DNA of 64,000 nt, taken from positions 1-64,000 of the IMG/VR virus record IMGVR_UViG_3300017746_000002. One strand, 5' to 3'. The notes below the pieces were generated by a model, which saw only the letters and a list, made by a program, of their open reading frames with translations, was not told the DNA's origin and made no database searches. Origin of the DNA: a virus. This document shows positions 1-64,000 of the stretch, in pieces; position 1 is the stretch's first letter; every line of letters starts with the position of its first letter. The position numbers and the translations under genes were made by a program.

Positions 1-240
1 ATAGAAGTATTTGCTAATACCGTAGGTATGAAGGGTAGTAATGCCCAGTTAGCTAAAATACATGCTATGATCCGTCAACTGGCTAATGATATTGGAGAGG
101 ATCCTGTTACACTAAAGAGTATTATTAAAGATACAGCAATGATTACTAAATCATTTGCAGATTGTGATACGGAAGAGTTAAACTCTGTTATACAAACAAT
201 TTTAACTATAGGAGATTTTAATGGGTCTAACTTACGTTAG
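1..240 (+). CDS. C-terminal part of an unrecognised phage protein (5' truncated)
   Basis: The frame is open from the first base of the window to a TAG stop, so only the last 79 residues of a longer gene are visible. The first in-frame ATG is at 28 but is unlikely to be the true start, because the reading frame upstream is also open and protein-like. The visible part is helical and polar, with a stretch reading AKIHAMIRQLANDIGED. I recognise no catalytic motif. The stop lies 2 bp from the stop of the opposite-strand gene at 243-965, leaving no room for a terminator between them. Position next to the replication module suggests a DNA-metabolism accessory role, but that is only inference. Confidence 0.6.
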   Translation: MEVFANTVGMKGSNAQLAKIHAMIRQLANDIGEDPVTLKSIIKDTAMITKSFADCDTEELNSVIQTILTIGDFNGSNLR

Positions 241-242
241 AT

Positions 243-965
243 CTACCATTTCTCTGTTTTACCTTTCATACCTTTTTGATTTTTTATAGGTATAGGATAA
301 TGCTCAGGCTCCATTTCTTCAAGAGGTATGTTATTAGGATCAAGACCAAATCTACCTGAAAGCATGTCTTCAGCTTCATGAGTTATATCAGAGTTAGTCA
401 TATCATGTTTTGCTAAATAATCTTTGTCAATAACTAAATCACCGGTTCTTTCATCAACTCTAAGGCCCATACGGTTAGCTAATTCTGTTTCATCAAGAGG
501 TTCTGCACCTTTAGCATCTTCTTTCTTATCTATTTTAAGAGCTTCAGAGAATGCATGAAACCATTCTTGTTTATCAGCTACTCTAGATTTCTTTTGAGCA
601 ACAGCAGCTGCAGTAATTGTATTTATTAATGTCATTACTGCCCACATGAGAGATTCATATCTAGTAATCTTATTAGGTGGTATTTCTTTACTATCTTCAG
701 ATTTAAAATTACTTTTAATTCTATACAGTGCTCTAACAACTCTAAATGATTCTTCACTTTCCATTAAGTGTTCTAGTCCTAATCTTAAAGCATTAACAAA
801 TTCTCCATTAAGAGGAATTATTACTGTCTCAGCATCAGGTAGATATGTAAAGCAATCATCAGGAAGTTTTTTAATTTCTTGAAGTTGTTTTAAAAACTCA
901 GGAGATGCATTAGCAATCTTTGATTCTTCTCCTTTTTTTAATTTTCTTAATTTCTTTTTAGCCAT
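243..965 (-). CDS. Hypothetical protein, lone minus-strand gene with host-type promoter
   Basis: A 240-residue soluble protein with a very basic N-terminus (MAKKKLRKLKKGEE) and a proline- and acid-rich C-terminus. The centre contains a predicted helical stretch (MWAVMTLINTITAAAVAQKK). No signal peptide or known domain is recognised. It is the only minus-strand gene in the first 17 kb, so it forms its own transcription unit, converging on the gene ending at 240. Its ATG at 965 lies about 24 bp downstream of a good Bacteroidota promoter (989-1019), giving a short leader. A phage gene read by host RNA polymerase is often early or expressed independently, so a host-takeover or regulatory role is possible but not shown. 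Confidence 0.7.
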   Translation of the reverse strand: MAKKKLRKLKKGEESKIANASPEFLKQLQEIKKLPDDCFTYLPDAETVIIPLNGEFVNALRLGLEHLMESEESFRVVRALYRIKSNFKSEDSKEIPPNKITRYESLMWAVMTLINTITAAAVAQKKSRVADKQEWFHAFSEALKIDKKEDAKGAEPLDETELANRMGLRVDERTGDLVIDKDYLAKHDMTNSDITHEAEDMLSGRFGLDPNNIPLEEMEPEHYPIPIKNQKGMKGKTEKW

Positions 966-988
966 GGTTTTTTATTATTTCTATGGTA

Positions 989-1019
989 CAAAGATACAAA
1001 AAATATACTATAAGTCAAT
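989..1019 (-). promoter_or_regulatory. Bacteroidota-type sigma promoter for the 243-965 gene
   Basis: Read on the minus strand, ATTG (1019-1016) is followed by exactly 19 bp and then TATCTTTG (996-989). The established Bacteroidota housekeeping consensus is TTG/TTTG about 19-21 bp before TAnnTTTG. The expected transcription start is a few bases past the -7 box, leaving roughly 15-20 nt of leader before the ATG at 965. It is the clearest host-type promoter I found in the window. Confidence 0.65.
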
Positions 1020-1057
1020 GATAATTAGTATATTTGTAAATCCAAAAACCAACACAT

Positions 1058-1663
1058 ATGTTAGAACTATTAGAAGAAATTCTGAAGGATGGTATTACAC
1101 CAAATCAACTCCTTCTATTATATGGACTTGATGAGTCTATACACTTTCCACAAATTAATCCACACTTAGAAATGAGAGGATTAAAGAAGGAAGGATATAT
1201 TATTATGAATGAAGATATAGATACCGGTGTAGAACTTACAGCCAAAGGTAGACAAATCAAAATAAAGTATGACAATTACTTTCTTAAATCTAAAAAGAAA
1301 ACTAGTAGTATACTTATGGGTAAAGATTATATAAAAAAAGTAGAAGAATATAGAGAGATATTTCCTGCTAGAAAATTACCAAGTGGTAAGCCAGCAAGAA
1401 CTAATGTAAAGACATTAACAAAAAACTTTGTATGGTTCTTTAGTGAATACAATGTAACATGGGATGAAATAATAATTGCAACTAAAAGATATGTAAATGA
1501 ATATGAAGCAAAAGAGTTTATGTATATGCAAACTAGTCAATATTTTATATGCAAGTCAGACCAAAGTAAAGTTAAGCAATCACAACTCATGGATTATGTT
1601 GACATGATTAGAGATGGAATAGATGAAGAAGATATTAATCATTTTAAAGAAAAAATAGTATGA
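1058..1663 (+). CDS. Putative winged-helix replication protein upstream of the helicase
   Basis: A 201-residue protein that opens the main + strand replication operon. Residues 1-75 look like a helix-turn-helix/winged-helix domain: short helices followed by 'MRGLKKEGYI' and 'ELTAKGRQ', a pattern common in winged-helix DNA-binding folds. The C-terminal half is helical and charged, with several aromatic residues. It overlaps the helicase gene by 4 bp (ATGA), so the two are probably translationally coupled. A DNA-binding protein next to a DnaB-like helicase could be a replisome organiser or helicase loader. That role is inferred from fold impression and position only. The AT-rich gap at 966-1057 holds the divergent promoter region. 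Confidence 0.65.
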   Translation: MLELLEEILKDGITPNQLLLLYGLDESIHFPQINPHLEMRGLKKEGYIIMNEDIDTGVELTAKGRQIKIKYDNYFLKSKKKTSSILMGKDYIKKVEEYREIFPARKLPSGKPARTNVKTLTKNFVWFFSEYNVTWDEIIIATKRYVNEYEAKEFMYMQTSQYFICKSDQSKVKQSQLMDYVDMIRDGIDEEDINHFKEKIV

Positions 1664-2607
1664 GTAAAGCATGGGATGGTCAACATACAGCTTTTCAAGA
1701 AGCACTTAGATACATGCTTGATAGACAATCAGGCAAAGAAAAATCAATATATACACCATGGCATAAGTTTAATGATGCTGTAACAGATGGACTAGAATGG
1801 AATACACTCACAGTTATAGGTGGTAGACCTGGTTCAGGTAAGACATTAATAAAAGATCAAATAATTAGAGAGTCTTTTGTGCTTAACCCGCAGGAAGACT
1901 TTAGAGTATTAGAATTTCAATTTGAAATGGTTGGTAGAACTTCAGCAATTAGAGAGTTTTCATCACTAACCGGTCAAACATATAAGCAACTATGTAGTGC
2001 AGGTACACAACTAACACAAGAAACATTTGATAAGTGTCATGCATATGCTAAACAAAGGATTAAGAATCCTGTAGATATAATATCTACACCTATGACTGTC
2101 AATCAAATGAGAGAACAAGTAGATGCATATATGAATGAACATAAAGGTAAGAAGACTATTATAACATTAGATCACACTATACTAGTTAAGAGAGCTCCCT
2201 ATCAGAATAACAGATTAGATATGCTATTTGAATTAGGTGAATTCTTTACACAAGTTAAACGTGAATATCCTTGTATGTTTATTGCATTATCACAATTGAA
2301 CCGTAACATTGATAATCCAGATAGGGCTGTTGATGGTAAGTATGGTAACTATGTACTTGAGTCAGACATATTTGGATCAGATGCTATGCTCCAACATGCT
2401 GACACTCTAGTAGGTATTAACAGGCCAGCTAAACAAAAGATTAGATTATATGGACCTGATAGATTTATTATTGAAGATGATAAAACATTAGTATTACATT
2501 TTCTTAAGGCAAGAAACGGGGATGCCCGTATGAGTTTCTTTAGAGCTGCCTTTGAGAGAATGGAAATTCAGGAGATGGACACACCTCCACAACAACAAAG
2601 AAGATGA
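1660..2607 (+). CDS. DnaB-like replicative DNA helicase (RecA-fold domain only)
   Basis: Predicted replicative helicase that would unwind DNA at the phage fork. The RecA-like core is plain: Walker A GRPGSGKT at residues 55-62, a Walker B-like strand 'TIITLDH' near 169, and the downstream motif LSQLNRN near 214. At 315 residues it is much shorter than bacterial DnaB (about 450-470) and lacks the N-terminal primase-interaction domain, as in many phage helicases. It lies between a putative DNA-binding protein and a small hypothetical gene, with 4-bp overlaps on both sides, and shares the operon with a primase and DNA polymerase. A RadA/KaiC-like recombination ATPase is an alternative, but the replication context favours DnaB. 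Confidence 0.85.
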   Translation: MSKAWDGQHTAFQEALRYMLDRQSGKEKSIYTPWHKFNDAVTDGLEWNTLTVIGGRPGSGKTLIKDQIIRESFVLNPQEDFRVLEFQFEMVGRTSAIREFSSLTGQTYKQLCSAGTQLTQETFDKCHAYAKQRIKNPVDIISTPMTVNQMREQVDAYMNEHKGKKTIITLDHTILVKRAPYQNNRLDMLFELGEFFTQVKREYPCMFIALSQLNRNIDNPDRAVDGKYGNYVLESDIFGSDAMLQHADTLVGINRPAKQKIRLYGPDRFIIEDDKTLVLHFLKARNGDARMSFFRAAFERMEIQEMDTPPQQQRR

Positions 2608-3107
2608 GTAAATTAAATACAAAAAAAAAGATGACACCTCAAGAACGTAAGGCTAAAGTTGAAGAGTTGTTACAAGAACATAAGGATTACTTTGATACTA
2701 ATAATCTAAACAATCCAGCATACATACCAAAGATGGCATATAGACCATCAGGCAAGGATGAACTTCATGTATCATTCTTTCCTAGTGAGTTAGAAAATAA
2801 CCAAGATATATATACAGAGTTTGTAAGTATTGATTATGATTCAGAAGACCCAAAGAGAACCCTTTATTTATTAAAGTATAACCCTCATTGGAAAGAAGAG
2901 TATGAACTAATTACAAGTAACTCAGGCTTTCAAAGGCACATTGTACCTGCAGGAGAGCTTAAAGCAATTAAAGATGTAACAAGTAAGAGTACATCACCCA
3001 CTGTACAACCACCAATAGAATTAACAGACCCGGATGAAAGAGACATAGTGGATGTCCTAAAGGGTATTGAAAAAGCATTATTAAGTATTAATCAAAAATT
3101 AAAATAG
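2604..3107 (+). CDS. Hypothetical protein in replication operon
   Basis: A 167-residue, soluble, charged protein that overlaps the helicase gene by 4 bp and ends 1 bp before the next ATG. It has a Lys-rich N-terminus and a probable beta-rich middle (residues 45-115). The C-terminus looks like a short amphipathic helix ('VLKGIEKALLSINQKLK') that could mediate oligomerisation or partner binding. I recognise no enzyme motif. Coupling to the helicase suggests an accessory replication factor, but no function can be assigned from the sequence. Confidence 0.65.
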   Translation: MSKLNTKKKMTPQERKAKVEELLQEHKDYFDTNNLNNPAYIPKMAYRPSGKDELHVSFFPSELENNQDIYTEFVSIDYDSEDPKRTLYLLKYNPHWKEEYELITSNSGFQRHIVPAGELKAIKDVTSKSTSPTVQPPIELTDPDERDIVDVLKGIEKALLSINQKLK

Positions 3108-3108
3108 A

Positions 3109-3789
3109 ATGGCACAAAGCGTATTAGTTATTGCTGACTCAGGGACAGGTAAGTCCACAGCAATTAGGACACTGGATCCTAAAGAAACATTTATAGTTAA
3201 CATTGCAAACAAACCTTTACCTTTCAAGGGATGGAAAAAAGATTATGTAAATATATCTAAAGATAATCCTAAAGGTAATATGACATCAGCTTCATCAGCA
3301 CCTGGTATTGTTAAGGCAATGCAACATGTCAATGATAAGATGCCACATATAACTAATCTTATTATAGATGATTGGCAGTATATGTCTAGCTTTGAATACT
3401 TTGATAGAGCTAATGAAAAAGGGTATGATAAGTTTACTCAGATTGCAGCTAACTTAGCGCAGGTTGCTAAGATGCCTAAAGATATGAGGTCAGACTTAAC
3501 TATATTTTTCTTGACACACTCAGAAGAATCAGTAGATGGCAATGGGCACAGAAAAGTTAAAGCTAAAACAATTGGTAAGATGATTGACAACACCTTAACA
3601 CTAGAAGGTTTATTCTCTATAGTATTATTTGGTAGAGTTAAGAAGACTGAAGATGGTTTAGAGTATGGTTTTGACACAGTAAATAACGGAGAGAACACAT
3701 GTAAATCTCCTATGGACATGTTTGAAGAGTCCTTTATAGATAATGATCTACAGTTAGTAAAGAACTGTATAGCAGAGTATGAACAATAA
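3109..3789 (+). CDS. Sak4-like / AAA_24-type P-loop recombination ATPase
   Basis: A 226-residue P-loop ATPase. Walker A is ADSGTGKS at residues 9-16, starting almost at the N-terminus, with Ala in place of the usual first Gly. A Walker B strand 'NLIIDDW' follows near residue 84, and a sensor-like 'IFFLTHSEE' strand near 138. This compact layout fits the phage AAA_24 family, which includes Sak4 single-strand annealing proteins (shortened RecA-like enzymes). Sak4 proteins are known to work with a cognate SSB, and here the next gene is SSB-like, which supports a role in annealing and recombination-dependent replication. A helicase-loading ATPase is an alternative. Confidence 0.7.
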   Translation: MAQSVLVIADSGTGKSTAIRTLDPKETFIVNIANKPLPFKGWKKDYVNISKDNPKGNMTSASSAPGIVKAMQHVNDKMPHITNLIIDDWQYMSSFEYFDRANEKGYDKFTQIAANLAQVAKMPKDMRSDLTIFFLTHSEESVDGNGHRKVKAKTIGKMIDNTLTLEGLFSIVLFGRVKKTEDGLEYGFDTVNNGENTCKSPMDMFEESFIDNDLQLVKNCIAEYEQ

Positions 3790-3817
3790 TCAATTAATTA
3801 ATTAAAAAAAAGAAAGT

Positions 3818-4501
3818 ATGTTAAGTACAAAAGACATGAGCGTAGGCTCAGGAAAAGCAAGACCTTTAATGGGTCCAGGTAACAACGTGGTAAGAATTAA
3901 CTCAATCACATTTGATCAAACACCTTATGACAGAGAAGCATATAATGTTAATTTGCATATGGAGTCAGAGCCAATGGGTGGTGAGTTTGAAGGATTCTTT
4001 AGAGACAAAGATAATGAATCTAAGGGTAGATATGATGGTCAAATTGGTAGAGTAAGGGTAACACCATTTCCTTTTAAGGATACTACATTACCAAGTGGTA
4101 GAGAAATTAGCAGAGACCAAGAGATACTTAAGTCTATGATATTCTTATCTGAAACATTAGGTAAGAGATCTGAGTTAGATGCTATTGAAGCACAGACAAT
4201 GGAAGACTTTATGTCTAAGTGTAACAGCCTGTTCTCTAACAGTAACTTCTTTAATGTTTGTTTAGCTAGCCGTGAATGGGAAAACAAAGAAGGATATATC
4301 AATAATGATTTATATCTTCCTAAGTTATCTAAGGATGGTATACCTATGGAGGCTAAAGATACTGAGAACTCTAGACTAATTAGCTTTAATGTTTCTACAC
4401 ATGTTAAAGCAGTGGTTAAGAAAGATGTACCATCTAATGGTCAAGCTAGTAACTTTGAACCAAAGACTGCAAAAGTGAATGGTTCTGATTTTGATCTTTA
4501 A
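3818..4501 (+). CDS. SSB-like single-stranded DNA-binding protein
   Basis: A 227-residue protein predicted to coat single-stranded DNA. It is beta-rich in the first half (residues 20-85), followed by a more variable region and a low-complexity linker. The last residues, GSDFDL, form an acidic-hydrophobic tail like the C-terminal peptide that SSB proteins use to recruit partners. The gene follows the Sak4-like ATPase and precedes the primase. The leader at 3791-3817 is an A/T-rich TTAATTAATTAAAAAAAA tract rather than a Shine-Dalgarno site. I cannot confirm an OB fold by eye, so the call rests on the tail, the composition and the position. Confidence 0.6.
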   Translation: MLSTKDMSVGSGKARPLMGPGNNVVRINSITFDQTPYDREAYNVNLHMESEPMGGEFEGFFRDKDNESKGRYDGQIGRVRVTPFPFKDTTLPSGREISRDQEILKSMIFLSETLGKRSELDAIEAQTMEDFMSKCNSLFSNSNFFNVCLASREWENKEGYINNDLYLPKLSKDGIPMEAKDTENSRLISFNVSTHVKAVVKKDVPSNGQASNFEPKTAKVNGSDFDL

Positions 4502-4514
4502 TATATAAGAGTAG

Positions 4515-4564
4515 GGGTGGGCATAAAGGCGCTATTGCCATACAGTTAATACACTTGTCCACCC
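4515..4564 (+). promoter_or_regulatory. Structured leader upstream of the primase gene
   Basis: The 80-bp gap between the SSB-like and primase genes contains paired arms GGGTGGGCA (4515-4523) and TGTCCACCC (4556-4564). These can form a 9-bp stem with one G-U pair. The enclosed loop holds a smaller GGC/GCC hairpin (4528-4539). G- and C-runs stand out in this AT-rich genome. No U-tract follows, so it is not a classical terminator. It could be a translational operator, a processing site or a protein-binding RNA element. Confidence 0.4.
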
Positions 4565-4581
4565 TTGCTATTATTTTGATT

Positions 4582-5556
4582 ATGATAAGTACAAAGAATT
4601 TTATAAGTGAAAAAGATGAGATAAAAAGTAGCTGGGTATTTGAATACTATTTGGATCTACCTGAAAGGTTAACAGGACAAGATGTTAAGATCAAGTCTAT
4701 ATTTAATCCTAATGAGAGAACACCAAGTATGTTTATTTATTTAGATACAACTCGTAATGAATATAGGTACAAGGATTTCTCTACTGGTAATCAAGGTGGT
4801 AAGATAGATCTGATATTACTATTATTTAATCTAACATATTCTCAGGCGTTGTTCAGAGTTGTGGAAGATTATAATACATATATCAGAGAGAATGGCTCAC
4901 TAGATAATATAAAGTATACACCTGTTGCTAAGTATCAGGTAGACTATATAAAGAAGCGTGAGTGGAATCAAATAGATGCTGCTTACTGGTTACAATATAA
5001 CATTGGTTCTAGTTTATTAGAACAGTTTAATGTTGTACCTATTGAGTATTATACAATGATTAAAGAAGAAGAAGAGAACATACAGAAGATCACTATCACC
5101 AATCCCATGATCTATGGATACTATGACAAGGAGGGAGAAATATATAAAATATATCAACCCAAACAAAAGAGACACAAGTTTATAAAAGTTAAACAATATC
5201 TCCAAGGCCTTGACCAGTTGAAGTATGATAAGGATTATTTAGTTATATGTAGTTCACTTAAGGATGCTATGTGTGTTCTTAGTTTTCAATTTGGATTAGA
5301 AGCAATAGCTCCTGACTCAGAGAATACTATGATTAAACCATATGTAATGCAAAATCTTTTGTCAAAGTATAAAAAAGTTGTATGTTTGCTGGATAATGAT
5401 GAGGCCGGGCATAACGCAATGGAAAAGTATAAGAAATTATATAACATTGAGTCAGTCAAATTAAACTCTGAGAAAGATATATCTGACGCTGTTCAGAAAT
5501 ATGGACCAGAATTAGTTAAGCCTAAGTTGTTCAAATTAATTAAAGATACAATATGA
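4582..5556 (+). CDS. DnaG-type primase with TOPRIM domain
   Basis: Predicted RNA primer synthase for replication. I start it at the ATG at 4582 (324 residues); a TTG at 4555 is in frame but would place the start inside the structured leader. The N-terminal part ('NPNERTPSMF', 'YKDFSTGNQGG') resembles the CHC2-type region of DnaG but has lost the zinc-binding cysteines. The TOPRIM domain follows: 'ICSSLKDAMC' near 231-240 and LDNDEAG, with aspartates at residues 271 and 273. The usual TOPRIM glutamate is replaced by Ser, a variation seen in phage primases with a '(K/S)S.KD' motif. No helicase domain is fused; the helicase is separate. It overlaps the RusA-like gene by 4 bp. Confidence 0.8.
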   Translation: MISTKNFISEKDEIKSSWVFEYYLDLPERLTGQDVKIKSIFNPNERTPSMFIYLDTTRNEYRYKDFSTGNQGGKIDLILLLFNLTYSQALFRVVEDYNTYIRENGSLDNIKYTPVAKYQVDYIKKREWNQIDAAYWLQYNIGSSLLEQFNVVPIEYYTMIKEEEENIQKITITNPMIYGYYDKEGEIYKIYQPKQKRHKFIKVKQYLQGLDQLKYDKDYLVICSSLKDAMCVLSFQFGLEAIAPDSENTMIKPYVMQNLLSKYKKVVCLLDNDEAGHNAMEKYKKLYNIESVKLNSEKDISDAVQKYGPELVKPKLFKLIKDTI

Positions 5557-5942
5557 AATGGTTCATACCAGGTAACGTACCAAGCTCTAAAAATAGTAGA
5601 AGGTGGACAGGAAAGTATTTTATAGCAAGTAAAACTGTTATGAAGTACAGAAAAGAAACTGAAAAACTATTTAAAGCAGATGCTGTATCCTTCCAAAAAG
5701 AGTTCAGTAAGTATGAGTTACCTGTGTATGTACATTTTACTTTTATTAGAGGCACCCGTCATAAGTTTGATTACATTAATCCAGCACAAACCGTGCAAGA
5801 TGATATGACCAAACATGGATGGATCGAAGATGATAACTGTGAATTTATTATACCTTGTTTTGAAGAGTATAAGTATGATAAAGAAAATCCAGGAGTAATA
5901 ATAGAAATCAAAGATGACAGAAATAAAGAAAACAAAACTTGA
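5553..5942 (+). CDS. RusA-like Holliday junction resolvase
   Basis: A 129-residue protein of the size and pattern of RusA-family endonucleases, which resolve recombination junctions and branched replication DNA. The N-terminal 'FIPGNVPSSKNSRRW' matches the family's opening strand and basic patch. The core 'KFDYINPAQTVQDDM' followed by 'GWIEDDNCEF' gives the characteristic acidic residues (D..N......D, then DD) that bind the metal ions. It overlaps the primase by 4 bp and the next gene by 29 bp. With the Sak4-like and exonuclease genes it completes a recombination set. Confidence 0.75.
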   Translation: MKWFIPGNVPSSKNSRRWTGKYFIASKTVMKYRKETEKLFKADAVSFQKEFSKYELPVYVHFTFIRGTRHKFDYINPAQTVQDDMTKHGWIEDDNCEFIIPCFEEYKYDKENPGVIIEIKDDRNKENKT

Positions 5943-6321
5943 TTACAAAACCTTCAAAAATATATTAGCCATGTTTAAGTCCTCATCTAGTGAGGATTTT
6001 TTTTTGGCATTAAAAATATGGAATAGTTATAAGATTAACGTAACACTTAATACTATAATAGCTAGAAGAATAGGTAAAGGTGAATATAAAGATGACAGAG
6101 AGATGCATAAAAGAATGCTAGAGTTTTCTAGAATCTATAATACATTTAATCTTGATACAACGTTTCATATATTGATCAATAAAATGATTGAAGAAGTTGG
6201 AGATGATAAACTCTCTACTAAACTGATCAGGAAAGAAGTATTAGACACAGTTAACACCTTGGTAGACTACCATGGTCTAGTAAAAATAGTAAAATTAGAA
6301 GAAAAAAATATAAAAATATGA
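5914..6321 (+). CDS. Hypothetical protein with an internal terminator-like hairpin
   Basis: A 135-residue helical protein with no recognised enzyme motif. The start at 5914 gives a 29-bp overlap with the resolvase gene; a second in-frame ATG lies at 5971, just before the hairpin at 5980-6005. The hairpin and its nine-T run are read as 'SSSSEDFF', so the structure sits inside the coding sequence. The remaining protein is charged and looks like a small adaptor. It overlaps the metallopeptidase/VWA gene by 4 bp, suggesting coupled translation. Confidence 0.65.
   Translation: MTEIKKTKLDYKTFKNILAMFKSSSSEDFFLALKIWNSYKINVTLNTIIARRIGKGEYKDDREMHKRMLEFSRIYNTFNLDTTFHILINKMIEEVGDDKLSTKLIRKEVLDTVNTLVDYHGLVKIVKLEEKNIKI
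5980..6005 (+). terminator. Intrinsic-terminator-like hairpin inside a coding gene
   Basis: TCCTCA (5980-5985), a 5-nt loop TCTAG and TGAGGA (5991-5996) form a perfect 6-bp stem, immediately followed by nine T residues (5997-6005). The preceding AAG can add further pairs with the first Ts. This is the shape of a Rho-independent terminator in the direction of transcription, yet it lies about 67 bp inside the 5914-6321 gene. It may act as an attenuator between replication genes upstream and the VWA/MoxR genes downstream. Confidence 0.55.
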
Positions 6322-7478
6322 CACACATAGCAGACATTGTTGCAAGAGCAGCTAAAACGTTAATGTTCTCAGAGCCTTTCTATGGCCTGTTCTTAGTAGG
6401 ACTTAACAAGAAATATAGAAAAGACTTACCTACAGCAGGTGTAAGTAAAAATGGTATAGGTATTCAGTTAGCTATTAACCCAGAGTTCTTTGAGGGATTA
6501 CCAGAAAAGCACAGGATTGGTTTACTTAAGCACGAGTTATTACATGTATCAATGGGACATTTAATTCTGAGAGATAGGTTTAAAGATCATAAGCTATTTA
6601 ATATAGCTGCAGATTTAGAGATCAATCAGTATATAGGTGATGACTATCTTCCTGAAGGTGGTATAACTATGGAGATGTTCAAAGATCTTAACCTAGATGC
6701 TAGAGCAGGTACTACATATTATTATGAAAAGTTAGAGGAAGCACAAGAAGCAGGTAACTGTCCTAACTTAGAGAATATTCTAAATCAAATGTGTGGTAAC
6801 AGTCAATATGATCATCCAACATGGGATGAGTTTGAAGATCTATCTGAAGCAGACAAGAAGTTAATAGAGAAGCAAATAGAACATCAACTTAAGGAAACTG
6901 CTGATGCTACTGAGAAAAGACAAGGTCATGTACCTGGTGAACTAGCAGAGATTATTGATAGGCTTAGAAGTATTGAGCCACCATCATTTCCATGGAAACA
7001 ATATCTTAGAAGATTTGTAGGGAATTCATCTATTAGTTATACTAAAAAGCTTAGGCGTAAGTATAATAAAAGATATGCTGCTAACCCTGGTCTTAAGATT
7101 AAGTTCAAGAATCATATATGTGTTGGTGTTGACACAAGTGGATCTGTATCTAATGATGAGCTTAAAGAATTTATGAATGAGTTATGTCATATGCATAAAA
7201 CAGGACACCAAATTACTGTAGTTCAATGTGATACTAGCATTAATAGTATTGAAGTATTTAATCCTAAAAAGGATTGGGAAGTAAAAGGTAGAGGTGGTAC
7301 AAGCTTCCAACCGGTTGTAGATCATTACAATGAAAAGAAAGAGTATACTGCTCTTATATATTTAACAGACGGTGAAGCATATTCACCAGAAAACTGTCCA
7401 AAGAATGCCTTGTGGGTACACAGCTCACGCTGTAGCATCAATGAAGAGTTACCAGGACAAAAAATTCAACTTAATTAA
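6318..7478 (+). CDS. Metallopeptidase-like plus VWA-like protein (DUF2201 type)
   Basis: A 386-residue two-part protein. The N-terminal part has a zincin signature, HELLH at residues 72-76 with another His at 81, in the context of a putative metallopeptidase domain (PF13203-type). The C-terminal part is a von Willebrand A-like domain with the metal-binding MIDAS series: DTSGS (D272, S274, S276), then 'RGGTSF' and 'LTDGEA'. Proteins of this design are typically paired with a MoxR-family ATPase, and one follows 19 bp downstream. Such pairs are thought to act as chaperone-like machines that load metals or remodel protein complexes. The target here is unknown. It overlaps the upstream gene by 4 bp. 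Confidence 0.8.
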   Translation: MTHIADIVARAAKTLMFSEPFYGLFLVGLNKKYRKDLPTAGVSKNGIGIQLAINPEFFEGLPEKHRIGLLKHELLHVSMGHLILRDRFKDHKLFNIAADLEINQYIGDDYLPEGGITMEMFKDLNLDARAGTTYYYEKLEEAQEAGNCPNLENILNQMCGNSQYDHPTWDEFEDLSEADKKLIEKQIEHQLKETADATEKRQGHVPGELAEIIDRLRSIEPPSFPWKQYLRRFVGNSSISYTKKLRRKYNKRYAANPGLKIKFKNHICVGVDTSGSVSNDELKEFMNELCHMHKTGHQITVVQCDTSINSIEVFNPKKDWEVKGRGGTSFQPVVDHYNEKKEYTALIYLTDGEAYSPENCPKNALWVHSSRCSINEELPGQKIQLN

Positions 7479-7497
7479 TTAAAAAAACAAAAAAAAA

Positions 7498-8763
7498 ATG
7501 GCAGAAGTAAATTTAAACATTGAAGAACTAGATGGATTTATTGATCACATCATTAGTAACAACAGAGTATTACAAGAGCAAGGTAAAAAACCTGTTGCTG
7601 TAGAAGTAGTAGGTGAATCAGGTATTGGTAAGACTACTAGTATTATGGACATGGCTAAGAAACATCAGTTGGATTTTGTTAAGTTAAACTTAGCACAGAT
7701 AGAAGAGTTAGGTGACCTTGTAGGTTTTCCTGTTAGACAATTTCAAATGTATAAAGAAAAGACAGTTAAGATGTCTGAGAAAGATATACTAAACTATAAC
7801 TCAAGAGCAGCTGCATCAGCAGACTTAGCTAAGATGCCACAAACAGTGACTAAAAAAGTTGGTCAATGGGTTGATGAGTTAGCAGTATCTGATTATTTAA
7901 AGAGTGGATACAAAATGACAGGTAAGAATAGAATGTCTTACTGTGCACCAGAATGGATTGCTGATAAAAAGAATGGTGGTATACTATTATTAGATGACTG
8001 GAACCGTGCTGATGTTAGATTTATACAAGCATGTATGGAATTAGTTGACCGTCAAACATATATCTCATGGACATTACCAAAAGACTGGCACATTATCTTA
8101 ACAGCTAACCCAGATAATGGTGACTATATGGTAAACTCTGTAGATGCTGCACAAAAAACTCGTTACATTACAGCTAATCTTAAGTTTGATATTAATGTAT
8201 GGGCTAAGTGGGCAGAGGAAGCAGGTATAGATTCAAGATGTATTAACTTCTTGTTGATGCACCCTGAACTTGTAACTCAAGAAACTAATGCAAGATCTAT
8301 ATCAACGTTCTTTAATGCTATATCTAGTATAGAAAAGTTTGAAGAGAGTCTATCTCTTATTCAAATGATTGGTGAAGGTAGTGTTGGTGAAGAGTTTTCA
8401 TCTATGTTTACTATGTTCATTAACAACAAGTTAGATAAGTTAGTTACTCCTATGGATCTATTAACTCACAGTGATGAGAAATATATCTTAGGTGAACTTA
8501 GAAGTTGTATTGGTAAAGATGATTCATATCGTGCAGATATAGCATCAGCTTTAGCAACAAGACTTGCTAACTATTCTGTTGTGTATTCTAAGGAGAACAC
8601 AGTAGGTCAGAAGATAACTGATAGATTGATTGCACTGTGCACTAAGGATTACTTTACTGATGATCTTAAGTACTTAGTTGTAAGAACTATCTTTAATGGT
8701 AATAAGCAGAAGTTTAACAAGATGATGATGAACCCTGCAATAATTAAAATGACTGTAAAATAA
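7498..8763 (+). CDS. MoxR-family AAA+ ATPase
   Basis: A 421-residue AAA+ ATPase. Walker A is GESGIGKT at residues 39-46, Walker B 'GGILLLDDWNRA' near 159-170, and a sensor-1-like 'ILTANPDN' near 200. The 'LLLDDWNRA' form and the arrangement are typical of MoxR-like proteins, which use ATP to drive VWA-domain partners. The partner gene lies immediately upstream. The leader 7471-7497 is an A-rich TTAATTAATTAAAAAAA tract, like that before the SSB-like gene, which suggests strong translation. The C-terminal 150 residues are helical and unrecognised. The stop overlaps the next ATG by 1 bp (TAATG). Confidence 0.85.
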   Translation: MAEVNLNIEELDGFIDHIISNNRVLQEQGKKPVAVEVVGESGIGKTTSIMDMAKKHQLDFVKLNLAQIEELGDLVGFPVRQFQMYKEKTVKMSEKDILNYNSRAAASADLAKMPQTVTKKVGQWVDELAVSDYLKSGYKMTGKNRMSYCAPEWIADKKNGGILLLDDWNRADVRFIQACMELVDRQTYISWTLPKDWHIILTANPDNGDYMVNSVDAAQKTRYITANLKFDINVWAKWAEEAGIDSRCINFLLMHPELVTQETNARSISTFFNAISSIEKFEESLSLIQMIGEGSVGEEFSSMFTMFINNKLDKLVTPMDLLTHSDEKYILGELRSCIGKDDSYRADIASALATRLANYSVVYSKENTVGQKITDRLIALCTKDYFTDDLKYLVVRTIFNGNKQKFNKMMMNPAIIKMTVK

Positions 8764-9803
8764 TGGCAAAGAAAACAGTATTTCAAACAATTGATAATGC
8801 TGATGTTATTAATCTAGGGATAGAAGATGGCGTGTACTATGGAGTATGCGCCACTTCTTCTTTAGATGATATAGCTACAGTATTAGTAACAGAAGACATA
8901 GATAAATATCAAGAAGTAGAAGAACTATTAGTAAATGAAACTACTAATGATTTAACTACTGTTAAAAAAGGTTTTGTTTTACCGGGTTGTAGAGTATCTG
9001 CAGATAGGCTAAAAGAAGCAGCTAAAGAGCATGGTATAACTATTACTAATGATTATGAGGCAGCTGATTTTATACTTACTGATGGAGATATTATAGCAGA
9101 CTGCAGAAATGAAAAGTATCCAACATCTAAACTATTAGTTGAGTGGACAAACGGTTATGTTATTAATGATCTTAAAAACTCAGTTCTAGATTATGTTGAA
9201 GCTACAGGTAACAATGTATTATGGGATGACAGATGCAATCAGTATTGGAACTTATCTAATTTTGATTATGGGTCAGCGCCATATACTTGTTATATATTAA
9301 CAGGCCTAGCTGTTAACTTAGCTACTAAGATTAAGGGTGGTGAAATGAATGTTATAGATGTTGATACTCTTTTAAATTCATCTGCTAATATTCAACCTTT
9401 AACCCAACAGCTAGTTAATGATATAATGGGTATGTTAAACTGTGGTGATGACCGGGAAATATTAGGAGCATTGTTACCTACTATAGATTATAAAAACACA
9501 CCAGCGCTAATGTGGCAACTAGCTTGTAAACTAAGAGGTAAGGATTATTATTGGTCACGTAACAAAGACATAAAATATTGGTGGACTGTTGCTAATATAG
9601 ATCAGTTAGGTTACATGTGTGCTGAGGAAGCTGTTATTCATTATGATAAACTTGGTAAGCTTGACTCAGAGAATTTTAAAATCTTAGAACCTATATGTAG
9701 AGAAGAGATTAGTATATCTAATAGATCACTATATGTATTCAGAGTAGCAGTAAACCCTAAATGGAGAAAGTATTTAACTAATAAAATTAAAACAAATGAG
9801 TAA
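8763..9803 (+). CDS. Hypothetical protein with BRCT-like N-terminal region
   Basis: A 346-residue protein coupled to the MoxR gene (TAATG overlap). Residues about 70-115 read 'GCRVSADRLKEAAKEHG', then 'DYEAADFIL', a layout reminiscent of BRCT-type domains (strand, helix, G, then a strand with an ADFIL-like motif). The remainder is helical with several conserved-looking Trp and Cys residues ('WDDRCNQYW', 'MWQLACKL'). The next gene has a similar motif near the same position. I assign no function. It may be a substrate-recognition partner of the MoxR/VWA pair, but this is inference from gene order. Confidence 0.6.
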   Translation: MAKKTVFQTIDNADVINLGIEDGVYYGVCATSSLDDIATVLVTEDIDKYQEVEELLVNETTNDLTTVKKGFVLPGCRVSADRLKEAAKEHGITITNDYEAADFILTDGDIIADCRNEKYPTSKLLVEWTNGYVINDLKNSVLDYVEATGNNVLWDDRCNQYWNLSNFDYGSAPYTCYILTGLAVNLATKIKGGEMNVIDVDTLLNSSANIQPLTQQLVNDIMGMLNCGDDREILGALLPTIDYKNTPALMWQLACKLRGKDYYWSRNKDIKYWWTVANIDQLGYMCAEEAVIHYDKLGKLDSENFKILEPICREEISISNRSLYVFRVAVNPKWRKYLTNKIKTNE

Positions 9804-11007
9804 ATTATATATAATAAATATGGACGTTGATAGATATTATAGCACAAGCAACAAACATGTAAGAATTCAAAAGGAAGATATTGAATTTAAAATTAAAGGT
9901 GAATATATAGGTGAACACCATTGGCAAGCAGGTAAGACACGAGCTGGAGAGATTGTAGATAGTTTAACAAAAAGAGATATAGACTGGTCTACACATTTAA
10001 CAATGTACAGGTATTCTAATTTATCTTTGTCAAGAGATAAACTTTCTTTAATGAAAGAAAAATATGGTACTAGGGTTGTTAGAGATAGAGATTCTGCTGA
10101 TGTAAATGTTATATCTGAAAAGACTATAGAAAAATTAATTAGTAATGATTTATATTATGGTTCTATGTGGAATGTTGAAACTTTTATTAATAAAAAACTT
10201 CCACAATTAAGTGCTGTATTAACTACAGAAGCTCATGAATATTTAAAAGGTTTAGTTGGACATCTTAAACCGGGTGATATGATATATGGAGGAGATAGAT
10301 ATAATAGTTGGAATACCTCTGATGAGTTTCAAGAGTCTCCATTAAAATATTTTACAGAGTCTGATGCAAATAATTGGATGTCTGAAAGAGTAAATAATGG
10401 TGCATTGTATATTGGTAATGATAACTTACCTGCATGGAGATCATTAAATGATCCAAACAAAACATTTGTATCAGACGTATATGTTAATGAAGTTTGTTCT
10501 GAAGATTCAATTGCTCTTGACTGGGAACAGTATGAAAACATTAAAAAAATGTTAGGTGCTACTAGTGAAGATAAAAGTATTGCAATGACCCTTATGGCTA
10601 ATTGTAAGATTGAAAAGTCTAAGACAACTCTTGGTTTATTATTTTATCACTATGGAGATTCAATGAAAGGAACTAATGTTTGGAATCAAGTTGCATTTAA
10701 AACATTACGTAAGCAGTTTGATCACTATATTATTAATGGTTGGAATGCATCTCACACAAGTACATTTAGTTCATTAATACAGAAGTTAGCTGAAGATGAT
10801 GCATTAACTGAAGAAGCAATGAAACATGTATGTAAACTAGTGTTTGAAAGAGTATTATCAAGTGGATGTGGATTCAGTACAGATCAATGTGCATTTGAAA
10901 TGAAACTTGAAGATGTTAGATTAACTCAGCATTATAAAGATAAATTAAAAAGGGAAGATAAAACTCTTTCTGAATTAGTAACCGTGGGAGATGATCTTCC
11001 ATTTTAA
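9796..11007 (+). CDS. Hypothetical protein, possible relative of the preceding gene
   Basis: A 403-residue protein overlapping the preceding gene by 8 bp. The region 'LSRDKLSLMKEKYGTR' followed by 'DRDSADVNVI' (about residues 78-112) resembles the 'VSADRLKEAAKEHG' and 'DYEAADFIL' region of the preceding protein, so the two may share a domain. The middle and C-terminus are helical, without catalytic motifs I recognise. The C-terminus ends in the acidic-aromatic 'VGDDLPF', which closely resembles the DDDLPF tail of bacterial SSB proteins and hints at binding to the same partners. Despite that tail the protein does not look like an OB-fold SSB. Confidence 0.6.
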   Translation: MSKLYIINMDVDRYYSTSNKHVRIQKEDIEFKIKGEYIGEHHWQAGKTRAGEIVDSLTKRDIDWSTHLTMYRYSNLSLSRDKLSLMKEKYGTRVVRDRDSADVNVISEKTIEKLISNDLYYGSMWNVETFINKKLPQLSAVLTTEAHEYLKGLVGHLKPGDMIYGGDRYNSWNTSDEFQESPLKYFTESDANNWMSERVNNGALYIGNDNLPAWRSLNDPNKTFVSDVYVNEVCSEDSIALDWEQYENIKKMLGATSEDKSIAMTLMANCKIEKSKTTLGLLFYHYGDSMKGTNVWNQVAFKTLRKQFDHYIINGWNASHTSTFSSLIQKLAEDDALTEEAMKHVCKLVFERVLSSGCGFSTDQCAFEMKLEDVRLTQHYKDKLKREDKTLSELVTVGDDLPF

Positions 11008-11016
11008 TTAGAGATT

Positions 11017-12015
11017 ATGAAATTAGATACAGATAAAGAAAAAGATTTCCTGGAGGCATGTGCCTCTGGGAAGTTTAAGTTTAGTTATTCATCATTAAAC
11101 AAATTAATTTTTTCTCCAAAGTTATTCTATAAGGATTATATACTTAAGGATAGAGAAGAGAGAACAGATAAGCATCTTATCCAAGGTAAACTTATCCATC
11201 TATTATTATTACAACCAGAGGAGTTTGATAATAATTTTGTATTGATGCCATCAAAGCTGCCGTCTGATACATTGCGTAAGGTCTTAAAAAATATTACACT
11301 CTACACGGATGCTAAAACATTGTCCAAGGTTGATGACAAAATAATTTTAGATTCTTTAAAAGAGGTAGGACTATACCAATCATTAAAAGATGAAGATAAA
11401 CGTGTGGCTAAGGTACGTACTATTGAGTGTGAAGATTACTATACATTTTCACAAACAACTGGTAAGGATATTATAGATACAGATACTCTTGAGAAATGTA
11501 AGAGTTCAGTAGAGTTAATTAAAGATAATAAATCTGTAATGGATTTACTTGAAGACAATACTACTGACTTTGAAATGGATGGAATAGAAATATTTAATGA
11601 AGAGTTTCTTGAATGTTCTCTTGATGAATATACATTTGGACTTAAAGGTTTTGTTGATAGATATGTTATAGATCATGACAAAAAGGTGATCACTATCATA
11701 GACATCAAAACTACCGGTAAAACCATTGTAGACTTCCCTGAGACCGTAGAATTCTATAATTATTGGCTCCAAGCAGCCATTTATAGGGTACTTGTAACAA
11801 AAAACTTAGAAGAAAAGACTCAAGATTACAAAATTAATTTTAACTTTATAGTAATAGATAAGTATAATCAGATCTATAACTTCCCTGTCAGAGATACAAC
11901 AATGGCAGCATGGGGAGACGGTATGAGTGGTATATTGGGTATGGCCAATCACCATGTACAAAAGAATAGATTTGATCTTCCATATGATTTCTTGACTAAG
12001 ACTATAAGTTTATAA
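11017..12015 (+). CDS. PD-(D/E)XK exonuclease (RecB/lambda-exonuclease-like)
   Basis: A 332-residue nuclease predicted to resect DNA ends for recombination with the Sak4-like and SSB-like proteins. The fold signatures appear in order: 'YSSLNKLIFSPKLFY' near residue 25, 'GKLIHLLLL' near 59, an acidic residue in 'GLKGFVDRYV' near 210, the catalytic 'IIDIKTT' near 228, and a 'WLQAAIYR' helix supplying the Gln and Tyr of this superfamily. The arrangement matches phage PDDEXK exonucleases. A strong 12-bp inverted repeat lies about 10 codons after the start (11047-11072). Confidence 0.8.
   Translation: MKLDTDKEKDFLEACASGKFKFSYSSLNKLIFSPKLFYKDYILKDREERTDKHLIQGKLIHLLLLQPEEFDNNFVLMPSKLPSDTLRKVLKNITLYTDAKTLSKVDDKIILDSLKEVGLYQSLKDEDKRVAKVRTIECEDYYTFSQTTGKDIIDTDTLEKCKSSVELIKDNKSVMDLLEDNTTDFEMDGIEIFNEEFLECSLDEYTFGLKGFVDRYVIDHDKKVITIIDIKTTGKTIVDFPETVEFYNYWLQAAIYRVLVTKNLEEKTQDYKINFNFIVIDKYNQIYNFPVRDTTMAAWGDGMSGILGMANHHVQKNRFDLPYDFLTKTISL
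11047..11072. repeat. GC-rich inverted repeat near the start of the exonuclease gene
   Basis: Left arm TTCCTGGAGGCA (11047-11058), 2-nt spacer TG, right arm TGCCTCTGGGAA (11061-11072). As RNA it forms up to 12 pairs, two of them G-U. Inside it is the perfect DNA palindrome GAGGCATGTGCCTC. It encodes 'FLEACASG' and is unusually GC-rich for this genome. It could hinder ribosomes shortly after initiation, bind a regulator, or simply be coding chance. Confidence 0.55.
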
Positions 12016-12018
12016 TTT

Positions 12019-12675
12019 ATGTATAAAGAGTATTTTCAAAAAAGTAAAGTTTTTCTCTACCCTCTGTTAGGTATACCAAAAGGACAGAAATATGTTCCAG
12101 TTGGTACATACCTAGCATGGGAAGATGAGATAGATTTTAAAGACATGAAGTTTATGTGTCTATACAAACAAAGAGAGAGTAAAGCATTTTACAAATTTGA
12201 AGACAAATATTTATTGGGTAATATGTTATTTGATGATTACCAAAAATTAAGTAAGACTATACACTTATATATATTTGACTTCTCAAAGTTCCCAAATGAT
12301 TGGAGAGCAGTAATGAATGGTAGATACTCTAAGTTTACAGATAGATCTAAGAAAATAATTACAGATTTTTTTGAAGGCTCTGGTAGAGTTACAGAATATA
12401 TAGAAAGTTATATATACCCGGATTATTATCATGATGATGTTGCAATAGATTTAGCTGTATCAATTGAATTACTACAAGATGTTTATGAATTATGTGACAA
12501 ACCTAATTTAGAAAAAGAAACTTTAAAATTAAAAGTTCCAGAAGTTGGTTTGTTCAAAAATAAAAACATATCTTTGTCAGATAATTTAAAAAAAAATACC
12601 AATGGCAAAAACAAAAGTAGCACCTCTAGCAATAGAGAAAACAATGATGGTAATAACATCAAACTGGGGTCCTAA
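12019..12675 (+). CDS. Hypothetical protein with low-complexity C-terminus
   Basis: A 218-residue protein rich in aromatic residues, starting 3 bp after the exonuclease gene. The first 180 residues look folded. The last 30 residues (Asn/Ser/Lys-rich) come from reading across an A9 run and through the first 74 bp of the next gene in another frame, so this tail may be translation overrun rather than a functional domain. I recognise no motif. Its place between exonuclease and polymerase suggests a DNA-metabolism accessory protein. Confidence 0.55.
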   Translation: MYKEYFQKSKVFLYPLLGIPKGQKYVPVGTYLAWEDEIDFKDMKFMCLYKQRESKAFYKFEDKYLLGNMLFDDYQKLSKTIHLYIFDFSKFPNDWRAVMNGRYSKFTDRSKKIITDFFEGSGRVTEYIESYIYPDYYHDDVAIDLAVSIELLQDVYELCDKPNLEKETLKLKVPEVGLFKNKNISLSDNLKKNTNGKNKSSTSSNRENNDGNNIKLGS

Positions 12676-13066
12676 TAAGACCTTTAAACTAATCCCAGTC
12701 TCTAAAGACTGTCCATATGTAGAAGCAATATTTGATCCAGGTAGTAAAATACTAGCTGTTATATCAACAATTGCTAAAGAAGCATATCATATGATTGATA
12801 AGTTAGATGACAACGGTGACCCGCAAAAAATGAAGATCACAAGAAGAGATGATGGAACTGATGTAAAGCAAGAAAGAAGACTTCTTAAAACGTATGCTGA
12901 ATTTTATATTACGGATGAAGAAGAAATTGTAAATGCAATACACGGTTTTGCTATAAATGCAGATAGTTTTGATTACAAACAATACTTAGATGCAGAAGCA
13001 CCACCTCAACCTGATCCTAGAGCATTGCCCGCTGACAAGGCAACTAATATGACAATAGTTACCTAG
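12602..13066 (+). CDS. Hypothetical acidic-tail protein before the polymerase
   Basis: A 154-residue protein starting at an ATG in the typical MAKTK context after an A-rich leader (AAAAAAAAATACCA). It overlaps the previous gene by 74 bp, an unusually long overlap here. The fold looks alpha/beta, with a proline-rich linker near the end ('APPQPDPRALP'). No motif is recognised. The gene is followed by an intrinsic terminator (13100-13123), so it closes the transcription unit that contains the helicase-to-exonuclease genes. Confidence 0.65.
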   Translation: MAKTKVAPLAIEKTMMVITSNWGPNKTFKLIPVSKDCPYVEAIFDPGSKILAVISTIAKEAYHMIDKLDDNGDPQKMKITRRDDGTDVKQERRLLKTYAEFYITDEEEIVNAIHGFAINADSFDYKQYLDAEAPPQPDPRALPADKATNMTIVT

Positions 13067-13099
13067 TCTAATTTTTTTTTTAATTAACCAATCCAGAAC

Positions 13100-13123
13100 A
13101 AGGAGCTAAGTGCTCCTTTTTTT
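13100..13123 (+). terminator. Intrinsic terminator before the DNA polymerase gene
   Basis: AAGGAGC (13100-13106), a 5-nt loop TAAGT, and GCTCCTT (13112-13118) form a 7-bp stem followed by a T run ending at 13123. It lies in the 77-bp gap between the 12602-13066 gene and the polymerase gene and is oriented for + strand transcripts. The polymerase gene therefore probably depends on read-through or its own promoter. Confidence 0.8.
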
Positions 13124-13143
13124 GGCTTTAATAACCACTTACT

Positions 13144-15048
13144 ATGAAAAAACATTGGGTGATGGACTATGAAACGCTTAAAAATTGTTTTGTAGGTGTA
13201 TTTAAACATTATAAAACATCTGAGACAAAGATATATGTTGTTCATGAACTTAAGAATGACTTAAAAGAATTCTTAAATTTTCTTTCTAGTAACATAGAAA
13301 ACAAAGAATGGCATATATCTTACAATGGTCTTGCATTTGATGCACAGATAACACATTACATTATTGATAATGCTGATTATCTGATGAGCATAAAGCCATC
13401 TGAAGTTGCAGAAATGATATATAAAGAAGCTCAATCTGTTATAACTAAATCTAACAACAGAGAGTTTCAAAAATATCCTGAGTGGCGCATGCGTATACCT
13501 CAAATAGATGTATTTAAACTTAATCACTGGGATAATATGGCTAAACGTTCTAGTCTTAAGTGGATAGAATATACTATGGACTGGGGTAATATCCTTGATA
13601 TGCCAATTCACCATGAGTCAGCTATAACTACTCAAAATGAATTAGATACTATAGTAGAGTATTGTATTAATGACGTAGCTGCAACCGGGGAAATATATAA
13701 CAGGTCTAAAAGTCTAGTTGGATTAAGATTGAACCTCACTAGTCAGTATGATATTAACCTTGTTAATGCTTCTGAGCCACGTATATCCAAGGAATTGTTT
13801 AGTTATTACTTAAGTGATGAACTTAATATACCTAAAAGGGACCTTAAAGCAATGAGAACATATAGGGAAACTATTAAGTTAGAGAATATTATACTACCTT
13901 ATGTTAACTTTAAAACGCCTGAATTCCAAATGCTTTTAAGTAGATTTAAAACAGTGGAGCTAGACCCTACAAATATAAAAGGAGCATTTAAATACTCTGT
14001 AACATATAAAGGAGTAAAGACACACTTTGGTTTAGGTGGTGCACACGGTGCAGCTAGACCGGGAGTGTATGAAGAAGATGAAGATAGAATTATAATGTCA
14101 TCAGATGTTACTAGTTTTTATCCTAACCTTGCTATTGTTAATGGATGGTCACCTGCACATCTACCCTCTGAACAGTTTTGTAGGCTATACAACTGGTTCT
14201 TTACAGAAAGAAAGAAGATCCCTAAGAGTGATCCTATGAACTATGTATATAAAATTATACTTAATAGTACATATGGTCTATCTAATGATAAGAATTCTTT
14301 TCTGTATGACCCGGAGTTTACTATGAGGATTACAATCAATGGGCAGTTGACACTTATGATGCTTTATGAAATGATAATGGAAGCTATACCTGAAGCAATA
14401 CCTTTACTACAAAATACAGACGGTATAGAAACAATCATTCCTAAAGCTGCTAAAGAAAAGTATCTTAAAGTATGTGAAGAATGGGAGCAGGTAACAAGCT
14501 TTAATCTTGAACATGACCAATACAAGAAAGTTGTATTAGCTGATGTGAACAATTACATTGCTGTTAATATGCAAGATAAAGCTAAATGTAAAGGGCGCTT
14601 TGAGTTTCAAAATTTAGCACTTCATAAGAATAAATCTAAGTTAGTTATACCTAAAGCTATCTATCAATATTTTGTCAACAATGTATTACCTGAAGACTAT
14701 ATTAAAACTAATAAAAATGTATTAGACTATTGTATAGGGGGTAAGACTAACGGTGGATGGCAAGTAACATCTAATGCTATAGTAAACGGTGAAGAAAATG
14801 TAATAAATCTACAGAAAATAAATAGATATTACATTAGTAATCAAGGTGTTAAGATGCTCAAGGTAAACAAGAATGATGGTAGGATTATTCAACTAGAGGC
14901 TGGACAGTGGCTACAAACTGTATATAACAAAATGGAAGAGAAAGAATGGGATTCACATGATATTAATCTTAAGTATTATATGCAAGCAATTGAGAAAGAA
15001 ATCAATAACATTCTTGGAGTTTCATCCAATCAATTAGAATTATTTTAG
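13144..15048 (+). CDS. Family B DNA polymerase
   Basis: The replicative DNA polymerase, 634 residues. The 3'-5' exonuclease domain has Exo I 'VMDYET' (D8, E10), Exo II 'SYNGLAFD' near 60-67 and Exo III 'YCINDVAATG' near 175-185. The polymerase domain has motif A DVTSFYPN (D321), motif B 'KIILNSTYGLSN' near 371-382, and motif C as QNTDGIE (D426) in place of the usual YxDTDS. It is shorter than most cellular family B enzymes, as expected for a phage. An intrinsic terminator lies just upstream. No terminal-protein gene was recognised, and the separate primase and helicase argue against protein-primed replication. Confidence 0.88.
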   Translation: MKKHWVMDYETLKNCFVGVFKHYKTSETKIYVVHELKNDLKEFLNFLSSNIENKEWHISYNGLAFDAQITHYIIDNADYLMSIKPSEVAEMIYKEAQSVITKSNNREFQKYPEWRMRIPQIDVFKLNHWDNMAKRSSLKWIEYTMDWGNILDMPIHHESAITTQNELDTIVEYCINDVAATGEIYNRSKSLVGLRLNLTSQYDINLVNASEPRISKELFSYYLSDELNIPKRDLKAMRTYRETIKLENIILPYVNFKTPEFQMLLSRFKTVELDPTNIKGAFKYSVTYKGVKTHFGLGGAHGAARPGVYEEDEDRIIMSSDVTSFYPNLAIVNGWSPAHLPSEQFCRLYNWFFTERKKIPKSDPMNYVYKIILNSTYGLSNDKNSFLYDPEFTMRITINGQLTLMMLYEMIMEAIPEAIPLLQNTDGIETIIPKAAKEKYLKVCEEWEQVTSFNLEHDQYKKVVLADVNNYIAVNMQDKAKCKGRFEFQNLALHKNKSKLVIPKAIYQYFVNNVLPEDYIKTNKNVLDYCIGGKTNGGWQVTSNAIVNGEENVINLQKINRYYISNQGVKMLKVNKNDGRIIQLEAGQWLQTVYNKMEEKEWDSHDINLKYYMQAIEKEINNILGVSSNQLELF

Positions 15049-15067
15049 TAACTTTACAAAAAAAAAT

Positions 15068-15910
15068 ATGGGACATATAAAACCAAAATTTACATCAAAA
15101 GCTTATTTAGAACAAGCGCCTTTACCAAACCATGGTAAGACATATACTGTGGTATCACATAAAGAAGTAATAGATCATACACAAAGTCTATTAAATATGC
15201 ACGGATTTTCTATACAAAAGCAAATATTTAGAGCTAATATGAATGCTAAAGTTGCTCAAGGAATATATTATATTACATCTGACTCAGCACAATCTGATGA
15301 AGAATTAGGTATGATGTTTGCTTGGACTAATTCATATGATAAAAGTACCCGGTTCCAATGTGGAATTGGTGCTCACGTGTTTGTATGCAATAATGGTTTG
15401 ATCCACGGAGATCTTGATACATTTGCTAGAAAACATACAGGTACTGCTAATTCAGAAGTATCTGGTGCCATTGCAACACATATTGGCAAAGCTAATAATA
15501 CATTTAACGAGATTGTTACAAATAAAAATGACATGAAGTTGATCCCTTTGTCTATAACACAGCAGTCTGAACTTATGGGTAGACTATATGTTGAAGAAAA
15601 ACTACTTGACTCACAACAGATGTCTTGTGTTAGAGCTGAAATAGATAAGCCTTCATACGAGTATAGTATAGAACCTGATACAGCATGGATGTTTTACAAT
15701 CATGTAACGCATGCATTTAAATTAACTCATCCAAGAAACTGGATGGAAAACCAAGCTAAGTTTCATAAGTTTATGACTAGTGAAGTTTTAAATGCCCACG
15801 GAACTAAACATCAAGATGCACCAAATCCACAAGATGTTGATGTTGACCAAGTTGAAATAGACGTGGATGTAGAAGTTAGTAATAATGCAGCAGACTTTTT
15901 TGATATGTAA
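15068..15910 (+). CDS. DUF932-like phage protein
   Basis: A 280-residue protein resembling the DUF932 family found on many phages and plasmids. The pattern includes a central 'FQCGIGAHVFVCNNGLI' strand region with 'LGMMFAWTNS' before it and a long helical second half with 'AWMFYNHVTHAFK'. The biochemical role of DUF932 is not established. The last 30 residues are highly acidic (Asp/Val-rich), as often seen in DNA-mimic or SSB-like tails. It follows the polymerase by 19 bp and precedes two probable nucleotide/DNA-chemistry genes. Confidence 0.65.
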   Translation: MGHIKPKFTSKAYLEQAPLPNHGKTYTVVSHKEVIDHTQSLLNMHGFSIQKQIFRANMNAKVAQGIYYITSDSAQSDEELGMMFAWTNSYDKSTRFQCGIGAHVFVCNNGLIHGDLDTFARKHTGTANSEVSGAIATHIGKANNTFNEIVTNKNDMKLIPLSITQQSELMGRLYVEEKLLDSQQMSCVRAEIDKPSYEYSIEPDTAWMFYNHVTHAFKLTHPRNWMENQAKFHKFMTSEVLNAHGTKHQDAPNPQDVDVDQVEIDVDVEVSNNAADFFDM

Positions 15911-15912
15911 TT

Positions 15913-16323
15913 ATGAGTAAACACAATAAACACTACTATGAAAAAGGAAGAAACGGTTGGGTGCCAACATCTACTGCAGATATAAAGATGTCAGTACCTA
16001 AAGGATTAAAATTTAATACACCTTATAATATGCAAGATTTAGAAATTAAATGTAGAAAAGACTATCCTGTTTATACAGGGGTAGTTAAATATTTTCCTGA
16101 TGCACTGATGGAAGTCTCAAGAGTATCACGTATAGGTAATGAACAGCATCATGCAGGTGAACCTTTACATTGGGATAAATCTAAAAGTATGGATCATTTA
16201 GATGCTTTGTTTAGACATCTTATAGAAGCAGATGATTTAGATGATGACGGTGTGTTGCACCTTGCCAAGGTTGCTTGGAGAGCTTTAGCTGCTTTACAAA
16301 CTAAACTAGAAGATGATAAGTAA
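15913..16323 (+). CDS. dATP/dGTP diphosphohydrolase-like protein (MazZ/DUF5664 type)
   Basis: A 136-residue protein matching the pattern of the small phage family now described as dATP/dGTP diphosphohydrolase N-terminal (PF18909, formerly DUF5664). The diagnostic stretch includes 'VSRIGNEQHHAGEPLHW', 'KSMDHLDALFRHL' and 'HLAKVAWRALAALQ'. Relatives include MazZ of Z-genome phages, which helps make 2-aminoadenine DNA, but most carriers of the domain lack the rest of that pathway. No purZ-like gene is in this window. It overlaps the next gene by 11 bp and follows the DUF932-like gene by 2 bp. Nucleotide-pool control is the cautious reading. Confidence 0.75.
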   Translation: MSKHNKHYYEKGRNGWVPTSTADIKMSVPKGLKFNTPYNMQDLEIKCRKDYPVYTGVVKYFPDALMEVSRVSRIGNEQHHAGEPLHWDKSKSMDHLDALFRHLIEADDLDDDGVLHLAKVAWRALAALQTKLEDDK

Positions 16324-17167
16324 AGTAGCAAGGAAGTCATTTAAAATAAGACCATCTGGGAGAAGTACTGATTTTATTTCTCCTAGTTTTGGTCACGGTT
16401 GTTTATATAACTGTTCTTATTGTTACATGAAGCGGCATAAAGCTAAAGGTTTAAATATTGCTACTAATACAGGTGACATATTAACAGCTATAAACAATCA
16501 TGCATATTTTACTCCTGTAGATAAACCTAATCAAACGCATCCGGATTTTACTACATATGATATTAGTTGTAATGAAGATTTTGCATTACATGCTAAACAC
16601 CATGATTGGAAAAGAACTTTTAAATTCTTTAAAGATCACCCTATTGCTATGGGATCCTTTGCAACTAAGTATGTTAATTATAAACTTCTTTCACTTAACC
16701 CTGAAGGTAAGATAAGGATTAGGTTTAGTTTAATGCCACAAAAAATGGCAGACATACATGAGCCTCATACATCTAAGATTATTGATAGGATACATGCTAT
16801 CAATTCTTTTATAGATGCTGGATATGATGTTCATATTAACTACAGTCCTATCATAGTATATGATGGTTGGTTAGATGACTATAAAAAGTTGTTTGATATG
16901 GTCAACCGTTATGTAGACTATAAAGATCAAGTTCTATCTGAATGTATATTTCTTACACACAACTTAAATAAACATGTTGTTAATTTAGAAAATCACCCTG
17001 AGACAGAACAAACTTTATGGACACCTGACATACAAGAAGCTAAGACATCAGAATATGGAGGAAGTAATTTAAGATACAGGCATACACTTAAAAGAGAATA
17101 TATATATCAGTTTAAACAACTGCACAATAGTATAATCCCTTGGAATAAGATAAGGTATATTTTTTAA
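16313..17167 (+). CDS. Radical SAM protein of the spore photoproduct lyase family
   Basis: A 284-residue probable radical SAM enzyme. Its cluster motif is 'GCLYNCSYCYMKRH' with cysteines at residues 30, 34 and 37 (CxxxCxxC), expected to hold a 4Fe-4S cluster that cleaves S-adenosylmethionine. The overall pattern ('SPSFGHGCLYNCSYCY', 'RIRFSLMPQ', 'HINYSPIIVYDGW') resembles spore photoproduct lyase-like proteins, which repair thymine photoproducts in DNA. Its presence in a non-spore context beside a dNTP hydrolase suggests DNA repair or base modification. Whether it has the extra catalytic Cys of true SPL near the C-terminus is not clear: no suitable Cys appears after 'VLSEC' near 207. Confidence 0.75.
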   Translation: MISKVARKSFKIRPSGRSTDFISPSFGHGCLYNCSYCYMKRHKAKGLNIATNTGDILTAINNHAYFTPVDKPNQTHPDFTTYDISCNEDFALHAKHHDWKRTFKFFKDHPIAMGSFATKYVNYKLLSLNPEGKIRIRFSLMPQKMADIHEPHTSKIIDRIHAINSFIDAGYDVHINYSPIIVYDGWLDDYKKLFDMVNRYVDYKDQVLSECIFLTHNLNKHVVNLENHPETEQTLWTPDIQEAKTSEYGGSNLRYRHTLKREYIYQFKQLHNSIIPWNKIRYIF

Positions 17168-17182
17168 TTTGAAAAATAAATA

Positions 17183-17275
17183 ATGTTAGAAAGAGACACG
17201 TTTTTATTTGCTGCAGGATTAGCAGCAATTATATATTTAATTTATAAACAATGGCAGAGAGATGGAAGGATCTGA
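17183..17275 (+). CDS. 30-residue single-pass membrane peptide
   Basis: A short frame starting at an ATG with an A-rich leader (GAAAAATAAATA) encodes 30 residues. Residues about 7-21 ('FLFAAGLAAIIYLIY') form a clear transmembrane helix with a basic tail ('KQWQRDGR'), so it would sit in the inner membrane with the C-terminus inside. It overlaps the next gene by 14 bp. Coding status rests on composition and the fit of the gap, not on homology. Confidence 0.5.
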   Translation: MLERDTFLFAAGLAAIIYLIYKQWQRDGRI

Positions 17276-17474
17276 TATAAAATCTTTAATTGATCTAGGG
17301 TATTGGCCTACTGTGGTTCCTACTAAAAATGGAAAAAGATGGAGATTATCCATCTATAAGAAGGTAAAAAATACCTGGAATATTGATCAAAAAAAATTAT
17401 TCAATAACCCGTTCAAAGCATATGAATGGGCTATTGAATATCTTTCTGAAATATATTATGCTGCTGAGAAGTAA
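17262..17474 (+). CDS. Hypothetical small protein, last gene of the + strand module
   Basis: A 70-residue soluble protein with a compact aromatic and basic pattern ('LGYWPTVVPTKNGKRWRLS', 'NNPFKAYEWAIEYLSE') that looks like a real small domain. It overlaps the tiny membrane peptide upstream by 14 bp. It also overlaps the opposite-strand gene 17456-17854 tail to tail by 19 bp, so there is no terminator between the two convergent modules. No function is assigned. Confidence 0.6.
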   Translation: MEGSDIKSLIDLGYWPTVVPTKNGKRWRLSIYKKVKNTWNIDQKKLFNNPFKAYEWAIEYLSEIYYAAEK

Positions 17475-17854
17475 CCGTATTCTACACGTGCTGTTCCAGT
17501 TGCAGATGATGCTACATTTATTATAGTACCTGGAGCTATAGGTAAGTATAAGAACTCACCTAACTCTAGTCTACCTATAGTAAAAGCTGTTAAAGTTGCT
17601 TCACATAAACCTTTAAATACTATTGTAACAAAGTTTTGGCCAACTGCTCCTGTATTTTTTATATATAAAAATGTTCTTGTTGGTGTTGTTGCTGGAGAAT
17701 TGTATATTTCTACGTCTGCACCTGCAGCAATATCAAAACCACCTGTTTCAATAGCTGGTGCTGATACATTATTACTTTTACTATAGTCTACAGCAATTGG
17801 ATCAGAAGTTACAGCAGTACCGCTTATCATTAATCTAGTTGAAATTGTTGCCAT
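17456..17854 (-). CDS. Small beta-rich virion-like protein (paralogue A)
   Basis: A 132-residue Thr/Ala/Gly-rich protein with alternating strand-like segments, typical of phage decoration or head-tail surface proteins. It resembles the next gene upstream (17876-18244): both share a 'LYIKNT'/'MYVRNT' strand, a 'L.LGEFLYLPI'/'LRPGEFMFVPI' strand and a terminal 'VEYGYF'/'CEYGIW' strand. The two are probably tandem duplicates, perhaps subunits of one surface structure. The ATG is preceded by AAAAAAAAATAAAATGG, a leader type repeated in this late module. Structural role is inferred from composition and late location. Confidence 0.65.
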   Translation of the reverse strand: MATISTRLMISGTAVTSDPIAVDYSKSNNVSAPAIETGGFDIAAGADVEIYNSPATTPTRTFLYIKNTGAVGQNFVTIVFKGLCEATLTAFTIGRLELGEFLYLPIAPGTIINVASSATGTARVEYGYFSAA

Positions 17855-17875
17855 TTTATTTTTTTTTATTTATTA

Positions 17876-18244
17876 TTATACTTTTGTCCATATACCATAC
17901 TCACAAGTAGTATCTAAAGAACCTTTTGCTTCAAGTTGTACAGCTGCTTCAGGGATTGGTACAAACATAAACTCTCCTGGTCTTAAAACACCAAGTGATT
18001 GTGTTCCATATCTTATTTCTATAGTTGCTGCTGTAGTAGGCTCAGTATTTCTAACATACATATAACCACCTGCTGTTGTTGATGCACCTAATCTACCAAA
18101 CGCTGCAGATGAAACCTTTAGTGCACCTGATTCAATAGTAGGATTACCAATAGCTAAAGAAATAGTTCTAGAAACATTCAAAGATTGTGTAGTCATACCA
18201 GCTCCTGATAATGTAAGAGCTGCAGTGATTGTTGATGTTGCCAT
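17876..18244 (-). CDS. Small beta-rich virion-like protein (paralogue B)
   Basis: A 122-residue companion of the 17456-17854 protein with the same strand order and a matching C-terminal half. It has no signal peptide and no Cys pairs apart from one near the end. Composition (Thr, Ala, Gly, few Lys) fits a surface or decoration protein. It starts at ATG with an AATTAATTAAAATAAAAATAG leader. The pair most likely forms a homologous array or hetero-oligomer on the particle. Confidence 0.65.
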   Translation of the reverse strand: MATSTITAALTLSGAGMTTQSLNVSRTISLAIGNPTIESGALKVSSAAFGRLGASTTAGGYMYVRNTEPTTAATIEIRYGTQSLGVLRPGEFMFVPIPEAAVQLEAKGSLDTTCEYGIWTKV

Positions 18245-18269
18245 AATTTTCTATTTTTATTTTAATTAA

Positions 18270-18524
18270 TTATTTCTTTTTTCTTGTAGTGGTTTTCTTT
18301 CTTTTACTTCCTTTTAATCTAGATTTTTCTTTTCTCCCTCTGTTTTTCTTCTCAGTTTCAAAACCTCTAATCTTCCCTCCTTTATGAGAAGCATCAAGTC
18401 CATCACCGTTTCCATAAGTTTTTTTCTTTCTGTTATAAGCATTCAGTTTAGCCCTTTTCTTCTTAGAAGCTTTAGATGACTGAAATTTCTTATACTCTTT
18501 TTTATAATCTCTAGCCTTTGCCAC
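18270..18524 (-). CDS. 84-residue Lys/Arg-rich protein of a common phage family
   Basis: A very basic protein opening 'AKARDYKKEYKKFQSS' and containing 'YGNGDGLDASHKGGK' and a C-terminal run of Lys/Arg/Thr. I recognise this layout from small hypothetical proteins common in marine phages. I start it at the GTG at 18524, because the longer frame to 18566 would begin at TTG with unrelated residues and would overlap the 57-residue gene deeply. The chosen start overlaps that gene by 14 bp. The charge suggests DNA or RNA binding, or neutralisation of packaged DNA. Confidence 0.65.
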   Translation of the reverse strand: MAKARDYKKEYKKFQSSKASKKKRAKLNAYNRKKKTYGNGDGLDASHKGGKIRGFETEKKNRGRKEKSRLKGSKRKKTTTRKKK

Positions 18525-18684
18525 AGATACATACTCCAAAATTAAACAATACAGCACGGTGCTCAACTCCAGGGTTACAGTATAACTCTAATACAGTTAG
18601 CTTACCTAATCTAATAGACACGTCATAGATAGTTTTCTTTTTCTTATCTTTACCTGTCCAAGTATTTGTAAAATTACATTCCAT
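18511..18684 (-). CDS. 57-residue hypothetical protein
   Basis: An ATG frame with the leader AAACAAAATAAAATGG, the same leader style as its neighbours. It encodes a basic N-terminus ('TWTGKDKKKKTIYDVS') and a strand-rich end with four Cys in total ('CNPGVEH', 'GVCICGKG'). The terminal 'CIC' could bind a metal or form disulfides. It overlaps the next gene by 14 bp. No known family is recognised. Confidence 0.5.
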   Translation of the reverse strand: MECNFTNTWTGKDKKKKTIYDVSIRLGKLTVLELYCNPGVEHRAVLFNFGVCICGKG

Positions 18685-18726
18685 TTTATTTTGTTTTAGG
18701 TTGTATCACTATCACACTTATCAGTA

Positions 18727-18813
18727 CTATTTTGTATCCTCACATTGTTTGTTATGTGAACCATCACAACTACCGTCTTTTGCTTTTGTTTTACCGCATA
18801 CACATTTTCCCAT
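18727..18813 (-). CDS. 28-residue CDGSH-like iron-sulfur mini-protein
   Basis: The frame starts at an ATG (18813) behind AAAATAAAATATT and ends at TAG. It contains 'CVCGKTKAKDGSCDGSH', which follows the CDGSH signature C-x-C...CDGSH (Cys 4, 6, 16 and His 20). In this family three Cys and one His hold a 2Fe-2S cluster. The usual 'P-x' before CDGSH is replaced by 'DGS', one residue longer. At 28 residues it is far shorter than cellular CDGSH domains (about 40 or more), so it may form a cluster only as a dimer. It lies 6 bp downstream of the holin gene. Confidence 0.6.
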   Translation of the reverse strand: MGKCVCGKTKAKDGSCDGSHNKQCEDTK

Positions 18814-18819
18814 AATATT

Positions 18820-19212
18820 TTATTTTTTTACTTTCTCTAGTGACCTTCCTCCAAAATAAGCTCCAATCACTGTTATTAATACTAATTGTAATAAACTTTT
18901 CCATTCATCATCTACTACAAATTTAATTGTTCCTGCATCTATAAAGATCATAAGCACTGTACATATCACTAAGAATGCCAACACTAACGGTCTTATGTTT
19001 TTAGATAACCATGAGTCAGACTTCATATCTGATTGCCATCTGGAAGTAATTTCTTTTTCCATTTGGGTCTCATAGCTAGCAATAAGTTCTTTAACTTTTA
19101 ACTCAGCTGCTAACTTTTCTTCATCAGAAGTATGTAGACTGTCAATAACACCCCCTACACCTTTAACAAGTTCAGTAGCACCTGAAGAAAATATCTTACC
19201 TAATATACTCAT
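18820..19212 (-). CDS. Holin-like protein (GTA_holin_3TM type)
   Basis: A 130-residue protein with a cytoplasmic-type helical N-terminus and, from about residue 70, hydrophobic segments ('IRPLVLAFLVICTVLMIFI' and 'LLQLVLITVIGAYFGGRS') ending in 'LEKVKK'. The 'SWLSKNIRPL' lead-in and the 'GAYFGGRSLEK' end match the three-TM holin family named after gene transfer agents. Holins form lesions in the inner membrane at lysis. No endolysin was recognised nearby. Its start shares one base with the preceding stop (TAATG). Confidence 0.75.
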   Translation of the reverse strand: MSILGKIFSSGATELVKGVGGVIDSLHTSDEEKLAAELKVKELIASYETQMEKEITSRWQSDMKSDSWLSKNIRPLVLAFLVICTVLMIFIDAGTIKFVVDDEWKSLLQLVLITVIGAYFGGRSLEKVKK

Positions 19213-19391
19213 TACTTATTTCTTTTACCACCACAACCTCCTGGTAATGATGTAGGAGTGATTCCTAAAGAACCACCTCTCTTATACATCTTCATTTTTG
19301 GTTTCATCATTCCACCTCCATGTCCATAAGATGCCATTTTTTTCTTTGAACCACCGTTTCCGTAGCTCATATTTGCTTTTTTCTTCATCAT
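19212..19391 (-). CDS. 59-residue Gly/Lys/Met-rich small phage protein
   Basis: An ATG frame giving 'MSYGNGGSKKKMASYGHGGG' followed by 'MKPKMKMYKRGG' and a Gly-rich end with one Cys. This composition recurs in small hypothetical proteins of marine phages. It overlaps the holin start by one base (TAATG), implying translational coupling. No fold is predicted with confidence; an unstructured nucleic-acid-binding or virion peptide is possible. Confidence 0.55.
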   Translation of the reverse strand: MMKKKANMSYGNGGSKKKMASYGHGGGMMKPKMKMYKRGGSLGITPTSLPGGCGGKRNK

Positions 19392-19397
19392 AATACT

Positions 19398-19490
19398 TTA
19401 TTTTTTAGTGCAGCATTTTTTTGAGCACCATCCTAAACAAATAGTACCAAAAGAAATCTTGCATAATAGTTTACATATAAATTCTTTCAT
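19398..19490 (-). CDS. 30-residue Cys-rich peptide
   Basis: The ATG frame encodes six cysteines in 30 residues ('ICKLLCKISFGTICLGWCSK' then 'KCCTKK'). The middle is hydrophobic enough to insert in membranes, and the ends are basic. It sits in line with its neighbours, with a 6-bp gap to the next gene, which supports real coding. Metal binding, disulfides or lipidation are possible; no family is recognised. Confidence 0.45.
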   Translation of the reverse strand: MKEFICKLLCKISFGTICLGWCSKKCCTKK

Positions 19491-19500
19491 AGTTTTAATT

Positions 19501-19941
19501 TTAAGCTGTTGCAAATGTTATATCAATTGCTGTTACACCAGAAATAACCGGAGCTTCACCTAAGTAACCTACAGCACATGGATTGTGAACCCATACCATT
19601 GTTTCTCCAGCTGCACTACCACCAATCATATTTGTAATTGTTCTCCAACAACCAGGAGCATAGCTATCAGCAATAGTTAATGTAACTGTATCAACACCAG
19701 TAAATAGACCACCTTTACAAGAATCAAAAAAGAATTTTATTTCTCCTGTTAAATGTTCTATACCTCTAAGTCTACTAAGAGGATGTATTAAAGTTTTACC
19801 AACTGCACGTGCATCTTCACAAGTACTAAAACCAAGTAATAAACCACCTCCTAATCCTCTAGTTGATGCAGGAAGTACTGCTGCGCCTCTTTTAGGAGCT
19901 GCTTTTTCTTCACCTTTCTTTTTTGGAACTTTCTCTGCCAT
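19501..19941 (-). CDS. Probable small virion protein
   Basis: A 146-residue protein with a basic N-terminus ('EKVPKKKGEEKAAPKRG') and a beta-rich remainder with a few Cys ('FFFDSCKGGLFTGVDTVT', 'APGCWRTITNMIGG'). It has no signal peptide. The leader AATTAAAATAAAATGGC is the late-gene type. Composition resembles phage head or tail decoration proteins. A gap of 70 AT-rich bases (19942-20011) separates it from the next gene upstream; I see no feature in it. Confidence 0.6.
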   Translation of the reverse strand: MAEKVPKKKGEEKAAPKRGAAVLPASTRGLGGGLLLGFSTCEDARAVGKTLIHPLSRLRGIEHLTGEIKFFFDSCKGGLFTGVDTVTLTIADSYAPGCWRTITNMIGGSAAGETMVWVHNPCAVGYLGEAPVISGVTAIDITFATA

Positions 19942-20011
19942 TTTATTTTATTTTAATTTTTTTAATCACTTTATATATTATAATATACAAAATATCTGAG
20001 ATATATGCTAG

Positions 20012-20242
20012 TTATTTTTTACTTTTTACTTTCTCAAAAGCGCTAATACCAAAACATCCTAGTGTTACAAGAACAAATGAATTATATATAGTATCATTAA
20101 TTAATAAATAAGCATCATCTCCAGAATATACAAAACTTGTAGTAAGATCTGCAACAGCAAATAATACCATAATAGCAAAGGATATAAAACCAACTATATT
20201 CTTTTCATTAATGTTATTCTTATCTTTAAATATTTTCCACAT
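20012..20242 (-). CDS. 76-residue two-TM membrane protein
   Basis: A small membrane protein with two hydrophobic segments ('IVGFISFAIMVLFAVADL' and 'SFVLVTLGCFGISAFEKV'), a short loop between them and a charged C-terminus. The size and topology are those of a small holin or antiholin, and the 3-TM holin is 1 kb away. It starts with ATG sharing one base with the preceding stop. Function is inferred from topology only. Confidence 0.6.
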   Translation of the reverse strand: MWKIFKDKNNINEKNIVGFISFAIMVLFAVADLTTSFVYSGDDAYLLINDTIYNSFVLVTLGCFGISAFEKVKSKK

Positions 20243-20469
20243 TACTTTTTCTTTTTAGGTTTTGTGTGCCCCCACCCTTTTTTCTTTAATTCTAAATGCT
20301 TCTTCATAGTATTAGCCTTTACACCTTTACCGGCTTTACTGTACATCATATGTGGTTTAAATTTTTTTGCCATAATATTTTCTGTTTTGTAGGGACAATT
20401 CTTGCAACCGTTATTACAACAATATCCTCTTTCTAATAATATTTCTTTACTTAACGGTTCATAATTCAT
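20242..20469 (-). CDS. Cys-motif plus basic-tail small protein (possible two-in-one gene)
   Basis: Seventy-five residues in two parts. The first 31 residues carry 'ERGYCCNNGCKNCPYK', the CCxxGCxxCPY pattern of the DUF5522-type metal-binding motif. From Met33 a second part opens 'AKKFKPHMMYSKAGKGVKAN' and ends in Lys-rich repeats, resembling a separate small protein of marine phages. The internal ATG (20373) has an A-rich upstream (ACAGAAAATATT), so it could be an independent start. Either a fusion or two nested products is possible. Confidence 0.55.
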   Translation of the reverse strand: MNYEPLSKEILLERGYCCNNGCKNCPYKTENIMAKKFKPHMMYSKAGKGVKANTMKKHLELKKKGWGHTKPKKKK

Positions 20470-20470
20470 T

Positions 20471-20743
20471 TTAACATTTCCATCTTCTCATAGCAAGCGC
20501 CTTACGTGTTGGCTTTCCATTTGGTTTTTTCATTGGTCCTTTCATACCTTTAAACCTAGCACAAAAAGATTTCTTTCTTGGACCTCCACCTGGCTGAGGC
20601 GCTTTAAGTTTAGATCCAGTTTTCTTATTGATCATTCTACGGCCCTTAGCAGTTAACCCACCTTTTTTACTTTTACAACCGTTTTTAATACCACAACCTT
20701 TAGTGGCACCTTTCTTCTTAACTGTTTTCTTTTTAGTAGCCAT
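20471..20743 (-). CDS. Basic Gly/Lys-rich small protein (DUF6321-like)
   Basis: Ninety residues, Lys-rich, with 'GGLTAKGRRMINKKTGSKLK', 'PGGGPRKKSFCARFKGMKG' and a 'RRWKC' end. This matches a small family common in phages (I believe DUF6321), with the conserved 'KSFCARM/F.GM' core. Function is unknown; the charge and Cys residues suggest nucleic-acid or metal binding. Its start shares one base with the stop of the gene upstream, so the cassette is translated in a coupled chain. Confidence 0.6.
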   Translation of the reverse strand: MATKKKTVKKKGATKGCGIKNGCKSKKGGLTAKGRRMINKKTGSKLKAPQPGGGPRKKSFCARFKGMKGPMKKPNGKPTRKALAMRRWKC

Positions 20744-21000
20744 TATTTTTTTCTTTTCTTTATTGAGCTAGTACGTTTACCCATACCTACACGTTTCTTT
20801 TCTGCAACAGCTTTAGATTTTTGACTCTTAGACATTGACCCCCATGTTCTAGGTGTTTTCTTTGACACACGCTTAGTAGGTCTACACTTTTTAGTCTTCT
20901 TGTTTTTAGAAGATCCACAAGCATTACCTTTTTCATCTTTCCATTTCTCTTTAAACCAACGTTTAAGAGCTGCACCCTTTGCTGTTTTTCTTACTGCCAT
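20743..21000 (-). CDS. 85-residue basic protein of a family shared with large DNA viruses
   Basis: Opens 'VRKTAKGAALKRWFKEKWKD' and continues with 'CGSSKNKKTKKCRPTKRVSK' and a serine/lysine tail. I recognise the 'LKRWFKEKW(V)D...CG...CRP.K.V..KTP' layout from short proteins of phages and algal or giant DNA viruses. Its role is unknown. It is very basic, with two Cys, so binding to nucleic acid is plausible. Both ends overlap neighbours by one base. Confidence 0.6.
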   Translation of the reverse strand: MAVRKTAKGAALKRWFKEKWKDEKGNACGSSKNKKTKKCRPTKRVSKKTPRTWGSMSKSQKSKAVAEKKRVGMGKRTSSIKKRKK

Positions 21001-21176
21001 TATTTATTTTTTCTACATTTAGCTATTGCACCACTAGCATATGCTGATGGGAATACTTTATATTGTCTTTTTACTTTATGGTAACAAGCATCTTTAGTTG
21101 ACCCTCCTTTTTTCTTTCTAGGTAATGCCTTCTTTCTTTTAGGTCCACACCCACATGACTTTCTTTTTTTTCTCAT
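21000..21176 (-). CDS. 58-residue basic protein with a PSAYASG motif
   Basis: An ATG frame (start 21176) encoding 'RKKRKSCGCGPKRKKAL' and then 'DACYHKVKRQYKVFPSAYAS' and 'GAIAKCRKNK'. The 'KVK..YKV.PSAYASGA..KCRK' core is typical of a small family (DUF5872-like) seen across phages and large DNA viruses. Its function is unknown. It heads a chain of three basic genes linked by TAATG overlaps and lies 2 bp downstream of the outer-membrane barrel gene. Confidence 0.6.
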   Translation of the reverse strand: MRKKRKSCGCGPKRKKALPRKKKGGSTKDACYHKVKRQYKVFPSAYASGAIAKCRKNK

Positions 21177-21178
21177 AT

Positions 21179-22216
21179 CTAAAATATTATATAGTTAACT
21201 CCAAACTTAAAATCATACCACTTTCTGTCCCAATACTTATGATACTTACCTTCTACAAAGGCCCCAAGACTTTTTGTTATTTTATATCCAAAGATCATAC
21301 CTGCATTGTAATCTAACCATTGTCCACCATGAAACTTATGGTATGAATATATACCGCCATCATCATAGTGCCAAGGTATAACGTTACCCCAAGCATGCAT
21401 CCACACTTCTTTCTTATATTTATAATAGTCAAAACCAAATACTAATGAATGACTCCATTGTCTATCTAGCTTACTTCGTTCTGAGACAACATAATCTGCA
21501 AGTACTTGTGGTATAACTACAGCTTCCCACACTTCCGGGGTAGTTGCAACAATGTTCCCACTAGGATCCATATACTCACTGTTATGTACATCTACATTAT
21601 ATCCCTCCTGTATAGCAAGATACGTATAATGTATACCGCCATTTGCTAGCAACCATTCTGCTAAAGGATCAAACCCGTATGGTTCTGAGATTCTCTGTGC
21701 TGCCCCTATGTTAAAAGAGAGAGTTCCAGTCTTCGTATACCTCAACCTTTGTGATGACTCAAAGTATTCTATATCTGCAAACCCATCTTGTAAGTACTCG
21801 GTCTTTAACATCCATTTGTCTGCCACATATCTTACCATATGATGTTGATCAAAGAAGTTAGTCCCTGTTTGTCGTCTCATATCTACTTCAAACAAGTATT
21901 CAAATTTATTCTTTAATCTACCAATTGTAGCTGCATCGTTGAAGGATGTCTCTGTCCCATCTTTAAAATTAATCTTAGGTTCGTATTGGAATCTTTGTAT
22001 CTTTCTTACTCCAAACGTAACCGTATAGTCATATGGTGTCTCTACTATATCTTCTTCTAAAACTCCTGAGTTTATTGAAAATATACTTTGATCAGAAATA
22101 GAATTACCACCATTAACGGATGTATAAAACGTTGAGTATTTAAAGAAGTCTTCAAATATCTGAGCATTAACATTGATCGTTATTAATATAAAAAGTATAC
22201 TTAAAAGTTTTTTCAT
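21179..22216 (-). CDS. Outer-membrane beta-barrel protein with signal peptide
   Basis: A 345-residue protein. Residues 1-18 are a Sec signal peptide ('KKLLSILFILITINVNA' with cleavage before Gln). The rest has alternating aromatic and polar strands ('YTVTFGVRKIQRFQY', 'FEYLFEVDMRR', 'HSLVFGFDYYKYKKEVWM') and ends with an aromatic residue (VNYIIF), the typical end for outer-membrane insertion through BAM. A phage protein of this kind would be exported to the host outer membrane. Blocking superinfection, altering permeability or serving as a receptor decoy are options. It is encoded directly downstream of the giant adhesin gene with a one-base overlap. Confidence 0.75.
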   Translation of the reverse strand: MKKLLSILFILITINVNAQIFEDFFKYSTFYTSVNGGNSISDQSIFSINSGVLEEDIVETPYDYTVTFGVRKIQRFQYEPKINFKDGTETSFNDAATIGRLKNKFEYLFEVDMRRQTGTNFFDQHHMVRYVADKWMLKTEYLQDGFADIEYFESSQRLRYTKTGTLSFNIGAAQRISEPYGFDPLAEWLLANGGIHYTYLAIQEGYNVDVHNSEYMDPSGNIVATTPEVWEAVVIPQVLADYVVSERSKLDRQWSHSLVFGFDYYKYKKEVWMHAWGNVIPWHYDDGGIYSYHKFHGGQWLDYNAGMIFGYKITKSLGAFVEGKYHKYWDRKWYDFKFGVNYIIF

Positions 22217-25200
22217 TATAGTGTTCTTATTGTTTGATTAATTGTTCTATACTGTGCTTGTCTTTGCGGATCATTTAACTTTGTTCCCCAAGCTATAAAA
22301 TCAAATATCCATCCTTGCATACCCTGACTAGGAACTCCACCTAAATAATCAATAACAAATGCATCTGTGTCAGTAAAACTACCTGTTAATGCTTGATCAG
22401 TAAAGGCCCCTCCATCTATATATGCAGATAAAACACCCGCAGCATCTCTTTGTAGAGTAAATATATAAGGTTGAGCATCTGTCATAGCACTAGGTACTGT
22501 AAAGTCAGCAGATCCTGCACCACCAATTTTATATCTTACTGCAGTAGTATTATTAACCCTCATCATGTTATCTGTAGTGTTACCATATACAGCTTCATTT
22601 GAAAATGCTTCTAATCTTATCTTAACCATAATAGTAAATGCACCTAGAGTACCATCAGCAGCAGGAAATTGAATACCACCATCTGCTCTAGTATGGAATA
22701 TTTGAAGTTGTTTAGAACCATTTGAATATAATCCACCTGGAACAATAATAGCAGAAGCTTCTGTTGTTTGTTGATACAGCATCTTATCTGCTTGAGTATT
22801 AACTGAATCAGGCATACAGAATCTACCTGTACTACCGTGACATTCCCATATTCTTATTTTGTCTTTAAGATGTGGTGTATTACCAACCATATATGTTGCT
22901 CTACTAATTTTATTATTACTATAATCTAAATCAAATAATTGTTTAGTATTAGCTCTAAACCAACACTGTAACTCAGCAATGTCTGTAGGTAGTACAGCAT
23001 TATCTACATCAGTAGTATTTTCAAGAGTCACACCACCATATTTAGTTATAGTGTATGAATGTTGTGTCTCGTGTGTAATAGGATCAGAATCAAAGTTTGT
23101 ATAAAACGTTAATCTATTCTTATCTTCATAAGGTTTTATTCCTAATATATTTGAAAAACCGGTATCAGTATCTGCATTAGGAGCCCACATTCCTCCATTA
23201 TTATATACATCTTGTATTTCTGCTAGACTTAAAGACTTATTCCATGTCATAAACTGAGAGAAGTCACCTTTAAATGTATAATCAGGTCTAGAACTATCTC
23301 CTATTACAAGAGGATAGGTACTATTTCTTCTAACTTTTCCAGTAATTCCACTAGCTAGTGCACCTCCATTTACTCCTGTTATATCAACTCCATTAACATA
23401 TATTTTTCTTTTAAGTCCTCTAATGCCTTCCATAGTAACAGCTACATGTTTCCATTTACCTATTAAATTTGCACAGCTAGATTCACCTAACCAAGGTGTA
23501 TTAGATATAGTTCTTGAATAGTTTCCATTATAACTTACAGGTGCATCTCCAAATACATCCCAATATAAATTACCAACTTGACCAGCATCATCAGTTAAGT
23601 ATAGTCTAAATGCTACTTCTTCATTTGAGCCAGGAAGATTAATACCTTTTTCAAAGAAACAAACATCATCATCTACACAGTCATCCATTCTAACCCAGAA
23701 TGCTGCAGTAAACCCTTGATTACTTGGTAGTATGCTTTCATTACCACCAGCTTCTACAACTTCTACTCTAGTTTGATCTACACCATCAAATTTAAAAACA
23801 TTACCTACTTGAGTACTACCACCACCACACGGAAGAGGTAGTTGTTGAGGGATTAGAGTGTTACCCCAATATGCATCTATAGCTAAATATTCTGTTTTAA
23901 TTTGATCTTTATCAAAACAACAGTTGTATGCTCTTATTTCTTGATACCATCCAGACTGTGTTAAAAGTTTACTTCTATTTCTAGTATTAATATTTTGTAA
24001 TATCATATCCATATTAACATCTGCCATTATATCTTTAAATAAAACCAAAGGTCCTATACCCCACATTACCATAAATGTATTGTTGGTAGTACCTGTTGGT
24101 TTTGTTTCACATGCTTTTACCCAATGTGTATAACATCCTTCTGGTAAATATAAGTCTCCACCTGCAGGGTTATTTTCATTAATATATGAAGCATCATACT
24201 GATTACTTGGAACAGATTCATCTGCATGGTTATGTCCAAACATAACACTTCTACAATAAGGTTGACCATGAGGTTTTAAACCAGATGCTTTTTCTTTTGA
24301 ACCAGGAGTAGTTTGTGTCCAATCATCACCCATAAAGAAAGACTTAGCATTAACCCATCCTTTTTGAGTTGTGCAACGTCTAAAGAATATTGTCCATCCT
24401 TTATCATATGCTGCATTAGGATTAGTATCTGGTTCTAACGGTAAAACAGCTGGCCCAGTTGGATTAGCAATTAAAAACTTTTGATTGTTTCCAATTTCAT
24501 CAAACATTATTGCTTTATGAGGAGCAAATGTAGTTTCATCTAATATTGGCGCAGTTGTAAAATCAGGAGTTATTGTATCATATGTATAGAATGCAGTAGG
24601 ATCATGAGGATATACACCAACATTAATATCATATGCTAAATTATGCCATTCTCTTATATAATATGTAGTTCCTCCTAAACTTGGAGGAATTGCAGGATAT
24701 GAAGGAGTTGTTTGAATAGTATCTATTCTATCTGCATGCAACCATAATGTAAGACATTCTCCTCTAGCTGGTGGTAGTATACGTGGACAACCTTCTTCAC
24801 ACACACAACACTCAGTTTCTATAGAACATTTTGGAGTTACAGTAGAAGTACCACACAGACACTGACCAGTTCCAAGTGAAATATGTGTACCTGATCCATA
24901 GTGACTTTGTATTTTATTAACCGTATTAGTTCCACCAGAACATACAAATATATCACAATAAGTACTTGTAAGAGTTACACCTGGACAACCGTCTGCAACT
25001 AAATCTGCAAGAAGAGCATCCCAATTTGTATAATATGGTCCGTTTGGTAAAACAAAATTCACAAGAACTATCAAGGGAGGACGAACATAGTAACAACCAT
25101 TAGGAGCTGTATCAGGTGTTTGTCCAGAACATGAACTTCCTGCACCACTATTACATATAGTATTAGGTACTGCAGGAACTATAGTATACTCAGCAGGAGT

Positions 25201-28011
25201 ACATACACCCCCAAAATCTATAGCAGCATTTTTACCAGTATAACCATTAGCTTGTGTAGTTATATATTGAAAAATACCATTTATTCCATTAAATCCATTA
25301 GCAGGAACTCCAAGACTATTAGGGCCAGGAACACCATTGGTATAATCCCATACCCCGGGAACCACATCATTATCTAGTGGAATAGGACAAGTAGTACAAA
25401 CACCATTGGTATAATGTGAATTAACTGCAGAACAAGCATCATTAAATGTTGTTGATCCTGATATACCAGTAATAGGAATAGCTTGAGCTGCCGTTAAGAA
25501 ATCTGTCCATTTAGTATATGATGTTGCAAGACCTGTTAAAGCAGCACCTGTTGCTGAATCTATAAATGTATATCCAGTAAATGTATACATTGGGTGACCT
25601 TCTTTTCCTATACAGTGTGTTTGATCAGCAAGAAGAGGAGGTCTACAAGGATCTGCTCCAGCAACTATTTGTGTTGAAAGAGTAGTAACATCTATAGTAG
25701 GATAATTTGTTGTAAGTTCTAAGGCTGCTTCTAAAGGATTTGCTTGAGGAGTAGGTACTACAGTTGTAGTATCACAAGAATCAATAGGAGCATTTGCTGC
25801 CTGACAAGCAGCTAATGTAGCATATTGTCCTCCTGCAACTACTTGACAACCTCCACCTGAAACACAATCATATAAATCAGTTCCTCCACAATCTGAACAC
25901 TCACACGGTTGGAATTGAATTCTGATATTGTTAGTATTAGCAAGTTTTTCCCAACCAGGAAAAGTATAACTATATTGATTTATTTGTGAATAAGTCATAG
26001 TGTTTGTAAATCCTGGACCAATATTAGTATTACACCAAGCTACAAGATCATCTATTGTTGCATTTGTAGGAAAAATATGAACGAATATACCCTGTTGTTG
26101 TATTATAAAATTATAAAATCTATTAACGTCAAAACCATTAGGTCCTAAACATGCATCTACATTAATGTTGGTGCAGATTTCCCACTTGTAATTAGTAAGT
26201 GGAACATTTGTAAAACCGTTTGATACCATATAATTATACTGAAGACCATCACCACTAGCACAATACGGTTGTGCAAAAGCAGGAGTAAATACTGCTGAAG
26301 CACAAGTATTTGCTCCAAGACTAGCTATACAAGCTGCATATGTAGTATATTGACCAGCTCCAGTACCTGGATCTTGACAATTACCATTAACACAATCCCA
26401 AGAAGGAGTAGGTCCACCACATCCAGCAGCTTGACATAGGTTTAGTGCAGTAGGGCCTGTATATGGTCCAATTAATGGGAAAGGATCATAACATTGTTGA
26501 GTTACAGGATCACAGTCATATGTAGGAGATGCACAAGTATCTTCACAATAACACATATAAATATTAGTACATACATGTACTTTACATATTCCTGGATAAG
26601 GGCCTAGTGTGGCTCCTGGATTATTACTTACTTCAAAAGTTATCATTGCATCTCCACCATACTGAGCACATATTGCTGGATTATTTAGAAACCAATCAGT
26701 CATGAGAAAAGCTAACGTTCCAGGTGCTCCTGCACCACCTGCAGTAGCAAAAGGTGTGCTTGTTGTGACACCAGGAACTCCAGCTGCTATTGCATCTTGG
26801 AGTATATCATTCCAACTAAAAGGTACAGGATTACAAGCTGCGTCTACACCATAATAGCTTTCAACATCTCCATTAAGGAAAGGAATTGTTGTACTGTTAT
26901 CTATTATTACTCCTGGACATTTTCCAGGACATGCTCCCTGTTGTCTTTGAACGTCAGTATTAAAAAACATCCAGTTATACCCTATATTAGTCTTATAAAC
27001 CTTATAAGTAGGATTTGCTGCTGTTGAATTAGGTCCTTCACAACACACGTAGTTAGGATTACCATTATTGCAAAAATGACCAGTTGGGTCGTAACATTCA
27101 AAATATACATTATTTAAGTTTTGATTTACAATAGCTGGAGTATGAAAATATTCCGCAGGCTCCTGTGGAGTAGCATAAATAGTTCCTGGTGTTGCGTTTA
27201 CTCTAGCACCACCTGTATCAGAATTATCACTACAATCGTCATTTCCAACTCCTCCAGCAAGAGCTGCATTACATATTGCTAATGTAGAATATTGCCCACT
27301 ACCATTTCCTGGGTCAGTACAATAAGGACCAGCAGCTCCTTGAACACAATCAAAACTTACACCAGATGGTGAACCACAACCAGTGCATTCACAAAAAGAT
27401 CCTGATAATGCTAAACCAGATCCAGGTACATTTTTATAATAGGTTTTAATTGCAGTATGGACAGTAATAAAATCATCTGTATTAGTAACAGCTATACCTA
27501 AACCATTTAAAAAAGCAATTAAATTATTTATAGTGGTGCCGGAAAATACAAAAACATTATTATCGTCAACTACTTTTATTAAATCAATATCTTGTAAACA
27601 ACCTCCATTTGGACCATAGCAAGGATTTATTGAAGCAGGAGCTGTACAAGGAGAAGCTCCTTCAAAATAGAATGTATTAGTATTAACAGCAACATAACCG
27701 TTTGTAACCAACCAGCTGTACATAAAAGCAGCACTACCAAATAAACCACTATTTGTTTGTCCTCCTGTTATACAGGTATTAACAAATGGTGCTGCTATAC
27801 AAGCAGCTAGACCATCTCCTGGGTTTCCTCCTGAATTTGCATCTGTATATACTCCAGTACCAAAACCATAATCTACACATTGATTAGTTACTGGATCACA
27901 GTCCCAACTTACTATAGCTGGCTCTTCTTTACACCTAACCTCAATAAACCGGTTTTTAGTTCCTACAATCTTACATGTATTTATTCTTCCTAAATTAATT
28001 GTTACTGGCAT
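22216..28011 (-). CDS. 1931-residue adhesin/tail-fibre-like protein with Cys-rich repeats and LamG domains
   Basis: A very large protein, probably a receptor-binding or surface fibre. The first half holds imperfect modules of the form 'DC....C.DPG.G.GQYSTL.AC' (for example 'WDCVNGNCQDPGTGAGQYTT' and 'YDCVSGGGCQVV'), about five copies, with many Cys that could form disulfides outside the cell. Jellyroll segments follow: one opening 'ECLTLWLHADRIDT' near 1080, a clear LamG domain near 1400-1570 ('GFTAAFWVRMDDC', 'GKWKHVAVTMEG', 'RKIYVNGVDITG'), and a third near 1680-1925. LamG-type domains bind sugars or proteins. No signal peptide is visible, so virion location fits best. Confidence 0.75.
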   Translation of the reverse strand: MPVTINLGRINTCKIVGTKNRFIEVRCKEEPAIVSWDCDPVTNQCVDYGFGTGVYTDANSGGNPGDGLAACIAAPFVNTCITGGQTNSGLFGSAAFMYSWLVTNGYVAVNTNTFYFEGASPCTAPASINPCYGPNGGCLQDIDLIKVVDDNNVFVFSGTTINNLIAFLNGLGIAVTNTDDFITVHTAIKTYYKNVPGSGLALSGSFCECTGCGSPSGVSFDCVQGAAGPYCTDPGNGSGQYSTLAICNAALAGGVGNDDCSDNSDTGGARVNATPGTIYATPQEPAEYFHTPAIVNQNLNNVYFECYDPTGHFCNNGNPNYVCCEGPNSTAANPTYKVYKTNIGYNWMFFNTDVQRQQGACPGKCPGVIIDNSTTIPFLNGDVESYYGVDAACNPVPFSWNDILQDAIAAGVPGVTTSTPFATAGGAGAPGTLAFLMTDWFLNNPAICAQYGGDAMITFEVSNNPGATLGPYPGICKVHVCTNIYMCYCEDTCASPTYDCDPVTQQCYDPFPLIGPYTGPTALNLCQAAGCGGPTPSWDCVNGNCQDPGTGAGQYTTYAACIASLGANTCASAVFTPAFAQPYCASGDGLQYNYMVSNGFTNVPLTNYKWEICTNINVDACLGPNGFDVNRFYNFIIQQQGIFVHIFPTNATIDDLVAWCNTNIGPGFTNTMTYSQINQYSYTFPGWEKLANTNNIRIQFQPCECSDCGGTDLYDCVSGGGCQVVAGGQYATLAACQAANAPIDSCDTTTVVPTPQANPLEAALELTTNYPTIDVTTLSTQIVAGADPCRPPLLADQTHCIGKEGHPMYTFTGYTFIDSATGAALTGLATSYTKWTDFLTAAQAIPITGISGSTTFNDACSAVNSHYTNGVCTTCPIPLDNDVVPGVWDYTNGVPGPNSLGVPANGFNGINGIFQYITTQANGYTGKNAAIDFGGVCTPAEYTIVPAVPNTICNSGAGSSCSGQTPDTAPNGCYYVRPPLIVLVNFVLPNGPYYTNWDALLADLVADGCPGVTLTSTYCDIFVCSGGTNTVNKIQSHYGSGTHISLGTGQCLCGTSTVTPKCSIETECCVCEEGCPRILPPARGECLTLWLHADRIDTIQTTPSYPAIPPSLGGTTYYIREWHNLAYDINVGVYPHDPTAFYTYDTITPDFTTAPILDETTFAPHKAIMFDEIGNNQKFLIANPTGPAVLPLEPDTNPNAAYDKGWTIFFRRCTTQKGWVNAKSFFMGDDWTQTTPGSKEKASGLKPHGQPYCRSVMFGHNHADESVPSNQYDASYINENNPAGGDLYLPEGCYTHWVKACETKPTGTTNNTFMVMWGIGPLVLFKDIMADVNMDMILQNINTRNRSKLLTQSGWYQEIRAYNCCFDKDQIKTEYLAIDAYWGNTLIPQQLPLPCGGGSTQVGNVFKFDGVDQTRVEVVEAGGNESILPSNQGFTAAFWVRMDDCVDDDVCFFEKGINLPGSNEEVAFRLYLTDDAGQVGNLYWDVFGDAPVSYNGNYSRTISNTPWLGESSCANLIGKWKHVAVTMEGIRGLKRKIYVNGVDITGVNGGALASGITGKVRRNSTYPLVIGDSSRPDYTFKGDFSQFMTWNKSLSLAEIQDVYNNGGMWAPNADTDTGFSNILGIKPYEDKNRLTFYTNFDSDPITHETQHSYTITKYGGVTLENTTDVDNAVLPTDIAELQCWFRANTKQLFDLDYSNNKISRATYMVGNTPHLKDKIRIWECHGSTGRFCMPDSVNTQADKMLYQQTTEASAIIVPGGLYSNGSKQLQIFHTRADGGIQFPAADGTLGAFTIMVKIRLEAFSNEAVYGNTTDNMMRVNNTTAVRYKIGGAGSADFTVPSAMTDAQPYIFTLQRDAAGVLSAYIDGGAFTDQALTGSFTDTDAFVIDYLGGVPSQGMQGWIFDFIAWGTKLNDPQRQAQYRTINQTIRTL

Positions 28012-28015
28012 AGTC

Positions 28016-30871
28016 CTATTGTTTTATAATTCTTTCTGTTGTACCATCATCATATATATACAACATTATTTGGTTAGTCTGTTCTTTTATTTTTCTTCCA
28101 AGAACATCTGTAATTTTTAATAATTTTTTTTCTGGTTGTGTTCTAGATAACAAAGGGCCTGTCCAAGTTCCTTGACAATACTCATATGTTAATTCACATA
28201 TATTATCCCATTCGTTTTCACAACAGTATTCGTCTACTTCTATAACCCAAGCATAGCATTCATCATTTAAAAAGAAAGGATTTCCAGATCCATTTATACA
28301 CCACTCTGCTGCATATAAACAACCTAATGAATCATGACCATGGTTTACATTTGCCAACGAGTTATAGTTCCACGCATTCTGATCCATACATCCCTGAACA
28401 ATAGTAATACAAGTATTGTTGCTTGCATTAGCCATTGAATCATAATTGAGAGCAGTACTATCCATGCAACCATAAATATAAGGAACACAAGAGAAATCTT
28501 CTGTATTGGCAGAGGCATTGAAGTTAAAAGCGGAAGGGTCAGTACACCCATAGATAAAAGGAATACAAGTATTATTGTCAGCATTGGCTAAAGGATTAAA
28601 GTTAAACATAGTTGAGTCAGTACAACCATAAACAAACGGCACACAAGATCCATTATCAGTATTTGCTAGCGGATCATAATTAAACATAGTAGCATCAGTA
28701 CATCCATATATAATCCCTATGCATGATGAGTCATCTGTATTTGCTAAAGGGTCGTAGTTTATAGCAGCTGGATTTGTACATCCGTATATAAACGGAATAC
28801 ATGAATTATTATTAGTATTTGCTAATGGGTCATAATTAAATGCTAAAGCATCTGTACAACCAAAAACTACAGGGATACAAGAGTTATCACTAGTATTTGC
28901 TGCAGCATTATAATTAAACATAGTGTCATCCATACACCCATAGATTACAGGTATACATGATGATGAATCATTTGTATTAGCAGATGGATTAAAATTAAAG
29001 GCTGTAGTATCCATACATCCAATAATAATTGGTGTACATGTACCGTCATCTACATTAGCTAAAGAATCATAATTAAAAGCTAAGTCATTTGTACAACCTA
29101 AAATAATAGGTGTACATGGTCCTGGCATATTTGCAGAGTCAGAATAATTTAAAGCTGTACTATCCATACAACCTACTATACCGTCTGTGCAAAAATCACC
29201 ACAGTATGGTACACCATTATACCTATAAGGAAATTGTAACATAGGGTCTGTCCAAGGATTAGTTCCTCCTGATAGAGTGGTATCACCTTCAGGTCCTATT
29301 AAGAAAAATCCACATTGACTTGCTGTAGTTGATGAGTTTCCTGGTGCAAAGAACATTAACTCAACAGGGCTTAACGCACTTAAACTAATAGTAAACTCTT
29401 CTGAGTAACCATCATTAGGACCCATCATAAACGGACCTAGTATTGTACTATCTTGAAGTATACCCACCCAAGCACCAAACCATCCATCTTCTGCTTCATC
29501 AGTAATTACTAATGTATATTGACATTGTGGAAGTATGTGCATTGTATTTGCTACAGCATCATAATCTGGTGAAGTTATATCAGTACAACCAAGTACTACT
29601 GGAGTTACACAAGATGAATCATCTACTGTAGCTTGAGGATTATATTCTGTAAACCCTGGTGTTGTACATCCTAGTATAACATTAGGAATACACGGTGCTA
29701 CAGTATATATTACAGAAGTATCATTTCCAAAATTAGCATTACCTGGCAATACTGCTAGTAATGTATCTCCACATAAAGTTTGAACTATTACGCCTCCATC
29801 AGCACCACCATAACATGAACCACATAAACCATCACCAAAAGAATCAAACAAAGTAAATTCTATAACAGTACCGTTTGGTACACAAATTTCAGTAATTACA
29901 GGCACACCCGTTATAGAAAAAGCAGGAGATGTAGCTAACACAGTTCCTGTTGTATCTGCAATTTCCCAAGAAGTTTCTCCTGGATATGTATCTGGCATTA
30001 CTGTTATTACTATATTAGATTCCCCAGATGCACAGTTTGCTGGTGGCATCTGACATGTACCATCATCAGAGTTAGCCCAAGGATTGTAATTTAAAGCAAG
30101 AGGGTCTGTGCAACCGGGGATACACTCTTGAGTTGTAATAATTAAAGTATCTGTTAGGCTTGAGTCAGCAAGCATACCTATAAAGTAATACGTAGTATTA
30201 TTTTGACTATTGCTAAATAATAAACCGGTGTTTGAAAAGTTAGCTGGATAAGGATACCATTGTGAACCTAAAGAATATGGATCTGTAGATCTAGCATAAG
30301 CTAACATTCTGCAGTTAGGATTAGGCATATCTGACCATTTATAATGAACCTTATTTTGTGGACCATCACAATAATTTATAACATAAAAAGTATCTAAACC
30401 TACACAAGGAGGATAGATACATGAACCATCATCAAAAGCAACTAGTGAATCATAGTTTACTGCTATTGGATCTAAACAGCCTCCTACTGGTGGAGCACAA
30501 GGTAAAACATTAACTGTTGTATCTCTTAAAAAGAATGAGCCTGCTACAGGATTCCAATTAATAATTGCACCTTGACATATGTTTTCCATTGCAAATGATG
30601 CAGCATTTTGTGATACCCAACCATCTCCATATGTATCATTTAACTGTATTGTATAAAAACCTGATTGAATATTTATTGTAGTATCTAAATATTCATATGC
30701 AATTGTAGGTTGATAAAAAAACTGTTGTTGTCCTGTGCTATCATTAACCATAAAGAAATTAGATTCTTGTGGTGCATAAAAATCAAACTGTACTTTAAAA
30801 TTTACCCAACTATTTTGTGACATCACTGTGTATGACATCAAAACAAATAATATTAATAATAATTTTTTCAT
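28016..30871 (-). CDS. Secreted repeat protein with T9SS C-terminal sorting domain
   Basis: A 951-residue protein with a Sec signal peptide ('KKLLLILFVLMSYTVMS' before Gln), extracellular beta domains, then repeats of the form 'GCTD..AFNYDPLANTDDGSC' (about 15 in all, 11 in tandem at 28319-29173). The end reads 'LLKITDVLGRKIKEQ' and 'MLYIYDDGTTERIIKQ', which matches the type A sorting domain of the Bacteroidota type IX secretion system (a 'DxLGR' strand and a 'YIYDDGT.E' strand). Such proteins pass the inner membrane by Sec, then the outer membrane by T9SS, and are cell-anchored or released. In a phage this implies use of host secretion during infection. Confidence 0.8.
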   Translation of the reverse strand: MKKLLLILFVLMSYTVMSQNSWVNFKVQFDFYAPQESNFFMVNDSTGQQQFFYQPTIAYEYLDTTINIQSGFYTIQLNDTYGDGWVSQNAASFAMENICQGAIINWNPVAGSFFLRDTTVNVLPCAPPVGGCLDPIAVNYDSLVAFDDGSCIYPPCVGLDTFYVINYCDGPQNKVHYKWSDMPNPNCRMLAYARSTDPYSLGSQWYPYPANFSNTGLLFSNSQNNTTYYFIGMLADSSLTDTLIITTQECIPGCTDPLALNYNPWANSDDGTCQMPPANCASGESNIVITVMPDTYPGETSWEIADTTGTVLATSPAFSITGVPVITEICVPNGTVIEFTLFDSFGDGLCGSCYGGADGGVIVQTLCGDTLLAVLPGNANFGNDTSVIYTVAPCIPNVILGCTTPGFTEYNPQATVDDSSCVTPVVLGCTDITSPDYDAVANTMHILPQCQYTLVITDEAEDGWFGAWVGILQDSTILGPFMMGPNDGYSEEFTISLSALSPVELMFFAPGNSSTTASQCGFFLIGPEGDTTLSGGTNPWTDPMLQFPYRYNGVPYCGDFCTDGIVGCMDSTALNYSDSANMPGPCTPIILGCTNDLAFNYDSLANVDDGTCTPIIIGCMDTTAFNFNPSANTNDSSSCIPVIYGCMDDTMFNYNAAANTSDNSCIPVVFGCTDALAFNYDPLANTNNNSCIPFIYGCTNPAAINYDPLANTDDSSCIGIIYGCTDATMFNYDPLANTDNGSCVPFVYGCTDSTMFNFNPLANADNNTCIPFIYGCTDPSAFNFNASANTEDFSCVPYIYGCMDSTALNYDSMANASNNTCITIVQGCMDQNAWNYNSLANVNHGHDSLGCLYAAEWCINGSGNPFFLNDECYAWVIEVDEYCCENEWDNICELTYEYCQGTWTGPLLSRTQPEKKLLKITDVLGRKIKEQTNQIMLYIYDDGTTERIIKQ
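28319..29173 (-). repeat. Eleven tandem 'GC-D-NY-AN-C' protein repeats
   Basis: About 855 bp encode 11 consecutive repeats of roughly 26 residues, each opening with GC(T/M)(D/N) and containing N(Y/F)(D/N) and AN before a second Cys. At DNA level the copies differ at many positions, so they are old or under selection for protein sequence rather than recent duplications. The motif occurs in secreted Bacteroidota proteins. Four more divergent copies lie in the N-terminal two-thirds of the same protein. Confidence 0.85.
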
Positions 30872-30872
30872 T

Positions 30873-31550
30873 CTATGTAAAATTTACTACTTCTTTTTTT
30901 AATTTCTTAACAGTAACAGCTCTTTGTATCTGTTTTATTCTTTTTTGTTCTGGCTTTCTCCAACTGTCTAATGTATGAGGTTCATGTAATAAAATAGTTT
31001 TATCATTAACCTCATAAGTAAAGAAGTACTCATGTCCTAATATTGCTATGTCAGTATCAAATATCTCTATTAATCTATTACTAGTTCTTAATCCACCTGG
31101 TGCATAATTTAAACCAAACTTGTTCCAAACCTTTAACAAATCTTTAACTATTCTTGATCCGGGTGTTGTACCTTGTATACCACACTCAAACAAAGCACCT
31201 GAATCTATCTTCTTTCTTGCAGGGCAGAAGTATACTATATCTCTACCTAATTTATTTAGTATATTATCAAATGATCTTATTATCTCACAGTCAGGATCAA
31301 CTGCTATTCCACCATATTCATTTAATAATAACATTCTAAATCTATCCGTAACATAAGCAAGAGGAAAGTTTTTGTCTTTATATGAATCTATAAAAGGGTC
31401 ATTAGCATATTTTTCCCATAGTTCATTTCCCCACAAATGATACTTATAATCAGGATGTTCATTTTTCATCTTATCTGTAAAACCTTTTAGTTTACTAGGT
31501 ATCTCTTCTCCTATCCAGATTTGATGTATTATTTTTGGAATCTTATTCAT
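30873..31550 (-). CDS. Glycosyltransferase with DXD motif (OCH1/Gly_transf_sug-like)
   Basis: A 225-residue probable sugar transferase. The opening 'IPKIIHQIWIGEEIP' and the 'AYVTDRFRMLLLNEYGGIA' region are hallmarks of the Gly_transf_sug (DXD) family, with the metal-binding D85-P-D87 in 'GGIAVDPDCEII'. Such enzymes transfer a sugar from a nucleotide-sugar donor. There is no signal peptide, so it acts in the cytoplasm. Being next to the T9SS-type secreted protein and a thioredoxin-like exported protein, it may modify phage or envelope glycans. Confidence 0.8.
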   Translation of the reverse strand: MNKIPKIIHQIWIGEEIPSKLKGFTDKMKNEHPDYKYHLWGNELWEKYANDPFIDSYKDKNFPLAYVTDRFRMLLLNEYGGIAVDPDCEIIRSFDNILNKLGRDIVYFCPARKKIDSGALFECGIQGTTPGSRIVKDLLKVWNKFGLNYAPGGLRTSNRLIEIFDTDIAILGHEYFFTYEVNDKTILLHEPHTLDSWRKPEQKRIKQIQRAVTVKKLKKEVVNFT

Positions 31551-31554
31551 TGGT

Positions 31555-31881
31555 TTAAAAATTTTCCATTATTATTTCTTCTATCTTTTCTTGTATTTCT
31601 TCTCTTGTAGCTTTCATTGTAAATGATACATCAGCTTGGTATCTTTTAACTTCTTCACCGTCAAAAAAAATTATAATAGTTGGTACAACAACTATTTTAT
31701 GTTTCTGCTGTAACTTTGGTTCTTTAACAATATCAACTTTAGCAATATCACAATCTTTCAATTTACTTATCCACTCTACTGAATTTGCTTTATTCCATTC
31801 TGCATTATAATGCGCAACAGTAACTTGAGAAAAAGCAGTCATGCTTAAAAAAATAAATAGTATAGATAGTATATTTTTCAT
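31555..31881 (-). CDS. Exported thioredoxin-fold protein lacking CxxC
   Basis: A 108-residue protein with a signal peptide ('KNILSILFIFLSMTAFS' before Gln) and a thioredoxin-like body: the 'AEWNKAN' stretch stands where thioredoxins have 'AEWCGPC', and 'VVVPTIIIFFDGEEV' gives the cis-Pro strand at P67. Both catalytic cysteines are absent, so it cannot act as a redox enzyme; it may be a binding module or chaperone-like factor in the periplasm. A normal thioredoxin is encoded at 35762-36088. It overlaps the gene upstream by 4 bp. Confidence 0.7.
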   Translation of the reverse strand: MKNILSILFIFLSMTAFSQVTVAHYNAEWNKANSVEWISKLKDCDIAKVDIVKEPKLQQKHKIVVVPTIIIFFDGEEVKRYQADVSFTMKATREEIQEKIEEIIMENF

Positions 31882-32162
31882 CTTAACTTATCTATTTTTT
31901 CTTCTAAACGTTTCATGTCGTCTTTTATTTCTGATACATCATCAGCTGTAGTTTGAATAGTTTGTCTAATAAGTTGATCTTTCATATCATACTCCATTCT
32001 AGTTACATCTGGTGGAGGAGGTACTGGTAATTCTTTTGCTTCTTCTATATCAGCTTGAAGTGCAAACCACATACCCACTACAGTTGCTATGGCAAAACCA
32101 ATACCTATAAGTGTTTTTACACTTACTTTAAAACTTGTATCCTCATTTAATTCTTTTGCCAT
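31878..32162 (-). CDS. Membrane-anchored coiled-coil protein
   Basis: A 94-residue protein with one transmembrane helix near residues 17-36 ('LIGIGFAIATVVGMWFAL'), a proline-rich spacer ('ELPVPPPPDV') and a C-terminal amphipathic coiled coil ('VSEIKDDMKRLEEKIDKLR'). The topology (short cytoplasmic N-terminus, one TM, periplasmic coiled coil) is like an inner-membrane spanin, but no outer-membrane partner was identified. The gene is coupled to the thioredoxin-like gene by a 4-bp overlap. Function is inferred. Confidence 0.6.
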   Translation of the reverse strand: MAKELNEDTSFKVSVKTLIGIGFAIATVVGMWFALQADIEEAKELPVPPPPDVTRMEYDMKDQLIRQTIQTTADDVSEIKDDMKRLEEKIDKLR

Positions 32163-32172
32163 TTTATATCTT

Positions 32173-33162
32173 TTAACCGTCTCCTGAAGTTGATGCAGCT
32201 CCAGGCTTCATTCTTCTATCTGTTTTTCTTTTTCCTAATTTAGCAGATAACCCTTGCATAGCCCCAACTATTCCTACACCTTCATTAGCTCCTGTAATTG
32301 TTCCTGCTGGACTCATAGGTTCATCCCAATTTTGAGAAATTTCTTCAAACCAACCACTTATAACCCATCCAACTAAAGAAGTATGAGATTGAATTTGAAC
32401 TACATCATGTGTATTTAACTTTAAAGGACTTTCATGATCTAACAATTTAATTCTTTCATTATCAGATAGTTTTATTCTATCTGCTAAAGACATTTCTGCA
32501 GGAATATTAGTAGTATTTATTGTACAATCTGATACAGCAATTGTACCTGTAAGAGCATTATATATCCTTACAGAAAACTTTTTATCATTAGTGCTTCCAT
32601 TGTCACAATTCTGAATGTATATCTGTTTTATATAACATTCTTTTTTTATAGTATTACTAGTATAGCAAGTTGTGCCAGTGTCAACATTTGTAATTGAAAC
32701 ATCCCATCCTGTTGTAGATTCATATAATGTTTCCCAAGTATCTAAAGCACTTACTTTTTTCTTTTGTCTTCCAGGCCAATTATGTTGTGGCTCTGTATCT
32801 AAAGTTGAGCTTTGTAAACAATTAGATCCTGCACCACTACCACAAGTTATTTCTCCACTACATGCTGCTATTGCTGTAACAAGACCGCCAGATCCTACTG
32901 TAACACAACCATATATTTTATCACCCTCAATAGGTTGATCACATGATCCATCAGGCCCACAATCAGTATAGATACCAATATCAGCAACAACACCACATTT
33001 TGAGTCTTGGTGTATCTTATCTCCTACCTGTAAGTTGTTTGCACTACCTACTAAATGATCAATGTAAAATAGCTTACATGATACACTTTGAGCACAACAA
33101 CTAGCACATGTTGCTGACTTTATGGAGCAATTCCTAAAATTATGTGCTAGACATGTTGCCAT
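32173..33162 (-). CDS. Cys-rich probable virion or surface protein
   Basis: A 329-residue protein with six Cys in the first 29 residues ('CLAHNFRNCSIKSATCASCC') and more to follow ('CGPDGSC', 'CSGEITCGSGAGSNC'). No signal peptide is visible. The C-terminal half is beta-rich and ends in a Gly/Ser-rich tail. Cys richness and late location recall the giant adhesin nearby, so a tail or fibre component is likely. No known domain is recognised. Its ATG shares one base with the stop of the gene upstream. Confidence 0.6.
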   Translation of the reverse strand: MATCLAHNFRNCSIKSATCASCCAQSVSCKLFYIDHLVGSANNLQVGDKIHQDSKCGVVADIGIYTDCGPDGSCDQPIEGDKIYGCVTVGSGGLVTAIAACSGEITCGSGAGSNCLQSSTLDTEPQHNWPGRQKKKVSALDTWETLYESTTGWDVSITNVDTGTTCYTSNTIKKECYIKQIYIQNCDNGSTNDKKFSVRIYNALTGTIAVSDCTINTTNIPAEMSLADRIKLSDNERIKLLDHESPLKLNTHDVVQIQSHTSLVGWVISGWFEEISQNWDEPMSPAGTITGANEGVGIVGAMQGLSAKLGKRKTDRRMKPGAASTSGDG

Positions 33163-33401
33163 TACTCAGTAAAAAATAATTTAATTACTAATCCAATTGT
33201 TATACCATAAATAACCCATAAAGCCTTTGCCATTGTTTTTCTATATGAAGTATTTCTATTAACTCTTGCCGTTACTCCATAATCAGGATCTAATAGTTTT
33301 TCAGTTAGCATATCTAACTTTCCATCCATTTTATCAAGCTTATCTTCCATTGAATCTATTCTTAGTTTCATAAGTCCTATTTCTTCAGCAGTAGTGGCCA
33401 T
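33162..33401 (-). CDS. 79-residue coiled-coil plus C-terminal TM protein
   Basis: I start this at the ATG at 33401 ('ATTAEEIGLMKLRIDSMEDK'); an upstream ATG at 33428 would prepend 'CYCSNNIN' and overlap the neighbour. The N-terminal 45 residues form an amphipathic coiled coil ('KLDKMDGKLDMLTEKL'), and residues about 58-77 form a TM helix ('ALWVIYGITIGLVIKLFF'). This layout resembles XhlA-type haemolysin-like lysis proteins. The role is inferred from topology. Confidence 0.6.
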   Translation of the reverse strand: MATTAEEIGLMKLRIDSMEDKLDKMDGKLDMLTEKLLDPDYGVTARVNRNTSYRKTMAKALWVIYGITIGLVIKLFFTE

Positions 33402-33403
33402 AT

Positions 33404-33691
33404 TTATATTGTTGCTACAATAACACAATCGTCTGCTGTTACTGTAATAGTTGCACCCTTAAGTTTATTTAACTTACGGTATTGAGTTCCTGCATCCCAA
33501 TTAACTGTTACACCTACTGGAATATTCATTACATTTCCATTAGGCATTGTTACTGTACATGCTCCACTGTTGTTTAAAATAGAAAATGTTCTAAACTTTT
33601 CTAAAAACGTTTTAGCAGCTAGTGATCCAGTAAATCCAAAAGGAGTTACAATAGATACTTGATTAGCTGCAATTACTTTGTTTCCTGCCAT
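33404..33691 (-). CDS. Small beta-rich virion-like protein
   Basis: A 95-residue protein with no signal peptide and a strand-rich pattern ('FSILNNSGACTVTMP', 'ATITVTADDCVIVAT'). Composition and size fit a decoration or head-completion protein. It is the first gene of the minus-strand late module, so the promoter of that module should lie in the intergenic region 33692-33886. Confidence 0.6.
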   Translation of the reverse strand: MAGNKVIAANQVSIVTPFGFTGSLAAKTFLEKFRTFSILNNSGACTVTMPNGNVMNIPVGVTVNWDAGTQYRKLNKLKGATITVTADDCVIVATI

Positions 33692-33886
33692 GATTTAAAA
33701 TTTTTTTTGTTAGTTTTGTAAATTCTTTATTATACATATATAATATACTGAAAAAAAAGGAATTAAGAAAATATAATAGGAATGAAAAAAAATATGTAAA
33801 ATTTTAAATTTTTATGTTGATGGTAATAATTAGTTTTGTTATCTTATACTTACCCTTTCAAACTAACTTATTAAAATTAAAAAAAA
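33692..33886. promoter_or_regulatory. AT-rich divergent intergenic region
   Basis: The 195 bp between the divergent late module and the ribonucleotide reductase gene must hold promoters for both. It is very AT-rich, with long A runs. The decamer TTAGTTTTGT occurs twice on the + strand (33710-33719 and 33830-33839), exactly 120 bp apart; each includes TAnnTTTG but has no TTG at the standard distance upstream. I could not place a full host-type promoter on either strand, so phage-polymerase promoters are possible. Confidence 0.45.
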
Positions 33887-35746
33887 ATGAATTTAAACAA
33901 CAAAATACTTAGTGATATTACTGTCTATATGAAGTACAGTAGATATATTCCAGAATTAAATAGAAGAGAAACTTGGGATGAGCTAGTTACTAGAAATAAA
34001 GCAATGCATTTAAAAACATATCCTAAACTTAAAGAGGAAATTAAAAATGCATATGAATTTGTATATGACAAAAAGGTTTTACCTTCAATGAGGTCTATGC
34101 AATTTGGTGGCAAACCTATTGAGATTTCTCCTAATAGAATATATAACTGTGCTTATATGCCTGTTGATCATATTGATTCTTTTGCTGAATGTATGTTTCT
34201 TCTTTTAGGTGGTACTGGTGTTGGGTATTCTGTTCAAAATCATCATGTTGCAAAACTTCCTCCTATAAATAAACCTTATACAAAAAGAACAAAAAGATAT
34301 TTGATAAGTGATTCAATAGAAGGCTGGGCTGACTCAGTTAAGTTATTAATGAAATCATACCTTAATGGTAGATCTTCTAAGATTATATTTGATTTTTCAG
34401 ACATTAGACCTAAAGGAGCTAGACTTGTAACGTCTGGGGGTAAAGCTCCTGGTCCTCAACCACTTAAAGAATGTTTATTAAAGATTGAAGGTTTATTAAG
34501 TGCTAAAGAAGACGGTGATCAACTGTCTACATTAGAAGTACATGACATTGTGTGTCATATTGCTGACGCTGTGCTTGCTGGTGGTATTAGACGTGCCGCT
34601 CTTATTAGTTTATTTAGTGCTCATGATGATGAAATGATTTCTTGTAAGTCAGGTAACTGGTGGGAAACAAATCCTCAAAGAGGAAGAGCTAATAACTCTG
34701 CTGTATTAATGAGACATAAAATAACTAAAGAGTTTTTTATGGATATATGGAAACGTGTTGAACTTTCTGGTTCAGGTGAACCTGGGATATACTTAAACAA
34801 TGATAAAGATTGGGGAACTAATCCTTGTTGTGAGATTGCTTTAAGACCTTATCAATTTTGTAACCTTTGTGAGGTTAATGCAAGTGATCTTAAATCACAA
34901 GAAGATCTTAATGAAAGAGTAAAAGCAGCTGCATTTATTGGTACACTTCAAGCAGGTTATACAGACTTTCATTATCTTAGAGAGGTGTGGAAAGAAACAA
35001 CTGAAAAAGACGCTCTTATAGGTGTTTCAATGACTGGTATTGGAAGTGGTAAAGTGTTAAAACTTAATACGTCTGAGGCAGCATTAATTGTTAAAAAAGA
35101 AAATGCACGTATTGCTAAATTAATTGGTATAAGAAAAGCAGCTAGATGTACTACTGTAAAACCTGCAGGAACAACATCCTTAACATTAGGAACATCATCT
35201 GGTATTCATGCTTGGCATAATGATTACTATGTGAGAAGAATACGTGTTGGTAAAAATGAGGCTATATATACTTATTTAGCAGATAATCACCCTGAGTTAA
35301 TTGAAGATGATTACTTTAGACCGCATGACACTGCAGTAATTAGTATACCACAAAGTGCTCCTGAAGGTTCTATCTTAAGAACTGAATCATCATTTGATTT
35401 GTTAGAAAGAGTTAAGAAAGTTGCAACTGAATGGGTAATGCCTGGTCATAGAACAGGATCTAATAGTCATAATGTGTCTGCAACTATATCATTAAAAGAA
35501 GATGAATGGGAAAAGGCGGGTGAATGGATGTGGAATAATAGAAAGCATTATAATGGTCTTGCTGTATTACCTTATAATGGTGGTACATATACTCAAGCTC
35601 CGTTTGAAGATATATCTAAAAAGAAATTTACTGAAATGCTTAAACATCTTATGGACATTGACTTGTCTAATATAATAGAAGTAGATGATAATACAAACCT
35701 TAAAGGAGAGTTAGCTTGTGCTGGCGGATCCTGTGAAATCACATAA
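33887..35746 (+). CDS. nrdJ: Class II (B12-dependent) ribonucleotide reductase
   Basis: A 619-residue enzyme that makes deoxynucleotides for phage DNA. The N-terminus ('NCAYMPVDHIDSFAECMFLL' then 'GGTGVGYSVQ') is typical of the monomeric adenosylcobalamin-dependent class II family. Catalytic landmarks are 'NPCCEIALRPYQFCNLCEVN' and the reducible C-terminal pair 'LACAGGSCEIT'. No separate small subunit or glycyl-radical activase is present, consistent with class II, which needs vitamin B12 and works with or without oxygen. Thioredoxin, its likely reductant, follows 15 bp downstream in the same operon. The leader AAAATTAAAAAAAA is A-rich like other strong starts here. Confidence 0.88.
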   Translation: MNLNNKILSDITVYMKYSRYIPELNRRETWDELVTRNKAMHLKTYPKLKEEIKNAYEFVYDKKVLPSMRSMQFGGKPIEISPNRIYNCAYMPVDHIDSFAECMFLLLGGTGVGYSVQNHHVAKLPPINKPYTKRTKRYLISDSIEGWADSVKLLMKSYLNGRSSKIIFDFSDIRPKGARLVTSGGKAPGPQPLKECLLKIEGLLSAKEDGDQLSTLEVHDIVCHIADAVLAGGIRRAALISLFSAHDDEMISCKSGNWWETNPQRGRANNSAVLMRHKITKEFFMDIWKRVELSGSGEPGIYLNNDKDWGTNPCCEIALRPYQFCNLCEVNASDLKSQEDLNERVKAAAFIGTLQAGYTDFHYLREVWKETTEKDALIGVSMTGIGSGKVLKLNTSEAALIVKKENARIAKLIGIRKAARCTTVKPAGTTSLTLGTSSGIHAWHNDYYVRRIRVGKNEAIYTYLADNHPELIEDDYFRPHDTAVISIPQSAPEGSILRTESSFDLLERVKKVATEWVMPGHRTGSNSHNVSATISLKEDEWEKAGEWMWNNRKHYNGLAVLPYNGGTYTQAPFEDISKKKFTEMLKHLMDIDLSNIIEVDDNTNLKGELACAGGSCEIT

Positions 35747-35761
35747 CTAATTAAAAAAACT

Positions 35762-36088
35762 ATGATAATAGATACAACAGTTACAACAGAAAACATTAAA
35801 GAGAAACTAAAAGAAAATGAAATTATGCTTATACAGTTTTGGGCACCTTGGTGTGGACCTTGTAGAGCATTAACTCCTACTATGGATGACCTAGAGGATG
35901 ATTTTGGTAAAGTAATTGGTAGATGTAATACTGATGACAATCAAGATCTTGTACAAGAATATGGTATAAGAGGAATTCCTGCAGTAATTATGTTTAAAGA
36001 TGGTAAAGAAGTAGAAAGATTTGGTGGTAACACTAAAAGTTTCTTTACAGAAAAACTTAACTACTATTTAGGTGCTCTAAAACAATGA
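35762..36088 (+). CDS. Thioredoxin
   Basis: A 108-residue thioredoxin with the intact active site 'FWAPWCGPCR' (C31, C34) and the cis-Pro strand 'GIRGIPAVIMFKDGKEV'. It would recycle the C-terminal Cys pair of the ribonucleotide reductase encoded just upstream. It is cytoplasmic, without a signal peptide, unlike the Cys-less exported homologue at 31555-31881. The leader is AACTAATTAAAAAAACT. It overlaps the next gene by 4 bp. Confidence 0.92.
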   Translation: MIIDTTVTTENIKEKLKENEIMLIQFWAPWCGPCRALTPTMDDLEDDFGKVIGRCNTDDNQDLVQEYGIRGIPAVIMFKDGKEVERFGGNTKSFFTEKLNYYLGALKQ

Positions 36089-36867
36089 AGTATATAATTT
36101 CATTTACAACAAGTCCAACTAGAATACATAAGTTTGAGAGCATGTTAAATAGTTTATTAACTCAAACTGTAAAACCTGATCTAATAATATTAAATATACC
36201 TAAAGTTTTTAAAAGAACTTCTGAAGAGTATGACATTCCTAATGGGTTAGAAGATAAAATATTTATTAATAAAATAGATAAAGATTACGGACCTGCAACA
36301 AAAATTATACCAACAATACAATATCTTAAAGATAACAATTTTAATCCTACTGAGACAAGAATAGTATATTTAGATGATGATGTAAAGTATCCACCAGCTA
36401 TGCTAGAAGTATTTAAAGAAATGCCTAATGATAATAGCGTATATGTAAGTTCAGGTGCTGACTTTAGGTGTGGACCTGGTACTTGTGATAACCTACGTGC
36501 AGTTAGGAGACATAATGATACGGCTGCAGCTGCTGAAGGGTATGGTGGTGTTTGTGTAAGGTTAGATACATTTAAGGATGATTTTATGGAATACATAAAT
36601 ATATATATAGACAACATGGATTTTTATCTATCTGATGATGTAGTACTAAGTAACTATTATTGTAGTAAAGGAGTATCTATTAAAGTGATTAATATCCCCG
36701 GAAGATTTAGTGTACAAGATATATGGATTAACAAAGGAACATTAGACTACGGATATAAAGAAGACGCATTACACAAAGGTGCTAATGGAACTTCAGTTAA
36801 TAATGAGCAACGTTACAAGAATGTGTTATCTCAACTAGGTATTGATGGGAATAGGTATATTACCTAA
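36085..36867 (+). CDS. Glycosyltransferase-like protein (GT-A fold)
   Basis: A 260-residue protein with a GT-A-type opening ('KYIISFTTSPTRIHKFESML'), a DXD-like motif in 'RIVYLDDDVKYPP' near 92-104 and a 'GYGGVCVR' acceptor-loop-like stretch. It resembles small glycosyltransferases of unknown specificity found in large phages. It follows thioredoxin with a 4-bp overlap. Possible targets are modified DNA bases or cell-surface sugars, and nothing here decides between them. Confidence 0.7.
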   Translation: MKYIISFTTSPTRIHKFESMLNSLLTQTVKPDLIILNIPKVFKRTSEEYDIPNGLEDKIFINKIDKDYGPATKIIPTIQYLKDNNFNPTETRIVYLDDDVKYPPAMLEVFKEMPNDNSVYVSSGADFRCGPGTCDNLRAVRRHNDTAAAAEGYGGVCVRLDTFKDDFMEYINIYIDNMDFYLSDDVVLSNYYCSKGVSIKVINIPGRFSVQDIWINKGTLDYGYKEDALHKGANGTSVNNEQRYKNVLSQLGIDGNRYIT

Positions 36868-36919
36868 ATAGCTAGAGCAAAAACAGTACACATAATAATA
36901 ATATACAGTATTGGGGTTA

Positions 36920-36951
36920 TATCTATCTTCTTCATATAAATAAGATAGATA
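36920..36951. terminator. Bidirectional hairpin between convergent units
   Basis: TATCTATCTT (36920-36929) and AAGATAGATA (36942-36951) form a perfect 10-bp stem with a 12-nt loop. It sits in the 119-bp gap between the convergent genes ending at 36867 and 36987. No strong U-tract follows in either direction, so termination efficiency is uncertain, but place and symmetry favour a shared terminator or barrier. Confidence 0.5.
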
Positions 36952-36986
36952 ATATAACTTTAAACTATGTTATGAAAATGTTAAGG

Positions 36987-37322
36987 CTATGTTAAATAAT
37001 TGCATATATCATACATAGAATACTTTAAAGTAAGCTCTTCACCTGCTGTTATCTTACGTGTAGTTCTTAGTCTTTTATATTCTGGATCTTCATCTTCAAC
37101 AAGCTCACAGTTAGCTTCATCAGAATGATTAATGAATCCACCTAAAGGAGTTCTAATATAATCATGTTGAAAGTTAGGGTCATACACATGACTAATTCCC
37201 ATATCTATTTCAGCGGGTATATCATCCTGAGCAATAATACCAGCTCCATGTATATCAGAAGGACCAATAGCCAAATAATCAGGTAGTGGTTTATAGATCT
37301 TAGTTTTACAGTTTTTTTCCAT
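36987..37322 (-). CDS. Small SET-domain protein (putative protein methyltransferase)
   Basis: A 111-residue protein with the SET signatures in order: 'SDIHGAGIIAQDDIPA' (the GxG strand near 22-37), 'GGFINHSDEANC' (NHS at 65-67, N71) and 'ITAGEELTLKYSMY' (GEELTxxY at 94-101). SET enzymes transfer methyl groups from S-adenosylmethionine to lysines. It is close to the minimum size and lacks pre- and post-SET domains. It sits 2 bp downstream of the giant-protein gene, as the last gene of that minus-strand unit, so it may modify virion or host proteins. Confidence 0.8.
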   Translation of the reverse strand: MEKNCKTKIYKPLPDYLAIGPSDIHGAGIIAQDDIPAEIDMGISHVYDPNFQHDYIRTPLGGFINHSDEANCELVEDEDPEYKRLRTTRKITAGEELTLKYSMYDICNYLT

Positions 37323-37324
37323 AG

Positions 37325-40300
37325 TTATTTAATGTAGAAGTCAGTGATACGTTCATATCCCTTCCATCTGTTTATAGTATAAAGAATAGGTAGGGCATCT
37401 CCCCATTCTTTTCCAAGTTTCATTTTTCCTTTTCTATCTCCTCTTTTGTATACATAACTTGTTTCAGAAAATGCTTCATCATCTAAAAACGCATAAGATA
37501 AACCTGTACCAACAGTTACTTCCATAGCTTGACCTAGTTCACCCAACGTTCTTGAAGCTGCTATAGGTGACTTAAACAGTTGCATCATTTGCTGATAACC
37601 ACCCATACCAGGTACAGGGTTAAAAGTTACAAGTTCTTTTCTTAATCTATCTGCTTGATATACTAATACATTTTCTAGTTTCTTTTTTACTTCACTATCA
37701 TCATCGTCATCTTCAAATAGTTTCACTAATAAATTCCTAACTATTATTGTAGTTATAAATAATCCTAGCTCTCCTATTGTTCTATATGCATTCTGTAGCT
37801 TCTGCTTTCCTTTTACACCATGATGTTTCTTATAGTTCTCATGTATACTACCCAGTTCATTTATATTTTTATAAAAGTACTTCATAAAGTTCCAAAAGCT
37901 TAAGTATCTTCCTTCTGTATATCCTAAGTTTTCATCAAAGTATTCTGGTCTAAATCTAGTTTGTATAGATGGCACTACCCACTTATGAAACTGTGCTGCT
38001 AATTGACCTAAAGCATGAGACTGTATAACCATTCTATCTTCATAAGCATAGTTACCATGTATAATTTTATTTACTTCTCTTATATTGTTTCTTATCTCAT
38101 ATCTAGCATCATCATTCCATTCCATGATTTTATCTCTACCGTACATCTGTACTTGATCATACCCTTCTTCCATCTCTAGGGCACCTGTCTCTCTGTTAAA
38201 TATTAATGCATCGTATAAACTCTTTGTTTCTCCTGTTTTACTATTTATTGCAGTATGTGATCTTACTATAACATTACCTATCTTACTTTGTACATTAAAT
38301 TCACCAGCATCCTGAAGAAAGAATCCCCAGTTTGTTAATCTTCTCCACAAACTTTCTTTATCACCTTTTGTTTGTTCACGTAAATCTGATTTATCATCTA
38401 ACATTCTAAAGAAATCTACACTGGCTAAATACTTACTACTAAAGTTAGCAGGCTTCCATTTACTATTACTATCTGTCATCTCAGCTAATCTTGAAAATGC
38501 ATCTTGCAACGCTCTACCATTAAACTCAGCAAGAGTGTATGCCATTTGACTTCCATCAAAGTGTCTAGAACCTAGTGTCTCAATACTATTAGATAATCTA
38601 CCAAATAGATAGTTGTTTAAGTTACCAAAGACGTTAAACCCTACATAAGCTAATGATGTCTGATTAATAAGACCTTTGGTCATCTTTTCAAAAAAGTTTA
38701 AAGTATCCTGATCATTACCATAATATGTCATCTTCATCCATTTCCTAGCTCTTCTATACCTTCTTGATTCTTCTTTAGTTTTTTCACCAGGGACAAGATT
38801 ACCATCTTCATCATATGTAGCTTCAGATCTATCTTGTATAACTTTCATCATAGCAGTATAAGTATCTTCAGCTTGACTCATCACTTCATAATTTTCTGCC
38901 ATAGCTGAAAACTTTAATAGAACCTCATCTAAATTTAAATTTAAATTAGTTGCTTCTGGTCTGCTTTCTATTTTATTTTGTTCTCCTCTTAATACTTTTA
39001 ATTTTTTATTAATTTTATTTTTTTCTGCAGCAGTAGTTGCTTGAGCATACTCAGTATTAGCAGCATCAATTTGATTTTGTATGTCTATTAATTGTTGTTC
39101 TGTTCTTATGGATCCAACATACATTAAAGGAAGTGAGTCTGTTATTATATTACCGTTTTCATCTGTAAATGTCTTTTTAAGTTTTATTGTAGGATTAATT
39201 AAATTACTAGTACCTCTTTTCATACTAGCCCACATTCTTCCTACCATAGTAGACTTGTTTTTTAAACCTTTCATTTGAACACCCTCCATAACAGGAAGCC
39301 TTCCTAACATTCTTATATTATCTGGAAGTTTATTTAATAGTTCACCTTCATACACATCCATCCACATTTGATAAAACTCTAACTGTGCTCTCTCAAGTTC
39401 AGTTTTAGGGTCATGAAGCTTTAACCACTGATCACTTCTCATTTCTGTACCATCTGCTGCCCGTTTTCTTATTTCTCTAAATGTTCGTTTAGGTGCACTC
39501 ATGTGTGATATAACTATACCACCAGTAGGAATACCATCACTATCTGTTATTGCTTTTTCATAATCAAAACTATCGTAATATTTAGCTCTATAATCATTCC
39601 AGTCTTTATCACTAACAGAGTTTCTTCTTACCCAGTAACCAAATTCAGATTCTGGTTCTTGAAACCATACCTCATGCTTTTCTCTTGCATCTTTAAATTT
39701 TTGAGAGTATCTATGGAATTTACCATCTCTAGGTCCTGCAGCACCAAATCTTTCTGCTTTCATATAATCTCTATAGTCTCTTTTATCTTGAAACAATTGT
39801 TTATTATATGCAATGTCTTCTGGCTTTGCATTATCTAAATTTTCAGGATCAATTAATCTATATGTTTTATACTTACCATCTTCATCATAAAGCTTATCTC
39901 TAAGTACTTTTCTTTTTTCGTAGTATTGTTTACCTATTTCTTTTACATATCTTCCTGTAGGTATACCATTTTCATCTGTTTCAATCATCCACATGAAATC
40001 CTCATTGCCTAATTTCTTTAATTTTAATGATGCTGCTTTAATCCTAGGGGCACGTCTAGCAACTCTATCTAATACTATTTGTCTATCTCTTTTCCAGATC
40101 TTAGCCATTAAAGCAGAAATAGGATCACTTGAAGTATTCATATCACTAACTGCTTCATCCACAACACCTATGTCTTTAGCTGTAGTCATTATCTCATTAA
40201 GTTCTTCTTCAGTAAAATCTCTTTGTGATTTACTTTTTACCAATGCTCTAACATAATTACGTATACTTGCATCAAAGATACCTTTATCACTTGGAGACTG

Positions 40301-42754
40301 TGCATTACTTATACCAACTAATTCATTGAGTTTTTTTATTAGTTTATTTACCATTAATAATTGATTCTTAGTTAAACCAGAATCTTTCCCTTGTAAGTTG
40401 TGTAGACCTCTATAACTCTCAACAAACTTTTGCCATCCTAGAATCTTTCCTATATATTCTGGCTTTCCAAAATTATCTGGATCTGTTGCATATTCCTTAA
40501 AGTTTTCAATAGTTCTTAATGACGCTGTTATTATGTCCATGTATATTGTTTTAACCTTTTCAGGATTCTCATATACTTCTCCAATTAGAGCTCTTGTTAC
40601 AGAAATTTCTTCCAGGATCTCTTTCTTACCTTTATCTAATGAGATATAACCTCTAGTATTAGAAAGAACTTCCTGTGATGTCATTAAACCTTTATCAAAC
40701 TTAGTAAGAGCTTCAAACAAAGCATCATAAGTATCATAAGAATAATCTTCTTCATTTTCAGGTAATGCTTCTTCTTCAGTTAAGAAATCTTCTTTAGCTT
40801 CAGGAGCTTGTTCCATTTCTAATATTTCTTCAATAGTAGTTTGTTCTACAGAATCAATATCTAATGGAGCAATTTTTTCTACTTGCATTTTATTTACAGT
40901 AGATTTAACAGGTGTTATGCCTTCTATAGTATGGGTATTACCTTCTGCATTAATATTTATTACTAAACTGTTTTCTGCTAACTTATATCCCATATTCTCA
41001 AGAAGTCTTCTTTGTAATGCAGAACGTGTATCATTAAGTATTTTTGTTGAAACACCTTTTTCAAATAGTTCTGACTCAGTAGATATAATATCTTGAGAAT
41101 ATGCTGTTGAAAAACTACTAAGTCCACTAATAGATAAACTTATTGGTGTAATTACTCCGTTAACATCTACTTTTAATAAATCAATGGTGTCTGCAATACC
41201 GTTCTCAGAGTTACCAATAACTACATTAGGAACAAATACACTCCTATCATCATGAAGACCATACCCATGTACAATTGCACTTAGTTGACCCATTAATCTT
41301 TTAGCTGCTTGATCATTAAAATAATCAAAACTTAGATCTTCAACTTCTGTTTGAGTAGTTAACCCTGTAAGTAGAGTATGAAAATCAGTTCTTATTTTTC
41401 TATTAACAGAATCAGTGCTGCCTAGTATAACTTCTTCTGTGCTTTTAAATTTTATACTTGCATCATCTACATCTTTATACTTACCATCTTCTAATGTAAT
41501 TCTATTTAATCCTAATATGTCATGTTCAAACTTATCAGACTTTAAATTATTAAATAAATTCTCTACTATTGCTACTTGAGTAGGATTAGCGTGTTTTTTT
41601 ATAGCATCAAGATTACTCTTTGCCTGCGGTGTTAATGAAAACATTACTGTTGGGCTAACACTTTTAACTAGATTAAACTTTAGTTTATCAGTGTTTAATA
41701 TCTTTGCAATATCAGATAATGTAGCCGTAGAGTTAATATATTCTGTTTTTAATGGTAATCCTTGCCCTACATGTTTTCTATAGTAATCACCAACTATATC
41801 TTTAAACCACTTTAAGAACTCAATAATATTATTATACCAAGCCCTACTAGGTGTTGACTCATATTCTTTATTGAAATGTCTAACTAGTGATTGTGTAACT
41901 AATTCTAATGCTCTTACCTTTTTTGAAAATCCTCTTTTGTACGTATCTTCAATCTGTTGATTTAATACAGGGAATGTTTTTTTTGCTTCTGCATGTAATT
42001 TATTGAACAACTCTTGATTATCTAAAAATAAAGATTCAACAAAAGGATGTAACACTTCTTCTACTGCTGTATCTTTTGTTACTCTCCCTTTTATAAGTAT
42101 AGCTGTTCCATCATAGTAAAAGCTTTTTACTTTTTTAAATTCTGTCTTAGTTGGTCTAGCTTGTGCAGGTAGTGTGCTTAAAAAAAACTCAGCTTCTTTC
42201 ACACCCATAACTTTAACCTTAAGTCCAGGAAATTTTTCTACAAGACTATCTACTAACTGTAATATATTTGTTTGATCTTTATACTTTTTACCAGAATATG
42301 GTGACTCAGATATAATATCTTTAGGATTAAATAAACCATCATCAAAAAATACCTCATATGTTTTACCACTTCTAGTTGGTTCAATTCTTATGTAATCTTG
42401 AAAACCATGGTGTAAAAGATAGTTTCGTATTAATAAGTAATTATACTTAGCCCTTAACATATTACCTGTCGTTTCACCAGGTGTTGTGTTTTGTACAAAA
42501 TATCTACCGTCAACTTTTGCAATTAACTTTTTCTTTTTTAAGTTTCCATATAAAGAATTTTCAAAGTTCTTTTTTTCTAATGAAAAATATGCTTTCCTAT
42601 CTGCTAATAAGTCTTCTACTTCCATTACTGAAGGTATTAAATCATTTTTAGAAGCAGCTTGGTAATTAGTAATCAAAGCATCAACAATCATTTTGTCTTT
42701 ATACTTATCTTCTAAAGCTTTATATTCTTTTGTATTTACATTAAAACACGCCAT
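37325..42754 (-). CDS. 1809-residue giant internal virion protein
   Basis: Part of the giant-protein block typical of crAss-like and similar phages, likely packaged and ejected with the genome. Two enzyme-like remnants are visible: 'VEEVLHPFVESLF' around H236 resembles a zincin HExxH in which the first His is replaced by Glu; and 'GIADTIDLLKVDVNGVITP' near 515-545, with 'LQRRLLENMGYK' further on, has the rhythm of a PD-(D/E)XK nuclease that has lost its D-x-K. The C-terminus is helical, with a hydrophobic segment ('LGLFITTIIVRNLLVKLF') and an Asp run. It is 1 bp from the polymerase-like gene. Confidence 0.7.
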   Translation of the reverse strand: MACFNVNTKEYKALEDKYKDKMIVDALITNYQAASKNDLIPSVMEVEDLLADRKAYFSLEKKNFENSLYGNLKKKKLIAKVDGRYFVQNTTPGETTGNMLRAKYNYLLIRNYLLHHGFQDYIRIEPTRSGKTYEVFFDDGLFNPKDIISESPYSGKKYKDQTNILQLVDSLVEKFPGLKVKVMGVKEAEFFLSTLPAQARPTKTEFKKVKSFYYDGTAILIKGRVTKDTAVEEVLHPFVESLFLDNQELFNKLHAEAKKTFPVLNQQIEDTYKRGFSKKVRALELVTQSLVRHFNKEYESTPSRAWYNNIIEFLKWFKDIVGDYYRKHVGQGLPLKTEYINSTATLSDIAKILNTDKLKFNLVKSVSPTVMFSLTPQAKSNLDAIKKHANPTQVAIVENLFNNLKSDKFEHDILGLNRITLEDGKYKDVDDASIKFKSTEEVILGSTDSVNRKIRTDFHTLLTGLTTQTEVEDLSFDYFNDQAAKRLMGQLSAIVHGYGLHDDRSVFVPNVVIGNSENGIADTIDLLKVDVNGVITPISLSISGLSSFSTAYSQDIISTESELFEKGVSTKILNDTRSALQRRLLENMGYKLAENSLVININAEGNTHTIEGITPVKSTVNKMQVEKIAPLDIDSVEQTTIEEILEMEQAPEAKEDFLTEEEALPENEEDYSYDTYDALFEALTKFDKGLMTSQEVLSNTRGYISLDKGKKEILEEISVTRALIGEVYENPEKVKTIYMDIITASLRTIENFKEYATDPDNFGKPEYIGKILGWQKFVESYRGLHNLQGKDSGLTKNQLLMVNKLIKKLNELVGISNAQSPSDKGIFDASIRNYVRALVKSKSQRDFTEEELNEIMTTAKDIGVVDEAVSDMNTSSDPISALMAKIWKRDRQIVLDRVARRAPRIKAASLKLKKLGNEDFMWMIETDENGIPTGRYVKEIGKQYYEKRKVLRDKLYDEDGKYKTYRLIDPENLDNAKPEDIAYNKQLFQDKRDYRDYMKAERFGAAGPRDGKFHRYSQKFKDAREKHEVWFQEPESEFGYWVRRNSVSDKDWNDYRAKYYDSFDYEKAITDSDGIPTGGIVISHMSAPKRTFREIRKRAADGTEMRSDQWLKLHDPKTELERAQLEFYQMWMDVYEGELLNKLPDNIRMLGRLPVMEGVQMKGLKNKSTMVGRMWASMKRGTSNLINPTIKLKKTFTDENGNIITDSLPLMYVGSIRTEQQLIDIQNQIDAANTEYAQATTAAEKNKINKKLKVLRGEQNKIESRPEATNLNLNLDEVLLKFSAMAENYEVMSQAEDTYTAMMKVIQDRSEATYDEDGNLVPGEKTKEESRRYRRARKWMKMTYYGNDQDTLNFFEKMTKGLINQTSLAYVGFNVFGNLNNYLFGRLSNSIETLGSRHFDGSQMAYTLAEFNGRALQDAFSRLAEMTDSNSKWKPANFSSKYLASVDFFRMLDDKSDLREQTKGDKESLWRRLTNWGFFLQDAGEFNVQSKIGNVIVRSHTAINSKTGETKSLYDALIFNRETGALEMEEGYDQVQMYGRDKIMEWNDDARYEIRNNIREVNKIIHGNYAYEDRMVIQSHALGQLAAQFHKWVVPSIQTRFRPEYFDENLGYTEGRYLSFWNFMKYFYKNINELGSIHENYKKHHGVKGKQKLQNAYRTIGELGLFITTIIVRNLLVKLFEDDDDDSEVKKKLENVLVYQADRLRKELVTFNPVPGMGGYQQMMQLFKSPIAASRTLGELGQAMEVTVGTGLSYAFLDDEAFSETSYVYKRGDRKGKMKLGKEWGDALPILYTINRWKGYERITDFYIK

Positions 42755-42755
42755 A

Positions 42756-45700
42756 TTATATATTACATTTTAGGTTTTCCATAAATTTGCTAATTGATAT
42801 ATCCACTTTAGCATTAGTTTTATTATAAGCTGCAATTAGATCTTGTGCATTATAAATCTTCATAACATTGTTTGCACCCAATTTTTCTTCTCCAGTTAAT
42901 TTATCCCATTCTTTTTCAAGTTTAGAATCATTATCATTTCCTTTAGCTTGTTGACTTATACTTCCAGACAAAAATGATACTGGATCTACTACAGTACTAC
43001 TTTTTTCTTCAGCATTATCTTCTTCCAATCTAAAATCTTCATTTTCTTCATCAATTTCTTTATCAGATTTTAAATCATCAAGTGTAATATCAACTTTTTC
43101 ATTTTCAGTTTCTTCAGTTGCAGTTTCATTACTTTGTGCTTCAGGTGTAAAATTATCAATTGCAGTTTCAGCCGCTTGTTCTGGATCTATAACTGAATTA
43201 AATATGTCTTTTTTATCTTCTATATATTTCTTTATTTCTTTTTCAGCAGGTAGCTTTCCAAAAACTAAACCTATTGCATTTTGAGATAAAGATCCTACTT
43301 GTTCTATTTCAACATATTCTGCATAATTTCCAACCGCAATGTTGTTTTCATTATCTATAATCTCATAAGGATCTGTAATTGTTTTATTATCAATACCCTT
43401 ATAAGAAACAAGCTTATATAGTTTTTTATCTTTTTGTCCAAATTTACCTACACCTATACCCATTTCCATAACATATGGAAACTGTATTAGCGTAAGAGTT
43501 TTTGTTTTTGATACAGCTTTCATTGTTTTAAATCCAGATCCTCTTCTAATTATATAAATATTTTTTTGTATTTGATCTGATTTATCACCTTTTTTAACAC
43601 CTTTAAAAATATCAACAGTAACTGTTTTTTCTACATTATCTCTAACAACAGGATTTTTCTTTAAATTTTTATTTATAGCCTCTTGAGTTTTAATACCTGC
43701 TTTTGATATAATAGTTTGCTCACCATTCTCTAAGTTGTTATATACCATATCTTTCTGCAAAGATAATAATGTTTTCTTAGTAACCTTATCTATATTAGTA
43801 TTTGTAGAAAATCTAAAATCATTTCCTCTCATTAGCTCTGTTCTGATTTCAGTCCCATTTGAAGCATAATCAGTTGCAGTATTAATAAATGATGCTCTTA
43901 TTAACTTTTCTAATAAGATCATTTCATCTTCACTTCCTCTTTTCTTAGCAAGTTTTGTTTCAATAACTTTACCATGGGCTTCATCTATACCGTGTTTTTT
44001 ATATTCCTTGTCTACTTTTTTATCAAACTTACCTTTTCTAAGAACTTGAAATGCATGAATAACAGAACCGTATTCCTTAGTCTGATATTTAAACACTCTT
44101 TGAGCAAGATTTGATAAAACTTGTGTAGTTTCATCACCTTCTGCAACATCATAATCTACTAGTATAGAACGTTCTGGTATTACTATTTCTTCTGTATTAT
44201 ATGAAGATACTTCTCCACCTACTTTTGTACTTTTTAAATCATATCCAGTCTTACTATGAGACATGTAATCTTCAAGAAATTGTGTAGTAAGCTCTTCATA
44301 AGATACTCCAAATAATTTTTTATATTTATTATTATTAATCTTAGGGTCTTTCATTAACAAATGAATATCATTAATGGTATTTATTATATCATCAGTAACA
44401 GAAGCTGGTAATGCTGACATAAAAGTATTAGGACCATAACGGAAACCGTCTTTTACTAATAAATAGTTTATCATGTGCACCGCATCATGATGAGTATTTG
44501 GATCTTGATATAATTCTAAAAAACTATTTTGTATTCTTGATAACTCTGCATCATCAATTCTAGTCCATGTATTTGAGTTTATTTGTGATATACCTGAAAA
44601 ATTATCTTCATTATTAGTTTTTCTTAAGGTTATATACTTATCTATAAAATGATTATTCTTTTTAGTACTACTTAAATATTTCGTTACTCTTTCAACTACA
44701 GTATCAACACTTAATGCACCTTGAGGCATAGAAGGGAAAATTTTATTGTCATATATCATTCCATTTTGTAATGAGGCTCCTTGCCATGATTGATATGAAT
44801 TATTTAAAGTCCTATGTATATAAGATTTAGTATTTAAATAAGCAATAAGATCTACTGATATGTTTCCTAATTTACCAGGTTTAGTATATGTAACTTCAAG
44901 ATTTTTTATTAGAGTATTATATATCTTTTCAAATGGCTCAGTTCTTTGTAAGAATACTGCAGGTGCAAGGTAATCATAAGATTCTCTAAATAATTTATAA
45001 TTAGTTGCATGTATGTTTCTACCTTTTTTAAATATATTTCTAACATCTACAAGTATATCTGTATCTGCCTCAAATTCTTTATTAGTCATTTTTAAACCTA
45101 ACCCAATAGCAGCATCTTCTTTTCTTTGCATTGCTTCTAAGTCTCTACCTAATCCTTTTTGTAGATTAACCAGCTCTGTCATATTTCTTATTGACTCTGT
45201 AATATTGTATGCAATTAAAAACTGATCTATTGCTGCAAGGTCAAATTGTATTTCTTCATCAGACCATTGACCTATCCCAACCAAAGTTACATCTTGAGTT
45301 TTATCTAACTTAGGCGTGCCATCAGTAATAGCATTAAAATGTTTATTCATTCTTGTTAAAGACTCAAGACTAATTACTGGTGTTCTAGTAACTTTTTCTA
45401 ATTCCCCTTTTATTTTTCTTTTTCTAGTTTCTAAAACTGTTTTAATATTACCATCTACTTTTCCATTTTTTAGTTGATCAAAAGCAAAAGCAATTGTTGG
45501 GTGCTTAACTAAAAGAGTAATTGTTTTTATATCTACACCAAGAGCCAACATAGTTGTTACTGTAGCTAATGAATTTTTAGTAAGACCTAACTTCTTTGCA
45601 AGCCTTTCTTTAGCATTATCCGTCATTGCTGTTACTAAAGCAGATACAACAAATTGTTTTCTATATAGATCAGTGCTTTGTTTACCTGTTTTAGGGTCTA

Positions 45701-48700
45701 TAGTATACTCTACACCAAAATCATCATAAGAATAATTATTTCCATTAAGAGATAGACGGTCAAATGTTTCTACACCTTTTCTTTTTTTGCTTCTTAATTT
45801 AATACCGTGCTCCTGAAGAATATTTATAAGGATGTTTGGAAGTACTACAGCACCAATAGATCTTGCACCTTCTTTATTATTATCCCAAGCAGTAATTTTA
45901 CCATTAATATTATTTATATCTATTCCTGTCTCATTAACTTCTTCTGCTAATTCAGGTAATTCTCTTTGTATATATTGCCACGTTCCTTCACCAAATAAAT
46001 CTGTTGCAGCTTCATCAGTTAAAGGTGTAAGTACAGCTGGCTCAGAAGCAATAGCTTCTATTCTACCAGCTCTAGGGTCAGACATACCTTTGTTTCCAAG
46101 CAAAGCAATTTTACTATCTAAGATAACATTGTCTTGTGCTCCTTTATAAGGTTCTCTCATTATTGTTTGATCACCTATAGTGTATGTATGTTTTTTTCTA
46201 TAAGCTTTATATTCTTCAAATGATACTGGTTGACCTAACATAGTCATTGCTTCAGATAACCCTTCTGCTCTTTTAAATAGTTTTTTAGATGTTTCTACAT
46301 TTAAATCTGTGTCTGATGTAAGAAGACCAAACAACTCTATTTTTATTTTTAGTTCTTTATTTTTTAAATATTCTTTTATAAATTCTTCTTTAGCTTGAGG
46401 TGACATATTAGCTGTCTTTTCAGTTACTCCTAGTCTTTCAACGTTTTCTAAAGATTTTTCTCTACGTAAAACTTCTTCAACAGCCATATATAAACTGCTG
46501 TTCTTTTTACCATATTCATTTAATGTGTATTTTATATAATCATAATACGCATCTTCCATTCTTTCAGCAGAACCATATTCTATAAACTCTCCATTTTGTA
46601 CATAGAAGTCTTTAATATGCATATAAAGTTTATCAATATCAAAATCCGCTCCAGATATTTCTACAAGATCTCTTGAAAATATTGCAGATGAACCATAATA
46701 AACAGGTAAGAAATCTACAAGCTTAAGATTAACTGCTGAATGTTTATCTTGTGATGGTATTCTAATACCAAACATTTTAGCAATAGCATCTGGTATATTA
46801 TCTCCTATACTTAAAGGGTTTTCTAGTATAGATTTAAAATGAGGAGGCATTACAAATTCAGTATACTTTATACCAGTAGGTTGATTATTAGAGTCATACT
46901 CCATTACACCAGATCTTAAATGATCTAAATAATATTCATTTCTTTTTAATCCAGAAAAAGTTTCATTGTCTTTATCAGTATATGTTTTAGCTTTTAAATT
47001 TGGATCTAGATTTTTTAAACCTTCCCAATCATTAGATCTAATTACTGTCCAACGTATAGGTACTCCGTCTTTATCAACTGCTTCTACTTTTTTAACAACT
47101 TTAAATCCTGCATCTGAAACTAATGCTGCTGATATTCCAGGTTGTCTTTCTGCTAATACACCTTTACTAAAGAATGCTAAGAATAATTCTTGGAACTTTT
47201 TTACAGTAAGTTGGTTATTTAAATCATATTTTGGTTCACCAAACGCATCCATACCAAAATAATCTAGCATTTGTGATTTTGCTTGTGATGCTTCAAGACC
47301 TTTTATTGCATATTTTAAGAATGCTGTAAGGTTAGTAGTCATTCTTTTACCTGCATCTTTAGCTTTTATTAGTTCATCTTGTGAACCAGCCCAAGAGAAT
47401 ACTAAGTTTCTTCTTTTAAAGAATTCATTCTCAACTCTATCTGACATTGTATTATGAAATAAATTAATAACATCAGCAATAGACATTTCTGTTCCTGCTA
47501 CATTAACTAATTCATCTAACTTCTGTTCACTTGTAATTAAGTTCTTAATTTGACGAGGATCAATAACCTCCACTTTGTTAGAAGGATTAATAAGCTGTAG
47601 TCTCATATACTTAGCTCTAAGATCAGTTGTCATATCATTTGTCAAACTTCTATCATCATATGCAGCTTGTGTATCTTGCATATTCATCTTCATCATCTTA
47701 GATGCTGTAGCAGGTACAGCTATACTTACAATACCGTTACCTTCATTTTCTTGTTCTTGCTCAAACTTTTCTAACTTAACTCTTAAATTGTGTAACTCTA
47801 CTCTTCCCTCTCTTGCTACCATTTCACCATTTCTTTCTATAGATGTAAACTCAGGAGTCAAAACAAATGCTGACATCTTTAAGAATACTTGTCCATCAGC
47901 ATATACAAGTTTTAAAGAGTTCATAATCATATCTTGCTCTTTATAACTAAGTTTATTAAACCCACCAAAGAAATCATTATCAACCTTTACCATATTACCA
48001 GCAACAATCTGTTTTAATATATCATTCTTAGTTTTATTCCATTTACCAAAACCAAACATAAAGTGCTTAAAAGATTTTGTAGTAATATACATTTGACCAT
48101 CTGTTCTATCACCTTCTTGACCTTCTTTTTGTCTGTCTGATTCTATTATAGTATCAAATTCTTTTTTTATTTTTTCATCATTAAATAATAATTGCTTAAT
48201 TATATCTGTCTCATGATTAATACCAATTTCAGGATCACTAATTAAAGAACTAGCATTGGGTCCAGCAGCATTTTGCATCTTAGCTCTTTTAATCTTATCA
48301 ACAGCATCTTTAAGTGAATATGCTTCATCACCAAGAACTAACTGATTAATACCAATAGTGTTAAGTTGGTCATTTAAAAATATTTGTGCTAGATTATAAT
48401 CTAAGTTACCTTCTTCCATATTGTACAGAGACATTAATAGATCTGCTGAATCATTTTGAACTACTTGTATTTTACTGTTATTATCTTCTTGCACTTGACC
48501 TAAACCTTCTGAAATTTCAGTAGATATTTCATCCCATGCTCCTGTTTCTTTAAGAGTAATAATAAACTCATTAACATCTTGCATAGCTCTGCTTCTTACA
48601 GCATCATCACCATTTAACTCATTCCATAATGTATCAAAATCAACCATTTCACCGGTTCTTGCTTTTTCAATAGCTTCTTGTAGACCATCAACTACTGATG

Positions 48701-51700
48701 TATCTACATCCATAGTTTCACCAGTAATAATTTCTATTGCTTCGTTAGTAATTAAATCTTCTTGTGACTCATTAATTTGATCTAACTTATCTTTTAGTAC
48801 TTGAACTAGTCTGTAATCTTCAGCTTCCAAGGCTATGTCTATTCTTTCTTGTAATTCTTCTATAGTTTTAACAGTTATTTGTTTAGTGCTAAGACCAACT
48901 TGAACTTTAGAATCTTTAGATAAAGGAACAAAAGAAAATATATTTCTTGAAGTTGTAGATTTATCATTTAACCATTGTGCATCCTTAAGTAAGTATGTAT
49001 AAAATGTTTTATTACCATTTCTAAAAGAATACATTCTTCTATTCTTATCTTTACGGTTAGTGTATTGTTCAGATGTAAGAATTGAAGTACCCATCTCTTT
49101 CATTAACCTATCTTGTTCTGCATTGGTTATATCACTAAACTTCTTAAAACCTTGGTTGTACATTACAAACTGCATACCTCCAATGTCAACAATAGAATTT
49201 TCTCCAACAGATAGATTAGTTGATACAGCAACTTCACGGGATCTTAATACAGTACTAAGATTACCAGCAATTAGTTCTTCAGAAACTACATCTCCTATAC
49301 TAGGAGCTTCTATATTAATAGCTCTGTTCTTCCTAGCTTTTAATGAGTTTGTTAATTCTGCAACATCATCTATTCTAGTTAAACGCCCTGTATCAGTTCT
49401 ATTATTATCTTTATCTGTATTTCCTAAATAGATACTTTGTTTAGTTCTAGTTTCAGGATTAGCTTCTCTTTGTGCTCTTTCAAAAGATTGTTTAACTATT
49501 GTTTTTCTTTTTTCTACTGCTTCATCAGTTAAAGTTAAACCTTCATCTGACATTTCCACTTGCTTATATATTGCTAACGGTGCAAAATCTCCAGTGTTAG
49601 ATGCTTCAATAACTCTTATAAATATAGGAGCTAATACAAAAGGTTCACCAGTTTCTTTATCATAAAATTTAGGTGATTTATCAGGTGAAGTTCTATTATA
49701 ATAATACAAGTATGTGTGAATTAAACTTAATGCAAATTCTTTAGGTGTTGATGAACCAAACTGAACACCAGGTTTTTGATTAACATCAAGAGCTTTATTT
49801 TCTCTTAATACTCCATTTTCACTTATGTTTAATATACCGTCAGATTTAAGCCCAGAAATTCTCATAGGGTTTATTAAACCTTTTTCCACTATTGTTTGAA
49901 ACTTAGAGTCGTTTAAAAGTACATTATCCTTCATAAAAGGACTCTCTAGTATTTTGTTTGCAACATAGTCTGCCCCTTTCATTTCAATAATCTTTTCTAA
50001 ATGCAGTGTAGGCATTTGATGTGCATATATTAAATTTCCTTTAGGATCTTTAAATACAGTAGCACCAACAGATTCAGAAAATGGAGCATTGTTTATTGAT
50101 ATTTTAATAAGTCTAGATTTTATACCATAGAGTTCATCTGTTTTTTTAGAAGTATCTTCTCCATCTACGTCTTGGTTATCAAGAAATATGTTTTCTCCTC
50201 TGTTAATAGACTTTACTAATTCTTCAATGTCTACTTCTTCTATAGCATCATACATACTAAATGTATCAACTAGCATTTTTTGTTCAGGTGTAAAATTAGA
50301 TTGATCAAGAATATTAGTTAGAACACTATATTCTAAATATAAAGGACTAATGTCCATACCAAGATCAACTCTTAAATCTTCTGCTACTGAACTAGCTCTA
50401 TCAGATAGGTTTGTTTGTTCATCTATTTTAGAAATTGCCATTAATTGAGTTAGACTATTTAATGTTAGTGTTGCATTTGTATTTTCTTCAGAACCAAGAA
50501 CTTTAACTAAGTTATACATTTTATTAAATGAACTAGCCCATTCAGATAGTGTATGATGTGCATCATCTTTAGTAGTAGCAGAATATAAATTTACTACACC
50601 ACTACTATCTTTTTGCCAAAATATGTTATCTACTCTAAAGTTCATAAAACCATTTATAAACTGTTGGTATAATTCAGAGTCTTTTATCTCAGGTAATGTG
50701 TAATTATCATCAAACAATACTGCTGTTTTACCTGCATCATCCATAGCTTTATCAAACAGTCCAATATCTTTAAAGAAATTATCAATAAAGGCTTTACTGT
50801 GTGGGTTTTTTCTAGAATATAACCATGCTTTTTTAATTATCTCTATTTCATTTACTTCATTAGCAACTGCTTTTAGTATACCGTTATATACTCTATGTGC
50901 ATCAACACCAATGTTTAAAAGTTCAGTTTCAGCATCATCAAAATACTTATTACCGTATGTATCTGCTTCATTTAATGTAGTTAGACCAATATATGTTCTA
51001 AGGTCTGGACTTAACATTGATGAAAAACCTCCTATTTCATCACTAGATTTACCCCATTCATTTATAGATCTTACACCATCAGCTTCTAATTCTGCAATAT
51101 CTTCTTCTTCAAGATTTATCTTTTCAGCAATATCAGCAAGCCTTTCATTTACCATGTCTTTAATATCTTCAACTTGATCTAACATTGAATCATACATGTT
51201 CCTTACATGAGGAAGTGTATCTACTTGCCATTCCTCACTTTTTTGCATATAGAAATCTCTATTTGGATTATACATTTCAATTGCTAAGAAGACTACCTTT
51301 TCTAATTCTTCATTTTTATTAAAAACTCCTTCATGATTTCTTTTTCTTTTAAGGTATAGGTTTGTTATACCAGAAACAATAGTATGTTGCTGATCTGCAG
51401 GCATTACATTGTTTATTCTTTTTTCTATAAACTTTCCTTTTTGTGTTTTACTTTCATAACGAATATCTAATGTACCTAATCTAATTGACTTTTTGTATGC
51501 TACAGATGGAACTCCTTCTGCAGCCGCTATAGTAAACTTATTAGTTTGAACACCAGCTCTTTTATATTTTCCACCATCAATATCTTTAAATAATGAATTT
51601 AATTGATATGACTTATCTGCTTTAAATTGTCTTAATACTGCTTTGATAAAGTCTATAATTCTAGTAAACAAACTCTTAATTTCTGTATTTGTTTTAGTAG

Positions 51701-54700
51701 TAGCAGGATTCATTTTAAATTCCTCAAATCTATCTGCCATATACTCCTCAGCTAATATATCAGATAATTCTTTAGTGTTCATCTCTTTATAACCCATATC
51801 TATTAATCTTAAGAAGTCAAATGCTTCTGACTCAGATTTAACAAAGATACCTTTATCTATCTCATATCCTTTTTCAGTTCTATATAATGCTCTAAGTTCT
51901 TTTTTAGCAATACTACTATATTTACTCATCTCAGTATCTGTTAGTAGCGTCCTATATACTGCATGGAATGCTTCATGATATTTAAATGGAGCCATTGCAC
52001 TAGTAGCAACTTCCCCTCCTAAAACGCTATCAAATGCATCAGTTTTTGGATTATATATAGACTGCATAGCTAATTCAAAATAACCTACAGTCATAAATTT
52101 ATCTTTCAGTTTACCAGTAAGATAATTTACATATGCTTCTCCTGATTCATGAAAACCAGTCATATCAGATAGTAATATTGTATCAGGTAGATTTGCAGAT
52201 AACCAATCTCTAAATGTATCTATATCCTCAATATCATTACCATCAAAGTTTCTTGTAATCTTACGTATTTTAAAACTATCTTCAAATGCTTTTTTAACAG
52301 CAGCTTTTAACTCTTGTATTTTAGGATCAGTTATGACAATTTGTTGTAAAACTCTATTTATAGCAATTTTACCATCATTAGTTTCTTCATTATATAATTC
52401 AGCATTACGTGCAATTAACTCAGCTCTTTTCTCAGCTCTTAACTTTATTGTATAATCCTTAAGCTCTCTCTCTAGTCTTGAATGTTCAGCAAGTGCTTTT
52501 TGATTTTCAGCTTCTTTAGGTGTATCAGCAGGTACAGCAGATTGTTCTAACACTTCTATTCTAAGTTCAGCAATTCTATCTCTATATGCTGCTTGAACTT
52601 CTTTTTCAAATTCATCAAGACTTTCTCCTATATTTAATTTAACAGCAATTATTTTTAATTGGTCATTAGAAATATTTTCATAATCATCTAATGCAGCATC
52701 CTGTCTTTGTTCTGGTGTTAATTCTTCAACTACTTCATTATCTTTTTCTCTTTCTCTTTCTGATCTTTCTTTTTCTTTAAGAGCATCAGACTTTCTAATT
52801 ATAGGTGTTGTTAATCTAGATATATTACTTCCTTCTAAGTTTAATGTTATGTAAAAACCTTTTTTAACTTCTGATGTTAAGTTTGTTCTTGCAAGAGACA
52901 ATACATTAAAATCCATATTCTTTTTATTAATAGGATATTTAAATGAATTTTTAGTAGGTTGAAAAGCTTTAAAATTTTCATCAGTTAATGCAGCAATCAT
53001 ATCTTCTGCATTATTCCATTCTTGTACTGCTTCAAAATCTATAACTGATTTTAATCTATGATTTTCTGCTTTATCAGATACATTAAAGTTTCTAATTGAA
53101 ACATTTAAACCTCCTATACTGTTCACGTTAAGTGTAACAAATATACCAGGACCCGCAGCAATAAACATACCAGGTAGATCAAATTCTGAATCAGCAGGTG
53201 ATCCATCCATTAATTCTTTATTCCACTTATCATTAAAAGTAATATCTTCAAAATGATTATCATGTGTATCTTTAGATCTTTCTTTTATACTATTTAAAAA
53301 ACTATCAACATCATCAAGACTCATTGTATCTGGAGTAAGTGTAACAATAGCATATTTACCATTATCTAACTTTACAAGAGCATTATATTTACCTTTTAAG
53401 TTAGGGCTTTTAGATTCTAATTTACTGTAAATAGATATAACCTCTTGATACAATTTTTTACCTGCTGGTTTAGTTGTATCAATATTATTTACTGGATTAC
53501 CTTTTACTTTAGAATAAACCCACTTACCATCTTTGTTTTTGTATTTTGAAGGGTAGTTTCTATTGTAGTCCATAATAAAATATGGAGGTTGACCATCTAC
53601 TGTAATATCTGAATAATCCGCTCCTTCTACATCTGTAACTACATATTTATAATCTAATTCACCAAACGTAGCTCCTTGTTCTCCTTTACCGGTTAACCTA
53701 GTTAATGCTCCTTCTGATAACGTAACTCCAATATCTTCAAGATCTGCTATATCAATAATAACCTCCTCTTGGCCTGATTCATCCAACGTTTTTTGCAAAA
53801 ATTCTTCTATAGCATATGCTTGAACATAATTGTTTTTAATCTTGTCAACTATATTATCTATGTTATCACTTTTATATGTTCTAAATAAATCATATGCTTG
53901 TTGATTAGTTATTTGAAGTGGGTCAATAGTATTACCATTACCATCTAACAATACTACCGAACTTGAACCTTGAAAAAATCCTACAGTTTCAGCAACTAAA
54001 TTACCCTCATCATTTATTTGTTCTGATATTATTTCAACATAAAGTTTTTGTTTTTGAATTCTTATACCAGGATTTTTAGGATCTTCTCCAAATTGAAACT
54101 GCTGAAGTTTATTTACATTAGTTTGTCTATCATCCCATTTAGGACCTCTTCTTATTTTTAGTTTTAATGCTCCCTGCTTTTCAGGACTTAACTCTCTTAG
54201 TAACTTTTGAAGTCTATCATTTGCTTCTTTTATTCTTTTTTCTTTATTTTTTATAGCAAAATCATACTTTGGAATAATTGAAAGAGGTTCCCTAGTTAGT
54301 ATCTTAGATATTCTTGTATCATCATCAATAGTCTCATTCTCAACTAAAGTCCAATTATTAATAAAATCATCTACTTTAATAAACTCTTGATCACTTTTCT
54401 TTTTACTATTTGGATCATATGCAGGTCTTAAATGTATTCCCTTCTTAGTTAGTTTATTACCATGAACCATAAACTTATCACCCGTTTCATTATTCTGTAC
54501 AATATCACCTTTCTTTAAAGATACTTCTTCATTAAGTTCATATCCTTCTTCTTTTTTATCTTGTCTTACTTTTTGATTTCTAGAATTAGTTGCATCTTCT
54601 ACTGAACCATATACATCATCATTAATAGGATCACCATTGTTATCTACAATTCTATACATTTGTACGTCCCCTTCTTCTTTTGAGATAGTAGTTTGTTGAA

Positions 54701-57700
54701 CATTTAAACCAGAAGAATGACCTTTTCCTTTTTTATCTACAACCTTTTTTCTTTGTGTATTTTTTTTAGTATTATATTTTTTAGGAATTATCTTTGTAGA
54801 CGTACCAGTTATTTGTTCAACTGTTGTATCAGTTAGTTTTAATATACTTTGAACATTATTTGTGTCTTCATTAGCCATTAACCACTCATTAAAATCAGCC
54901 TTTTCCCCTTTTGCAAAGGCTGGTAAAAATACTTCTTGATTTAATTTCATAATAGCAAAAGCAACTTTTCTTGCTTTCTTTGAGGCAGTGCTATCTAGCC
55001 AATCTCTTTCTGTCATTGGAGTTCCCTTTACACCTCTTTGATAGGTTCTATATTGTTTTTTTAAGTATTGTTTACTTAATGATACACCAGATTCAAAATC
55101 TATTTTATCATCAACAATTTCTCCTGTTTCTTCATCTACTTTAGGTGTAAAGTTATCATCATAGTTATATTCATCATCTCTTATATCTTCAAAGTCTTCT
55201 TGTTCTTCTACATCAAAAGACTCACTTTCTTTTTTACGTGCTGTATTTTCATAAACACCTATTATGTTTTCTATTTTATCAGCAAGCGCTTTATTTTTTG
55301 GATCAGTAAATATAATTTCACCTTTTTTATTAAAGAATGTGTGTGGCATAGGTCCTTCACCTTTTAACCATTGTTCAACCTCAAACATATCCGGGTATAC
55401 TTCAAGTTTAGATAAAGCATTTAAGACATTATTTTTTTCAGTTTGATCAACATACTTTTCTATTCTTTCTCTAACTCCTCTTTTGTTCTCTTCAAAAGCT
55501 TGTTTAAACTGAACTGTAAACTTATCAGCCATGTCATTCAATTTACCAGGAGACATTATATACTGTATAGCTTTATTATAGTCTTCAGCTCTTCCGTTTA
55601 GGAATTTATAGTCTACAATTTTAAGAAGCGTCTCATCTATTTTATCAGAATTAATAAACTCATCATTAGTATTTGCTACAAATTGTAAGAATTTTACAAA
55701 AGGATCTTTTAAGCTTTTTATATTCTGTTCATTAAACATTCCAAAAGGTTGACCTGGTAAACCTTTAAGTTTTGGAATATTAACCTGCTGATCACTTAAC
55801 ACTCTTTCTCTAATTTCAATAATTACTTTTTCTTGAATAGACTGTTCTTTTTTTCTTTGAGCTTCTTCATCAGGTGTTTCTCCTTCTTTAGGTACAAATA
55901 CTGGAGCTGTTTTCTCAACATTTTTTGGATCTGTTAGTACTCCAAAATAAGTTTGTAATAAAGCTAACCTATCTATTTTATTTTTATTTATGTCTTTTTG
56001 ATCTTGTGTTGTTTCTCCTTCAGTTTCTCCAAAAAGTTTTATTTCTGTTTTTAAAAGATTAATCTCATTTATAAGATCATTCATATTGGTTAGCACATCT
56101 AAATCAGATCTTGATAAATTAGCAACAACAGGATCTGCTGCCATGTCTTTATACATTTGATTTGATCTTTCTAAAGCTCTTTTAAATGTATCTCTTGTAA
56201 ATAATGCAAGCATCTTTGCATGATTAAACGCTGCTTGTTTAATTACTTCTTCATTCCACTCTCTAGATTTTACTTCAAAATCAGAAGGATTATATGGGTT
56301 TATTATTTCGTCATTAAGTTGTTTAAATGACTTTTCTAAACTATCTAGATTAGTCATCATACTATTTATACGTTCTCTGGTTTTACCACTTTTAATTTCT
56401 TCTGCTGTAGCATTTGGAAATGCCTCAGCTAATCCTTGATCATCTAGTTTAAGAAAGTCTTCTAGTTGGGAACGAAACTCATAAGCTTTACCAGAACTTA
56501 ATACTGTGTGTAAATGTTGAAATATTCCTTTATCTTTTGCATCCATAAAGTTTAATACAGATCCTGCCATAGATGCATCAAACATTTCTTCATTAGCCAT
56601 TTTTTGATTTATGGCATTAATCTTATCTGGAGAAAAATATTCTTCAGGATTTTCATATACTTCATTAAGTACTTTTACAGTTTCATTAACATAATCATTA
56701 CGTTCTTTTTCATATTTTGCATATGCTTTTGGATCCATGTATTTTTGATACATCTGTGGTGCAAATTCAAAAACAGCTTTTTGTGGTCCTTGTACTAAAC
56801 CACCCATTAAGAATCCTGACATAAATACTTCAAAACCTTGACCAGACATTTGAGATCCTAGTCCTGCTTTTATAGATGCATATTGTGCATCAAGACCCGC
56901 CATTCCTGGATCCTTATAGATATTACTATAATAATCTTTTGCACCTACTGCAATTGCTTCTTGAAATATTTCTTGAAAACCTTCAACTGAATTTGGTAAT
57001 GTATATCTTAATAATTCACCACCAAATATTTTAAGATTACCATTAAGACCACGTTGTCTAAGTCTTCCTAATCTTGATGTACCACCGTCATAAAACTTTT
57101 TGGTACCTTTTTTACCCATTTGTTTAGCAGTGCTTTCTAATATCTGACTACCTACACCTCTCTTAGTAGCTTCAAGTGCTTTGTTAATTCCTCTAAATCC
57201 TCTTAATGCCCCATCAAATACAATCATGTTTGATGCAAATATTATAGGGAAGTTCCACATTAAAGTAGTAAATGCTGCTTCATCAGACTTCTCTACTATT
57301 TTTGCTATTTCATCTGCTGATGGATCGTTACCATTATTATTTGCTTTATAGTCAGCATAGTGTTCAGAAATAAAATCATTCTTTACCATTCCTGCTTCTA
57401 ACTTACTTTCAGCTATAGCAAGATTAACCATTCTCATATCTCTATAAAATCCTCCTGCTGTTTTTGCAACTTTAGCAGCAGTACTAAGAGCCTTTGCTGT
57501 ATTTTCAGCTGTTTTCCAACTCTTAATTGCTTTATATGTATTAGGTGTAAGTTTATCTGCTGTCCATAAACCAGCTCTTAACCAAAAAGATTTTGCGTCA
57601 TCTGCATTCTTTACTGTTTTTAATAAAGCTTCTGATGCATTTTGTGCGTCTTTAATCTTATCTCCAACTCTACCTAATCTAGCAACGTTATATGCAGTTC

Positions 57701-58529
57701 TACTAGCTACAATTGGAGTAGCACCTCCAAACGTTCCTGCCTCAAGAGCAGCTAATGCAAGTTCTTCTACGGCAATGTTAGATAATATACCAACAGTGTA
57801 ACCAGAGTTTAGCATTAAATTAGTTGCAAAACCACCAACACCTCCTCTAGTAGTATTTCCTATTCTCATTGCCTCAGCAAAATTATCAGCACCTTCTATA
57901 TCTGCACTAAGATAGTTTCCTTGCATTGCATCACCAAGAGCATCATATGTACTCATAAAACCAGTACCAAATACTTTACCAAACTGTCCCCACATTCTTT
58001 GATTATCATCCCACCATGTAGAATTTTCGTTATAATACTCCTCATTATTTCTATAAGGATGAAAACCTAACTTATCAAAATTAGGGTGATTATAAAATCT
58101 ATCAAAATTACTTGATTTAAATCCAAAAGTTTGAACATTGTTTGGAGTAAGTTTATCACTAGTAGTAGATGGTTGTGAATATACCTGATTCATTAACCTA
58201 TCTATATCAGACTCAGAATTTTGAGTTTCTAAACTTTGAAACTTTTCTTCTGGAGATAAGTAAGTTGGAGTATACCCTGTATTTATATAACTACTTGCAG
58301 CATCCATATTAGGAGTCCATCCTGGATTTACTTGTGCAGCTAAAAAGCTCATGTCTTGATCACCAAACAAAGCTTGATCAACGTCAAAGTCTTGTGACAA
58401 TTCTAAATCTTGTTGTGGTGAATCTGTTATTCCAGCAAATACATTAGCGTTAGGTGCTAATGGATCAACAGTTTCCTGTGGTACATTGTTTGGAACAATA
58501 TTTCCTTCTTGTGTAATTTCCTCTGCCAT
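42756..58529 (-). CDS. 5257-residue giant protein with RNA-polymerase-like and metallopeptidase regions
   Basis: The largest gene here. The motif GADFDIDKLY (DFDID at residues 3962-3966, bases 46632-46646) lies after 'RIPSQDKHSAVNLKLVDFLP'. This closely resembles the catalytic DxDxD region of crAss-like virion RNA polymerases, which are injected to transcribe early genes. A zincin site HEAFH (residues 2185-2189) with a later 'EEYMADRF' supplies a metallopeptidase region that might cut the polyprotein. Hydrophobic stretches occur near 225-275, about 430 and about 570, possibly for membrane passage. The rest is long helical, acidic sequence. It is far longer than the roughly 2200-residue polymerase of phage phi14:2. 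No stop or frameshift is seen. Confidence 0.78.
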   Translation of the reverse strand: MAEEITQEGNIVPNNVPQETVDPLAPNANVFAGITDSPQQDLELSQDFDVDQALFGDQDMSFLAAQVNPGWTPNMDAASSYINTGYTPTYLSPEEKFQSLETQNSESDIDRLMNQVYSQPSTTSDKLTPNNVQTFGFKSSNFDRFYNHPNFDKLGFHPYRNNEEYYNENSTWWDDNQRMWGQFGKVFGTGFMSTYDALGDAMQGNYLSADIEGADNFAEAMRIGNTTRGGVGGFATNLMLNSGYTVGILSNIAVEELALAALEAGTFGGATPIVASRTAYNVARLGRVGDKIKDAQNASEALLKTVKNADDAKSFWLRAGLWTADKLTPNTYKAIKSWKTAENTAKALSTAAKVAKTAGGFYRDMRMVNLAIAESKLEAGMVKNDFISEHYADYKANNNGNDPSADEIAKIVEKSDEAAFTTLMWNFPIIFASNMIVFDGALRGFRGINKALEATKRGVGSQILESTAKQMGKKGTKKFYDGGTSRLGRLRQRGLNGNLKIFGGELLRYTLPNSVEGFQEIFQEAIAVGAKDYYSNIYKDPGMAGLDAQYASIKAGLGSQMSGQGFEVFMSGFLMGGLVQGPQKAVFEFAPQMYQKYMDPKAYAKYEKERNDYVNETVKVLNEVYENPEEYFSPDKINAINQKMANEEMFDASMAGSVLNFMDAKDKGIFQHLHTVLSSGKAYEFRSQLEDFLKLDDQGLAEAFPNATAEEIKSGKTRERINSMMTNLDSLEKSFKQLNDEIINPYNPSDFEVKSREWNEEVIKQAAFNHAKMLALFTRDTFKRALERSNQMYKDMAADPVVANLSRSDLDVLTNMNDLINEINLLKTEIKLFGETEGETTQDQKDINKNKIDRLALLQTYFGVLTDPKNVEKTAPVFVPKEGETPDEEAQRKKEQSIQEKVIIEIRERVLSDQQVNIPKLKGLPGQPFGMFNEQNIKSLKDPFVKFLQFVANTNDEFINSDKIDETLLKIVDYKFLNGRAEDYNKAIQYIMSPGKLNDMADKFTVQFKQAFEENKRGVRERIEKYVDQTEKNNVLNALSKLEVYPDMFEVEQWLKGEGPMPHTFFNKKGEIIFTDPKNKALADKIENIIGVYENTARKKESESFDVEEQEDFEDIRDDEYNYDDNFTPKVDEETGEIVDDKIDFESGVSLSKQYLKKQYRTYQRGVKGTPMTERDWLDSTASKKARKVAFAIMKLNQEVFLPAFAKGEKADFNEWLMANEDTNNVQSILKLTDTTVEQITGTSTKIIPKKYNTKKNTQRKKVVDKKGKGHSSGLNVQQTTISKEEGDVQMYRIVDNNGDPINDDVYGSVEDATNSRNQKVRQDKKEEGYELNEEVSLKKGDIVQNNETGDKFMVHGNKLTKKGIHLRPAYDPNSKKKSDQEFIKVDDFINNWTLVENETIDDDTRISKILTREPLSIIPKYDFAIKNKEKRIKEANDRLQKLLRELSPEKQGALKLKIRRGPKWDDRQTNVNKLQQFQFGEDPKNPGIRIQKQKLYVEIISEQINDEGNLVAETVGFFQGSSSVVLLDGNGNTIDPLQITNQQAYDLFRTYKSDNIDNIVDKIKNNYVQAYAIEEFLQKTLDESGQEEVIIDIADLEDIGVTLSEGALTRLTGKGEQGATFGELDYKYVVTDVEGADYSDITVDGQPPYFIMDYNRNYPSKYKNKDGKWVYSKVKGNPVNNIDTTKPAGKKLYQEVISIYSKLESKSPNLKGKYNALVKLDNGKYAIVTLTPDTMSLDDVDSFLNSIKERSKDTHDNHFEDITFNDKWNKELMDGSPADSEFDLPGMFIAAGPGIFVTLNVNSIGGLNVSIRNFNVSDKAENHRLKSVIDFEAVQEWNNAEDMIAALTDENFKAFQPTKNSFKYPINKKNMDFNVLSLARTNLTSEVKKGFYITLNLEGSNISRLTTPIIRKSDALKEKERSEREREKDNEVVEELTPEQRQDAALDDYENISNDQLKIIAVKLNIGESLDEFEKEVQAAYRDRIAELRIEVLEQSAVPADTPKEAENQKALAEHSRLERELKDYTIKLRAEKRAELIARNAELYNEETNDGKIAINRVLQQIVITDPKIQELKAAVKKAFEDSFKIRKITRNFDGNDIEDIDTFRDWLSANLPDTILLSDMTGFHESGEAYVNYLTGKLKDKFMTVGYFELAMQSIYNPKTDAFDSVLGGEVATSAMAPFKYHEAFHAVYRTLLTDTEMSKYSSIAKKELRALYRTEKGYEIDKGIFVKSESEAFDFLRLIDMGYKEMNTKELSDILAEEYMADRFEEFKMNPATTKTNTEIKSLFTRIIDFIKAVLRQFKADKSYQLNSLFKDIDGGKYKRAGVQTNKFTIAAAEGVPSVAYKKSIRLGTLDIRYESKTQKGKFIEKRINNVMPADQQHTIVSGITNLYLKRKRNHEGVFNKNEELEKVVFLAIEMYNPNRDFYMQKSEEWQVDTLPHVRNMYDSMLDQVEDIKDMVNERLADIAEKINLEEEDIAELEADGVRSINEWGKSSDEIGGFSSMLSPDLRTYIGLTTLNEADTYGNKYFDDAETELLNIGVDAHRVYNGILKAVANEVNEIEIIKKAWLYSRKNPHSKAFIDNFFKDIGLFDKAMDDAGKTAVLFDDNYTLPEIKDSELYQQFINGFMNFRVDNIFWQKDSSGVVNLYSATTKDDAHHTLSEWASSFNKMYNLVKVLGSEENTNATLTLNSLTQLMAISKIDEQTNLSDRASSVAEDLRVDLGMDISPLYLEYSVLTNILDQSNFTPEQKMLVDTFSMYDAIEEVDIEELVKSINRGENIFLDNQDVDGEDTSKKTDELYGIKSRLIKISINNAPFSESVGATVFKDPKGNLIYAHQMPTLHLEKIIEMKGADYVANKILESPFMKDNVLLNDSKFQTIVEKGLINPMRISGLKSDGILNISENGVLRENKALDVNQKPGVQFGSSTPKEFALSLIHTYLYYYNRTSPDKSPKFYDKETGEPFVLAPIFIRVIEASNTGDFAPLAIYKQVEMSDEGLTLTDEAVEKRKTIVKQSFERAQREANPETRTKQSIYLGNTDKDNNRTDTGRLTRIDDVAELTNSLKARKNRAINIEAPSIGDVVSEELIAGNLSTVLRSREVAVSTNLSVGENSIVDIGGMQFVMYNQGFKKFSDITNAEQDRLMKEMGTSILTSEQYTNRKDKNRRMYSFRNGNKTFYTYLLKDAQWLNDKSTTSRNIFSFVPLSKDSKVQVGLSTKQITVKTIEELQERIDIALEAEDYRLVQVLKDKLDQINESQEDLITNEAIEIITGETMDVDTSVVDGLQEAIEKARTGEMVDFDTLWNELNGDDAVRSRAMQDVNEFIITLKETGAWDEISTEISEGLGQVQEDNNSKIQVVQNDSADLLMSLYNMEEGNLDYNLAQIFLNDQLNTIGINQLVLGDEAYSLKDAVDKIKRAKMQNAAGPNASSLISDPEIGINHETDIIKQLLFNDEKIKKEFDTIIESDRQKEGQEGDRTDGQMYITTKSFKHFMFGFGKWNKTKNDILKQIVAGNMVKVDNDFFGGFNKLSYKEQDMIMNSLKLVYADGQVFLKMSAFVLTPEFTSIERNGEMVAREGRVELHNLRVKLEKFEQEQENEGNGIVSIAVPATASKMMKMNMQDTQAAYDDRSLTNDMTTDLRAKYMRLQLINPSNKVEVIDPRQIKNLITSEQKLDELVNVAGTEMSIADVINLFHNTMSDRVENEFFKRRNLVFSWAGSQDELIKAKDAGKRMTTNLTAFLKYAIKGLEASQAKSQMLDYFGMDAFGEPKYDLNNQLTVKKFQELFLAFFSKGVLAERQPGISAALVSDAGFKVVKKVEAVDKDGVPIRWTVIRSNDWEGLKNLDPNLKAKTYTDKDNETFSGLKRNEYYLDHLRSGVMEYDSNNQPTGIKYTEFVMPPHFKSILENPLSIGDNIPDAIAKMFGIRIPSQDKHSAVNLKLVDFLPVYYGSSAIFSRDLVEISGADFDIDKLYMHIKDFYVQNGEFIEYGSAERMEDAYYDYIKYTLNEYGKKNSSLYMAVEEVLRREKSLENVERLGVTEKTANMSPQAKEEFIKEYLKNKELKIKIELFGLLTSDTDLNVETSKKLFKRAEGLSEAMTMLGQPVSFEEYKAYRKKHTYTIGDQTIMREPYKGAQDNVILDSKIALLGNKGMSDPRAGRIEAIASEPAVLTPLTDEAATDLFGEGTWQYIQRELPELAEEVNETGIDINNINGKITAWDNNKEGARSIGAVVLPNILINILQEHGIKLRSKKRKGVETFDRLSLNGNNYSYDDFGVEYTIDPKTGKQSTDLYRKQFVVSALVTAMTDNAKERLAKKLGLTKNSLATVTTMLALGVDIKTITLLVKHPTIAFAFDQLKNGKVDGNIKTVLETRKRKIKGELEKVTRTPVISLESLTRMNKHFNAITDGTPKLDKTQDVTLVGIGQWSDEEIQFDLAAIDQFLIAYNITESIRNMTELVNLQKGLGRDLEAMQRKEDAAIGLGLKMTNKEFEADTDILVDVRNIFKKGRNIHATNYKLFRESYDYLAPAVFLQRTEPFEKIYNTLIKNLEVTYTKPGKLGNISVDLIAYLNTKSYIHRTLNNSYQSWQGASLQNGMIYDNKIFPSMPQGALSVDTVVERVTKYLSSTKKNNHFIDKYITLRKTNNEDNFSGISQINSNTWTRIDDAELSRIQNSFLELYQDPNTHHDAVHMINYLLVKDGFRYGPNTFMSALPASVTDDIINTINDIHLLMKDPKINNNKYKKLFGVSYEELTTQFLEDYMSHSKTGYDLKSTKVGGEVSSYNTEEIVIPERSILVDYDVAEGDETTQVLSNLAQRVFKYQTKEYGSVIHAFQVLRKGKFDKKVDKEYKKHGIDEAHGKVIETKLAKKRGSEDEMILLEKLIRASFINTATDYASNGTEIRTELMRGNDFRFSTNTNIDKVTKKTLLSLQKDMVYNNLENGEQTIISKAGIKTQEAINKNLKKNPVVRDNVEKTVTVDIFKGVKKGDKSDQIQKNIYIIRRGSGFKTMKAVSKTKTLTLIQFPYVMEMGIGVGKFGQKDKKLYKLVSYKGIDNKTITDPYEIIDNENNIAVGNYAEYVEIEQVGSLSQNAIGLVFGKLPAEKEIKKYIEDKKDIFNSVIDPEQAAETAIDNFTPEAQSNETATEETENEKVDITLDDLKSDKEIDEENEDFRLEEDNAEEKSSTVVDPVSFLSGSISQQAKGNDNDSKLEKEWDKLTGEEKLGANNVMKIYNAQDLIAAYNKTNAKVDISISKFMENLKCNI

Positions 58530-58537
58530 ACTATGGT

Positions 58538-61500
58538 TTATTTCAGATTTTTACTTTGGGTATTTCTATTTTTATTAGCTAAATTTTCTAGATGTTCTCT
58601 TTGAGTTCTCATCATTTCATCAATTTTTGCCTCACCTGATGGAAGCGCTCTAACTTCACCAGCAACTTCTCTATAGACCCATTCTTTATCATCATCTTGG
58701 ATCCATGTTCCTTGTGTCATTTGAGTATATATTGTATTACCATCACTACCTGTCCAAGCTCTAACTTTACCACCTTGAGGTACAGTATGAATATATCCTC
58801 CATTATCTCTTATTATTCTTCTTGTACTAGACACATCCATATTTATTACGTCAAGAGGATTATTTATCATACCTTTATCTACATATATTGTAATAGTATT
58901 CTTATCATCATCAAAAAGTTTAGTAAGTAGATTGTTATCTATAGTAGAGGAGCTTCTCAGTTTTTTTATATAATCTTGATCTAACTGAAGTGTCCAACCA
59001 GATTTACCACCTAAGTTTTCATTATATGTAATAGATATGTTTGGCATGTTAGTAGCAGATGCTGGTTGTCTAAGATCTGTTCTTATTTGTCGTAATATTT
59101 GATCCATACCTTCAGACCATTCCATATCTGTTAATGCTCCTTTTACAATATGCATTGATGGATCTCCTAGTTTAACAACAACATTTGATTTATCTAATTT
59201 GTTAACTGCATTTAAAGCTATTGTTAATTGAGTTGCTATTTCTGGATGAGCATTTCCGTGTATATATGTACCATTCCAATTATCAGTCATTGCAATGCTT
59301 CCATCATTTATCTGATCTTTTAGCATAAACTCATTTCTTGCACTAAATGTTGGAAAACCATTACCTGCAACAGAACTAGTCATCCCTTGATTCATTGCAT
59401 CATATAGACTATTATATGCTACTGTAGTCTTATCATTCATATTATTATAAGGCCTAGAACCAGCTCCTGGTCTCCAATCTTCACTACTATGTTTCACAAC
59501 ATGGTGTTGTAATCTTACAGGAAACTTTTTTCCACGTCCATCTGTAGCTCTAAAATTATTATAAAAGCTATTTGACAAATTATCCTCAGAAGAATCAACA
59601 CCTTTTAGATAATTATCTATACCCTCTTGTCCAAATCTAGTATATTGAGATGATATGTTTTCAACTATTCTTAATTCTGACATATCTACTGCATAATTTT
59701 CTTTTAATGCTGATTTAATATCAGAAACACCTAATGTTTTTAAAACATCAGGAGTAAAGATGCCGGATAAGTATTGTTGATATTTTGCATAATCTCCAAA
59801 GTCTTCAACACTTTTTAATACTGCTGGTAAATTTGCATTATCAGCGTTAGCTTTAAACTTATCTGCTCCAACTTGCTGATATTCTGATAAATTTAACATT
59901 CTAAATGTTCCATTATCATTTTCAATTAATGGTGAACCATATTTATCAAAAAATTCTTTTAATGATGGATCTGCTTGTGCCATTATCATATCATAAGCAG
60001 ACTTGTATGTTTTATTTTGTTTTTCAACTATGTTTAATACATCAGCTTTACCATTTTCAATCTGACTTTCTATCTGAGATATTTGTGTATTTAAAGAATT
60101 AAACTCAGCTGTACCTAACATAGGTGCAAATGCTCCTTCATCTCCTAAACCTACTTGATGATGATATTTTTGTAATACTTCTAAATAAAGATCTTCAAGA
60201 TCTGTTTGACTTCTACCTGCTCCGTTAAGTAAATACTCTTTAGCTTCATTCCAGTGTAAAAATTTCTTTTCCCATTTACCGTCTTTATTAGTAGGGTTAG
60301 TATCTTTCATATATCCAGAACCATCAGCATAGGTAAACACTTCAACTTCAATACCTGTTGGATCTACGTCATAGTCAGCACTACTCCAAATAGAAGCTAA
60401 CTGAGTATGCATTTGTTCAATAGCAGTAAACATTGGAGCATTAACATTGTCTCTCATTTTTGTATCTATGTAAAACTTGTTATCTCCCATAAGATCACCT
60501 GTATTTTCATATGAGCTAAGGTTTAATTCTGCATCAGGCATTCCGCTTTGCATACCAGGACCGTCAAGATTAAGACCTCCACCACCTTCAAGTGATTTTT
60601 TATAGTCAGCTAAAGCTTTAGCATCATTAAACTTTTGTTGTTGTTCAATCATTCTGTATTCATGATCTAACTTTTTTGAAACTAAAGGATTAACTTTTCT
60701 ATCTGTAACTTTCATTGTAGTAGTAGCATACTCATTAGCAGCAGATAATACATCTTTATTAATAGAGTAATTCATATATGCTTGATAAGCAATGTTTCTC
60801 ATTTCTGCAAGATCTTTATATTCTCTAGATATATCTAAAATAGTTTTGTTATCTTTTTGTATACCTTTATCTATTGCTGTAATAGCACCAAGAGTTTCTA
60901 AATAAGTTTGTTTTGCCTTAGTACCCGCTTTTGGATATTTTTCTAAATACTTTTCCCAACTATTTTTTGTTTGTGTTAATTTATCTTTTTGACTTGTTTC
61001 AGTTTTTATTTCATCTTCTATGCCAGTTTTACTTTGATCAATTATCTGACTTAAAATATATTTTTCAGCATTTTCTTTACTACCGTATTTTGTAATATTA
61101 TTTTCATTTTCATAAAACTTTCTTGCTTTTACATATGCTGCTGTAGCATAACCTCTTGAAATAAGAGGATCATCTAGTATAGTTTTAGCAATAATATTTG
61201 CAGCAGGATTGTATGTTCCCATTACTCCTGTTTCTTTATCTACTACACCAGTTGGTCTATTAGTAATAACAGAGCCATTGGTCATTGTAGACATCCATAC
61301 TCCATCTTCACTAAACACAACATCAGTCATTTCTAACTTTTTACCTTTACCTTCATAGTTCATTAGGTATTCAATACCTCTTTCAATTAAATCAGGGTCT
61401 TCAACATATTCAGGTAATCTTTCTGACATAGATTCTTCTAAGGATCCTGCTTTAAAATCTTGCATAGAAAAATTTAATCTATCTACACCATCTTGCCAAT

Positions 61501-61909
61501 ACTTATCTCTTTCTTTTGCATCAGGACTTTTTCTATATCCTTCTGCTTTTTGTGTTTCACCATTAAAACGTTTAGTAAAAACAATATCTCTTACTATTGT
61601 TTTATCTTCAAAGAATGGTTTAAATAATGCTCTAGCAGCATCAGCATTCTGTTGTAAAGAAAAATCTGTACCTGTAAGTTGTTGAATTTTAGGTACAAGA
61701 AGATTTGAATACTCATCTCTTTTGTGAATATTATCTTTATGAGATAAGTCAGCATGGACAACTTTACCATATAAATCATTTAAATGTTTATAATTGGTAT
61801 TATATCTGTCTTGTCTTCTACCTAATGTATCTGCTAAAAACTTAAAGTCTGGTGTATATGCTTTAGTTTTAGCTATGTAGTCATTACTATTTGGAAGGTA
61901 TGTTGCCAT
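58538..61909 (-). CDS. 1123-residue probable internal virion protein
   Basis: A long, mostly helical, polar protein without signal peptide or recognised enzyme motifs. It opens 'ATYLPNSNDYIAKTKAYTPD', has Gln/Lys-rich coiled-coil stretches and ends in a charged tail. Its place directly upstream of the polymerase-like giant gene (8-bp gap) and its size suggest an ejected internal or tail-core protein. The 62-bp gap before it (61910-61971) is AT-rich, with a weak 6-bp hairpin (arms at 61953-61958 and 61968-61973), and gives no clear promoter. Confidence 0.65.
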   Translation of the reverse strand: MATYLPNSNDYIAKTKAYTPDFKFLADTLGRRQDRYNTNYKHLNDLYGKVVHADLSHKDNIHKRDEYSNLLVPKIQQLTGTDFSLQQNADAARALFKPFFEDKTIVRDIVFTKRFNGETQKAEGYRKSPDAKERDKYWQDGVDRLNFSMQDFKAGSLEESMSERLPEYVEDPDLIERGIEYLMNYEGKGKKLEMTDVVFSEDGVWMSTMTNGSVITNRPTGVVDKETGVMGTYNPAANIIAKTILDDPLISRGYATAAYVKARKFYENENNITKYGSKENAEKYILSQIIDQSKTGIEDEIKTETSQKDKLTQTKNSWEKYLEKYPKAGTKAKQTYLETLGAITAIDKGIQKDNKTILDISREYKDLAEMRNIAYQAYMNYSINKDVLSAANEYATTTMKVTDRKVNPLVSKKLDHEYRMIEQQQKFNDAKALADYKKSLEGGGGLNLDGPGMQSGMPDAELNLSSYENTGDLMGDNKFYIDTKMRDNVNAPMFTAIEQMHTQLASIWSSADYDVDPTGIEVEVFTYADGSGYMKDTNPTNKDGKWEKKFLHWNEAKEYLLNGAGRSQTDLEDLYLEVLQKYHHQVGLGDEGAFAPMLGTAEFNSLNTQISQIESQIENGKADVLNIVEKQNKTYKSAYDMIMAQADPSLKEFFDKYGSPLIENDNGTFRMLNLSEYQQVGADKFKANADNANLPAVLKSVEDFGDYAKYQQYLSGIFTPDVLKTLGVSDIKSALKENYAVDMSELRIVENISSQYTRFGQEGIDNYLKGVDSSEDNLSNSFYNNFRATDGRGKKFPVRLQHHVVKHSSEDWRPGAGSRPYNNMNDKTTVAYNSLYDAMNQGMTSSVAGNGFPTFSARNEFMLKDQINDGSIAMTDNWNGTYIHGNAHPEIATQLTIALNAVNKLDKSNVVVKLGDPSMHIVKGALTDMEWSEGMDQILRQIRTDLRQPASATNMPNISITYNENLGGKSGWTLQLDQDYIKKLRSSSTIDNNLLTKLFDDDKNTITIYVDKGMINNPLDVINMDVSSTRRIIRDNGGYIHTVPQGGKVRAWTGSDGNTIYTQMTQGTWIQDDDKEWVYREVAGEVRALPSGEAKIDEMMRTQREHLENLANKNRNTQSKNLK

Positions 61910-61971
61910 ATTACAAAATTACTATATTTTTTTAACTTTTATTCATTTATAGAGTAAATTTTTAAAGTTTA

Positions 61972-64000
61972 CTAAACTCCAAATATCCAATCTCTTAAAG
62001 CTTTCTTACTTCTTGCTAGCTCTTTTTTTCTATCACAGGAAGAACAACCTACTTCATTACCATATTTTACTTCTGTAGTATTTTCTATTTCTGTTTCTTC
62101 ATCCTTATTATTAGTCATATTAGAACGTAACGGTGTAGAAGATGCTGAACCTTGTCCCATATATTGTTTAATACAATTAAGCATTTGATTTGTATTATCT
62201 TTAAAGCCCATATCGTTACATGCTGTTCTTGCATTTTGCATTGTCATTTGTTCTGTAGCTTTATTAGCATTAAGATCATCAGGATTATAAAATGTGTTCA
62301 TATGATTCTGAGCATCATAGTAGTAATTAGGATTCTCCATATTTAATGCATATAACTTATCTGCATTATCCATTCTTTCTACTTGTGTATCTACAATGTT
62401 TGCATTATCTGCAGCCATTGTATTATCAAAATTATTTAATGCTGTTGCTACTCTTGTGTTATATTCATCTCTATTAGCTGAATTTGTAGCCATTGCGTTA
62501 TTTAATATTTGAGACTTTCTTGCTTCACTGTTGTCAAAGATCTTAATGTTTGTATTTGCTACATCAGAAATACCTTTATTCATCTTATCACTAATTTGTC
62601 CCATATAGAATGAAGCATTTGCAGGATCAGCTTTTGCTAACTGTTGTGCCATAGCTAAGTTAGCTTGTATCATAGCTTGAGGATCTTGATATGCTACATC
62701 AGGAAGAACAGGATCTACATTTTGCCTAGTAGGCATATATAAATTTCTATCCCACTTTTGACCAATAGCATTTTGTAGTCTAAGATCATCCTGTGGGAAA
62801 GTCATATAAGGAGGAATTTCTCTATCTTCTGGTGTTTCAGGTTTTGTTTTACAACTACAAGTATCTAAATCAAATTCTTGTCCTTTACTTAAACATTCAG
62901 CAGCTATTCTTTTTTGTTCTGCTTCATCACATTTTATATCTGTAATAATTTCTTCTTCATGTACTTCATTAGTAGCAGAACTATATTGTCCAGCAGATGC
63001 CATTCCTATTATACCATCAAGATCTGACATTGGTAAACCAGTTCTTTCATCTATGTGTCTTCCACCTTTATGCTTTCCTCCTTTTAAATCTAAAGTAATA
63101 TTACCAAAAAATGCATCTGCTTGATCTAAATCTGTTTCTGTACCTTTTAGATCTTGCATTGCTGTAAACATTCCTTGGAACATTTTAGCATTTTGTGCAT
63201 AGGTATCACCTTCACAATCACCCCAACCAAACTCTTCACATATAGCTTTATATCCTCCTGATTTAAAGTCAGTTGGGTTATAACCTGCATGTTTAGCTTG
63301 GAGAAGTTTATCATTCATATCCATATATGCTGTAAACAACTCTTCTTCTGATTTACCTGATACTGGTTGATTAGCTACTATTCTTTTTAAATCTTTAACA
63401 CTAAGATCACCAAGCTTCTTTCCATCTTTAATAGATTTTTTTATTGCCTCTATACCACCTGCATTTAAAACAACATCATCCCATTGTTTTTCAAGAGCCC
63501 TATAACCTTCAACCCATGCAGTTCTAACATCTGCAAAATCTTCACCCATAACATGATTATAGAATTCTTGGTGTGCAGCTCTACCTGCTTCTCTACCTTT
63601 ATATTTATCTGAATCATGTGCATTCTTATGATTACAATCATCACCTGTACATATAGGTTGTCCTTTTTGCATTTGTGGTAGTTCCATGCCATCTCTTGCC
63701 ATCATCATACCTGCGCCTTGCATAGCAGGATTAGAACCAGTATACATTGAAGGATCTGCAATCTGCACATTTGGCATAGATTGATCTAAGTCCATTATTG
63801 AACCTGCTAATACATCTTTTCTTTGAACACTTCTCATTTGAAGCTCAACGTCTCTCATTTGTGCTTGGAGATTATTTATTTGTTTTTCAAACTCCTCTTG
63901 CGCTTTCTTTTCTTTAAACATATGAGGATTTGCTTGATGATACTTTATAGCTGCAGAATGCTCTTGCTGCATCATTTCTAATTGTGAACCAAGAGATCTA
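61972..64000 (-). CDS. Probable internal virion protein, 5' end beyond the window
   Basis: At least 675 residues. An ATG pair at 63975/63972 could start it, but the frame stays open to the window edge ('RSLGSQLE' before the first Met), so the true start probably lies outside. The protein is Met-, Asn- and Gln-rich with long helices ('EEFEKQINNLQAQMRDVELQ'). It contains several Cys pairs ('CTGDDCNH', 'CSSCDRKK') that could bind zinc. Order in the giant-protein block suggests an internal virion or tail protein. No known domain is recognised. Confidence 0.65.
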   Translation of the reverse strand, partial: RSLGSQLEMMQQEHSAAIKYHQANPHMFKEKKAQEEFEKQINNLQAQMRDVELQMRSVQRKDVLAGSIMDLDQSMPNVQIADPSMYTGSNPAMQGAGMMMARDGMELPQMQKGQPICTGDDCNHKNAHDSDKYKGREAGRAAHQEFYNHVMGEDFADVRTAWVEGYRALEKQWDDVVLNAGGIEAIKKSIKDGKKLGDLSVKDLKRIVANQPVSGKSEEELFTAYMDMNDKLLQAKHAGYNPTDFKSGGYKAICEEFGWGDCEGDTYAQNAKMFQGMFTAMQDLKGTETDLDQADAFFGNITLDLKGGKHKGGRHIDERTGLPMSDLDGIIGMASAGQYSSATNEVHEEEIITDIKCDEAEQKRIAAECLSKGQEFDLDTCSCKTKPETPEDREIPPYMTFPQDDLRLQNAIGQKWDRNLYMPTRQNVDPVLPDVAYQDPQAMIQANLAMAQQLAKADPANASFYMGQISDKMNKGISDVANTNIKIFDNSEARKSQILNNAMATNSANRDEYNTRVATALNNFDNTMAADNANIVDTQVERMDNADKLYALNMENPNYYYDAQNHMNTFYNPDDLNANKATEQMTMQNARTACNDMGFKDNTNQMLNCIKQYMGQGSASSTPLRSNMTNNKDEETEIENTTEVKYGNEVGCSSCDRKKELARSKKALRDWIFGV

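Follow-up and report, generated by a model that had tools for sequence, protein, structure and literature searches.

The giant virion RNA polymerases (vRNAPs) of the Crassvirales and their associated cargo proteins follow a rule which appears to be new: the facing ends of neighbouring proteins in the order 47-50-49 (numbered as gp47, gp50 and gp49 of phage crAss001) carry a cysteine when the corresponding genes are separate and lack it when these are fused. As judged by sequence comparison, this applies across the Crassvirales families sampled. The best explanation, which we infer from this distribution and regard as fairly probable, is that the cysteine pairs join the cargo proteins at their ends, probably through disulfides, in the way that gene fusion does covalently.

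Genomic setting of the giant reading frame

The window, i.e., the whole 64,000-nucleotide stretch of DNA that was analysed, belongs to a 123,269-bp IMG/VR contig. It is assigned to the Crassvirales by virtue of a portal, a major head protein, and an RNAP gene block of the crAss type. The portal matches phrog_6547 (E-value 1e-88) and, in the tblastn search, the portals of crAss-like phages, the closest named one being Leptolyngbya phage Lbo-JY46 (34%), and the head protein matches phrog_11589 (E-value 1e-28); one Pfam model of the large terminase was tried on this genome and gave no match.

Positions 42756-58529 (minus strand) form a single open reading frame encoding 5257 aa from an ATG codon, without an in-frame stop under the standard code (table 11). 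Profile and fold matches indicate that its product is a gp47-gp50 fusion, with an N-terminal cargo/zincin part followed by the catalytic part of the vRNAP. The frame itself and the positions of the motifs DFDID (residues 3962-3966), RIPSQDKHSA (starting at residue 3923), and HEAFH (residues 2185-2189) were re-found exactly as given in an initial annotation of this DNA, made from the letters alone. The hydrophobic segments which that annotation had also listed turned out to be weak: the best 19-residue Kyte-Doolittle window of the 5257-aa chain reached 1.54 and several of the peaks lay inside the folded RNAP core, and hence no transmembrane segment is supported.

The adjacent minus-strand gene (37325-42754) encodes a 1809-aa homolog of gp49, the third vRNAP-associated protein (tblastn E-value 1e-14 to crAss001 gp49, with matches to similar proteins). 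On the other side of the giant frame, a minus-strand gene for a 1123-aa protein (58538-61909) was placed in the gp46 position by gene order only, as in crAss001, Dulem 41, and other phages.

Three large proteins rich in cysteine are encoded on the minus strand of the same genome, namely at window positions 22216-28011 (81 cysteines in 1931 residues; this protein has a Laminin_G_3 domain), at 28016-30871 (51 in 951), and at positions 83334-93077 of the full record (174 in 3247). Unlike the cargo, which is almost devoid of cysteine, they resemble fibre or surface proteins rich in disulfides. The full record also encodes, at positions 110077-115446, a protein of 1789 aa whose N-terminal region includes a hydrophobic stretch; it has only two cysteines (residues 176 and 190) and no PHROGs match.

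Identity of the RNA polymerase

The 5257-aa frame encodes a crAss-like virion RNA polymerase of the gp50 type, in agreement with the initial annotation. In the tblastn search of annotated phages with residues 3601-4600, the best 40 of 106 records were crAss-like, many of them annotated as RNA polymerase (best E-value 5e-11). The profile of the core, built from 42 sequences, was aligned with that of Crassvirales gp50 over 782 columns (hhalign probability 100, E-value 2.6e-41). Moreover, the AlphaFold model of the core (residues 3340-4340, positions 45510-48512, minus strand) reached a pLDDT of 80.4 and a pTM of 0.82, and the Foldseek search with this model identified 6vr4, the vRNAP (gp77) of phage phi14:2, as the sole PDB match below an E-value of 0.001 (E-value 1.8e-23, probability 1.00). 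It had been stated beforehand that the absence of a double-psi barrel around DFDID, or of similarity to crAss-like polymerases, would speak against this assignment; the modelled core matched 6vr4 overall, and the next fold matches were QDE-1 and then multisubunit RNAPs.

Motif, alignment and profile point to DFDID (46632-46646, minus strand) as the catalytic DxDxD of the beta-prime-like barrel. Its context, SGADFDIDK, is invariant in 42 relatives, and the RIPSQDKHS block ahead of the catalytic loop (residues 3923-3931, positions 46737-46763, minus strand) is mostly invariant in 42 relatives as well. No piece of the 5257-aa protein had a Pfam or PHROGs match above chance, because the protein is too divergent; PDB sequence searches with the single sequence and with a 7-sequence profile did not retrieve 6vr4, which was found by the fold search alone.

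For crAss001, mass spectrometry (MS), in work that compared reduced and non-reduced virion samples, identified gp47, gp49, and gp50 as virion cargo, and their partial unfolding is expected, with a channel of under 50 angstrom (PMC10172136). Homologs of the catalytic protein are known to be packaged and to act on early genes; by analogy, that of the window phage would be packaged in the virion and injected.

Fusion architecture among relatives

Both motifs (HEAFH-type and DFDxD) were found in one frame in 73 of the 79 related IMG/VR loci, mostly in ORFs of 4283-5471 aa (the complete ones mostly 4283-5174 aa), and with the fusion so widely kept, an assembly artefact was ruled out as the source of the long frame. 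Among the remaining six loci, four frames were ended by the end of the contig or locus, one (L152) was interrupted near residue 3090, and one (L147) was devoid of the N-terminal part. As the closely similar L153 is intact (4742 aa), the interruption in L152 looks like a sequencing error or a real polymorphism. The 3288-aa protein of L147 lacks the N-terminal ~1200 residues including HEAFH, and directly ahead of it an ORF of 1056 aa occupies the position of gp46; part of the 47 region may have been lost here by natural deletion.

The point of fusion between 47 and 50 was estimated at residues ~2370-2415 (positions 51285-51422, minus strand), a stretch without cysteine, using two independent anchors: 184 residues counted from HEAFH, as in crAss001 gp47, lead to residue 2369, and residue 1 of crAss001 gp50 extrapolates to residue ~2415.

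The prediction that relatives divide the chain among several genes was borne out. In crAss001, PhiCrAssBcn1, DAC15, phi14:2, cr111, and Dulem 41, gp47, gp50, and gp49 are encoded separately; Carjivirus, crAss002, cr11, jaberico, and cr127 have a 50-49 fusion; and the window phage, Suoliviridae, and Flavobacterium phage Fpv3 have a fusion of 47 with 50. Since the 47-50 fusion is kept in the window clade and recurs in Suoliviridae and Fpv3 (4287-5443 aa), it is not new, and the frame, described at first as extreme, is ordinary for its branch and of a known kind, RNAP genes of up to ~6000 aa having been mentioned in a review (PMC10136315).

Cysteines at the facing ends

A conserved single cysteine at the extreme C-terminus was first noticed in the alignment of gp47 ends. 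In the window phage, the 5257-aa chain contains one cysteine, Cys5255 (42765-42767, minus strand), at position -3, and the 1809-aa gp49 homolog also contains one, Cys3 (42746-42748, minus strand; the protein begins with MAC). For the comparative analysis, an end was called inner if it points towards the adjoining protein of the 47-50-49 series, and a cysteine was scored when present within 12 residues of the end. Among 21 phages, a cysteine was present at 53 of 54 inner ends and at 0 of 40 outer ends, and internal cysteines amounted to 0.088%; in the only exception, crAss002, the start is annotated 32 aa too early and MSC follows. The phi14:2 set exemplifies this: gp78 (1797 aa) has one cysteine, which is its last residue, gp77 (2180 aa) two, at residues 3 and 2179, and gp76 (1421 aa) one, at residue 3.

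After dereplication of the window clade at 80% core identity, the C-terminal cysteine of the fused chain was present in 40 of 41 sequences and the N-terminal cysteine of gp49 in all 40, compared with 0/30 and 1/39 for the outer ends. The one fused chain without it (L171) is frameshifted, which looks like a sequence error or a polymorphism. Only two internal cysteines were counted in 133,050 residues of this clade, none of them at the 47/50 junction.

A second sample consisted of 80 loci fetched with the profile of other Crassvirales. Here, the cysteine was present at the C-terminal end of 50 in 59 of 61 cases and at the N-terminal end of 49 in 60 of 61, and it occurred at one of 57 C-terminal ends of 49, that one belonging to a middle piece. 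Five loci were first listed as having a separate 47 and no cysteine at the N-terminal end of 50: four of them (L241, L253, L256, and L263) were reassigned as 47-50 fusions by ORF layout, and in the fifth (L235) the cysteine follows a later ATG.

To these counts, a tree of 110 cores was added; it was computed quickly under a single model, and a few of the junctions were assigned their state manually, on the basis of ORF layout and not of cysteines. In this set, the N-terminal end of 50 had a cysteine in 52 of 54 loci with a separate 47 and in none of 48 with a fused one; in both exceptions (L235 and L243) a downstream ATG is followed by the cysteine. Similarly, the C-terminal end of 50 had it in 89 of 92 loci with a separate 49 and in none of eight with a fused 49. 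The tree contains seven supported independent changes at the 47/50 junction and three at the 50/49 junction, and the cysteine moves along in essentially all of them (sign test on independent pairs, p = 0.016 for 47/50; the three 50/49 pairs are too few for it).

Unusual gene layouts were also inspected. The all-fused 47-50-49 protein of L263 (5642 aa) has no cysteine, and that of L283 (5677 aa) has a single internal one and none at its ends. In L275, where gp49 is split over two genes, the middle piece (1167 aa) has cysteines at positions 4 and -2. The misfits were L244 (with a cysteine only at position -27), L227 and L240 (neither end), and L293. In the last locus, the RNAP block is distributed among at least five ORFs, one of which (871 aa) has cysteines at positions 3 and -1 and another none at its ends.

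The cyanobacterial phage Lbo-JY46 (L101, 2355-15261) encodes two adjacent giant proteins with one cysteine each, which is the last residue in the protein of 1552 aa and residue 4 in that of 2748 aa; this pair was left out of the counts, as RNAP homology of the larger protein could not be demonstrated. In the isolate genomes of Spirosoma oryzae (L200) and Spirosoma terrae (L203), crAss-like RNAP genes of 3356 and 3581 aa, followed by genes of 1512 and 1518 aa, respectively, were identified. Their end cysteines obey the rule. The genes sit on contigs of 229 kb and 574 kb from cultured bacteria, which suggests that a crAss-like element is integrated there and that distant relatives have Bacteroidota as hosts.

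No prior mention of the end cysteines was found in the literature searched, the scope of which did not extend to Drobysheva 2021 and Yutin 2018.

A proposed model of end-to-end coupling

It is a general puzzle of injected phage proteins, those of crAss-like phages included, how hundreds of kilodaltons of folded polymerase could pass through a channel narrower than 50 angstrom in an ordered manner and in the right ratio. We propose, with somewhat more belief than doubt, that the Crassvirales deliver their multi-protein RNAP as a coupled train, in which reversible cysteine links between 47, 50, and 49 do the job of gene fusion. The three proteins would then form one ordered series, in which gene fusion or else a facing cysteine pair secures each junction. 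In the window phage, the 47/50 junction would thus be a peptide bond and the 50/49 junction would be Cys5255 facing Cys3.

The links, most likely disulfides, would be formed after the virion leaves the reducing cytoplasm of the host and be reduced again on arrival. In the meantime, the linked proteins would travel through the tail as one thread, of fixed order and ratio, and reduction in the new host would release the chains. Homologs suggest that ejection most likely takes place in a partly unfolded state, with subsequent refolding for transcription of the early genes. Inter-protein disulfides do occur elsewhere in crAss001 virions.

The scarcity of internal cysteines would prevent wrong cross-links, and yet several are present in some relatives (cr7 and loci with 10-40 of them), so wrong pairing is not always avoided. 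The vRNAP of N4-like phages has no cysteine, which was proposed to matter for tail passage (PMC3715699), and the Crassvirales may have removed internal cysteines for the same reason.

A less likely role of the facing cysteines, to which we would give perhaps a minor share of belief, is binding of a metal or cluster, or a place at a non-covalent subunit interface. Two facing ends sharing a site would be expected to show the same cysteine distribution, and assembly does occur in the reducing cytoplasm. However, there is one cysteine per end and no conserved histidine or further cysteine is evident in the listed termini, so that a metal site would need two more ligands from elsewhere; furthermore, the rule vanishes on fusion, although a fused chain could keep such a site. 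A different kind of thiol chemistry would be a further possibility.

The cysteine rule predicts which of the protein ends touch and accounts for fusions arising in different places. The coupling model offers a testable idea for the ordered delivery of giant injected proteins. If true, it would describe a coupling device that is both simple and reversible and whose like was not found in the literature searched (Drobysheva 2021 and Yutin 2018 being outside its scope).

The N-terminal part and its zincin-like domain

The N-terminal ~2370 residues of the 5257-aa chain are the counterpart of gp47, the cargo protein with the zincin. The presence of a protease, deduced earlier from HEAFH, is consistent with the alignment of this region with the C-terminal domain of gp47 of other Crassvirales (hhalign probability 96.3, E-value 1.9e-9), and one gp47-type protein is labelled in GenBank as "RNAP associated protein fused to zincin protease". 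The predicted metallopeptidase-like domain covers residues ~2165-2330 (51540-52037, minus strand). In 42 sequences, both the putative zinc-binding HEAFH (51963-51977) and a Glu-Glu pair (residues 2261-2262, 51744-51749), a candidate third zinc ligand, are invariant. The PDB profile search with the domain gave a weak match to Pro-Pro endopeptidase (PPEP) 6fpc (E-value 0.015). The fold search with the modelled domain (local pLDDT around 90) found nothing significant, the probable reason being the low confidence of much of the model.

It had been suggested that the chain is cut by its own protease, and a self-processing polyprotein, in which the internal zincin cuts near the 47/50 junction to yield the protein set of the split relatives before packaging, has several points in its favour: HEAFH and Glu-Glu are invariant in the window clade, the domain lies directly ahead of the estimated junction, and 47 and 50 are separate virion proteins in split relatives. 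We nevertheless find this improbable. HEXXH is missing from phi14:2 gp78 and from gp47 of cr111, cr106, and DAC15, and all four retain the terminal cysteine, which makes the protease motif less conserved than the end cysteine. In addition, relinking of the cut ends would predict a junction cysteine in the fused forms, and the window clade has none. The conserved fusion and the cysteine-ended junctions rather point to a chain that stays joined.

Controls for composition and gene borders

The window phage is not cysteine-poor, as the other proteins of its genome contain 2.0% of this residue. Among other large ORFs of the GenBank loci, a cysteine was present in the first 12 residues in 2 of 56 and in the last 12 residues in 5 of 56. 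Neither the 1123-aa protein in the gp46 position nor crAss001 gp46 contains any.

The terminal cysteines might also have been inherited without a linking role (e.g., as a relic of gene fission) or result from DNA signals that overlap where two genes meet; the related phages do share ancestry, and many of the gene pairs are separated by just a few bases. Such an origin seems very unlikely. The cysteines are retained in proteins otherwise only ~20% identical, they change with architecture in the independent cases at both junctions, and terminal cysteines are rare in the large control proteins. A signal at gene borders was rejected as the cause, since crAss001 gp47 lies on the opposite strand, convergent with gp50 and not adjacent to it, and still has its C-terminal cysteine, which a DNA-level overlap effect does not explain.

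Comparison with known systems

The vRNAP of N4-like phages (Schitoviridae) is a single chain and represents an unrelated, single-subunit type of RNAP. Like the nearly cysteine-free window chain, it is giant, and it is injected and contains no cysteine (PMC3715699); no end-cysteine pairs were reported for it in the literature examined. Thermus phage P23-45 also has a giant virion protein of ~5000 aa (5002 aa) with an RNAP (PMC10770324); unlike in the window, that RNAP is fused to the tail tape measure of a long-tailed phage. Despite the similar size and the RNAP lying within a virion protein, such a fusion can practically be dismissed for the window frame, as its N-terminal part corresponds to the crAss cargo protein gp47 by position and zincin domain, and the phage is of the crAss type in its portal, major head protein, and order of genes.

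Among the Crassvirales, the polymerases of Intestiviridae and Crevaviridae (Carjivirus gp44, crAss002 gp33, and cr127) consist of the same three modules as in the window; they differ in having a 50-49 fusion and a separate 47, with cysteines only at the C-terminal end of 47 and the N-terminal end of 50. Suoliviridae (cr10, cr50, cr56, cr113, and cr7) and Fpv3 share with the window the 47-50 fusion with a C-terminal cysteine, followed by gp49 with an N-terminal one, although their sequences are very distant, several of them have more internal cysteines, and some of their giant ORFs, unlike that of the window, contain many in-frame standard stops (reassigned code). In crAss001, gp47, gp49, and gp50 form a homologous set with cysteines at the facing ends (gp47 Cys2339 and gp50 Cys5; gp50 Cys2404 and gp49 Cys5), which was seen in virions by MS; in contrast to the window, the genes are separate, gp47 is on the opposite strand, and gp50 has one internal cysteine. 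Finally, phi14:2 shares with the window the fold of the polymerase core (gp77, PDB 6vr4) and DFDID, and its gp78, gp77, and gp76 correspond to 47, 50, and 49, with one cysteine per facing end; there, the three proteins are encoded by separate genes and gp78 lacks HEXXH, whereas the window phage fuses 47 and 50.
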